Source of the DNA: an uncultured Roseburia sp.
GTDB lineage: Bacteria; Bacillota; Clostridia; Lachnospirales; Lachnospiraceae
Reading direction: 5' to 3'
Assembly (NCBI GenBank): GCA_947573605.1
Contig: CANPGM010000035.1
Span: 1 to 38,933 of the forward strand
DNA: 38,933 nt
Part shown: in pieces, positions 1-38,933 of the stretch
Numbering within the stretch: position 1 is the first letter of the stretch
Layout: every line of letters begins with the position of its first letter
Made by a program: the position numbers and the translations under genes
Notes under the pieces: generated by a model
The model's input: only the letters and a program-made list of their open reading frames with translations
What the model was told of the DNA's origin: nothing
Databases searched by the model: none

Positions 1-178
1 ATGCGGGGTCAAGTTAAGGACAACAATGCGTGAAATCAGATAAAGGGATACGGCGGGGACAATGCGAAAAATCCTTTATTTGCAAGACTTTCAGAGGACT
101 TTATCAAACAACCACAACGGATAATGAATCGCTATGAAATCGTGTGGTTCAAATCTCGATTTGTAGAGGAGATATAAG

Positions 179-625
179 ATGTGTATCAGAAAAGCAATAA
201 TAGATGATTTATCAAGAGTAGCTGAAATATATGTATTTAATAACAGGATAAATTTTTTCCCTATATTCAAAGATGAAAGTTTTTCTTTTGGGGAGTTACA
301 AGTTGTTTCATTAGTAGATAATTACTTCAAAAAAGATGAAATTATCAAAAACATATATGTATTTGATAATGGGTTGATAAAGGGTTTTATTCAAATGGAC
401 GGAACAGAAATTTGTAAATTATATGTAGATACGTCTTTTCAAAGTGAGGGAATTGGCAATGAACTAATTGAATTTGCAATTAAAGAACTCCATGCAAATA
501 ATTTATGGGCATTAGAAAAAAATATTAGAGCAATTTCTTTTTACCAAAGGCATGGCTTTCATTTGACAGGTCAGAAAAAGTTTGAAGAAGATACCACCGA
601 ATATCTTGTTAAGTTAGAAAGATAA
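179..625 (+). CDS. GNAT-family N-acetyltransferase
   Basis: Predicted acetyl-CoA-dependent N-acetyltransferase of 148 residues, the usual size for a single GNAT domain. The acetyl-CoA binding motif A is visible as KLYVDTSFQSEGIGNEL (about residues 80-96), with Q-x-x-G-x-G in its normal place after a beta strand. The C-terminal A-x-x-F-Y-x-x-x-G-F motif (AISFYQRHGF, about residues 119-128) is also present. The substrate cannot be told from sequence. The ATG at 179 follows GGAGA at 169-173. The gene is clearly more AT-rich than its neighbours downstream and stands alone, which hints at recent acquisition; this is inference. The 178 bases upstream hold no gene that I can see. Confidence 0.85.
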   Translation: MCIRKAIIDDLSRVAEIYVFNNRINFFPIFKDESFSFGELQVVSLVDNYFKKDEIIKNIYVFDNGLIKGFIQMDGTEICKLYVDTSFQSEGIGNELIEFAIKELHANNLWALEKNIRAISFYQRHGFHLTGQKKFEEDTTEYLVKLER

Positions 626-671
626 ATTCCAGTTTATCGGCCTTTATTAGCACGAAAGGGAAATTGAATAA

Positions 672-893
672 GTATACAACCCCAATTTTGGAAACAAGCG
701 TTATAAACACAAATGGAAATTGGGAGAAAAAATATGGATAAACCATAAAAGAATCAAGCTTCATGTAGCGGTCGACAGGCTGTATCCGGAGGATTATGAT
801 TTCTCCATTCTTTTTGACACGGTGGAAAATCGCAAATTACGTCATCAGATGGAGCGGAAATATGTGGAAGGAGCCGAAATAAAGCTGGAATAA
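672..893 (+). pseudogene. Remnant of a MutS-like protein C-terminus
   Basis: An open frame from 672 to the TAA at 891-893 has no credible start codon. Its last ~48 codons read like a compact domain end (RIKLHVAVDRLYPEDYDF, then FDTVENRKLRHQMERKYVEG). From memory this resembles the extreme C-terminus of MutS-related proteins found in Clostridia, so I call it a decayed 3' end of such a gene. The upstream part of the gene is absent; the AT-rich GNAT gene occupies that space. The MutS link is recognition by eye and is not certain. Between this end and 1003 there is a short inverted repeat (GGAAAGCC/GGCTTTC, 917-957) and nothing else I recognise. Confidence 0.4.
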
Positions 894-1002
894 ACGTCTT
901 GCATTCAGTCCCGGAAAGCCTTATATTAAAAGAGGAAGGCTTAAAATGCGGGCTTTCTCCATCTGAAATAGAGTCGCGGCAACGCTGCGGCATGGGGGTT
1001 TT

Positions 1003-1479
1003 ATGAACAGAAAAGAACAGGCAATGAAAAATTTTAAAGAAGGATATAATTGCGCGCAGGCGGTCGTACTGGCCTTTGAAGATTTATACGAGATTGATAA
1101 AAAGACGGCGCTCTCCTTAAGCTCGTCATTCGGAGGCGGTATGGGAAGGCTCCGGGAGGTCTGCGGAAGCGTCAGCGGCATGTTTCTTGTAGCGGGACTT
1201 TTGTACGGATACGACGAGCCGGGCGCAGCGGATAAAAAAGCGGAACATTATGCAAGAATCCAGCATCTGGCGTCGGAATTTGAAAAACGAAACGGCTCGA
1301 TCGTCTGCAGAGAATTACTCGGTCTTTCCGTTAAAAGAGAACCGCCGACGCCGGAAGCGAGAACTGAGGAATATTATAAAAAGCGTCCATGTATGGAACT
1401 AATTGGTATGGCGGCGGAAATTATGGAAAATTATATCGCAGAGTTTCCGTTTCCGGACAGAAATTCTCTTCAAATGTAG
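1003..1479 (+). CDS. C_GCAxxG_C_C family redox-type protein
   Basis: A 158-residue protein of the C_GCAxxG_C_C family, named for its conserved cysteine pattern and thought to be redox-active or metal-binding. No enzymatic role is established. Visible family marks are GYNCAQAVVLAF near residue 15-26, SFGGGMGRLREVCGSVSGM at about 43-61, then two further cysteines in IVCREL and RPCMEL. The Gly-rich G-G-G-M-G stretch before the second cysteine is typical. The ATG at 1003 is preceded by a GGGGG run ending about 6 bases upstream. It appears monocistronic; a separate promoter lies between it and the next gene. The C-terminal ~15 residues are polar and probably disordered. Confidence 0.85.
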   Translation: MNRKEQAMKNFKEGYNCAQAVVLAFEDLYEIDKKTALSLSSSFGGGMGRLREVCGSVSGMFLVAGLLYGYDEPGAADKKAEHYARIQHLASEFEKRNGSIVCRELLGLSVKREPPTPEARTEEYYKKRPCMELIGMAAEIMENYIAEFPFPDRNSLQM

Positions 1480-1522
1480 AAAGTCAGATTTACAGAAAAA
1501 ACAACTCTTAGGGTAAATTTGC

Positions 1523-1551
1523 TTGTAAAAGCATTTGCGCTTTGCTAGAAT
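1523..1551 (+). promoter_or_regulatory. Sigma-A promoter of the DUF4190/ABC exporter operon
   Basis: TTGTAA (1523-1528) and TAGAAT (1546-1551) are separated by 17 bases, a good match to a vegetative promoter. Transcription would begin near 1558, just before the purine-rich ribosome binding site (AGAGGAAGAGG) of the DUF4190 gene at 1575. Confidence 0.6.
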
Positions 1552-1574
1552 GAGAACAGAGAGGAAGAGGTACA

Positions 1575-2414
1575 ATGTACGAAGATAATAATCATATGAC
1601 GCCGGAAAGCGGCGCGGGTCCGGACGGAGAGCAGCAGCCTTCGAATTTGCAGGGCGGCGCACAGGACGGCGGCATGAGACAGGATAACCTGTTTTACGGC
1701 AGTACCGGCGGTAACGCCGGAAATGGTATGGATCCGCGCGAGCGCAGTAATCCAAACGGCGGATATTATACGTCAGGATATCCAAACGGCGGTAATGCCG
1801 GAATATCCGGAAACGAGTATCTAAAAGGCGGTAACGCCGGAATGCCGGGCAGCGAACATTTAAGCGGCGGCAGCGGAATACCTGGAAACGAGTATTCAAA
1901 CGGCGGTTACGGGACGCCGGGCAGCGAATATTCAAGCGGCGGCTATGGGACGCCGGGCGGGGGATATCCAAACGGCGGTTATGGAAGCAGTCCGAATGGG
2001 AATTACGGTTTGCCGTATCAGAATCCTTACGTTTCTTACAATGCGAACGGAGAATCAAAGAAATCGGGCGATAATCAGGCGTTCGGTATTGTATCGCTGG
2101 TGCTTGGGATTATTTCTCTGCTTCTTTTTTGTACCTGCTTTGGGGTACTGTTTGCCATTGTAAGCCTTGTCTTTGGAATCATACAACTGGTGAAGGGTGA
2201 GAAGAAAGGACTTGCAATCGGCGGCGTCGCGACATCCGGAACCGCTCTGTTGCTGGCTCTGGTACTATATGTACTAATTTTTATGAGCAGCTATGGCTAT
2301 GAAGGCTGGTATGAGGACTGGTACAGGGAATATGACTATTTAGAGTATGAGACGAACTCCGAAATATGGGAGGAAATCTTCGACGGGACTTATCAGGGAG
2401 GGAAGGAACTTTAA
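1575..2414 (+). CDS. DUF4190 membrane protein with Gly-rich repeat tail
   Basis: A 279-residue protein of unknown function. Residues ~1-165 are low complexity: a Gly/Asn/Ser/Tyr-rich tract with imperfect repeats of the type Y-x-x-G-G-Y-G-T-P-G. Residues ~168-240 form a DUF4190-type membrane domain. Its first helix (FGIVSLVLGIISLLLFC) and second helix (VLFAIVSLVFGIIQLVKG) are followed by the family's GLAIGG turn and a third helix. The C-terminal ~35 residues are acidic and very rich in Trp and Tyr. The stop codon overlaps the next start (TAATG at 2412-2416), so it is translationally coupled to the ABC ATPase. A role as an accessory factor of that exporter is inferred from context only. Confidence 0.8.
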   Translation: MYEDNNHMTPESGAGPDGEQQPSNLQGGAQDGGMRQDNLFYGSTGGNAGNGMDPRERSNPNGGYYTSGYPNGGNAGISGNEYLKGGNAGMPGSEHLSGGSGIPGNEYSNGGYGTPGSEYSSGGYGTPGGGYPNGGYGSSPNGNYGLPYQNPYVSYNANGESKKSGDNQAFGIVSLVLGIISLLLFCTCFGVLFAIVSLVFGIIQLVKGEKKGLAIGGVATSGTALLLALVLYVLIFMSSYGYEGWYEDWYREYDYLEYETNSEIWEEIFDGTYQGGKEL

Positions 2415-3193
2415 TGATGCAGGAACTTTTACGTGCGGATAACTTATGCAAGACATTTAAAATTTCAAAAAAGCAGCAAAGGATTGAAAAGACAAGCGAA
2501 AAGACAAAGGTGGCGGTTGACCGCCTTTCCTTTTGCGCTTATGAAGGGGAAGTATTTGGATTACTGGGTCCGAACGGAGCCGGAAAAACGACGACGCTTC
2601 GTATGCTGGCTACATTGATTAAACCGGATTCCGGGGACGCAGTGATTAACGGCAGCAGTATTACTTCGGATCCGAACGGCGTACGCAGCAAAATCGGATT
2701 TTTAACCAGTGAATTAAAGCTGGAAGATTTCTTTACGCCGAATTATCTGTTCGATTTTTTCTCCGAACTGTATGGTGTTGCGCCTGAGGTTCGCAATGAA
2801 AGAAAAAAGAGATTATTTGAGAAATTCGGAATCGATACCTTTGCGGAAGTGAAGGTGGCGAATCTCTCTACCGGTATGAAGCAGAAGGTTTCGCTTGTAA
2901 TTTCGCTTGTCAACGATCCGCAGATTATTATTTTTGACGAACCGACAAACGGACTTGACGTAATTACAGCAAAAGTGGTAACGGATTTTCTGCTGGAGCT
3001 GAAGGCGGAGAAAAAAACGATTCTGGTTTCGACACATATTTTCAGCCTGATTGAAAAAATCTGCGACCGCGTAGGAATTATTATTCAGGGAAAGATGGTG
3101 GTTTGCGATACCTTAGCCAATATTACGGCGGAAAAATCGCTCGAGGATAAATTTTTTGAAATATACGAAGAAGTGGCAGGTGAACAGGTGTGA
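2414..3193 (+). CDS. ABC transporter ATP-binding protein, NatA-like
   Basis: ATPase subunit of an ABC-2 type exporter. It shows Walker A (GLLGPNGAGKTTT, about residue 48), the signature loop (LSTGMKQKVS), Walker B followed by the catalytic Glu (IIIFDEPTNGLDV) and the H-loop (VSTHIF). It has 259 residues from the ATG at 2414, which overlaps the upstream stop codon and has GGAGGGAAGGA at 2398-2408. An in-frame ATG at 2366 lies inside the upstream gene and is unlikely to be used. An insertion of charged residues between the first beta strand and the Walker A region resembles NatA sodium-export ATPases. The substrate is unknown. It pairs with the permease that overlaps its 3' end by 4 bases. Confidence 0.92.
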   Translation: MMQELLRADNLCKTFKISKKQQRIEKTSEKTKVAVDRLSFCAYEGEVFGLLGPNGAGKTTTLRMLATLIKPDSGDAVINGSSITSDPNGVRSKIGFLTSELKLEDFFTPNYLFDFFSELYGVAPEVRNERKKRLFEKFGIDTFAEVKVANLSTGMKQKVSLVISLVNDPQIIIFDEPTNGLDVITAKVVTDFLLELKAEKKTILVSTHIFSLIEKICDRVGIIIQGKMVVCDTLANITAEKSLEDKFFEIYEEVAGEQV

Positions 3194-4383
3194 AAAAAAA
3201 TATCTTAACCATTATGAAAAAGGAATTTGCCCGATTTTTCGGAGACAAACGGCTGGTTTTTACAACGATTTTAATGCCGGGTCTGATGATTTACGTAATG
3301 TATTCTTTTATGGGCAACGGATTTGCAAGTAAGTTTAACACGGCAGAGGATTACGTCTACCAGGTTTACACGGTCAATCTGCCGGAATCGTTTCAGGATC
3401 TTAAATCGGATGAGGCCATACATATTACTGAGATTGAAACGGCCGACGAGGCGGGAGCGGTAAAGACGAATCTTGAAAATCAGGAGGCGGACCTGTTAGC
3501 CGTTTTTCCGGCGGATTTTGACGAGGCGGTTGCCGCCTATGACTCTATGACGGCACAGGGCGCGGCGCCGAATATTTCGCTCTACTACAATTCGGTATCT
3601 CAGACGTCGTCCACAATTTACCGTTCTTTCTGTGAAATCTTTAACCAGTATGAGTCCGCTTTGGCGAATAAGTTCGATATCAACGCGGCGGAAGGTGAAC
3701 AATACGATTTTGCGACCGAAAAGGATACGACGGCGGAGATTTTTTCTATGATGCTGCCGATGCTGATGATGGTGTTCTTATTCAGCGGCTGTATTGCGAT
3801 TGCACCGGAATCCATAGCGGGTGAAAAAGAGCGGGGAACAATTGCAACGCTTCTTGTAACGCCGATGAAACGAAGCGAACTTGCGCTCGGTAAAATATTA
3901 AGTTTAAGCGTGATTGGACTGTTAAGCGGAATATCAAGTTTTTTGGGAACATTTGTATCGCTCCCGCAGATGATGGGCGGTATGTCCGATGAGGTCGGCA
4001 TGAACGTAAACGTATACAGCGGCGCTGATTTTATTATGCTGCTTCTTGTTATTTTATCAACGGTACTATTAATTATCGGAATGATTTCAATTATATCCGG
4101 TCTTTCTAAAAGTGTAAAGGAAGCGGGTACGGCAGTGACGCCGCTTATGATTGTCGTAATGGTTATTGCAATTACATCCATGATGGGCGGAGGCGCGCAG
4201 GAAGGATTTTACTGGTATTTGATTCCGCTTTATAACAGTGTGCAGTGTATGAGCGGTATTTTTTCCTTTACGATGCTGCCGGTAAATCTTATAATTACAG
4301 TTGTAATAAATATAATTTATACGCTGTTGCTGGTTGGAGGGTTGACAAAGATTTTCGACAGTGAAAAAATTATGTACAGCTAA
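3190..4383 (+). CDS. ABC-2 type permease, NatB-like
   Basis: Membrane subunit partner of the preceding ATPase, 397 residues. It has one N-terminal membrane segment (VFTTILMPGLMIYVMYSF), then a ~150-residue extracytoplasmic domain, then about five C-terminal membrane segments from residue ~188 on. The cytoplasmic motif ESIAGEKERGTIATLLVTP is the hallmark of ABC-2 permeases of the NatB/YhaP type. The start is GTG at 3190, overlapping the ATPase stop (GTGA), so the two are coupled. Exported substrate unknown: Na+ is known for NatAB of Bacillus, but small peptides or drugs are equally possible. The last gene of the operon; no clear terminator follows, only an inverted repeat. Confidence 0.9.
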   Translation: MKKNILTIMKKEFARFFGDKRLVFTTILMPGLMIYVMYSFMGNGFASKFNTAEDYVYQVYTVNLPESFQDLKSDEAIHITEIETADEAGAVKTNLENQEADLLAVFPADFDEAVAAYDSMTAQGAAPNISLYYNSVSQTSSTIYRSFCEIFNQYESALANKFDINAAEGEQYDFATEKDTTAEIFSMMLPMLMMVFLFSGCIAIAPESIAGEKERGTIATLLVTPMKRSELALGKILSLSVIGLLSGISSFLGTFVSLPQMMGGMSDEVGMNVNVYSGADFIMLLLVILSTVLLIIGMISIISGLSKSVKEAGTAVTPLMIVVMVIAITSMMGGGAQEGFYWYLIPLYNSVQCMSGIFSFTMLPVNLIITVVINIIYTLLLVGGLTKIFDSEKIMYS

Positions 4384-4404
4384 AACAGGAATATTTTCCA
4401 CAAT

Positions 4405-4442
4405 ATCGGACGGCAGTGTGCTACGGCAAACGGTCGTCCGAT
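4405..4442. repeat. 8-bp inverted repeat upstream of the alcohol dehydrogenase
   Basis: ATCGGACG (4405-4412) is an exact reverse complement of CGTCCGAT (4435-4442), with 22 bases between. No U-run follows, so it is not a standard intrinsic terminator. It could be an operator or an RNA stem in the leader of the following gene. Confidence 0.45.
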
Positions 4443-4499
4443 ACCGTGCGTAAAATGGTTCTTATATATATCATTGAGAGAAAAAGGAGAAGAAAGACT

Positions 4500-5648
4500 A
4501 TGGCAAACAGATTTGTGTTGAATGAGACTTCGTATCACGGAGCGGGAGCAATTCAGGAAATTGCGGCGGAAGCAAAGGGAAGGGGGTTTGCGAAAGCATT
4601 TGTATGTTCCGATCCGGATTTGATTCGGTTTGGGGTGACGAAAAAAGTTTTGGACGTATTAGAGGACGCAGGCCTTCCGTATGAAGTATATTCCGAGATT
4701 AAACCGAATCCGACGATTGAAAACGTACAGACAGGCGTAGCGGCATTTCAGAAATCGGGAGCGGATTATCTGGTTGCAATCGGCGGCGGTTCCTCTATGG
4801 ATACGGCAAAGGCAATCGGTATTATTATCAAAAATCCGGAGTTTGAGGATGTAGTCAGTTTAGAAGGCGTTGCTCCGACGAAACATAAATCAGTGCCTGT
4901 TTTTGCGGTACCGACGACGGCGGGAACCGCAGCGGAAGTAACGATTAATTATGTCATTACCGATGCGGCGAAAAGCCGTAAAATGGTCTGTGTCGACCCG
5001 AAAGACATTCCGGTCGTTGCATTTGTCGATCCCGAAATGATGGATTCTATGCCGAAAGGCCTTACGGCCGCAACCGGAATGGATGCTTTAACACATGCAA
5101 TCGAAGGTTATATTACGGCGGGCGCATGGGAGTTATCCGACATGTTTCATATTAAGGCAATCGAAATCATTGCCCGCTCGCTGCGGGGAGCAGTCGACAA
5201 TACCCCTGAGGGAAGGGAAGACATGGCGCTTGGGCAGTACGTCGCAGGCATGGGATTTTCCAATGTCGGTCTCGGTATCGTTCACTCAATGGCGCACCCG
5301 CTCGGCGCGTTATACGATACGCCGCACGGAATTGCCAATGCAATTATTCTTCCGACCGTTATGGAATACAATGCAGAAGCAACCGGAGAAAAATACCGCG
5401 AGATTGCAAGGGCGATGGGCGTAACGGGCGTGGATGAAATGTCTGTAGAAGAATACCGCAAAGCTGCGGTAGAAGCAGTGAGAAAGCTCTCGGAAGATGT
5501 GGGGATTCCGAAAGATTTAAAGGAAATTGTAAAAGAGGAGGATATTCCGTTCCTGGCACAGTCTGCATATGACGACGCCTGCAGACCGGGTAATCCCAAA
5601 GAGACAAGCGTGGAGGATATTGCTGCGCTTTATAAGAGCCTGATTTAA
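4500..5648 (+). CDS. fucO: Iron-containing alcohol dehydrogenase, lactaldehyde reductase-like
   Basis: Group III (iron-dependent) NAD(P)-linked alcohol dehydrogenase, best matching FucO-type lactaldehyde:1,2-propanediol oxidoreductases. It has 382 residues from the ATG at 4500, the same length as FucO. An in-frame ATG at 4416 adds 28 poorly conserved residues, while 4500 has AGGAGAAG just upstream. Visible marks: nucleotide-binding GGGSSMDTAK (~95-104), VPTTAGTAAEVT (~139-150), and the metal ligands in DALTHAIEGY and in MAHPLGALYDTPHG. It would reduce an aldehyde to an alcohol in fermentative metabolism. No fucose or rhamnose genes are nearby, so the specific substrate and the gene symbol are inferences. 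It is monocistronic, ending at a strong terminator. Confidence 0.88.
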   Translation: MANRFVLNETSYHGAGAIQEIAAEAKGRGFAKAFVCSDPDLIRFGVTKKVLDVLEDAGLPYEVYSEIKPNPTIENVQTGVAAFQKSGADYLVAIGGGSSMDTAKAIGIIIKNPEFEDVVSLEGVAPTKHKSVPVFAVPTTAGTAAEVTINYVITDAAKSRKMVCVDPKDIPVVAFVDPEMMDSMPKGLTAATGMDALTHAIEGYITAGAWELSDMFHIKAIEIIARSLRGAVDNTPEGREDMALGQYVAGMGFSNVGLGIVHSMAHPLGALYDTPHGIANAIILPTVMEYNAEATGEKYREIARAMGVTGVDEMSVEEYRKAAVEAVRKLSEDVGIPKDLKEIVKEEDIPFLAQSAYDDACRPGNPKETSVEDIAALYKSLI

Positions 5649-5665
5649 AACAGGGATTGGTAAAA

Positions 5666-5697
5666 GGACTTTCCGGTATTCCGGAAAGTTCTTTTTT
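5666..5697 (+). terminator. Intrinsic terminator after the alcohol dehydrogenase
   Basis: A stem of 9 perfect pairs (ACTTTCCGG 5668-5676 with CCGGAAAGT 5681-5689), extended by two more pairs, has a four-base loop and is followed by a run of six T (5692-5697). Confidence 0.9.
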
Positions 5698-5772
5698 GTC
5701 TTATCTGATGCATATACTATGACAGGCAGGTTTGAAAGAATCGAAATTCCGGCATAGAAAGGAGAATTGGCG

Positions 5773-6501
5773 GTGCGCTATTTACCGGATAGATGGGATG
5801 AAAAAAAGAGAAGAAGTCTCAAAAAAGATTTTCTTGCGGCGGCGGGGATTTTTTTGCTTGCAGTTTGCTGCCAGTACGTAAAAGATACGCTTGCGGACAG
5901 GGCGGACGCTTCGGCAGTTACCGATGCTCCGGGAGAAGGCGATTTGAAAAAACAGGTGGCGCTTACATTTGACGATGGGCCGAATGCGGATTATACGGAA
6001 GAACTGCTTACCGGCTTAAAAGAACGTGGTGTAAAAGCTACGTTTTTTCTATTGGGAAAAGAAGTGGAAAAGTATCCCGCTATTGTAACAGCGATTAAAG
6101 AGGATGGGCACCTGATTGGCACGCATTCTTACGAGCATGTGAATCTGTGTAATTTAAGCGATAAAGCGGCAATAGAACAGGTGAATAAAACCAATAACGC
6201 CATATATGAGGTCACAGGAGAATATCCCGAATACATCCGCCCTCCTTACGGCTGCTGGAAAAGTAACCTGGATTATGAAACGACAATGATTGAGGTTTTG
6301 TGGGATGTAGATCCGCTGGACTGGAAGACAGGCAATTCCGACGTGATTGCAAAACGGGTGACGTCGAAGGTACAGGAAAACGATATTATTCTGCTCCATG
6401 ACGCTTCGGAGTCTTCCGTGAAAGCAGCGTTTAAAATCATTGATAAACTGCAGGCGGATGGGTATGTATTTGTGACGGTAGATGAAATTTTATTTGACTG
6501 A
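5773..6501 (+). CDS. Membrane-anchored polysaccharide deacetylase (NodB domain)
   Basis: Carbohydrate esterase family 4 (NodB-like) deacetylase acting outside the cell on an N-acetylated glycan, most often peptidoglycan. Residues ~18-34 (FLAAAGIFLLAVCCQYV) form a single N-terminal anchor. The catalytic domain shows all five CE4 motifs: TFDDGPN (catalytic Asp and metal Asp), GTHSYEHVNL (metal His pair), RPPYG, VDPLDW and IILLHD. I chose GTG at 5773 because AAGGAG (5759-5764) is 8 bases upstream; the TTG at 5767 would be only 2 bases from it. Length (~242) is typical. It appears monocistronic. The exact glycan and whether this is a PdaA/PgdA-type sporulation or lysozyme-resistance enzyme cannot be told. 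Confidence 0.9.
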   Translation: MRYLPDRWDEKKRRSLKKDFLAAAGIFLLAVCCQYVKDTLADRADASAVTDAPGEGDLKKQVALTFDDGPNADYTEELLTGLKERGVKATFFLLGKEVEKYPAIVTAIKEDGHLIGTHSYEHVNLCNLSDKAAIEQVNKTNNAIYEVTGEYPEYIRPPYGCWKSNLDYETTMIEVLWDVDPLDWKTGNSDVIAKRVTSKVQENDIILLHDASESSVKAAFKIIDKLQADGYVFVTVDEILFD

Positions 6502-6502
6502 C

Positions 6503-6531
6503 TTGATAAATCCCATATTCTATTATATGAT
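6503..6531 (+). promoter_or_regulatory. Promoter of the STM4015-4011 cluster
   Basis: TTGATA (6503-6508) and TATGAT (6526-6531) with exactly 17 bases between, 43 bases before the first gene of the cluster. A good vegetative promoter candidate for the five-gene run. Confidence 0.6.
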
Positions 6532-6573
6532 AAATCTGTAACCGGTACATATCAGAATGAAACGTTTGGGGGT

Positions 6574-7461
6574 ATGACAGCGACTATGGAAAACGAAAAA
6601 AAAGGAACGTCAAAAAGGTATTCTTATGAGTATGACGAATATGAGGAGCAGGGAAAAGGAGCGGGAACAATAATTGAGGATATTCTTTCGGATTCGGAAT
6701 TTTCGGAGCTTAACGAGTTGATAATCGGAGACTGGGGGAACTGCTGGGAGGATAGCTGCCAGGAAATTATTGACGGAATGATTGCAAACGCCGATCGTTT
6801 TTCTCATATTGAAAAGCTTTTTATCGGCGATATGGATTATGAAGCCTGCGAAGTATCGTGGATTATTCAGGGAAATTACAGTGGGCTCTGGGCGGCTATG
6901 CCAGGTCTTCGTGAACTGACGATTAAGGGAAGTATGGAACTTGAGCTTGGCGAAATCCGGCATGAAGGGCTGGAATCGCTGACGATTATCTGCGGCGGAC
7001 TTCCGACGGATGTCATTGAGTCGATTCAAAAGGCGAGACTTCCACACTTAAAAAAGCTGCTTCTTTATATTGGTATTGAGGACTACGGATTTGAAGGAGA
7101 CGCGGGTACGATCAAGACGCTGCTGGAACAGGCTGATTTACCGAGCCTGACTTATTTGGGTATTGCGGACAGCGAAATACAGGACGAGCTGGCGGAGGTT
7201 GTGTTAAACAGTAAATTTATGGGACAGATCGAAACGCTTGATTTATCATGCGGCACACTTACGGATAAAGGCGGCGCGCTTCTTCTGGAACAGCTTCCCT
7301 CATATCCGAATATCAAAAAGCTTGACGTTCATTTTAACTATCTGTCGGATGAAATGGCGGAGAAGCTTTCCGCACTTCCGATTGAAACGGATGTCTCGGA
7401 ACGCGAGGAAGCGGACGAATATGACGGCGAGATTTATATGAACGCGATGCTGACCGAATGA
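6574..7461 (+). CDS. STM4015 family leucine-rich-repeat protein
   Basis: A 295-residue leucine-rich repeat protein of the STM4015 family, first gene of a five-gene cluster. The N-terminus is charged and the body has repeats of the type L-x-x-L-x-I/L-x-x (for example KLFIGDMDYEACEVSWI at ~91-107, LRELTIKGSMEL, LESLTII, KKLLLYIG, LTYLGIAD, IETLDLSCGTL, IKKLDVHFNYL). The phrase around EACEVSWIIQGNYS is characteristic of this family as I remember it. No catalytic motif is seen, so a binding or scaffold role, or being itself the substrate of the cluster's enzymes, are open options. Its 3' end overlaps the next gene by 4 bases. A second in-frame ATG at 6586 is an alternative start. Confidence 0.8.
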   Translation: MTATMENEKKGTSKRYSYEYDEYEEQGKGAGTIIEDILSDSEFSELNELIIGDWGNCWEDSCQEIIDGMIANADRFSHIEKLFIGDMDYEACEVSWIIQGNYSGLWAAMPGLRELTIKGSMELELGEIRHEGLESLTIICGGLPTDVIESIQKARLPHLKKLLLYIGIEDYGFEGDAGTIKTLLEQADLPSLTYLGIADSEIQDELAEVVLNSKFMGQIETLDLSCGTLTDKGGALLLEQLPSYPNIKKLDVHFNYLSDEMAEKLSALPIETDVSEREEADEYDGEIYMNAMLTE

Positions 7462-8522
7462 GGCAGGCGGTATTAATAGGAAATCCCGGAACAAAACGGA
7501 CCGAATATTTCAGACAGGCGGCGGCGCAGATTGGGCTGCCTGTCTTTTTTTCGGACTGGAGGGATTTGAACGGACGTCAGGCAAAGCTGCCGGAAGGAGA
7601 GCTGTTTATTAAGATTGATCCGCCTCTCTGGAAAAGCTGCTCGCTTACGGAATTGAATACGCTTGCGGAAGAGTACGCCGCTCAGTTGAAAGAACTTTCC
7701 TGCCTGCATGACTTTCGCAAAGCAGCGTTTTTAAATACGCCGGAAGCGATTCTCTCGCTGCTTGACAAACGATTTTGTAAAGCAAAGCTGGTCGAAGCCG
7801 GGCTTCCCGTTACGGAATGCCTTGCGTTTGGCGCAGATAAGTGCGGTGGAAAACGTCCGGCCGAGCAACTGATAGAACGAATGAGGGAGACTGGGAATCA
7901 TCAGGTTTTTATAAAGCCGGTTGTCGGTTCCGGCGCCGCCGGAGTTTCGGCGTTCCGCTGCCTTTCGCTTACTCGTATGGCGCTTTATACCTGTGCGTTT
8001 GAAAGCGCGGAGTCCGGTTTTGTCAATACGAAACGACTCAGGCGTTTTGACCGGCCGGAGGAAATTCTTCCTCTTTTGGACAGGCTTTTAGAACTGGACT
8101 GCATTGTAGAACGATGGTATGCCAAATCGGATTATCAGGGCTTTTCCTATGACCTGCGCGCAGTGGTCCGGGACGGGACGATTGATTTTCTGCTTGCGAG
8201 ACTGTCAAAAGGTCCGATTACCAACTTACATCTGAATAACCGTCCGCTTAAGGCGGAGGAATTGGGGCTTTCCGAAGAGACATTGATCTCCATCGCCGAA
8301 TTGTGTAAACAAGCAGTGTCTTGCTTTCCGGGACTTCGAAGCGCCGGGATTGATCTGCTGCTGACAAAAGGGAGTAAAAAGCCTGTAATCATAGAAATGA
8401 ACGCGCAGGGAGACCTGATGTATCAGGATATTTTTCATGAAAACAAAATATACCGCCGTCAGGCTGAGTTGATGAAGCGGTGGATTGCGGAAGAGAAGAT
8501 GACGACTGAGACGGCGCAATGA
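7458..8522 (+). CDS. STM4014 family ATP-grasp-like protein
   Basis: A 354-residue protein of the STM4014 family with an ATP-grasp look: the nucleotide-binding lysine and Gly-rich loop appear as VFIKPVVGSGAAGVSAF (~residues 150-166), a mid-domain acidic/Arg strand as YDLRAVVRDG, and the metal-binding end of the fold as VIIEMNAQGDLM near residue 312-323. ATP-grasp enzymes ligate a carboxylate to an amine or thiol using ATP; which substrates are used here is unknown. The start ATG at 7458 overlaps the upstream gene by 4 bases, showing translational coupling. Family assignment rests on motif reading plus the neighbours, which are all members of the same named set. Confidence 0.8.
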   Translation: MRQAVLIGNPGTKRTEYFRQAAAQIGLPVFFSDWRDLNGRQAKLPEGELFIKIDPPLWKSCSLTELNTLAEEYAAQLKELSCLHDFRKAAFLNTPEAILSLLDKRFCKAKLVEAGLPVTECLAFGADKCGGKRPAEQLIERMRETGNHQVFIKPVVGSGAAGVSAFRCLSLTRMALYTCAFESAESGFVNTKRLRRFDRPEEILPLLDRLLELDCIVERWYAKSDYQGFSYDLRAVVRDGTIDFLLARLSKGPITNLHLNNRPLKAEELGLSEETLISIAELCKQAVSCFPGLRSAGIDLLLTKGSKKPVIIEMNAQGDLMYQDIFHENKIYRRQAELMKRWIAEEKMTTETAQ

Positions 8523-8646
8523 GCGAAAAGACGGAAAAAAGTTTTTAATCGCAGATGGCGTCCGCGCTTTCTCTGCCGCAAACACGTAAAGACATATCGT
8601 CTCAGAATAGCCGTGCGATAAAAGAAGTGCAGAAATGAGGGGAAAA

Positions 8647-9498
8647 ATGGGAGAAGTGCCATCGTATCCGATGATTTTCAGGAAAGAAAAAAAAACGTCG
8701 GTCGATATGAATCGGGTGGTCGGAACATGTGACATTTTATTTATCTGTCTGGATACGCTTCGATATGACGTGGCGGTCCGGGAAGAGGCGGCGGGTGCGA
8801 CGCCTGTTTTAAACCGCTACGGCTTTTGGGAGAAGCGCCAGGCGCCGGGCAACTTTACATATCCGTCCCATCACGCCATGTTTGCGGGATTTCTGCCCTG
8901 CAGCGAGGAGGTCAGAAATATGGCGGATCGGGAACTTTTGTTTTATCCGGGTGAAATCGGCCTGAGACGAAAAGTACCCGACGGCGCTTATGCCTTTTCC
9001 GGCAGTACGATTATGGAAGGACTGCAAAAAGACGGTTACGAAACCTGGTGCGTAGGAGGCGTGTCCTTCTTTGACAAGCGTTCCGACATGGGCAGAGTTT
9101 TTCCGGGATATTTTGAGAAAAGTTTCTGGAATCCCTCGTTTGCCTGCCCGGTAAAAGAAAATACAAAAAATCAGGTGGATTTTATTTTAAAGAAAATCAG
9201 GTCTGCCGATTCGGACAGGCATTTGTTTCTCTATCTAAATGTAGACGCCATTCACTATCCGAATTACTTTTATCTCGAGGGGGCTGCGGGAGATAGTCTG
9301 CTTAGTCACGCCGCCGCGCTGCGGTATGTCGACAAGGAACTCGGCCGGCTGTTCGACGAGTGGAAAGAGCAGCGGGGAGATACGTTTGTAATATGCTGCT
9401 CGGATCACGGAACCTGTTACGGAGAGGATGGTTTTTTATATCACGGGGTCAATCATCCCTCGGTAAATACCGTGCCGTATAAGCATTTTTTCCTGTAA
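8647..9498 (+). CDS. STM4013/SEN3800 family hydrolase (alkaline phosphatase fold)
   Basis: Predicted metal-dependent hydrolase of the alkaline phosphatase/sulfatase superfamily. The first metal-binding Asp is in DILFICLDTLRYDVA. The nucleophile region is NFTYPSHHAMFAGFLP. The second metal site is SDHGTCYGEDG near the C-terminus, followed by HHGVNHP-like residues (YHGVNHPSVNTVPYKHF). I chose the ATG at 8647, with GAGGGG at 8638-8643; the ATG at 8635 precedes that site. The family core begins near MNRVVGTCDILF (8707), so the N-terminus is slightly extended. The gene ends at 9498 with its stop codon lying inside the target duplication of an inserted palindromic element. About 125 bases separate it from the previous gene. 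Confidence 0.82.
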   Translation: MGEVPSYPMIFRKEKKTSVDMNRVVGTCDILFICLDTLRYDVAVREEAAGATPVLNRYGFWEKRQAPGNFTYPSHHAMFAGFLPCSEEVRNMADRELLFYPGEIGLRRKVPDGAYAFSGSTIMEGLQKDGYETWCVGGVSFFDKRSDMGRVFPGYFEKSFWNPSFACPVKENTKNQVDFILKKIRSADSDRHLFLYLNVDAIHYPNYFYLEGAAGDSLLSHAAALRYVDKELGRLFDEWKEQRGDTFVICCSDHGTCYGEDGFLYHGVNHPSVNTVPYKHFFL

Positions 9499-9803
9499 GG
9501 ATTCGGGTGTCAAAAGGCAGTCTTTTCGATTTAAACTGGCAAATTGCACAAAATAAATCACGGAGCTGTTTTGTGCAGGGAAATGAGATTCTCTTAACGC
9601 TCTGTTCGTTATCTGCAATTTGGGGACATGGAAGTCCCCAAAAGCCCGCAATGAGCCAGGATGGCGATTGGCGGGCGGTTGCACTGCGGAGAAATCACCC
9701 GGTCAGAGCATTTAGAGAATCCGTTTGCCGGAACATACAGCGAGTGATATTTTGTGCAATTTGCCAGCCAACAGCTTAAAATCGGCCTATTGACATCCGA
9801 ATT
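9499..9803. mobile_element. MITE-like palindromic element with terminal inverted repeats
   Basis: A 305-bp non-coding element. Its ends are imperfect inverted repeats: ATTCGGGTGTCA at 9501-9512 against TGACATCCGAAT at 9791-9802 (11 of 12 match). Further in, a perfect 19-bp arm (9536-9554 against 9749-9767) and a weaker arm around 9587-9605 against 9705-9720 follow. CTGTAA occurs immediately on both sides (9493-9498 and 9804-9809), which looks like a 6-bp target duplication. The centre holds smaller hairpins (GGGGAC/GTCCCC, GCCCGC/GCGGGC). Removing the element would leave the flanking genes 42-43 bases apart, a normal operon spacing. No transposase is inside, so movement would need a helper in trans. 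Confidence 0.75.
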
Positions 9804-9851
9804 CTGTAAAGGAAGCAATTTAAATAATAAGTTACAGAGAGAAGTCTTGCT

Positions 9852-11231
9852 ATGAATCCTTATATTCAATATATGTACAGTTATCCGCATAAAACGGCTT
9901 ATGGTCCGCTTTCCGGCGTTTTTTTAAAGGAATATGCCAATTTGTTATCCGGTCCGGGACAGGGGCTTTATTTTCATGTTCCGTTTTGTCAGGCAAAATG
10001 CGGTTACTGCAATCTTTTTTCCGTGGCCGGGGCCTCGCCGGAGGCGGCGGACCGGTATTTGGATGCAGTGGAGCGGCAGTGCGCGCAGTACCGGGAGGTT
10101 TTGGCTCCGTTTCAGGCTGTGTTTTCGGAATTGGTTGTTGGCGGCGGTACGCCGCTATTTTTGACGGAAAGTCAGTTGGAGCGAATGTTTTTCCTGATAA
10201 AAGAGCATTTTGAAATGACGAGAACCGCGGATATTGTGATTGAGACTGCGCCTAATCAGACGACGGCGGAAAAGCTTGCGATTTTAAAACAGGCGGGAGT
10301 GACAAGAGTCAGCATGGGCATTCAGAGCTTTTTAGACGAAGAGCTTTCGACGTTAAAACGTCATCATACGGCGGAAGCGGCTGAACGGGCGTTAATACTG
10401 CTGAAATCCTTTGCGTTTCCGTGCGTCAATGTGGACTTTATTTACGGGATTCCGGGGCAGACGGAGGATAGTCTGCAGTCTTCTTTGAAAAAAGCGGTGT
10501 CTTTTTCACCGGACGAGATTTTTTTGTATCCGCTGTATGTAAAACACGGCGCGGGACTGGAACATGCGGGGGTCGTGCCTGATGCGCAGGCTGCCGTGAT
10601 GCAGTATCGGTCCGCCGCCCGGTTTTTAAAAGAAGCGGGGTTCAGGCAGGATTCCATGCGGAGATTTGTGCGTACGAAAGAAAAGCGGCGGTTTTCGGAA
10701 TGTGGTTTCGGGTCGTCGCTTGCGCTTGGATGCGGAGGGAGGAGCTATCTGGGAAATCTTCATTTCTGCAGTCCGTATGCGGAAACGGGAAGCGAATGCT
10801 TCAGGCGGCTGCATGAATTTGAACGTACGAAAGATTTTACGGAAATTACAAACGGTATTTTTCTTTCGGAGGAAGAGGAAAAGCGGCGGTATATCATTCG
10901 TCATTTGCTTATTTATCCGGGGTTGTCGCTTCTGCGCTACCGTGCTCGTTTTCAAAGCGAAGCGGCGGACGATTTTCCGCTTCTTGCAGAATGGCAGGAG
11001 AAAGGGTATCTGCAGAAAACGACCTCTAAAGGAGGGGAAGGCGCGGCGTATACGCGGAAAACGGAAGGCGGACAGGAGGATTTTCTTTCGCTGACGGAAG
11101 AAGGGCTGGAGTTGTCCGATTATCTCGGCCCGCAGTTGATTTCTTCGGAGGTGGAGCGTGCAATGCAAAAGTGGGAGGAACGTCATGGGCGGATATACGG
11201 TTTTATACCGAGGCAGTCTGAAAAGCTGTAA
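9852..11231 (+). CDS. STM4012 family radical SAM protein
   Basis: Radical S-adenosylmethionine enzyme of 459 residues related to the HemW/HemN-like branch. The [4Fe-4S] cluster motif is CQAKCGYC (C46, C50, C53), preceded by the HemN/HemW-type YFHVPFC. It is followed by a SAM-binding GGGTP (residues ~98-102) and by IETAPNQT and VSMGIQSF, which match the TIM-barrel strands of HemW. The C-terminal ~120 residues resemble the HemN-type winged region (EEEEKRRYIIRHLLIYPGLSL). It is annotated elsewhere as an STM4012 family protein and is probably not a true coproporphyrinogen oxidase. RBS-like AGAGAGAAG lies upstream of ATG 9852. It overlaps the next gene by 47 bases. Confidence 0.87.
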   Translation: MNPYIQYMYSYPHKTAYGPLSGVFLKEYANLLSGPGQGLYFHVPFCQAKCGYCNLFSVAGASPEAADRYLDAVERQCAQYREVLAPFQAVFSELVVGGGTPLFLTESQLERMFFLIKEHFEMTRTADIVIETAPNQTTAEKLAILKQAGVTRVSMGIQSFLDEELSTLKRHHTAEAAERALILLKSFAFPCVNVDFIYGIPGQTEDSLQSSLKKAVSFSPDEIFLYPLYVKHGAGLEHAGVVPDAQAAVMQYRSAARFLKEAGFRQDSMRRFVRTKEKRRFSECGFGSSLALGCGGRSYLGNLHFCSPYAETGSECFRRLHEFERTKDFTEITNGIFLSEEEEKRRYIIRHLLIYPGLSLLRYRARFQSEAADDFPLLAEWQEKGYLQKTTSKGGEGAAYTRKTEGGQEDFLSLTEEGLELSDYLGPQLISSEVERAMQKWEERHGRIYGFIPRQSEKL

Positions 11232-12690
11232 TTATCACTGTTCTTACTGTCCGTTTTCAAAGCGGTCAGGAGGGGATAGAGACGTATTAAACCGGGAGCT
11301 TAGAAACGACCGGAAGCAGTGGTTTTCTTTTGTGAAAATGTTATTGGAGCGCGTGGAAGCAACTAACATTCGTGCGCTTATGGTAACGCCTTACGGCGAG
11401 GCAATGATTCATCCGTGGTACTGGGAAGGGCTTGCGCAGCTTTCCCGGCATGACGGAATCGATGCGGCGGGCGCGCAGACGAATGCAAGCTTTTCCATCG
11501 AGCCGTTTTTTGAGTTGTTTCAAAAGGCGGGCGGCAAGCCGGAAAAATTGAGGCTTTGGGCGACGTTTCACCCGGAAATGACTTCCGTTTCGGCATTTGC
11601 GGAAAAATGTACCAGACTTTGGGAATTGGGAGTACAATTGTGTGCAGGAGCCGTAGGCGCCCCTGAGAATATGGAGTTGTTAAAGCAGCTTCGCAAGGAG
11701 CTGCCGGAAGGGATTTATCTCTGGATAAACCGGATGGACGGAATGCGGCGGGCTTATACGCCAAAGGAGACGTCGGGGTTTGCGGAGATAGATCCTTATT
11801 TTTACCGGGAATTACTGCCGCATCCTGCGAATGAGAAGGAATGCGCCGGAAGAATGTTTCTGGAAGCGGACGGCAGGATTCGCACCTGCAATATCGCGCC
11901 CGTGCAAAAACGCGGTTTGAAAGAAGTTCCGGTATGGGAAACGCTGCCGGCGCCGGTCTGCGGGCGTAAGCGCTGCTCCTGTTATCTGGCCTATGGCGGC
12001 AGAGACAACCTTATGAATCAGGCGTTGTTCGGCCCTTATCCGCTGTTTCGGATTCCGAGACGTCCGAAGGCCGTTTTTTTTGATATTATGGGAACGCTGG
12101 TTTCGGACGCGGACGCGTCCGACAGGATTTCTGCGGAGACGGTCGCAGGACTTTCTTCGTTAAAGAAAGAGGGAGCCGTATTGCTTTTTGCAACAACGCT
12201 TCCATATGGCGAGGCGGTAAGGCGCTGCCGGAGTGTCCGCAGTCTGTTTTGCGGCGGAATTTTTGCGGCGGGCGCGCATCTCTTTTTGGAAAAAGACGGA
12301 AAAACAAGAGAATATTTTTATTATCTGGATGATGTCTGTCTGTCGTTTTTAAAACCGTTGGAGCGGAAATACGGATGCCGCATTTTAACGCTTAAAAACG
12401 GCGGCCGTTGTTATAAAATCACTCTTTTGCGCGCGCATCGTAAGCCGTGGAGAGAGAAGGAGGCGAGAGAACTGTTTGACGCGCTGCCGGAGGAAATCAG
12501 AAACGGTATGCGATATTTGATCGAGGATAACTGTCTGCAGATGGTGTCGGCGTATGCGGATAAAGCAGGCGGCGTGAAAAAGCTCTGTGAATGGCTTTGC
12601 GTTTCTCCGGAAGAGACTTATGCCGCCGGAGATTCGGCGGAGGATGTAAAAATGATGGAGCTGTGCGGGAGCCGGACAAAGGACCGGTAA
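11185..12690 (+). CDS. STM4011 family radical SAM protein fused to a HAD-like domain
   Basis: A 501-residue fusion. Residues ~1-290 are an STM4011 radical SAM enzyme: cluster motif CNYHCSYC (C15, C19, C22), and an auxiliary cysteine set later (CAGRMF, RTCNIAP, then CGRKRCSCYLAYGG) that may hold a second Fe-S centre. Residues ~295-501 are a HAD-superfamily (Cof-like) domain: motif I FFDIMGTLVS (D300), motif II ATTLPYGE, a motif III lysine in DKAGGVKKL, and motif IV GDSAEDVKMM (D483). The second Asp of motif I, normally the acid/base in phosphatases, is Met302. The protein stops about 18 residues after GDSAED, shorter than most Cof-type domains. I chose ATG 11185, which follows GGGAGGA, instead of the ATG at 11158. 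Confidence 0.83.
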   Translation: MGGYTVLYRGSLKSCNYHCSYCPFSKRSGGDRDVLNRELRNDRKQWFSFVKMLLERVEATNIRALMVTPYGEAMIHPWYWEGLAQLSRHDGIDAAGAQTNASFSIEPFFELFQKAGGKPEKLRLWATFHPEMTSVSAFAEKCTRLWELGVQLCAGAVGAPENMELLKQLRKELPEGIYLWINRMDGMRRAYTPKETSGFAEIDPYFYRELLPHPANEKECAGRMFLEADGRIRTCNIAPVQKRGLKEVPVWETLPAPVCGRKRCSCYLAYGGRDNLMNQALFGPYPLFRIPRRPKAVFFDIMGTLVSDADASDRISAETVAGLSSLKKEGAVLLFATTLPYGEAVRRCRSVRSLFCGGIFAAGAHLFLEKDGKTREYFYYLDDVCLSFLKPLERKYGCRILTLKNGGRCYKITLLRAHRKPWREKEARELFDALPEEIRNGMRYLIEDNCLQMVSAYADKAGGVKKLCEWLCVSPEETYAAGDSAEDVKMMELCGSRTKDR

Positions 12691-12752
12691 CATAAGGGAA
12701 GTGAGTTTCCCGCAGAAAAAGGGCATAAGGCGGGAACGAAACAGGAAAGAAA

Positions 12753-12794
12753 ACCGGAACGGCGGATGGATTCACTGCCGTTCCGGTTCTTTTT
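12753..12794. terminator. Intrinsic terminator between convergent genes
   Basis: A perfect 11-bp stem, ACCGGAACGGC (12753-12763) with GCCGTTCCGGT (12777-12787), is followed by TCTTTTT on the plus strand. On the minus strand an A-rich stretch upstream gives a weaker U-tract, so it may serve both the radical SAM gene and the convergent regulator gene. Confidence 0.85.
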
Positions 12795-12797
12795 CCG

Positions 12798-13028
12798 TTA
12801 ACCCCTGTCCGGCGGTATGAAGACCAGTAAATCGTTAATGTCGCACTCCAGTACCGTGCAAAGTTTGCATAATACATAAACATCCAGACGAGTAATACTG
12901 TTTGTACAGTAATTGTCTATCTGTTTCCAATTCATTTCGGCTTTGTGCGACAGTTTATTTTTGCTGAGTCCCTTTGCTTTTAATAATTCGTTCAGGCGAA
13001 TTTCCAAATGTCCGTAATTTTCTTCCAC
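12798..13028 (-). CDS. Cro/C1-type helix-turn-helix regulator
   Basis: A 76-residue small DNA-binding protein that is almost entirely an HTH_XRE domain: LNELLKAKGLSKNKLSHKAEM holds the first two helices, and WKQIDNYCTN and LDVYVLCKLCTVLECDINDLL the recognition and packing helices. The ending DINDLL is the usual end of such domains. The start is GTG at 13028 (minus strand), 7 bases after GGAGG. It is convergent with the radical SAM cluster, sharing the terminator between them, and divergent from the small protein genes. Target unknown; one of the two neighbouring operons, or its own promoter, is possible. Confidence 0.88.
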   Translation of the reverse strand: MEENYGHLEIRLNELLKAKGLSKNKLSHKAEMNWKQIDNYCTNSITRLDVYVLCKLCTVLECDINDLLVFIPPDRG

Positions 13029-13352
13029 AATGATACCTCCGACAAATAAATAATTGAAAATACCGATACCTTAATTTTATATTTGTTATAGAAGCTTGAT
13101 AATCCTAAATATATATTAGACTACTAATTGTAGAAAAGAAATCATGGAATCAAAGATTGATTTGTCATCTTATGTCGATTCTTATCACATGGTTTTTCTT
13201 GTATTTTCGACTATTACTTGATATAGTGTCATTGTAATCTGTAACAAGTATTAGAATACCTAAATAAGACGTTTTGCCGCACGGACGATTTTATTTATAT
13301 TTTGTCGAAATATAAGAAGGGAAAACGTGCCGAAGGGGAGAAGGAGGGAAAA
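13029..13352. other. AT-rich divergent intergenic region
   Basis: 324 bases between the regulator gene (minus) and a small gene (plus). It is AT-rich and must hold the promoters for both, but I see no clean -35/-10 pair. AATTTTATATTTG at 13074-13086 and the stretch around TTGATATAGTG (13218-13228) are the most promoter-like pieces. No RNA gene or repeat was recognised. Confidence 0.5.
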
Positions 13353-13550
13353 ATGAATCTTGATTACTTTAAGGATAAGGTTTTTGATTTACTCAATGAT
13401 TCGGAGGAAATGGCAATCAGCGATATCGAGACGAACGACAGGGAAGACAGATTCGAAGTTTTTCTGCAAAATGGCAGTCTTATTGAAATAAATTTCTGTG
13501 AATCGGCAGTGCCGGTTTACAGAGAGTTACGGGAACTGGATGCGGGTTGA
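13353..13550 (+). CDS. Small acidic protein of unknown function
   Basis: A 65-residue protein beginning MNLDYFKDKVFDLLND and rich in Asp and Glu. It looks like a short helix followed by beta strands (RFEVFLQNGSLIEINF). No membrane segment and no catalytic motif are seen. I recall similar small proteins in Lachnospiraceae but no function. ATG 13353 has AAGGAGGG at 13341-13348; the in-frame TTG at 13302 lacks such a site. It is divergent from the Cro-type regulator, so it may be its target, which is inference from position. Confidence 0.6.
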   Translation: MNLDYFKDKVFDLLNDSEEMAISDIETNDREDRFEVFLQNGSLIEINFCESAVPVYRELRELDAG

Positions 13551-13600
13551 AAGACAGTGCGCTTCTGTTCTGAATTTTTTTGAGAGAAAGCCGCTATTTC

Positions 13601-13629
13601 TTGAATTTTATATAAATATACGGTACAAT
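13601..13629 (+). promoter_or_regulatory. Promoter of the small-protein pair
   Basis: TTGAAT (13601-13606) and TACAAT (13624-13629) with 17 AT-rich bases between, 87 bases ahead of the gene at 13716. Confidence 0.65.
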
Positions 13630-13715
13630 AAACACGTTGTAAAAACGGATGCAGTCTATATATGAGAAGGTGAAAGCCAAAGCGTGCATCAGATACAAAA
13701 AGGGAGGAGCAGACA

Positions 13716-13937
13716 ATGGATTTAAAAGAAAAAATCAGTAAGGTCGTAGAAGAAGTATCCGGTAATCCGGATCTGAAGGAACAGTTTGAAAAGGAACCCG
13801 TAAAGGTAATAGAGAAATTGATCGGCGTGGATCTGCCTGACGATATGGTTATGAAAATCATTGACGGCGTAAAAGCAAAACTGACTCTGGATAATGCGTC
13901 AAAGGCCGCCGATGCGATAAAGGGGTTATTTCACTAA
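13716..13937 (+). CDS. Small protein with Nif11/NHLP-leader-like layout, function unknown
   Basis: A 73-residue, mostly helical protein. The core (VSGNPDLKEQFEKEPVKVIE, then IGVDLPDDMVMKIID) resembles the leader part of Nif11- and nitrile-hydratase-type (NHLP) precursor peptides: a stretch like 'D-P-x-L-x-x-x-F-x-x-D-P-x-x' followed by 'G-x-x-L-P-D-D'. A Gly-Gly or Gly-Ala cleavage site and a Cys/Ser/Thr-rich core are missing; the C-terminus is AADAIKGLFH. So it may be a stand-alone small protein of the same fold and not a peptide precursor. GGGAGGAG lies ~8 bases before ATG 13716. It sits in a two-gene unit with the next small membrane protein. Confidence 0.6.
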   Translation: MDLKEKISKVVEEVSGNPDLKEQFEKEPVKVIEKLIGVDLPDDMVMKIIDGVKAKLTLDNASKAADAIKGLFH

Positions 13938-13997
13938 CTTCCGGGTATGCCGATGCAGCGAAAAAAAATATTGTCAAAATAGAACAGGGAGGAGCGT

Positions 13998-14189
13998 ATG
14001 AAAACAAGAAATTTGTTTTGGGCGTTTCGTTTAGTCGCGATCGTAATATGTACCATTACTCTTTTCGGTTCGAATTTTTTCAGTATTGCACTGCCGGATT
14101 TTATTACACGAAGCATCGGACTGCTTGATTTGGCTGCATTGCCGATATTGGGATATACAACAGTTAAGAAGCTTGCGGATAAGCAGTAA
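13998..14189 (+). CDS. Small membrane protein, two helices
   Basis: A 63-residue protein with two predicted membrane segments, FRLVAIVICTITLFGSNFF (~10-28) and LLDLAALPILGYTTV (~42-56). It has short basic ends (MKTRN at the start, KKLADKQ at the end). No family recognised. GGGAGGAG lies ahead of ATG 13998 and the gene follows the previous one by 60 bases, so they are probably co-transcribed, ending at the terminator at 14271. Confidence 0.6.
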   Translation: MKTRNLFWAFRLVAIVICTITLFGSNFFSIALPDFITRSIGLLDLAALPILGYTTVKKLADKQ

Positions 14190-14270
14190 TGAATCCAGTT
14201 TATGGAATTGCAGCCCACGGAAAAATGAATAACCGCCGTACATATGGAACGGCGCGCTAAGACAGGGAAT

Positions 14271-14297
14271 CAGGAAAAGGTTTCCTGTTTTTTTTTT
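14271..14297 (+). terminator. Intrinsic terminator before the phage-like island
   Basis: CAGGAAA (14271-14277) pairs with TTTCCTG (14281-14287) over a three-base loop and is followed by ten T (14288-14297). It isolates the upstream small genes from the island's own promoter. Confidence 0.88.
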
Positions 14298-14324
14298 GCG
14301 CAGTTTGAAAGTCTGCATTTATGC

Positions 14325-14353
14325 TTGACATAAGAACATATGTTTGATAGAAT
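14325..14353 (+). promoter_or_regulatory. Promoter of the RNA polymerase/tail island
   Basis: TTGACA (14325-14330, perfect consensus) and TAGAAT (14348-14353, 5 of 6) with 17 bases between. It lies directly after the terminator and 128 bases before the RNA polymerase-like gene. The spacer contains a LexA-type box (separate entry). Confidence 0.82.
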
Positions 14354-14373
14354 CAAATAAGAACATAAGTTCG
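14333..14373. promoter_or_regulatory. Two LexA (DinR-type) SOS boxes
   Basis: Box 1, AGAACATATGTTTG (14333-14346), matches 13 of 14 positions of the Gram-positive LexA consensus CGAACRNRYGTTYG and lies in the promoter spacer. Box 2, AGAACATAAGTTCG (14360-14373), matches 12 of 14 and keeps both GAAC and GTTC half-sites; it lies just downstream of the -10. Their centres are 27 bases apart. Binding here would block the promoter, so DNA damage should induce the island. The match is seen; the regulation is inference from known LexA biology. Confidence 0.75.
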
Positions 14374-14480
14374 AATACCTGTAATCAGAAGATTGTCAGA
14401 GATTCCGGTAAATCAGGAATCTGTTTGAATCGGAATGCAGGAGGAAGGGAATCAATCGGAACAGATTAAAGAAGGATGAA

Positions 14481-17309
14481 ATGGAAGAGAGAAGTACGAT
14501 TAAAATCAAAAGCATACAGGCGGCAAGTCTATACCGGGTAAATAACGGCTACAAATATGTACAAAGGAATGAGGACGGGAGCTGCGAATACAGGGATTCC
14601 TTTCCCGATTTCGGGAATGCCGTAATTCATAACAGCCTGTTTGCAGAATATGTCCGCCGTCACGGCGGAACCGTAAATGAAACGAGCAATAAGAGTCTTG
14701 ACTTTTTAATGATGAAGTTTGACTGGGGAGTGGACGAGGACGCTTCTGACAGGACAGAGAGAAAGCCGGCTGTGACAGCGCAGGAATTAAGGGATTATTA
14801 TTATGAGAATGGCGCAGAGGTTGTCTGGAAGTTTTATGATTCCCAAACCGGAAAAGAGAAAAAAGACAGAGAAAAGAAAATCGTCTATAAAATGCTTTTC
14901 CGAACGCCCGGAAAGGCAAAAGACGGGCAGTGCCTTTTTATCAGAGAAGGTCTTCATAAGAAAATACAGAGCTATCTTACAATGGGGCTATGGGAAAGGA
15001 TGCCTGATGAGAAAGGAGCCAAAATAGTGGAGCTGTCCGCCTATTCGCCGCTCGTTGCCGCAACGGCAATCGATTATATACGGATTCCGATGGAGAATAT
15101 CTTTGTGTTAAAAGACCGGAAAAGCTCCTGTTATAAAAAAGCGGTCGCAGTCAAAACGTGGGACGCTCCCTATATCAGAAAAGAGAGAGATTATCCAGCC
15201 TTTGAAGAATATGTGAACCGATATGGATTCACTTTTTCTAAAAAGACGGCAAAGAAGAATCCCGTTCTGAAATATGTGGAAAAAAATAAAAAGACTTTGG
15301 CTTCATATGGCATAGATGTGAACTTATGCCCTGAAAAAGAGGTTACGTACTATAAAAAAGAATGTTATTGCGACAGGAAAGAGGAAGAAATTGAAATTAC
15401 TAATGTAATGTGGGATGGTATGGGGATTATAGATCATTCTATTTTTCCTGGTCATATGGAGGGCTTTATCTATTGCAGGAGCCATTTTTTTAAGTCATGT
15501 CTGTTCAAAGGCAATATTCAGGATTATTTCATGGATTATTACGGTGAAAATTATAATACGGCATATGAAACAGATATGACCGGGCGAAGAATCAAGATTA
15601 CGGATATCAAAGTAATCATTACGGAAAATTCACTGAAATGGATAAAATTCCTGGAATTTATGAGTAAAAGCGGCACATTGGAGGACGGATTCAAATACTA
15701 TAGCAAGATAATGAAAAGGGACAAGGAAAGGTTTGCCATAGTGAAAACCGCTCATAAAAGCAAATATGACGAATTACAGAGAAGTTCATTCCAGATAAAT
15801 AATACGCTGCTTACAACTGATCCGGATATTTTAAGGGAAATTGCTGCTACAAGTATTGATTACTTTCATAAACTCAAAACAGATGACAAAGCGTTTTTAA
15901 ACTATTTGGATATTACAGGCTCTGCGAAGTTTTGCATTCACAATGTTTTGATTGACCTCTACAAGCGGAATGATAAATTCAGATATACGGAATGGTATAA
16001 AAATAAGAAAAGGGCGGTATTAAATGTCTTAAAGAATCAACGGCTGAAGCTTGGCAAGCTATTTCAGCAGGGGGATAACCTGACGATCTGCGGGAACCCG
16101 GTTGCAATGGTCATGTCGGTTACGGGACAAAGTTATCAGAATGAGAACTGTTTTGCGCAGTTTGACGATAGAATCCAGTGCTGTACTACCAGATTTGCGG
16201 AAGGGGAAAGGCTTGCCGGGTTTCGAAGTCCGCACAACAGTCCGAATAATATCGTTTATTTAGAGAATGTATATCCGGCGGCAGTAAAAAAGTATTTTCC
16301 CGATTTAGGCGATAACGTCATTATTATTAACGGGATTGGAACGGACGTGCAAAGCAGGCTTAACGGACAGGATCTGGACACGGATTTTATTTATGCAACA
16401 AATCAGAAAAATATAGTGGAACTGGCAGGAAAGGCATATAGAGAATATCCGACAATTGTTAATCAGATCACATATGGCACGAATGAATATGACAAAAGTA
16501 TGCGGTCTTATTCTAACATGGATCAGAATATTTCCGCATCGCAGTACAGCATCGGTTCTGCCAGCAATATCGCTCAGCTGGCATTGAGCTATTGGTTTGA
16601 CGGAGGAGGTAAGGACAAGAGACTTGAAGACGTGATTATTATCTGCAGCGTGTTAGCGCAGGCGGCAATTGATTCTTCAAAGCGAAATTTTGAGATAAAT
16701 GTCGGGAGTGAGCTTGCAAGAATCAGCAGGATGCCCTGTATGAAACATCATCCCAGATACCCGCGCTTTTATGCGGATGTACAGAAATACACGAAAAAGA
16801 AAAAAGGCAACATGCGAAAAATTGCGGAGAACGACATAGGATTTCTAAACTGTCCGATGGACCTGCTTTATAACATAATCGAGGATGGAGCGATGGACCT
16901 CAGGAAATATAAAGGTCTGAACACAAAAACGTACCGGGAAGGCGAATATGGCGTAAAAATAATTTTTGAGTATAAGGCGGACCATATAAAAACCGACCGA
17001 AAACAATACCGGAAAGTAATCGATATTATAAAAGAATATGATAAAAGATCCAGAACGCTTGAACGCACAGGAGATTCCTGCAAATTTGAACGATTATGTG
17101 AATTTGAAAACTGTATGGATCGATTAAGGAACATTACAATTCGTAAAAGTACAATGTATACATTGATTGCGTATGCATTTAAACCGGGGAACGAATATTT
17201 AAGGGACAGTCTGCTGACGGTCTTATATGACAAAGATAAAGAGACGTTTCTTGATTGTTTTAAAAAGTCGGAAAAAACTCCACAAAAAGACGCCGCAAAT
17301 ACTGAATGA
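14481..17309 (+). CDS. Predicted single-chain double-psi beta-barrel RNA polymerase (QDE-1/YonO/crAss-like)
   Basis: A 942-residue protein that I read as a one-subunit RNA polymerase. The second barrel is recognisable: GFRSPHNSPNN (~580-590) stands where these enzymes carry the R-x-P 'RNP' segment. About 40 residues later LNGQDLDTDFIYATN carries D631, D633 and D635, the metal-binding D-x-D-x-D triad (DbDGD in QDE-1/RDR and YonO, D-F-D-I-D in crAss-phage polymerase). About 300 residues upstream DGMGIIDHSIF (D312) and Y-C-R-S-H-F-F-K (R333, K338) fit the first barrel with its conserved Arg and Lys. The spacing and order agree with that superfamily. The Gly of DbDGD is Thr634. Whether it copies DNA or RNA is unknown. 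The first gene behind an SOS-type promoter and upstream of tail genes. Confidence 0.75.
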   Translation: MEERSTIKIKSIQAASLYRVNNGYKYVQRNEDGSCEYRDSFPDFGNAVIHNSLFAEYVRRHGGTVNETSNKSLDFLMMKFDWGVDEDASDRTERKPAVTAQELRDYYYENGAEVVWKFYDSQTGKEKKDREKKIVYKMLFRTPGKAKDGQCLFIREGLHKKIQSYLTMGLWERMPDEKGAKIVELSAYSPLVAATAIDYIRIPMENIFVLKDRKSSCYKKAVAVKTWDAPYIRKERDYPAFEEYVNRYGFTFSKKTAKKNPVLKYVEKNKKTLASYGIDVNLCPEKEVTYYKKECYCDRKEEEIEITNVMWDGMGIIDHSIFPGHMEGFIYCRSHFFKSCLFKGNIQDYFMDYYGENYNTAYETDMTGRRIKITDIKVIITENSLKWIKFLEFMSKSGTLEDGFKYYSKIMKRDKERFAIVKTAHKSKYDELQRSSFQINNTLLTTDPDILREIAATSIDYFHKLKTDDKAFLNYLDITGSAKFCIHNVLIDLYKRNDKFRYTEWYKNKKRAVLNVLKNQRLKLGKLFQQGDNLTICGNPVAMVMSVTGQSYQNENCFAQFDDRIQCCTTRFAEGERLAGFRSPHNSPNNIVYLENVYPAAVKKYFPDLGDNVIIINGIGTDVQSRLNGQDLDTDFIYATNQKNIVELAGKAYREYPTIVNQITYGTNEYDKSMRSYSNMDQNISASQYSIGSASNIAQLALSYWFDGGGKDKRLEDVIIICSVLAQAAIDSSKRNFEINVGSELARISRMPCMKHHPRYPRFYADVQKYTKKKKGNMRKIAENDIGFLNCPMDLLYNIIEDGAMDLRKYKGLNTKTYREGEYGVKIIFEYKADHIKTDRKQYRKVIDIIKEYDKRSRTLERTGDSCKFERLCEFENCMDRLRNITIRKSTMYTLIAYAFKPGNEYLRDSLLTVLYDKDKETFLDCFKKSEKTPQKDAANTE

Positions 17310-17321
17310 AGGGGAGTTTTA

Positions 17322-17405
17322 ATGATTGCCTGTGAAAAGGAGGTAAAGCAAGATGTAGGAGATTATGAAAAGAACACCGCCCCGTCTCCATATACGAATC
17401 AATAA
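17322..17405 (+). CDS. Possible 27-residue peptide between polymerase and tape measure genes
   Basis: A short open frame with AGGGGAG (17310-17316) five bases before its ATG, starting 12 bases after the polymerase stop codon. It encodes MIACEKEVKQDVG followed by a polar, Pro-containing tail. It has no recognised family. The spacing suggests translation, but its small size means it could be chance. The remaining ~150 bases to the tape measure gene are AT-rich with no feature seen. Confidence 0.3.
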   Translation: MIACEKEVKQDVGDYEKNTAPSPYTNQ

Positions 17406-17629
17406 CAGTAATTCTTGAGAAAAACAAATCTTACCAATGATCGATAATTCTATAAAATCCCAAAGAAGATGAACATACACACAAACCCCATACTAAGATA
17501 ATAACACAATATGCAAATGATTATTTACAACAGTTACAGTTTGTAAAAAAATAATTGCTTCGGATGAGCGACGGAAAGGCGGAAAATGTGAGCGTATCGG
17601 AGAAAAACAGCAGAAAGGAAACACAAAAT

Positions 17630-19225
17630 ATGACAAACAAAAATAAAATTATTCTTGACCTGATAACGTCGATTCAGGAAACAAAAAGTAAAGAGCGGTT
17701 AAACAACGATATCAAACGTATTCAGAAAAAGCTGAATAAATTGGAACTGGAGGCGGAAGTAAGCCGGGAGTCCATCCGGAAAATGCAAAAGAAACTCAGC
17801 AGAATAAAGATTAAGGCTGAAATTATGCCGGAATCTGTGCAGAATCTTTTTAAACAGCTGGAAACGATTGCAGAAAAACACAGCATTCATATTTCCGCTC
17901 AGGAAACGGTGAACCGCAATGCGGTATCACAGGAGGAAAAAGCGCCTGACTCCATTGCGGCTCTCAAACAGGTGCAGAAGGAACAGGCAGTAACAGAAAA
18001 ATCCGGCAGATCCTTATTTTCTTCTTTGAAAAAAGGGGCTTCGTCTGTTTCTCAACTGATATCGCCGCATTTTCTGTTTATGGAACTGGTTCCGAAAGTA
18101 AAGGAGGCGTTTACGGAACTGAAAAAAGTCGATGGCATTATGACAGAAATCAGTAAAGTAAGCAGAAGGACATCTGAAGAATTGAAAACGCTTGGCGAAG
18201 AAGCTTATGGGACTGCAAGCAGATACGGAAGAACGGTATCCGATTATCTGACAGGCGTTCAGGAGATGTCACGCGCCGGATTTCAGGGGGACAAGGCAGA
18301 AGAAATGGCGGAATTATCACTGCTTGTACAAACGGCGGCCGGTATGAGCACAGAGCTGTCAAACGAATATTTAATCGCAGCTAATACAGCCTATAAGCTA
18401 AATGGCGAGACGGATAAGCTGAATGAAATTCTTGACGGGCAATATTACATTAGTAATAATAATGCCGTTTCGATGGAACATCTGGCAAGTGCAACAAAAG
18501 CGGCCGCATCACAGGCCGCAGGCGCGGGAGTTGCCGTTGATGAAATGAGCGCCGCAGTCGGTACGATGGCAGCGGTGACACAAGACGGCGGGGAAACCGC
18601 CGGGAGGGCGTTTAAAGCGCTTCTTATGAACATCAGGCAGGTGCCGGGAGAATTGGAGGATGGGGACGTTATAAATGAAGAATCCCTGGTAAAATATGAG
18701 GAGGCATGCAAAAATCTTGGCGTTTCACTCAAAACAGTCAGGGCCGGCGTTGTAAGTCTGCGCGATCCAATGGAAGTTTTAAAGGAACTTTCAGAAGCAT
18801 ATTCTTCTCTGGATCTGAATGACGCGCGGCGGACAAACCTGATTACTGCGGTCGGCGGAAAGCAAAAAGGAAATCAGGTAAATGCGCTCCTTGAAAACTG
18901 GTTGATATATGAAAAGCTGCTGAATGATTATTCAAAAGGATCCGGTTCCGCAATGGAAGATGCTAAAAAATCCGCTGACAACTGGGAGGGTTCTTTAAAC
19001 AGGCTGCAGAATACGTGGGTAAATACAATAGAAAATATCGCAAATTCAGACGTGGTAGTTACCGTTATGAATGGTACAAATTCTTTACTTGAGGTATTAA
19101 ATAAATTAACGGCTACACTTGGAAGCATAGGCACGATTGGTTTAGGTGCATTTGCTTTCTTAAACAAAGGTAGATCAAATACGATTTTGCCCTTCATGGA
19201 AGTAATTCCATGTTGCAAGTTTTAA
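17630..19225 (+). CDS. Phage tail tape measure protein, 5' exon (TP901 family)
   Basis: N-terminal part of a tape measure protein. Residues 1-~95 are a charged coiled coil (NDIKRIQKKLNKLELEAEV). From ~160 comes the TP901-type core: LFMELVPKVKEAFTELKKVD, MTEISKVSRRTSEELKTLGE, YLTGVQEMSRAGFQG, and DEMSAAVGTMAAVTQDGGE. The reading frame meets a stop at 19223-19225, but the protein pattern breaks after GTIGLGAFAFLNKG (~19170), where a group I intron core begins; the last ~15-20 codons are probably intron. I chose ATG 17630 (AAAGGA 11 bases upstream; begins MTNKNKIILDLITS, as in related proteins). TTG 17555 and ATG 17564 lack a ribosome site. The rest of the protein is encoded from about 20549. 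Confidence 0.85.
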   Translation: MTNKNKIILDLITSIQETKSKERLNNDIKRIQKKLNKLELEAEVSRESIRKMQKKLSRIKIKAEIMPESVQNLFKQLETIAEKHSIHISAQETVNRNAVSQEEKAPDSIAALKQVQKEQAVTEKSGRSLFSSLKKGASSVSQLISPHFLFMELVPKVKEAFTELKKVDGIMTEISKVSRRTSEELKTLGEEAYGTASRYGRTVSDYLTGVQEMSRAGFQGDKAEEMAELSLLVQTAAGMSTELSNEYLIAANTAYKLNGETDKLNEILDGQYYISNNNAVSMEHLASATKAAASQAAGAGVAVDEMSAAVGTMAAVTQDGGETAGRAFKALLMNIRQVPGELEDGDVINEESLVKYEEACKNLGVSLKTVRAGVVSLRDPMEVLKELSEAYSSLDLNDARRTNLITAVGGKQKGNQVNALLENWLIYEKLLNDYSKGSGSAMEDAKKSADNWEGSLNRLQNTWVNTIENIANSDVVVTVMNGTNSLLEVLNKLTATLGSIGTIGLGAFAFLNKGRSNTILPFMEVIPCCKF

Positions 19226-19600
19226 AACGCGTCAAAGTATGAACGGTGGAAGCCAAGTAATACACCGGGGAACTCTGACCCATAATGCTTATATGGGACA
19301 GTATGGCTAACCAATAACGTCATGCTGTAATTCTGATTCTTACAGGAAATAACCAGATAATACAGAGCCGTCCGAAACCAAGCTGAGAGAATGTAAGGCT
19401 CTTGGGACAGGACTGGAATCCTGTCCTCCTACGTATAACGGGGATGAAGGTCAAGAGACTGTAAGGCGCAGGGTCTTGTATATACAAGATTCAGAAATCC
19501 AGTCCAGTTTCTGCTATATAAATATATAGTGGTCTATGCTCGCCGGTAATCAGACCGGCAGGGAGGGAACTCTAAGAAGCAGCATAGAGTGAGATTGAAA
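19190..19600 (+). ncRNA. Group I intron catalytic core
   Basis: The stretch GATGAAGGTCAAGAGACTG (19443-19461) closely follows the Azoarcus group I intron core GAUGAAGGUGUAGAGACUA. GACTG (19457-19461) can pair perfectly with CAGTC (19500-19504) as P7, and TCCAGTCCAG matches the AUAGUCCAG region. GGCGC (19465-19469), just after P7, pairs with GCGTC (19229-19233) as P3, enclosing P4-P6 as expected. TCTTGTATATACAAGA fits P8. Other hairpins: CATGGAA/TTCCATG at 19196-19213 (P2-like), GACAGGA/TCCTGTC, and a P9-like domain at 19533-19588 (CTATGCT with AGCATAG enclosing GCCGGT/ACCGGC). P1 and the splice sites were not resolved. Confidence 0.78.
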
Positions 19601-19637
19601 TAATATGAAATTCAGGTAAATATGTATACAGTGAAAA

Positions 19638-19997
19638 TCAGAACATACTCTTAACAAACACTTTGTAATATTCATCATTGATAAGAATAAGGGACTTTTC
19701 GCCATCCTTCCATTCGATAGCAATAAGGTATTCTTTCTTGTTCTTACCACCGATACCGGCAACAGCGCCAATTCCGCCGAAAAGTGCAACACCTAAAGCA
19801 CCTTTCCAAAAAGAGTACTGGTCTTTGTTGGATTCGTTCATTACGGTGTAGGAAGAAATAGTAAATTTAGACAGAGGATAATTACTACCATTAATCTCTG
19901 CGTTGGATATTTTTAAAATAGAGGTATCAATTATTTTCTTGTTTTTATATTTACCTTCTAAAATGGAGTTAATTTGTGACATAATGATACCCTCCAA
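19638..19997 (-). CDS. Intron cargo protein A: Gly-rich hydrophobic hairpin protein, function unknown
   Basis: A 119-residue protein encoded against the tape measure direction. The middle carries a Gly-rich hydrophobic stretch, GALGVALFGGIGAVAGIGG, which could be a membrane hairpin or glycine zipper. The C-terminal domain (KEYLIAIEWKDGEKSLILIN, then YYKVFVKSMF) looks like a small beta domain. The N-terminus (residues 1-50) is a polar beta-rich stretch. It is ~80% identical by eye to the neighbouring paralog over the C-terminal 60 residues but diverged before that. GGAGGG stands upstream of its ATG (19997 on the minus strand). A promoter candidate TTGAAT/TACGAT lies about 20015-20045. No endonuclease motif (LAGLIDADG, GIY-YIG, HNH) is present. 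Confidence 0.75.
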   Translation of the reverse strand: MEGIIMSQINSILEGKYKNKKIIDTSILKISNAEINGSNYPLSKFTISSYTVMNESNKDQYSFWKGALGVALFGGIGAVAGIGGKNKKEYLIAIEWKDGEKSLILINDEYYKVFVKSMF

Positions 19998-20119
19998 TAA
20001 AATTTACTATTAATCGTATCATATAATATAGTTGAAATTCAATTTCACAAATAGAAAATCAAAAGTGAATTGAATTAAAAAGACATGTAAATTTAATATA
20101 CATGCCTTAAGACAATTTT

Positions 20120-20473
20120 TTAAAACATACTTTTCACAAACACTTTATAATAATCATCATCGAGGAATATGAGTGACTTCTCCCCATTCTTCCACTCGAT
20201 TGATATTAAATATTCTTTGGAGGATTTGTTTTTACCACCTATTCCTGCGACGGCTCCTAATCCACCGAATAAAGCCACTCCCAAGGCTGCTTTCCAAAAG
20301 GAATATTCGGATGAGTTTTTGGCGCTTTCATCTAAGATAGTGTATGAGGAAATATGGTTTTTATCTAACCCACCGTCAAGTTCCAACCAACTATCATTTT
20401 TCCATTTCATTAATTTAACTGGTTGATTTTCATATTTTCCTTTTAATACATAATTTATAGTTGATTGTGACAT
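20120..20473 (-). CDS. Intron cargo protein B, paralog of A, function unknown
   Basis: A 117-residue paralog of the neighbouring minus-strand protein, with the same layout: a variable beta-rich N-terminus (KGKYENQPVKLMKWKNDSWL), SFWKAALGVALFGGLGAVAG in the middle, and the C-terminal SIEWKNGEKSLIFLDD and YYKVFVKSMF. The conserved Gly-rich core and C-terminus against a variable N-terminus suggest selection on different binding partners, which is inference. It has its own strong promoter at 20508-20536 and GGAGG ahead of the ATG at 20473. Transcription opposes the tape measure gene, so expression should be possible when the phage genes are silent. Confidence 0.75.
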   Translation of the reverse strand: MSQSTINYVLKGKYENQPVKLMKWKNDSWLELDGGLDKNHISSYTILDESAKNSSEYSFWKAALGVALFGGLGAVAGIGGKNKSSKEYLISIEWKNGEKSLIFLDDDYYKVFVKSMF

Positions 20474-20507
20474 ATGTATATATTCCTCCTAAGGGCTCAT
20501 TTAATTC

Positions 20508-20536
20508 ATTATAACAAGTATTAAAAAAATATTCAA
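20508..20536 (-). promoter_or_regulatory. Promoter of intron cargo gene B
   Basis: Read on the minus strand, TTGAAT (20536-20531) and a perfect TATAAT (20513-20508) are separated by 17 AT-rich bases. No LexA box is seen here, unlike the island's plus-strand promoter. Confidence 0.75.
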
Positions 20537-20548
20537 TCTCATAAATAG

Positions 20549-23500
20549 AAAATCAAAGATTTTAAAACCAATATAGAAATTATAGATGAGCAAATACAAA
20601 AATTAGAAAAAGTTTCAAACTTAGATATTTCTGCTTTATCTTCTAATCAAATAATTAATTTAGGCAAGAAATTAAAACCAGAAGAACTCCAATCCTACAT
20701 CGACAGAATCAATGAAATCAAAAATGCACAAAATACAACAGGTTCCGCATTATTTGACTCTCTACAAATTAAAGAATATGCTGCTACTCTATCAGGCTTA
20801 GAAGCCAAACAAGCAGCTCTGCTACTCTCCACACAGGGTTTAACCAATGCACAGATTGCAGAAACATTAGCCAGCAATGGAGCTGCCGCCGCTGAAAATT
20901 ATCAGGCAATGACAGAAGCGGGACTTTTAGCACGCAAACAGGAACTTACTGTTGCAGAGGTACAGAAAAACTTACAGACCATATTAGGGACGGAAGCGGA
21001 TACATCTGCGGCCATGTCTGTATTAGGGCTGTCAGCCGCTATGGAAGGGCAGGAATATCAGACCGTACAACTGACATCAAAGAAATTAAAAGAACTGGTA
21101 ACTTCACATGCACTGACAGAAGCACAGGCACAGGAACTTGCAATGCGTACAGGCGTTATGCTTTCCATGAGGGCACAGACTGCAGGCATACTGCCGAAAT
21201 GGATTGCCACATTAAAAGCGGCTACCCTTGCTACATGGGGGCAGGTAAAGGCTACTGCCGTATGGCTGGCTACAACCCCGGCCGGATGGATTACGGCTGC
21301 CGTTGCCGCTATTGGAGCTGCCGTTGCTATATCTGCATCACACAACAAAAAACTGGAAGAACAAAGAGAAGCTATAAAGGAAAATGCCGAAGCAGCAAAA
21401 TCCGCAATAGACGGAATCAAGTCTGATTTTGACAGCCTCAATTCGGCAACTGATGATGTAAAGGAAAGATTTGCGGAACTGGCACAGGGCGTAGGCGATT
21501 TAGGTAAAGTAAATCAGTCCCGCGGCGAACTAAGCACAGAAGATTATAAAGAGTTTCTGGAGTTAAGCAACCAGATCGCAGACCTTTTCCCCCAATTAAC
21601 AAAAGGCTATGATGACAATGGGAATGCGATACTTGGTCTGTCAGGCAACGTTGATACGATTGTAGGTTCTTTAGAAAATATGGTTTCCGTTCAACAGAGA
21701 CTGGCCAGACAGGAGATTATGGATAAAATGCCGGATGTATGGGCAGGGTATACTGCTGATCTGGAAGAGTATGAAACTTCTTTGGAGGAAGCGGAAAAGA
21801 AGTCCAAAGGCGCAGTACAGGCCTTATCTGAGGTTACAAATGGCATTTTTAAAATGAAAGGATATGATGAAGACAGCGGATTTATTAACGGCGAATTAAA
21901 CGATGCGATTAAAACCGCCCTTGAAAATGTCGGCATTGGCAGTTTGATAGACGACTGGGGATGGACATATCATTATGACAGAAGCGGGAAAGACGGGTAT
22001 TCGACTACCTGGGATTTTTCTTCCCTTACAGAAGCACAGTTTGAACAGTTAAAAAATGAACTTGGCTCGCTTAGTTTTGAATATGAAAATGCCGTACAGA
22101 TAACAAAAGGAAAAATGGAAGCCGCAAATTCGGATATGTCAAATTATATAAATACATGGCTTTCCGGTGAATGGAATTACAGCAGAATGGATTCCGGGAT
22201 GCAGGATGTTGTCAAAGACGTCCTGCTGAACAGCGACTGGATCAGCCAGATGCCCGTTGATTCGGGCGACTGGGACGAAGTAAGCAACTGGCTGCAGCAG
22301 AATTTCCTGTCTGCCGTGAATAAGATTGATGACATGGAAATCCAGTCCGCCTTAGCAGACGTTCTTAACGGGGATTCCACTACCGGGCTGATTCAGGGAA
22401 CGATAGACCGTCTTCTTAATACGGAAGGTTTTGACGAGGACAATCCTTTAATCATTTATTTGCAGACAATGTTTGATAATGGGAATGATTTGTCAGAACA
22501 GGTAAAAGAAATCCTTCAGGACGAATTTGACGATCGTGTTGACGAACTTACCCTTGATGACTTACAGATTGCGGCAGAACAGATTAAAGTAGACGATGGC
22601 ACTCTCCTGTCCTGGGATGAACTGATTGCCAGAATCAATGAATATAAAGAAACTGTCAAAAGCCCTGTTTCCCTGCCGGACATTTTCTCCTTCAAAAATG
22701 CGGACGATACCCTTACCAGTCTTGGATCGATGTCAGAATCAATTGATACGATACAAAATGCATATAAAACATTATATGAAGCGATAGACGAATACAATGA
22801 GGAAGGCGCATTTTCTGTCGATACCCTTCAGTCCGTGATTGCTTTAGGGGACGACTGGCTGGATTATCTGGCAGACGAAGACGGGAATCTCAAACTCAAT
22901 AAAGAATCCCTGGAACAGCTTACACAGGCGCGCCTTAATGATATGCGTGTTCAGGCAATCAATAATGTCATCGACAATGTATCAAAGATTGAGTCCGATG
23001 CAGACGCTAACGACTATCTAAAGTCAACAAACTATGCGCTTGCGGAATCTTACGAAGAGGTTGCGCAGAAAGCCCTGGCAAGTGCAAGGGCAAAGATGCA
23101 GGATGCGGTTGCTGCCGGAACTTTGTCAAAAGCGAATATGGATGCTGCCATGAATAAGGCAACCGCCGATATTGCCAAAATCAATAAACTGTTTGCCAAT
23201 ACAAGCATAAGTACAGGCACAATAACAGAAAATTTCGAAAAGTCTTCCGCAAAGTCATCTTCTTCCAAATCGGAATATGAAGAACTCTTCGATTTCTTTG
23301 AACGCCGTGTGGAAGTGCTTGACGACGCACTCTCCCTTTTGAAAGCAAAAATTGAAAACGTTACAGGCGCATTCGGAAAGAACAACCTGATAGACGCGGA
23401 AATCGGGATTACCGAAGAGAAATTTAACAATTATACGGACGCGCTCTCCATGTACGCGCAGAAAGCGGAAGAAGCACTGTCCGTCATTCCGTCCGAGCTT

Positions 23501-25729
23501 GCGGAGAAGGTAAAAAACGGCGCGGTATCCCTGACCGACTTTATCGGGGACGGGAATAAAAGTGTTGTCGAAGCCATCAAAGAATATGAGGACTGGTCTG
23601 GAAAAGTAAACGAATGCAGACAGGAACTTGCAGAGCTGAAAGAAACACTCCGTCAGTTGGAATTGGAGAAATTTAACAACATTATGGAGGATTTCACGAA
23701 ACAGTTTGATTTACGCGAGGACGGGAAGGATTTAATCTCAAAGAAGATTGCTTTACTGGAAGAAGCCGGACAACTGATCGGAGAATCCTTCTTTACGGCA
23801 CAGATTGAACAGTCCAAAAAGCAGTTGGAATTACTGGAAGCAGAAAAAGCGAAGCTTGTAGAACAGATGAATACCGCATTGTCTTCCGGAAGGGTACAAA
23901 AAGGCACTGACGAATGGCTTGAGATGGTAAACGCCCTTTCTGATGTAGAGGGAAACATCTTAGACTGCAAGAAAGCGATGGAAGAATTTGACAACTCCAT
24001 CCTTGCCTTGCACACAGAAATATTCAACCGGATACAGGAACAGTTCGGGAACCTTGATTCCGAATTATCAAACCTGATCGGACTGCTTGTAGATATGGAC
24101 GTGTCAGATGAATCCGGGGACTGGACAAAGGAAGGCCTCGCACAGTTAGGGCTTCTCGCACAGCAGTACGAGCTTGCACAGTATCAGGTACAGCAGTATA
24201 ACGATGAAATAAACAAATTAAACAGCGATTACCTTGCCGGAAAATATTCCGCTACGGAATATGCGGACAAACTTGCTGAACTGACTTCCGCACAGTGGGA
24301 CGCGGTAAATGCTGCCGAATCCGCAAAAGACGCGATTATGAAACTGAATGAAGCGCGCGTCGATAAGGAAATCGAAGGCATTGAAAAAGAAATCGACGCT
24401 TATAAGGAACTCGTTGACGCACAGATTGACGCGCTAAAGGCCGCAAAGGATTTGCATGACTATGAAGAAACCATTGCGGAAAAGACAAAAAGCATTACTG
24501 ATCTGGAACGCCAGATTGCAGCCATGCAGAACGACAATACAGCCGCTACCGTCGCAAGACGGAAGAAGCTGGAGGAAGAGCTTGCACAGGCGAAAAAAGA
24601 TTTGGAGGAAACCGAATACGACCATTCCGTAGAAATGCAGGAAGACGCGTTAAACAAAGAATATGAGCGGTTCGAGGAAGAAAAACAGGCGGAAATCGAA
24701 GCTTTACGGGAAAGTTTAAATGAAATACAGCAGATGATAGCAGAATCTCTTGAAGCGGTCAGACAGAACTCCGACGTAATCGGACAGGAAATCGCATACA
24801 TTGCCCAGTTGCACGGCATAACCGTATCGGACGCGCTGATATCGGCATGGAAGAACGGGGAACATGCAGTCGCCGGATATGGCGAAGTATTATCTGCCGG
24901 AACATCCGCCTTTATCGGGAACATTATCGGCGTGGAAAAGGAAATATGGAACTTACAGGCACAGGCCAACAGCACCGCCGAAACGCTTGCATGGATGTTC
25001 TCTACCCGCGCGGATGGTCTGGTAGAGGAATTAAACCGTTCTTATTCCAGTGAAGAAAATTTAAACGCAATGACAAACGCGTTACAGTCAACGCTTATAA
25101 ATACACTGGAACGGGGATACGACATCAGCGGTATCACTTCCGCACTCTCTGCAATCGCATCCGGTGCCGACAGTGTAGCGGGGGCGGCAAACAATGCGGC
25201 AAACGCGCTTGCAAGAATGGGAGCGGCAGGAAACACCGGAAGAAAGAAACTTACGTTTGTCCAGATTGATTCGTCTACAGGGGAGAGCATCTATCGCAAC
25301 AATGATAACGGTATGGAAGAGACGTCGGATTATTGGAAAACATACGGATGGCAGTACGGCATATCGGAAGAAGAACGGAACAGTCTGTTTCATGCAAAAA
25401 GCGGTAAGTCTGTCGGCGAAGGAATGCATTTGTTGACAAAAGAACAAATAGAACGCCTCTTACCTGTGATAGACAAAAGCGCCTGGGATTTGACAGCGCA
25501 GAAGATACCTTCGATCTGTGCAATAAATCCGCCGGCGGCTTCGGAAATTCAGGGAAAAGGCAGTCAGGTGAATGTACATTATGACAGTATGATAACAATT
25601 AACGGCGATGTAAATGATACAAAACATTTTCTAAAAGATATGGAAAACGTATCGAAAAGAATCTCGCAGAATGAGGTCGGAAAATTTGCAAAAGAACTGA
25701 ATGATATTGCTCGATTTGGCAGATATTGA
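20549..25729 (+). CDS. Phage tail tape measure protein, 3' exon
   Basis: Remaining ~1,726 codons of the tape measure protein, open from just after a TAG at 20546. There is no ATG, GTG or TTG in frame until ATG 20909, yet the frame upstream of 20909 is clearly protein-like (SALSSNQIINLGKKLKPEEL, LEAKQAALLLSTQGLTNAQI), so translation most likely enters from the 5' exon after splicing. Domains in order: a helical region, a hydrophobic segment (ATTPAGWITAAVAAIGAAVA, near codon 250), a long set of coiled coils (QIAAMQNDNTAATVARRKKL region), and a C-terminal part ending AKELNDIARFGRY. The joined protein would be about 2,240 residues, implying a tail some 300 nm long by the usual ~0.15 nm per residue rule. 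Confidence 0.82.
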   Translation, partial: KIKDFKTNIEIIDEQIQKLEKVSNLDISALSSNQIINLGKKLKPEELQSYIDRINEIKNAQNTTGSALFDSLQIKEYAATLSGLEAKQAALLLSTQGLTNAQIAETLASNGAAAAENYQAMTEAGLLARKQELTVAEVQKNLQTILGTEADTSAAMSVLGLSAAMEGQEYQTVQLTSKKLKELVTSHALTEAQAQELAMRTGVMLSMRAQTAGILPKWIATLKAATLATWGQVKATAVWLATTPAGWITAAVAAIGAAVAISASHNKKLEEQREAIKENAEAAKSAIDGIKSDFDSLNSATDDVKERFAELAQGVGDLGKVNQSRGELSTEDYKEFLELSNQIADLFPQLTKGYDDNGNAILGLSGNVDTIVGSLENMVSVQQRLARQEIMDKMPDVWAGYTADLEEYETSLEEAEKKSKGAVQALSEVTNGIFKMKGYDEDSGFINGELNDAIKTALENVGIGSLIDDWGWTYHYDRSGKDGYSTTWDFSSLTEAQFEQLKNELGSLSFEYENAVQITKGKMEAANSDMSNYINTWLSGEWNYSRMDSGMQDVVKDVLLNSDWISQMPVDSGDWDEVSNWLQQNFLSAVNKIDDMEIQSALADVLNGDSTTGLIQGTIDRLLNTEGFDEDNPLIIYLQTMFDNGNDLSEQVKEILQDEFDDRVDELTLDDLQIAAEQIKVDDGTLLSWDELIARINEYKETVKSPVSLPDIFSFKNADDTLTSLGSMSESIDTIQNAYKTLYEAIDEYNEEGAFSVDTLQSVIALGDDWLDYLADEDGNLKLNKESLEQLTQARLNDMRVQAINNVIDNVSKIESDADANDYLKSTNYALAESYEEVAQKALASARAKMQDAVAAGTLSKANMDAAMNKATADIAKINKLFANTSISTGTITENFEKSSAKSSSSKSEYEELFDFFERRVEVLDDALSLLKAKIENVTGAFGKNNLIDAEIGITEEKFNNYTDALSMYAQKAEEALSVIPSELAEKVKNGAVSLTDFIGDGNKSVVEAIKEYEDWSGKVNECRQELAELKETLRQLELEKFNNIMEDFTKQFDLREDGKDLISKKIALLEEAGQLIGESFFTAQIEQSKKQLELLEAEKAKLVEQMNTALSSGRVQKGTDEWLEMVNALSDVEGNILDCKKAMEEFDNSILALHTEIFNRIQEQFGNLDSELSNLIGLLVDMDVSDESGDWTKEGLAQLGLLAQQYELAQYQVQQYNDEINKLNSDYLAGKYSATEYADKLAELTSAQWDAVNAAESAKDAIMKLNEARVDKEIEGIEKEIDAYKELVDAQIDALKAAKDLHDYEETIAEKTKSITDLERQIAAMQNDNTAATVARRKKLEEELAQAKKDLEETEYDHSVEMQEDALNKEYERFEEEKQAEIEALRESLNEIQQMIAESLEAVRQNSDVIGQEIAYIAQLHGITVSDALISAWKNGEHAVAGYGEVLSAGTSAFIGNIIGVEKEIWNLQAQANSTAETLAWMFSTRADGLVEELNRSYSSEENLNAMTNALQSTLINTLERGYDISGITSALSAIASGADSVAGAANNAANALARMGAAGNTGRKKLTFVQIDSSTGESIYRNNDNGMEETSDYWKTYGWQYGISEEERNSLFHAKSGKSVGEGMHLLTKEQIERLLPVIDKSAWDLTAQKIPSICAINPPAASEIQGKGSQVNVHYDSMITINGDVNDTKHFLKDMENVSKRISQNEVGKFAKELNDIARFGRY

Positions 25730-25792
25730 TTAACGGCCGTTAAAATACCACATAAAAATACCATAAATAAATATAAGAAAGGATTTATCTCT

Positions 25793-28669
25793 ATGAAATT
25801 AAAATTAAAACATGACTTTTTTGACCGTCCGGTCGTACCGTCGTATCTCTTATGTAAATCGAATAAAGAGCGGATCGGAGTGATTCAATGTACCGCAAAA
25901 ACAATTGCTGTGAAATTTAATTCGATGGACGAGATAAATTTTACAACATACCTTTACATAAATGGCGAAAAAAACAGATACTACAACGATATTGACGTTC
26001 TCAAATACATCCTTCTGCCGGATATCGGATTTTTCGCAATTGATTCCGTTCAGGTTCAGTCAGAGGGGACGGAATTGGAACACAAAGAGGTAACGGCTAA
26101 AAGCTATGAATGTCTGCTCGGACAGAAATACCTTGATGTTTTTTCTGTAAATATGGGGACGACTGGAAGCATTGACGGCGTGCAGCTTTATAATATGGCG
26201 GAACCTGCGAAAAGCCTTCTGCACATTGCCCTGGAAAAATGCCCAGACTGGAGAATCGGACATATAGATACTGCACTTAGAACCATGCAGAGAAGCTTTG
26301 AAATAACGAAGCAGGATGTATATACGTTCCTGACAACAGATGTATCGGAAGCTTTTGAATGTATCTTCTTATTTGACACGTTAAACAATACAATCAATGT
26401 TTATCAGGAGAAAAATGTCGGACATGACACAGACATCTATGTATCCTATCGGAATCTGTTAAAAAGTACAAATATTACATGCAGCATTTCTGATATTAAA
26501 ACCTGCCTTACGCTGACTGGCGAAAACGATTTAAATATCCGGGAAGTCAACATGGGATATGACAAAATCTATAACCTTTCTTACTTCCACTCTACCCGGT
26601 TTATGAGCCAAAGTCTTTTTGACGCATATAACGACTGGCTGAAAAAACGGGAAGGACTGACAGAAGCGTATACGAACCTGCTGTCACAGTATCAGAATTA
26701 CAATATACGGATTTATCAGCTTGAACACTTAAAAATGCCCGATGATCCGGAAAGTACGGTCTGGTCGGAATACGGTCTGGAACCCTTAAAAGAAAAACAG
26801 AAAACATATGAACAGACATTGGATGTCATGATGAAATCAGGATGGGGCGATCCGGAAAGTGAAAATTATGAAGAGTATTTAAATATATATCATATTATAG
26901 AAGAAATCAGGGAACAGATCAATAGAACCAACAGAGCGATTCAATCTATTGAAAGGGAACAGGCGAAAATCAGCTATCAGATGACAGAAATAGTAAAGCT
27001 CGTTTCCATGAATGCAAATTTCACCCCGGAACAATTAAAAGAATTAACTACTTTTATCCGGGAAGATGAATTAAATACCAGCAACTTTGTTGTCACAGAC
27101 AATATGACGGAAGAAGAACGCTTTTCTATGCTTCATGAATTTCTTACTTATGGGGAAAACGAACTTGCCAAAGCCGCCGTTCCGCAGCTGTCGTTTGACG
27201 CAGATATGGCAAATCTGTTTACCATTCCGGAATTTCAAAGATTTTGCGGTGAATTTGACGTCGGAAATTATATATACATTTCCATGCGTGACGATTACAA
27301 AATAAAAGCGCGGCTTCTGTCTATGACAATTGATTTTTATGACGTTTCCAATTTCAGCGTTACGTTTGGAAACCTTTTCAAGCATGGAAATATGGCAAGG
27401 GATTTTACAAATGCATTTAAACAGGCACAGTCCGCCGCGACATCCGTATCCTTCCAGGCATCAAACTGGAACCGGTCGAGTCAGGATACTTTCACAATTG
27501 GGAAAATACTTGATGAAGGTTTGCTTAGCGCGGGAAAATATTTGAAATCCGGGGATGATTCCGAAATGATCATTGACAGCCGCGGCATTTTTATTAATAC
27601 GACATCCGGAGACTATGCCGGAAAAGACGCTGTTTTTATTGGCGGAGGACGCATTTTGTTTACGGACGACAACTGGCAGACAGTTTCTATGAGCGTAGGA
27701 CGGGCGGATGTAACGATAAAAGGCGCAAAAGAATCCCGGTTCGGTACATTTGCCGATTTTGTAATTGCCGGTTATATCGGAGGTTCCACGCTCGAAGGAG
27801 ACGAAATTTACGGCGGAAAGATTCAGTCCAAAAACTACGATGTAGGAAAATCAGGAACGTTGATTGACCTGGAAGAAGGAACCTTTGAGTTAAACGCAGG
27901 AGGCGAACAGAAATTAACACTTGACGAAGAGGGCGTATTGACCGTCAAAGGAACCGTAAAAGCGGAAGAGGGATATATTGGTGGCGCTACCGGATTTACG
28001 TTAGAAGAAAATAAACTTTATAACGGAAAAACTTCTATTTCGGATACGGCAGACGGCATCTATCTTGGTACAGACGGTATTGCTTTAGGCTCGGATAATG
28101 TATTTAAAGTCACTCCTCAAGGCGTATTGACTGCAAAATACGGAGAAATTGCCGGTGCCGTTCTAAATAGTAATTCAATCCGCGCTTCAAATAATATGTG
28201 GTGGATTCACGCGGACGGAAGCTCAAGTTTTGAACATGTTTATATCAATGGCGTACAAAACGGAAGCCAGTTTGGCAGCGTCATATATAATCATAACATT
28301 ACAAGCGGAATATTTGGCGGCGTTTCATCTTTTGGCAGTACAGCTGCCGCCCCTTTTAAAGGAACCTGCGTGGAGCATATCGAAAGTCTTGCCGTAGGAA
28401 GAATAACGGCTGATTATATCAACGCAAAGCTGCTGGAGTGTCAGAACCTGTTTGTAAACGGGAAAATAAAAGCGGGTCTGGTTGACGCCGACAACATTAC
28501 CACAGGTACTTTAAGTGTAGACAGGATTGATTTGGACGGACTTATCGGGAAATATGTGTACGCCCAGGGACTTGGCGCTTTGGACGGTTTTTCATTTCAG
28601 GGAACGCAGGTAAAATGGGTAACAGAGACAATTAACGGAAAACAATACCGGATTTTGGCCGCTGTGTAG
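25793..28669 (+). CDS. Phage tail/tail-spike protein (Tal-like, receptor-binding)
   Basis: A 958-residue tail tip protein. The N-terminal ~300 residues (domain pattern LKYILLPDIGFFAIDSVQVQ, HKEVTAKSYECLLGQKYLDV) match siphovirus prophage tail proteins that sit at the tail tip and often carry an endopeptidase. A long coiled coil follows (~300-420). From ~580 the chain turns into repetitive Gly-rich beta structure (FADFVIAGYIGGSTLEGDEI, KAEEGYIGGATGFTLEENKL), typical of tail spike or fibre shafts. The ATG at 25793 follows AAGAAAGGA and comes 63 bases after the tape measure stop. The usual distal tail (Dit) gene that lies between tape measure and Tal is absent. It is the last tail gene of the island. 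Confidence 0.82.
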   Translation: MKLKLKHDFFDRPVVPSYLLCKSNKERIGVIQCTAKTIAVKFNSMDEINFTTYLYINGEKNRYYNDIDVLKYILLPDIGFFAIDSVQVQSEGTELEHKEVTAKSYECLLGQKYLDVFSVNMGTTGSIDGVQLYNMAEPAKSLLHIALEKCPDWRIGHIDTALRTMQRSFEITKQDVYTFLTTDVSEAFECIFLFDTLNNTINVYQEKNVGHDTDIYVSYRNLLKSTNITCSISDIKTCLTLTGENDLNIREVNMGYDKIYNLSYFHSTRFMSQSLFDAYNDWLKKREGLTEAYTNLLSQYQNYNIRIYQLEHLKMPDDPESTVWSEYGLEPLKEKQKTYEQTLDVMMKSGWGDPESENYEEYLNIYHIIEEIREQINRTNRAIQSIEREQAKISYQMTEIVKLVSMNANFTPEQLKELTTFIREDELNTSNFVVTDNMTEEERFSMLHEFLTYGENELAKAAVPQLSFDADMANLFTIPEFQRFCGEFDVGNYIYISMRDDYKIKARLLSMTIDFYDVSNFSVTFGNLFKHGNMARDFTNAFKQAQSAATSVSFQASNWNRSSQDTFTIGKILDEGLLSAGKYLKSGDDSEMIIDSRGIFINTTSGDYAGKDAVFIGGGRILFTDDNWQTVSMSVGRADVTIKGAKESRFGTFADFVIAGYIGGSTLEGDEIYGGKIQSKNYDVGKSGTLIDLEEGTFELNAGGEQKLTLDEEGVLTVKGTVKAEEGYIGGATGFTLEENKLYNGKTSISDTADGIYLGTDGIALGSDNVFKVTPQGVLTAKYGEIAGAVLNSNSIRASNNMWWIHADGSSSFEHVYINGVQNGSQFGSVIYNHNITSGIFGGVSSFGSTAAAPFKGTCVEHIESLAVGRITADYINAKLLECQNLFVNGKIKAGLVDADNITTGTLSVDRIDLDGLIGKYVYAQGLGALDGFSFQGTQVKWVTETINGKQYRILAAV

Positions 28670-28931
28670 ATTGTAACTGTAATTGGGGAGGGTAAAATAA
28701 AAAGCGAGGGAAATGAGAAAACAAAAATGATTGAATATAGGCAGTGAATATGATAAAATTGGAAAAGTATTTAATCGTAAGTCTCTGTTATATTGTCATG
28801 TTTTAGAGCATACTCGGATAGAAGAAATGAAGAAGAAATCGAGTAAAATTGACGCAGCAATCATGTTAGGAAGATACGAATAGATGGATTAGGGCATATA
28901 AAGCCCGGTAATTACGGAGGTTTTAACAAGG
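28670..28931. other. Island-to-pyrE junction with a short gene remnant
   Basis: 262 bases with no clear terminator for the island. A 50-codon open frame (TTG 28731 to TAG 28881-28883) reads like a protein end (KVFNRKSLLYCHVLEHTRIE and DAAIMLGRYE), possibly what is left of a gene disrupted at the island's right edge; no family recognised. I see no obvious att-type direct repeat matching the left edge near 14300. Confidence 0.35.
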
Positions 28932-29606
28932 ATGGAAAATTATAAAAAAGAGTTTATCGAATTTATGGTAGAGAGCGATGTGCTGAAATTCGGCGAGTTT
29001 ACATTAAAAAGCGGTCGGAAGTCACCGTTTTTTATGAATGCCGGAAACTACGTAACAGGCAGCCAGCTTATGAGGCTGGGCGAGTTTTATGCGAGAGCCA
29101 TTCACGAGCGTTTCGGGGAGGACTTTGATATTTTGTTCGGACCGGCATACAAAGGGATTCCGTTAGCCGTTGCAGCGTCTATTGCATTTGCCAGGTTATA
29201 CGGGAAAGAAATCCGTTATTGCTCGAACCGAAAGGAAGTAAAGGATCACGGGGATGCAGGGATTTTGCTGGGGAGCAGGATAAAGGACGGCGATCGTATC
29301 GTTATCATAGAAGACGTTACGACTTCGGGCAAATCGATAGAAGAGACGTTTCCGATCTTAAAAGCGCAGGGAGACGTACGGATTCTGGGCTTGATGGTTT
29401 CTTTAAACCGGATGGAAAAGGGGCTTGACGGGAAAGTCAGCGCGCTTGCGGAAATAAAAGAAAAGTACGGAATTGAGGCAGGAGCCATCGTAACGATGGA
29501 AGAGGTTGTAGAACATTTATATAACCGCCCGTGTCAGGGAAAAGTCGTAATAGACGAGGAAATAAAAGGTGCGTTAGATCGGTATTACGAGGCGTATGGC
29601 TGTTGA
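28932..29606 (+). CDS. pyrE: Orotate phosphoribosyltransferase
   Basis: Converts orotate and PRPP to orotidine 5'-phosphate, the fifth step of de novo pyrimidine synthesis, in the cytoplasm. 224 residues, the size of the longer (clostridial/E. coli-like) PyrE form. Family marks: FTLKSGRKSPFF near the N-terminus, GPAYKGIPLAVA (orotate/PRPP loop), KEVKDHGDAG (flexible catalytic loop) and the PRPP-binding IVIIEDVTTSGKS. GGAGG is found 12 bases ahead of ATG 28932. It overlaps the VanZ gene by 11 bases, so it heads a short operon. The other pyr genes are not in the window. Confidence 0.96.
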   Translation: MENYKKEFIEFMVESDVLKFGEFTLKSGRKSPFFMNAGNYVTGSQLMRLGEFYARAIHERFGEDFDILFGPAYKGIPLAVAASIAFARLYGKEIRYCSNRKEVKDHGDAGILLGSRIKDGDRIVIIEDVTTSGKSIEETFPILKAQGDVRILGLMVSLNRMEKGLDGKVSALAEIKEKYGIEAGAIVTMEEVVEHLYNRPCQGKVVIDEEIKGALDRYYEAYGC

Positions 29607-30093
29607 TAAGAAAAGCGGCACAGGATGTCCGCTGCTGCAGAAGAAACCGCACCGCGTTGTTTCGATTCTGTTGTTTATTATTTATTTTCTGGTTTTGTTT
29701 TACTTTTTATTTTTTTCGGAAGAAATGGGGAGAACCTATACGGAGCGGGCCTATCATTACAATCTGGTGCCGTTTCACGAAATCAAACGTTTTCTGACGC
29801 ATTATAAAATATTGGGGATGAAGGCGGTGCTTTTAAATATTGTCGGAAATATTGCGGCATTTGTTCCGTTTGGGCTGTTTCTTCCGATATTTTCGACACG
29901 CTGCAGGAAATTTTTCTTTACGGCGTTTTACAGTTTTGAGTTAAGTCTTCTTGTAGAGTTGATTCAGTTGATTACAAAGGTAGGAAGTTTTGATGTGGAC
30001 GATATTCTGCTGAATACGTTAGGCGGGATTTTCGGATATCTGTTTTATCGGCTGATTGTGAGTTTGTGGACGAAAAAGAACGGGAAAAAATGA
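29596..30093 (+). CDS. VanZ family membrane protein
   Basis: A 165-residue VanZ-like protein with four membrane segments: ILLFIIYFLVLFYFLFF (~23-39), LLNIVGNIAAFVPFGLFL (~78-95), the segment around FFFTAFYSFELSLLVELIQL (~105-124), and TLGGIFGYLFYRLIVSL (~139-155). VanZ landmarks are NLVPF early on, NIVGNIAAFVPFG, and E-L-I-Q before F-D-V-D-D-I-L-L-N-T-L-G. The family includes the teicoplanin-resistance accessory protein but most members have unknown roles. It overlaps the 3' end of pyrE by 11 bases, which is common in this lineage, and is followed by DUF6142 with a 7-base gap. Confidence 0.9.
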   Translation: MAVDKKSGTGCPLLQKKPHRVVSILLFIIYFLVLFYFLFFSEEMGRTYTERAYHYNLVPFHEIKRFLTHYKILGMKAVLLNIVGNIAAFVPFGLFLPIFSTRCRKFFFTAFYSFELSLLVELIQLITKVGSFDVDDILLNTLGGIFGYLFYRLIVSLWTKKNGKK

Positions 30094-30100
30094 GGTTTTT

Positions 30101-30430
30101 ATGGCGGCGGGACACAGAAAGAGGAACTATAAATTTACGGAGAAAACGCAGTCAAAAAAAGGGATTGCGGCGTTTGCTGCGGCAGTTTTGTCGATTGCCG
30201 TTTTTATATATGTGATTGTAAATTCCTTCCGCCATGCGGGCGCTGGGAGTATGTATCTGGGAAGCGCAGGAGTAGTCTCCATGCTTTTTTCCCTGATTGC
30301 ATTTGTGCTTGCCATACAGAGCTTAAAGGAAGAGGCTTCTTTTAAGCTTTTTCCGTATCTGGCCGTTATCAGTTCGACACTGGCGGCCGGAGTATGGATT
30401 GCAGTCTATGTAGCGGGTTTTTTGGGATAA
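30101..30430 (+). CDS. DUF6142 family small membrane protein
   Basis: A 109-residue protein with three membrane helices: AAFAAAVLSIAVFIYVIV (~25-42), the segment around AGVVSMLFSLIAFVLAIQ (~55-72), and FPYLAVISSTLAAGVWIAVY (~84-103). The basic N-terminus RKRNYKFTEKTQSKKG is typical of this family of unknown function. It forms a tight unit with the VanZ gene (7-base gap) and the aminopeptidase gene (about 30-base gap). Confidence 0.75.
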   Translation: MAAGHRKRNYKFTEKTQSKKGIAAFAAAVLSIAVFIYVIVNSFRHAGAGSMYLGSAGVVSMLFSLIAFVLAIQSLKEEASFKLFPYLAVISSTLAAGVWIAVYVAGFLG

Positions 30431-30459
30431 GCCGTTTTAGCGGCGGAATGAGAGGAAAG

Positions 30460-32493
30460 ATGACAGGTTATAAGGAAATCTACAGAGAAGAAAACGAACA
30501 GGCGGCGGAGCGGCTTTCGCTGGTATCGGAGAGAATAAAAGAGATCGCAAAGCAGCCGGAAGTGTCGGAACCTTTTGCAGATTATTTCAAACGAACGGCG
30601 TCTTTTCTGCAGCTTTTGTTTTCATTGCTTGATAGAGAGACGGACGGAGAGCAAAGCGGGCGGACGTTAGAGGAGTACGGACAGGAGAATCGCCTTTTGT
30701 ATGAAGAGCTTTTTCCCGGAAATTATGAAGAAAGCTATGCCAATCCCGCATATGCGGTAAAGCTGCTTGGCGATGAATACGGACAGCGTCTTAGCGCGCT
30801 TACTGCGGTAATCCGGCAGGCAATTCGCGACGTATTTGCCGGGAAAGTAAATTATGTCGCCATTCGCGCGGAATTGTTCGCTGAGATTTATCACTGTTTT
30901 GAAGAAGAGGATAAAGAAGATTTAAAACAGGCGGTGGATAACGCTTTTTACTGGTTTTTCCATGATTACAGCGAGCTTTTTATCGGGGGCAGTATCAGGG
31001 AGCTGGTATGTCCGCAAGAAGATTTTCTGCTAAATATCGTAATGGAATCCGATTTATCGGATCTGCGCTATTTATACCGTTACGGCGATTATATCGGAGA
31101 AAACGAGCTTGGCGCGGCTTCGTTTCTGCAGACATTAAGCGAAGAAGAAATACAGTCGATGGCGGATACCTTTACCGAAGGCTATCGGATCGGATTTGAG
31201 AATACGGGCAAGGATTTAAGCAAAAAGCGGTCGGCGCAAATTCGATATCCGATTGGTTTTGAACGTATGGTTCGCGCTGCAGTGAAAAACTTTGAAAAGC
31301 TTGGACTTTCGGTAACGATGCGGGCGGAAGGAACGCCTGCGAACAGGCAGTATCTGTTTGATCACAGAGAAGACAAAGCGCTTTATTATAATAAAGCGTA
31401 TGTGGAACGACGTCTTGAGGTAATGAAAACAACGTTTGAAGACTTGAAAAAAGAAGCGAACGGTCATGCGGGCCCGGCGGTCATTGAAGTGTTCGGGGAG
31501 GCGCCGTTTGCACCGGAAAGCAAAAAAGAGGCGTTCAGGCTTTCGGAAAAACAGCAGCAGTTAAGCGTCTACGATATGAGTATGTCGGGGCAGCTTACGA
31601 ATCGTTATATTATCAGCGAAGAACGCAGCTTTACAATTATCGCCTATCCGATTCCCGCAATCGGCGATCGCTTTCAGGAAATATTCAAAGAAACGGTAAA
31701 AATAAATACGCTGGATTATGTGCTTTACCGCGATATGCAGCAAAAGCTGATAGACGTATTGGATCAGGCCAAACGGGTGCACATTACCGGAAAGGGCGAT
31801 AACAAAACGGATTTGTATGTTTCCATCTGGCCGCTTTCGGATTCCTCGCGGGAAACCGCGTTTGAAAACTGTGTTGCGGACGTAAATATTCCGGTCGGGG
31901 AAGTTTTTACTTCTCCGGTACTTGCAGGAACGGAAGGCAAGCTGTTTGTCAGCCAGGTTTACTTAAACGGACTGAAATATCTGAATCTGGAGCTTGATTT
32001 TAAGGACGGCGTCATCACGGATTATTGCTGTACGAATTTTGCGGACCCAAAAGAGTGTCTGAAATATATAAAAGACAATGTACTGATGCATCATGATACG
32101 CTGCCGATGGGAGAATTTGCAATCGGAACGAATACGGCTGCTTACCGGATGGCGCGGGATTATGATATCGCAGACAAGCTGCCGATTCTGATTGCGGAAA
32201 AGACGGGGCCGCATTTTGCAGTGGGCGACACCTGTTATTCGCATGAGGAAGACATTATCACTTATAACCCGGACGGAAAAGCCATTTTGGCCAAAGAGAA
32301 CGATTTTTCCAGACTGCGGGCAGAAGATATGGATAAGGCGTATTTTAACTGCCATACGGATATTACGATTCCATATGACGAGCTGGATAAAATTACGGTG
32401 ATTCGGAAAGACGGAAGTACCATAGACGTAATTGCAGACGGCAGGTTTGTCGTGGAAGGAACGGAGGCGCTGAACGGGCCGTTAGAAAGGTAG
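30460..32493 (+). CDS. M29 family metallo-aminopeptidase
   Basis: Predicted cytoplasmic aminopeptidase of the M29 (thermophilic metalloprotease, AmpS/PepS-like) family. It is 677 residues, longer than the ~410 of stand-alone AmpS because of a ~250-residue N-terminal extension also found in clostridial members. The M29 core begins near residue 290 (FGEAPFAPESKKEAFRLS, RSFTIIAYPIP). The metal-binding part is VHITGKGDNKTDLYVSIW, NVPVGE-type (NIPVGEVFTSPV), then MGEFAIGTN, AEKTGPHFAVGDTC and EEDIITYNPDGK. I chose the ATG at 30460 with GAGGAAAG just before it; ATGs at 30394 and 30448 overlap or abut the previous gene. It ends exactly where the 135-bp repeats begin. Confidence 0.88.
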   Translation: MTGYKEIYREENEQAAERLSLVSERIKEIAKQPEVSEPFADYFKRTASFLQLLFSLLDRETDGEQSGRTLEEYGQENRLLYEELFPGNYEESYANPAYAVKLLGDEYGQRLSALTAVIRQAIRDVFAGKVNYVAIRAELFAEIYHCFEEEDKEDLKQAVDNAFYWFFHDYSELFIGGSIRELVCPQEDFLLNIVMESDLSDLRYLYRYGDYIGENELGAASFLQTLSEEEIQSMADTFTEGYRIGFENTGKDLSKKRSAQIRYPIGFERMVRAAVKNFEKLGLSVTMRAEGTPANRQYLFDHREDKALYYNKAYVERRLEVMKTTFEDLKKEANGHAGPAVIEVFGEAPFAPESKKEAFRLSEKQQQLSVYDMSMSGQLTNRYIISEERSFTIIAYPIPAIGDRFQEIFKETVKINTLDYVLYRDMQQKLIDVLDQAKRVHITGKGDNKTDLYVSIWPLSDSSRETAFENCVADVNIPVGEVFTSPVLAGTEGKLFVSQVYLNGLKYLNLELDFKDGVITDYCCTNFADPKECLKYIKDNVLMHHDTLPMGEFAIGTNTAAYRMARDYDIADKLPILIAEKTGPHFAVGDTCYSHEEDIITYNPDGKAILAKENDFSRLRAEDMDKAYFNCHTDITIPYDELDKITVIRKDGSTIDVIADGRFVVEGTEALNGPLER

Positions 32494-32809
32494 CGTGAAG
32501 AGAAGTTCTAAGGCTCACAGCAGAGGCTGTTTCGCCAAGAACTACTAAAGCTTCACGCCGAAGAATGCCCGAAAACCGGGCATTCTTCATCTGTATGTGA
32601 GAACAGAAGAGAAGAATATGAAGGATGGCGTGAAGAGAAGTTCTAAGGCTCACAGCAGAGGCTGTTTCGCCAAGAACTACTAAAGCTTCACGCCGAAGAA
32701 TGCCCGAAAACCGGGCATTCTTCATCTGTATGTGAGAACAGAAGAGAAGAATATGAAGGATGGCGTGAAGAGAAGTTCTAAGGCTCACAGCAGAGGCTGT
32801 TTTGCCAAG
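32493..32809. repeat. Perfect 135-bp tandem repeat (2.35 copies) with nested hairpins
   Basis: Units at 32493-32627 and 32628-32762 are identical; a third copy runs 32763 to about 32809 before diverging. Each unit folds: GCGTGAAG with CTTCACGC (32493-32500/32551-32558), AGTTCT with AGAACT inside it, then a 12-bp stem (32560-32571/32577-32588, GAAGAATGCCCG type). No long U-run follows, so it is terminator-like in shape but not a classic terminator. The first base of unit 1 is the last base of the aminopeptidase stop codon. Open frames across it (for example a 131-residue minus frame) are by-products of the repetition. Confidence 0.9.
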
Positions 32810-32934
32810 CTGTCATAGCCGCCCGGATCTTTCTAAAGCCTCACACCTGAGATTTGTGTCTGCGCGCACTTGACACAAACCCGTAATCCATTTATGGATT
32901 TGCGCAATAAAACGTGCGCAGAAATGTGGTTTAT
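32810..32934. promoter_or_regulatory. Leader region of the restriction-modification gene
   Basis: A perfect TTGACA (32870-32875) lies 17 bases before TATGGA (32893-32898), a weak -10. An interrupted palindrome surrounds it (TCTGCGCGCAC 32859-32869 with GTGCGCAGA 32914-32922) plus a small hairpin AATCCA/TGGATT. Such a palindrome could be an operator for a control protein, but no such protein gene is adjacent. Confidence 0.35.
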
Positions 32935-35900
32935 ATGCAAAATCAAAACGCGCCAGAAAGAACAAAAGAGAAACAGACCCGCTTAAACAGCTATATGGAG
33001 CATATAAGAACAATGGAGCGGGAGTCGCATATAGAAGCCGCGGACAGAAAAAAAGTTTGTACGAAAATGATGGATGCGGTTCTGCACTCCAGAGAGCTGT
33101 TTGAGACGATTTCTTCCGAAACGATAAAATTAAAGAGTGTGATCGCTGAGGACAGGCGGCAGGATAAAAGCGAGGCAAAAATTGCCTCGGATATCGAGCG
33201 GACCATATATCGAATCTTTAGCGCATACGATTTGGAGTATGCGCCGGAAAAAGAGGGCAAGATCAGGCAAATCGGAGAAAAAACGCTAAACGGAGAACGG
33301 ATTCTGATAAAATCGCACAGACGCTACGACGCCAGATACGCCAATATTATCACAGAATATAAAAAAGACATTACAAACAATTTTGAAGAAAACGTAAGGC
33401 AGTTGGAGGAATATTTGCTTTTGACGGCCGAATCGGAGGGAAGAAAAGCAGAAGAACTGCACGGCGTTTTGACGGACGGAGAGCATCTTGCGTTTTTGGA
33501 ATATGAAGAGGGGGAAAGAATACGGCCCCATCTAAAGCGCTTGGACGTCGACGGTATGTTTGAACTGGTCAGACTTCATTTTACCGGAGAGAGCGGAAAA
33601 AAGAAGATTGGCGGGCTGGTGGAGGAGGTTGCGGTAGAAAATGAACGTTCTCCGGTCAGGGCGCTTGGACGGGCGTTTTATAAAAAGCTTGTGGCGGACG
33701 AAGCGTGTCATTACGACAGGCATTGGAAAAATCTGTTTCAGCTTGCCGGATACAATCTCAGCAATCAGACGGCGATTCGTGACCGTAAACGAGTGCTTGG
33801 CAGGATTTTTGGCATCGGTGAACGGGAAATTGACGAGACAAAAGCGCTGTTTTCACTGCAGACGGCGTATGCGGTTCTTGCGAAAGTGCTTGCATATCAG
33901 ATATTGGCGTCTAACTTTCTGAAACGAAATGAGGCGATTCAGTTTAATAAGCTTGGGACATATTCGGACGGAGAACTGGAGGCGTTTTTGCATCAAATCG
34001 AAAGCGGCGGTTTTTTTCGAAGTTTCGGGATAGAAAATCTGCTGACAGCCGACGATTATTCCTGGTATCTTTCCAAAGAGGGCGCTTTGGAAGGCGCGCT
34101 TGCCGAAGCGGTCAGAAGTCTGATGAATTTGCTGGGGTCTTATGATGTCAGCAGGCGCAGACTGGAGAATACGCATGATTTTTTTAACGATTTGTACCTG
34201 TCTGTGATTCCGGGAGAAGTCCGGCATTCGACCGGCGAATATTATACAAGCGGCTGGCTTGCGGATTCCGTTATTTCGGAGGCCGTGGCTGCCTACGGAA
34301 AGGACGGATACCGGGCGCTGGATCCCTGCTGCGGTTCCGGTACGTTTCCGATGAAAGTAATCGGTTATGTGGAAAAAGAATGCCATAAGCGCGGATTGAG
34401 TCAGGACGAGACGTTAAAGGAAATACTACATCGTGTAGTCGGAATGGACATCAATCCGCTTGCGGTGCTGACCTGCAGAGTCAATTATTTTCTCTGTATT
34501 CTAAAATATCTGAATGTGGAAAAAATGACGGGATTTTACGGCGCATCCTCTATAAAAATTCCGGTGTTCCGGCGAGATGCGGCGATAATCCCCGGAAGAA
34601 TTACCGTAAACAGTATCGAATGCGTCCGTTATGAATATGACGGCGTCGAATACCTGCTGCCGTCCGGGAAAATAAGCGACGGTCAGGATGTAAAAAAACT
34701 GACGTCTTTCCTGTCAGAAGGCGAAACGTATGAGGCGGAACAGTTTTTAGAATCGAAGTGTGCAAACGAAGAAGAAAGAAATATATGCCGAACATTTGTA
34801 GACAGCCTTGCAGCGACGGAGGGTATGGCGGCGGAAAATATTATCAGCGTAATGATGTATGAGGAAGCGGGAAAATTTGATATGATTGTATCAAACCCTC
34901 CGTGGATTGACTGGAAGGCAATGCCGGAAGGATACCGCGAAATGCTGAAACGGACCTGTCTGGAACATCACGTTTTTTCGGGAGACACTTTTACCGGCGG
35001 TATTAACTTAAATATCTGCGCGTTAATCTGTAACGTCACGGCAAATCATTGGTTGAGGAGCGGCGGAGTAATGGGAATGCTGATGCCCAAAGCGCTTGCG
35101 TTTCAAAAATCCTACGACGGTTTCCGTCGTCTTTACATGACGGACGGCGGAGCGCTTCATTATCTGAAAATGACAGACTGGTCGCAGGCCGGGAATCCGT
35201 TCGCTCCGGTGACGGAAAAGTTTATGACTTATTTTTTCAGAAAAGACAGCGATAAGGAGCCGGAAACGGACGTGCCGTATGTGAAATATAAAAAATATGC
35301 GAAAGCTTCTTTTGAAGGAGCGGGCAGTTTCAAAGAAGCGGAAAACGCTTTTCAGAAAATAGAAGGGCGCGCCATGATTTTAAATCAGGAGGCGAATGCG
35401 TTTAGTCTGGCGGAGGCGGACGAGATCGCGGTTTTAAAGAAGGCCGGGCCGCTCGTCGGAGAAAGCGCGTATACCGGCCGCGTCGGACTCGGACTCTATC
35501 CGAAAGAGGTGATGCTGCTTACGGAGCTTTCGCCGCTTGGCGGGGGAATCGTTTCTGCAGAGCATTACCGGTCGGATAAATCAATTCATGCGGCAAATTT
35601 GCTTTGGAACCGGTTTGAAACGAAATTCCTCTATCCGGTCATTGAAAGTCCGAACATTAAGCGGTTTCGGATTGAAGGCGTAAAGTATTACGCGCCGTTT
35701 CCCTATACGGAAGCGGACCGGAAAAAGCCGCTGTCAATGGATGAGTTAAGCGCGCAGGCGCCGCTTTTGGCGCAGTATTACGAACAGGCAAGGCTTTTTA
35801 TGAAGAAAACAGACTGGAACGAGCGCCTGCAGGGAAGGAAAGGGGAATTTTACAGTATCACGCGAGTGGGAAAATATACGTTTGCGCCCTGTAAGGTTGT

Positions 35901-36294
35901 ATTTCGAAACAATACAAAATGGTGCGCATGCGTCGTGGAAGGGCTTTACACGCCGTGGGGAGAAACGAAGATGCCGCTTTTGCTGGATCATGCCTGTTCG
36001 ATCGGGCAGAGGCCGGACGGAAACTTTCTTTCGCATGAAGAAGCGCATTATATTACGGCTGTATTAAATGCTCCGTATGTAACGGCGTATATTGAACGGT
36101 CGTCGGAATCGCGGTCGTTTAAAACGGTTTTTCCGATAAAAGTCGCGGAATATCAGCCGGAAAATCCGCTGCATAAAGAATTAAGCCAATTGTCGGAGGC
36201 GGCGCATAAAGGGGAAGAGGGACTGAAAATATATGAGAAAAAAATAAACGGGATGATGGACCGTTATATTGACTGGGTACGGAAAAATGTTTAA
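32935..36294 (+). CDS. Type IIG restriction-modification enzyme (Eco57I-like, fused nuclease and N6-adenine methylase)
   Basis: A 1,119-residue single-chain restriction enzyme and DNA methyltransferase. The N-terminal part carries a PD-(D/E)XK-type nuclease motif, D132 then E141-Y-K143 (RRYDARYANIITEYK), followed by GVLTDGEHLAFLEYE, as in type IIG enzymes. The methylase has motif I DPCCGSGTF (463-471), GMDINPLAV and motif IV NPPW (654-657), marking N6-adenine methylation of the gamma class. The C-terminal ~400 residues should hold the target recognition domain. No separate methylase or specificity gene is present, as expected. ATG 32935 is preferred over GTG 32914, which would lie only ~15 bases past the candidate -10. 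Ribosome site is weak. Recognition sequence unknown. Confidence 0.85.
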   Translation: MQNQNAPERTKEKQTRLNSYMEHIRTMERESHIEAADRKKVCTKMMDAVLHSRELFETISSETIKLKSVIAEDRRQDKSEAKIASDIERTIYRIFSAYDLEYAPEKEGKIRQIGEKTLNGERILIKSHRRYDARYANIITEYKKDITNNFEENVRQLEEYLLLTAESEGRKAEELHGVLTDGEHLAFLEYEEGERIRPHLKRLDVDGMFELVRLHFTGESGKKKIGGLVEEVAVENERSPVRALGRAFYKKLVADEACHYDRHWKNLFQLAGYNLSNQTAIRDRKRVLGRIFGIGEREIDETKALFSLQTAYAVLAKVLAYQILASNFLKRNEAIQFNKLGTYSDGELEAFLHQIESGGFFRSFGIENLLTADDYSWYLSKEGALEGALAEAVRSLMNLLGSYDVSRRRLENTHDFFNDLYLSVIPGEVRHSTGEYYTSGWLADSVISEAVAAYGKDGYRALDPCCGSGTFPMKVIGYVEKECHKRGLSQDETLKEILHRVVGMDINPLAVLTCRVNYFLCILKYLNVEKMTGFYGASSIKIPVFRRDAAIIPGRITVNSIECVRYEYDGVEYLLPSGKISDGQDVKKLTSFLSEGETYEAEQFLESKCANEEERNICRTFVDSLAATEGMAAENIISVMMYEEAGKFDMIVSNPPWIDWKAMPEGYREMLKRTCLEHHVFSGDTFTGGINLNICALICNVTANHWLRSGGVMGMLMPKALAFQKSYDGFRRLYMTDGGALHYLKMTDWSQAGNPFAPVTEKFMTYFFRKDSDKEPETDVPYVKYKKYAKASFEGAGSFKEAENAFQKIEGRAMILNQEANAFSLAEADEIAVLKKAGPLVGESAYTGRVGLGLYPKEVMLLTELSPLGGGIVSAEHYRSDKSIHAANLLWNRFETKFLYPVIESPNIKRFRIEGVKYYAPFPYTEADRKKPLSMDELSAQAPLLAQYYEQARLFMKKTDWNERLQGRKGEFYSITRVGKYTFAPCKVVFRNNTKWCACVVEGLYTPWGETKMPLLLDHACSIGQRPDGNFLSHEEAHYITAVLNAPYVTAYIERSSESRSFKTVFPIKVAEYQPENPLHKELSQLSEAAHKGEEGLKIYEKKINGMMDRYIDWVRKNV

Positions 36295-36339
36295 GGCCCG
36301 AAACAGTATGTTTAGAATAAGAAAGGAACGGATAAAATT

Positions 36340-36840
36340 ATGGCAAAAGTAGGTATTGTAATGGGAAGCGATTCCGATATGCCGGTAATGGCAAAGGCCG
36401 CCGACATACTCGAAAAACTTGGAATTGAGTTTGAAATGAAGATTATTTCCGCGCACCGGGAACCGGACGTATTTTTTTCCTATGCAAAGAGCGCGGAGGA
36501 AAAAGGGTTTAAAGTGATTATTGCCGGGGCGGGAATGGCGGCGCATCTGCCGGGCATGTGCGCGGCAATTTTTCCGATGCCGGTCATCGGCATTCCGATG
36601 CACACGTCGTCGCTTGGCGGACGCGATTCCCTCTATTCGATTGTGCAGATGCCGTCCGGAATTCCGGTGGCGACGGTAGCGATTAACGGCGGAGCGAACG
36701 CGGGACTGCTTGCGGCTAAGATTCTTGCAACTTCGGACGATGAGATCTTAAAGCGGTTAAAAGAGTATTCGGCAAAGCTTGCGGCGCAGGTAGAGGAGAA
36801 GGACCGGAGACTGCAGGAGACGGGTTATCGCAATTATTAA
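36340..36840 (+). CDS. purE: N5-carboxyaminoimidazole ribonucleotide mutase
   Basis: Class I PurE: rearranges N5-CAIR to CAIR in de novo purine synthesis, cytoplasmic. 166 residues, typical. Motifs: GIVMGSDSDMPVM at the N-terminus (phosphate binding), ISAHREPD (catalytic His), IIAGAGMAAHLPGM and GIPMHTSSLGGRDSLYSIVQ. GAAAGGA ribosome site is just before ATG 36340. No PurK or other pur gene is next to it in the window. The 45 bases between the restriction enzyme stop and purE contain no clear terminator, so read-through from upstream is possible. Confidence 0.96.
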   Translation: MAKVGIVMGSDSDMPVMAKAADILEKLGIEFEMKIISAHREPDVFFSYAKSAEEKGFKVIIAGAGMAAHLPGMCAAIFPMPVIGIPMHTSSLGGRDSLYSIVQMPSGIPVATVAINGGANAGLLAAKILATSDDEILKRLKEYSAKLAAQVEEKDRRLQETGYRNY

Positions 36841-36870
36841 AGATGCGTCGGGAAAACGGGGTATGGAAAG

Positions 36871-37083
36871 ATGTTCGGAAGAAAAAAAGAAAGCGCGGAA
36901 TATGACAGGGAAAACCAAAAGCCGGTTCTGCGATGCAGTATCTGTAACGGAGAACAGGTAGCGGGCTTTAAAGATAGGGTGACGGGACGTTTTGAAGAAG
37001 TGATGCTGATTCGGAACGAAAAAGATTTGCGCGCATTTCGGGAGCGGTACGGCATCGACGGGGAAATCGGAAAGGAGTACTGA
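36871..37083 (+). CDS. Small conserved protein of unknown function
   Basis: A 70-residue protein: basic start (MFGRKKE), then VLRCSICNGEQVAGFKDR with a C-x-x-C pair that may bind metal, then FEEVMLIRNEKDLRAF and a polar end. It follows purE by 30 bases and so is probably in the same transcript. I recall similar small proteins in Lachnospiraceae, sometimes misnamed aspartate dehydrogenase, but no function is established. Confidence 0.6.
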   Translation: MFGRKKESAEYDRENQKPVLRCSICNGEQVAGFKDRVTGRFEEVMLIRNEKDLRAFRERYGIDGEIGKEY

Positions 37084-37098
37084 CGGAAATTTCAAAAG

Positions 37099-37127
37099 TT
37101 GACAGGATTTGAAAGTTATGACATAAT
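37099..37127 (+). promoter_or_regulatory. Promoter of the MATE transporter gene
   Basis: TTGACA (37099-37104, perfect) and CATAAT (37122-37127, 5 of 6) separated by 17 bases, just after the previous gene. The transcript would start near 37134 and run ~130 bases before the MATE start codon. Confidence 0.75.
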
Positions 37128-37182
37128 GCTTTTATAAAACCCTTATGGGAGTGGATTTTTCAGGAGAGATCTTTTTTTCGCC

Positions 37183-37212
37183 ACACAGCCTTAAACAGGC
37201 TGTGTTTTTTTT
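37183..37212 (+). terminator. Intrinsic terminator inside the MATE leader (attenuator candidate)
   Basis: ACACAGCC (37183-37190) pairs perfectly with GGCTGTGT (37198-37205) and is followed by seven more T (37206-37212). It lies between the promoter at 37099 and the MATE gene at 37265, so transcripts must read through it. A conditional switch is likely but I did not recognise a known riboswitch in the ~50 bases before it. Confidence 0.85.
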
Positions 37213-37264
37213 GCCTTTTGGCACCCGAATCTATTTAAGAAAGTAAGGAGGATATCGTTTTTAT

Positions 37265-38605
37265 ATGAATCAGTCGTTTATGAAAGAGAAAAAAATTCTG
37301 CCGCTTGTGCTGTCTATGTCGCTGCCGATGGTAATTTCAATGGCGGTAAATGCGCTTTATAACATTATAGACAGTTATTTTGTCGCGAAATTAAGCGAAA
37401 GCGCCATGACTGCGCTCTCGCTTGTGTTTCCGGTGCAGAATCTGATTAATGCGGTAACGATTGGATTTGCAATCGGGGTCAACGCCTGCGCGGCATTTTA
37501 TCTTGGCGCAGATGAGAAAGAGCGCGCGGACCGTGCGGCGACGCTGGGGTTATTTTTTAATTTTCTGCACGGTCTGGCGCTGACGGTACTTTGTATCCTT
37601 ATTATGCCGGCGTTTTTAAGAATGTTTTCATCCGACGAAGAAGTGATACAACTAGCATTGGTTTATACAAACAGAGTATTTTTGTTTGCGGCGGTAATCG
37701 GAATGGAACTGTCATTTGAAAAGATATTTCAGTCTGTCGGAAACATGAAGATATCCATGTTTTGTATGATGTGCGGCGTGGTGGCCAATATTGTATTGGA
37801 CCCGCTGATGATTTTCGGAATCGGAATCTTCCCGGAATTGGGAATGGCCGGCGCCGCATATGCGACCGGAATCGGACAGTGTATTACATTAGCCGCATAT
37901 CTGCTGTTTTACGCGTTTTACCGCATTCCTTTGCATATAGGGCCAAAGGCGCTGCGATTTGATAAAGCAGTCATAAAAAAGCTGTATCTGGTGGGCGTAT
38001 CTGCGTCTTTGAATCTGGCGCTGCCGTCGGTGCTGATCTCCGTGTTAAACGGAATACTGGCGGGCTTTTCGGAGACTTATGTACTCGTTCTCGGCGTTTA
38101 TTATAAGCTTCAGACTTTTATTTACCTGACCGCGAACGGAATTATCCAGGGGATACGGCCGATCATGGGATATAACTACGGAGCGGGAGAATACGAGCGC
38201 GTCAGAAAAATATTTAAAACAGCGCTTATGCTTACAACAGGCGTGATGTTGGTTGGAATGCTGTTATCCTGGGCGATACCCGGACGGCTGATGGGACTTT
38301 TTACCCCGAATGAGGAAACGGTACGGACGGGAGCATGGGCGCTTCGCATTATAAGCGTCGGTTTTCCTGTTTCGGCTGTTTCCGTTTCCTGTTCGGGAGC
38401 GCTGGAAGGGCTGGGAAAAGGTTTGCCGTCCCTGTATATTTCATTACTGCGATATCTTTTGCTTATTATTCCGGCGGCTTATCTATTCAGCGGTTTCATC
38501 GGTGCGGACGGCGTATGGTATGCGTTTTGCTTTACGGAATTTGCAGCGGCGGGCTTATCGCTTCTCATCTATAAGAAAAGCGTTACGCTGCAATCGGCGG
38601 GATGA
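37265..38605 (+). CDS. MATE family multidrug efflux transporter
   Basis: A 446-residue cation-coupled exporter with 12 predicted membrane segments. MATE marks: start LVLSMSLPMVISMAVNALYN then IIDSYFVAKLSESAMTALSL, mid-protein SFEKIFQSVGNMKISMFCMM and MAGAAYATGIGQ, and in the second half NGIIQGIRPIMGYNYGAGEYERVRK, the repeat equivalent. Substrate unknown. The ATG at 37265 has AAGGAGG about 12 bases upstream, a somewhat long gap. It is monocistronic, behind its own promoter and a leader terminator, so its expression is probably conditional. Confidence 0.93.
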   Translation: MNQSFMKEKKILPLVLSMSLPMVISMAVNALYNIIDSYFVAKLSESAMTALSLVFPVQNLINAVTIGFAIGVNACAAFYLGADEKERADRAATLGLFFNFLHGLALTVLCILIMPAFLRMFSSDEEVIQLALVYTNRVFLFAAVIGMELSFEKIFQSVGNMKISMFCMMCGVVANIVLDPLMIFGIGIFPELGMAGAAYATGIGQCITLAAYLLFYAFYRIPLHIGPKALRFDKAVIKKLYLVGVSASLNLALPSVLISVLNGILAGFSETYVLVLGVYYKLQTFIYLTANGIIQGIRPIMGYNYGAGEYERVRKIFKTALMLTTGVMLVGMLLSWAIPGRLMGLFTPNEETVRTGAWALRIISVGFPVSAVSVSCSGALEGLGKGLPSLYISLLRYLLLIIPAAYLFSGFIGADGVWYAFCFTEFAAAGLSLLIYKKSVTLQSAG

Positions 38606-38907
38606 CGTCTTATAAAGGTTCGGAGAACTTCTTGTTCCTGCATTTTTGGCTTTGCGTTACAATTTGGAGAAAGTATGAAACCAGATAAGGATGAAACCCA
38701 TAATAGCACATAAAGGGGAGTGTACAATAAAGAAAAAATATAAATGTCTTTTTCGGAGAAATCAGTGTCCGCAGAAATAGCGAGCATCGGACTGTGATCG
38801 CCACAATCCCAAGAACAAATCTTTGAGAAAAAGTACAAAAATATCGGATATTATGTTATAATCTATGCGTTGCTCACCGAAACCCGCAACAGGGAGGAGG
38901 TGTTTGC
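38606..38907. other. Intergenic region with an extended -10 promoter
   Basis: About 300 bases without a gene. Near its right end TGTTATAAT (38854-38862) is an extended -10 element (TG, one base, TATAAT) with only a weak -35 (TACAAA at 38834). It is followed by GTTGC/GCAAC pairing and the ribosome site GGGAGGAGG. No clear terminator for the MATE gene was found. Confidence 0.5.
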
Positions 38908-38933
38908 ATGGAAGTTGTGATTTCTTTTTTAGT
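38908..38933 (+). CDS. Start of a small gene, cut by the window end
   Basis: ATG at 38908 follows GGGAGGAGG (38892-38900) with good spacing and opens MEVVISFLV before the window ends. The hydrophobic start resembles the short membrane peptides annotated as holin-like toxins in Lachnospiraceae, but nine residues cannot prove it. Confidence 0.4.

Follow-up and report, generated by a model that had tools for sequence, protein, structure and literature searches.

The window, by which we mean the whole stretch of 38,933 nucleotides analysed here, is the entire contig C35 of a 3.08 Mb genome of an uncultured Roseburia sp. (G000). Host genes flank the island on both sides, those on the left extending to ~14190 and those on the right beginning with pyrE at 28932, which rules out a complete prophage at the contig edge. 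Between 14300 and 28700, plus-strand ORFs of at least 100 aa are found at 14481-17309, 17555-19225, 20909-25729 and 25793-28669 (942, 556, 1606 and 958 aa, respectively), which are, in order, the polymerase gene, the two pieces of a tape measure gene and the gene for the tail tip. The initial annotation had described only three large genes, all on the plus strand, between a terminator and pyrE, and the ORF listing confirms this. The features of the island are as follows.

14259-14291, plus strand: terminator-like hairpin with a T run (consensus scan), left edge of the island
14325-14353, plus strand: sigma-70-like promoter, TTGACA-17-TAGAAT with TG (11/12, a consensus match only), preceding the polymerase gene
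14481-17309, plus strand: single-chain two-barrel RNA polymerase of the YonO/QDE-1 kind, 942 aa, motif NGQDLDTD
17316-17406, plus strand: possible decayed hairpin remnant (R1 15.1 bits, E 0.029, 1201 bases, filters off)
17555-19225, plus strand: tape measure, N-terminal piece (phrog_4211 2.2e-55, PF10145 3.7e-23, TIGR01760 1.4e-22)
19190-20548, no strand assigned: insert in the tape measure gene, 1.36 kb, boundaries approximate
19638-19997, minus strand: 119-aa cargo protein (phrog_20920, 6.8e-20)
20120-20473, minus strand: second cargo copy, 117 aa (phrog_20920, 8.4e-15)
20549-25729, plus strand: tape measure, C-terminal piece (phrog_4211 1.1e-15), frame open from 20549
25793-28669, plus strand: tail-tip / tail endopeptidase-spike protein, 958 aa, YomG-like (PF06605 1.5e-11, phrog_6211 3.2e-60)
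28719-28774, plus strand: conserved host stretch upstream of pyrE (80-82% identity to the pyrE-upstream stretch of L102/L103)

Because this last stretch is conserved upstream of pyrE in both L102 and L103, the island ends before 28719. No convincing att repeats were found for the window copy, the longest words common to 13901-14500 and 28601-28960 being 9 bases. When 29 relatives were compared for an unoccupied site, one (G045) showed an arrangement that fits: the homologue of the gene at 13716-13937 stops ~350 bases before pyrE, a distance that is 15 kb in the window.

The polymerase and the interrupted tape measure gene

Six window proteins were compared with Pfam, PHROGs and NCBIfam, and in all three libraries there was no match to head, packaging, lysis or integrase families, as the initial annotation had stated. 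Nor was a tail tube matched among the scanned proteins, and no integrase or replication genes were found in the window copy. A sub-threshold Pfam match of the polymerase to a terminase small subunit (E 0.08) is regarded as chance.

The predicted structure of the polymerase (AlphaFold pLDDT 87.5) has the two-barrel fold, with all 20 of its PDB matches at E<=0.001 being QDE-1/RDR2 two-barrel polymerases. The three-aspartate metal motif DxDxD is present as NGQDLDTD and aligns with DNDGD of YonO; its three Asp residues are invariant in 41/41 alignment rows, and the G of DFDGD is replaced by T or S. At 75 of 76 otherwise invariant positions the window polymerase is unchanged, with a single departure. 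Judged by its predicted fold, the protein is a real two-barrel RNA polymerase with predicted activity, and at the level of the sequence its gene is without sign of decay. The link to YonO comes from profile comparison, which matches YonO of SPbeta-type phages, since tblastn of the polymerase against phages returned nine records, none of SPbeta type. The initial annotation had invoked the crAss-phage precedent of a polymerase delivered through the tail. This is not the closest model: the fold match to the virion RNA polymerase of crAss-like phi14:2 (6vr4), which has 2166 residues in the structure and is virion-packaged, is weaker than those to QDE-1/RDR2 and to Thermus phage polymerases. A plasmid was also rejected, the polymerase having no tblastn match in 72,556 plasmid records at 1e-5.

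The two tape measure pieces cover phrog_4211 positions 557-942 and 955-1699, indicating one gene, and the N-terminal piece exceeds the family cut-offs (TIGR01760 80.2 bits, cut-off 28.8; PF10145 82.9, cut-off 33.2), placing it with TP901/SPbeta-type tape measures. The first exon stops near 19190, and from 20549 the reading frame is open again; the last residues and stop codon of the N-terminal piece fall within the insert, and the listed ORF of the C-terminal piece begins at 20909. Thus, of three long ORFs that had been called intact apart from the intron, the polymerase and tail-tip genes are so, and the tape measure is in two pieces. The insert consists of ~430 bases without an ORF match, followed by the duplicated cargo unit, and its 5' part (461 bases) matches only itself among 60 genomes. 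Two other tape measures are interrupted: in G015 the break is in the equivalent position and holds a different insert, and in G102 it lies elsewhere. No Rfam intron family was found at E<=10 in 19000-20920, giving no group I assignment, and neither of the other two interrupted genes has an Rfam intron match; an intron identity for the insert has no support from these models. By eye, the insert contains what we take to be a P7-like motif. The tail-tip protein matches SPbeta-type phages by tblastn at YomG.

Conserved gene order and a structured RNA in relatives

A protein search yielded 1204 polymerase homologues, with a best identity of 74% among the best 120 of the 1204. Scanning genome contigs gave 24 loci (L019-L042), with titles mostly of Lachnospiraceae or other Clostridia and one of Tenericutes, and viral contigs gave five more, three of the same kind (53-56% identity) and two of another (29%); an exact-peptide search of viral contigs with the polymerase alone found nothing. 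Any polymerase match was seen in 4/98 genomes, two among the 60 of the genus (G000 and G015) and two among the 38 others of the order, and among 392 genomes of the order 19 had a match, with the close kind only in G000 (1546 bits; next 544).

We examined 26 loci (the window, L019-L040 and L042-L044), leaving out L041 and L045 because their sequence ends inside the polymerase gene. In every locus with enough sequence, 24/24 with the window and 23/23 among relatives alone, a gene of the tape-measure cluster lies downstream of the polymerase gene on the same strand; L023 and L038, where the contig stops before a tape measure could appear, were not counted. The cluster was formed by single linkage, and the window's pieces match most members by direct BLAST. 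The distance between the two genes ranges from 70 to 9202 bases, often with small genes between. Co-conservation, which the initial annotation had proposed as a check, holds for the polymerase and tape measure in these loci.

Enrichment of short k-mers after the polymerase gene led us to a hairpin with a conserved loop, which is present downstream of that gene in 22/26 loci. It follows the gene closely in all of these but L019, in which the two are separated by other DNA. It is absent from L024, L028 and L032. Across 21 sequences 93.9% of cells are paired versus 73.4% after shuffling, with 0/500 shuffles reaching the observed value, and 10 of the 11 pairs show two-sided changes. Sliding by 1-3 columns left 40-60% paired, a control biased in favour of the structure since this was derived from the same sequences. 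The many G-U pairs favour RNA over DNA. Relatives score 50-81 bits with the resulting model; of the loci not used for training, L019 alone scores, and its hairpin equals that of L020 (2.2e-13). Rfam gave no family at threshold in the six loci scanned, and none in L031 with E up to 5. The 18-letter hairpin pattern also occurs in 10 IMG/VR contigs, which we ascribe to chance, as the model gave no score for any of them and the query proteins had no match there.

In the window itself, no words of the hairpin are shared and the 15-bit match leaves the core unaligned, so that what is present there is possibly, and at most, a decayed remnant. The position of the hairpin is reminiscent of the site upstream of yonK at which YonO starts, for which the available text of PMC5467207 mentions an unannotated non-coding RNA, but the model finds nothing convincing there: the examined stretches of PMBT24, MT835469 and phi3Ts and the type B loci gave no match, and the best score in phi3Ts 33000-37200 with filters off was an unconvincing 11.6 bits. 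The hairpin offers a direct way to study how polymerases of this kind locate or mark their operons.

Integrative elements and the search for head genes

Eleven neighbourhoods were laid out, and in six of them (G099, G102, G103, G104, G106 and G112) an integrase of cluster c1 follows the tape measure gene on the same strand. Those of G106 and G104 are tyrosine recombinases (PDB matches 1.5e-29 and 6.6e-15). Thus, the minimal island that had been proposed describes the window copy, but relatives have the same pair inside integrative elements. Three such elements look complete, at 28-38 kb. In Lacrimispora celerecrescens (G104), two 26-bp direct repeats of att type are separated by 38.4 kb, and the right-hand copy falls at the 3' end of a tRNA-Arg gene. 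In Clostridium sp. HBUAS56010 (G106), the integrase (31229-32440) is followed by pyrE at 32531; the element shares this site with the window copy and also has a tail-tip gene of the window's cluster. In both G106 and G112 a word recurs close to the integrase end, consistent with arm sites, and from it we guess the ends of these elements (28.0 kb and 37.4 kb).

Upstream genes vary by member and include TubZ in G099 (1.1e-13 to solved TubZ), a ClpX-like ATPase in G106 (2e-137), ParB-like, primase and helicase genes, and restriction, anti-restriction and nuclease genes. The elements also include defence-like genes (GmrSD_N, Uma2, MazF-like, restriction alleviation); one of the scans behind these assignments covers 25 of 35 matching families. 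The G106 protein encoded before the tape measure matches phrog_7299 (1.7e-11), a virion structural family in the PHROGs category head and packaging, and has a weak neck/tail-completion match (phrog_5, 0.016). The elements have no recognised gene for a tail tube.

All five head and packaging profiles gave 0 matches inside the elements, in scans that took in part of the element proteins and with profiles that may miss divergent head proteins. Elsewhere in the same genomes or records, matches were found to terminase phrog_2 in 10/15, portal PF04860 in 8/15, capsid PF05065 in 5/13 and portal PF05133 in 5/13, and the SPbeta/PMBT24 terminase alignment matched in 3/20, two strongly. Among type A genomes or records, the SPbeta/PMBT24-type terminase is clear in 2/19 (G106 and G107) and marginal in G105 (5.3e-4). 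G106 carries portal and capsid on the same contig, ~200 kb from the element, and G000 has no match for any of the five. Hence an own virion gene set appears incomplete, insofar as divergent proteins do not escape the profiles, and no terminase, portal and capsid were found between polymerase and tape measure as in a complete SPbeta-like prophage.

SPbeta-type phages contain homologues of all three window genes: the polymerase (YonO), tape measure (CwlP) and tail tip (YomG). The SPbeta/phi3T-type phages differ in being complete, at about 125-134 kb. In phi3Ts, YonO is followed by HU, terminase and further virion genes, and only then by the tape measure and YomG, so that a block including HU, terminase and head genes, missing in the island, separates YonO from the tape measure. 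By gene order, the elements look like the phi3Ts layout minus its middle block.

Related polymerases also occur with tail genes on contig C45 of G000, in G015 and in G436 (map only). Both C45 and G015 have, besides a polymerase and a tape measure, a conserved possible tube protein and genes for a tail tip or fibre, and G015 has an endolysin in addition; the possible tube protein is weakly labelled in C45 (phrog_7455, E 0.011) and matches phrog_2729 in G015 (1.2e-18), a family filed under head and packaging. Complete phages with a related polymerase are PMBT24 and the 176-kb record MT835469, which has a terminase homologue nearby. In an unrooted FastTree tree, the group around the window excludes C45, G015 and the phages; the tree also contains, on a long branch, the terminase of phi3Ts.

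Proposed origin and comparison with known systems

On balance, we lean towards the island being a copy, reduced in content and fixed in the chromosome, from a mobile-element family that is integrative, plasmid-like and satellite-like and occurs mostly in Lachnospiraceae. Members that look complete have a tyrosine integrase. After the variable upstream genes, the polymerase would be followed by the structured RNA and a giant tape measure, some members having a neck/tail-completion-like gene between these two and some a tail tip at the end. By analogy, the way of life is probably that of a satellite. Upon helper infection or induction, the polymerase would transcribe the downstream tail operon, as YonO does for SPbeta late genes, where the operon starts upstream of yonK according to the accessible part of PMC5467207. 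The element's tape measure would then replace that of the helper, setting the length of the tail or blocking its assembly by the helper, and the element would be packaged and carried in heads and tail tubes of the helper, with chimeric tails as in PLE. Since no tail-tube gene is recognised in the elements, much of the tail would have to be the helper's. This weighs against a satellite, as do the scarcity of a clear SPbeta/PMBT24-type terminase in type A genomes or records (2/19) and the match of one element protein, that of G106, to the head-and-packaging family phrog_7299. The window copy, which lacks genes for integrase and replication and retains a hairpin remnant at best, is probably not mobile by itself, and with its tape measure interrupted and its hairpin lost or decayed it may be inert. 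The initial annotation had offered a satellite, a domesticated delivery module or a helper-dependent element; satellite-like relatives now support the first in part, and helper dependence we infer.

More tentatively, Lachnospiraceae satellites equipped with a YonO-type polymerase, an RNA signal and their own tape measure could seize both the tail assembly and the late transcription of a helper. The RNA signal would then be used by the polymerase or the tail transcript, and the polymerase may ride in the particle.

A plain decayed prophage, that is, an SPbeta/PMBT24-like phage reduced to three long genes, with the relatives as independent remnants, seems to us unlikely. The SPbeta-type homologues of all three genes, the lack of integrase and replication genes in the window copy, its interrupted tape measure and its hairpin, at most a remnant, would all fit such decay. 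However, integrase-bearing copies of this arrangement come up again in several genera, in one case with repeats of att type at a tRNA gene, and the polymerase has kept 75 of its 76 invariant positions. Independent decay is further disfavoured because a tape-measure-cluster gene follows the polymerase in all 24 loci, which it would not lead one to expect.

We consider it improbable that the polymerase drives a headless, tailocin-like tail that is released to kill relatives. The paralogue on contig C45 of G000 and relative G015 do join a polymerase to a possible tube, tape measure and tip or fibre, with an endolysin in G015, and both genomes score 0 for all five head and packaging profiles. Yet the tube labels are weak or point to head and packaging, C45 also has an integrase-like gene, and window-type elements carry an integrase and no recognised tube or lysis gene; the window itself shows no match to the tube and lysis genes that a headless F-type tailocin combines with its tape measure and tip.

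There is likewise little to recommend a defence or decoy role without spread of its own, in which a tape measure, driven by the polymerase on infection, poisons the tail assembly of an incoming phage: defence-like genes accompany the elements and a PLE11 satellite protein is described as interfering with tail assembly (PMC12987554, in part), but the integrase and partition-type genes of relatives point to mobility.

Among known systems, P4, PICI and cf-PICI satellites carry integrase and replication genes without a full virion gene set, and they redirect or make capsids. The elements reported here differ: they carry tail genes and a polymerase, and no recognised capsid gene. Comparable too are the PLE satellites of Vibrio phage ICP1, integrated elements without a complete virion that encode their own tape measure and form chimeric tails (PMC12987554). 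They reside in other hosts, their transfer has been demonstrated whereas the island is known from its genes, and the available portion of that paper mentions no RNA polymerase of their own. Tape-measure-bearing satellites as such are not new, because putative tmp genes are reported in cf-PICIs (PMC12987554, same portion). In Thermus phage P23-45 polymerase and tape measure are fused (excerpt of PMC10770324); here they are separate genes, with no sign of the polymerase in a particle.

YonO-like polymerases have been noted in many Firmicutes chromosomes, with a guessed role in host stress responses (PMC5467207, in the text available), and in jumbo phages and mobile elements (PMC7824862, likewise in part). 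The element itself is not described in the literature searched, which was open-licence PMC. As read from gene neighbourhoods, a large group of these polymerases belongs to integrative elements in which they are coupled with tape measures and no head is recognised. If these elements are satellites, carrying both an RNA polymerase and a tail ruler of their own would be a new strategy beside the chimeric tails of PLE.

Known and possible structured RNAs

Downstream of the polymerase gene in the relatives, we observed a covarying RNA hairpin at L031:10679-10759 and at 21 other loci, with a loop consensus near GAACGUAAGYYNAGUAG. Past the hairpin, a longer stretch (AUAUCAUACUAU ... UUGUGGAAAA) is kept in some of the loci, for example at L031:10750-10960 and L020:12915-13150; by eye, it looks like a second structured RNA. 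Two known RNA families were also seen: drum RNA (RF02958), which lies inside an element between the polymerase and the tape measure (L037:10378-10487), and TwoAYGGAY RNA (RF01731), located upstream of a radical SAM gene at 9571-9736 in the window.

A second polymerase cluster in the same genome

Another contig of the Roseburia genome, C45, carries a second polymerase of 918 aa that is 40% identical (cluster at L011:981-17086). No head match was found in this cluster. An integrase-like gene lies upstream; behind the polymerase come a possible tube protein, a protein of 1118 aa that takes the place of the tape measure, and tail genes.

Interrupted genes in relatives

The tape measure genes of the same-genus relative G015 and of G102, a relative with an integrase, are split by inserts with different cargo genes:

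L016:3985-5866, region of the G015 insert, cargo a phrog_2598 protein
L058:5000-7000, minus strand, region of the G102 insert, cargo a 371-aa probable membrane protein

By eye, the G102 insert contains a P7-like group I intron motif, for which Rfam gives no confirmation. The polymerase gene of the faecal phage contig MT837385 is broken exactly at the catalytic motif (L008:4279-5017), and an ORF within this gap looks, by eye, like an HNH endonuclease.
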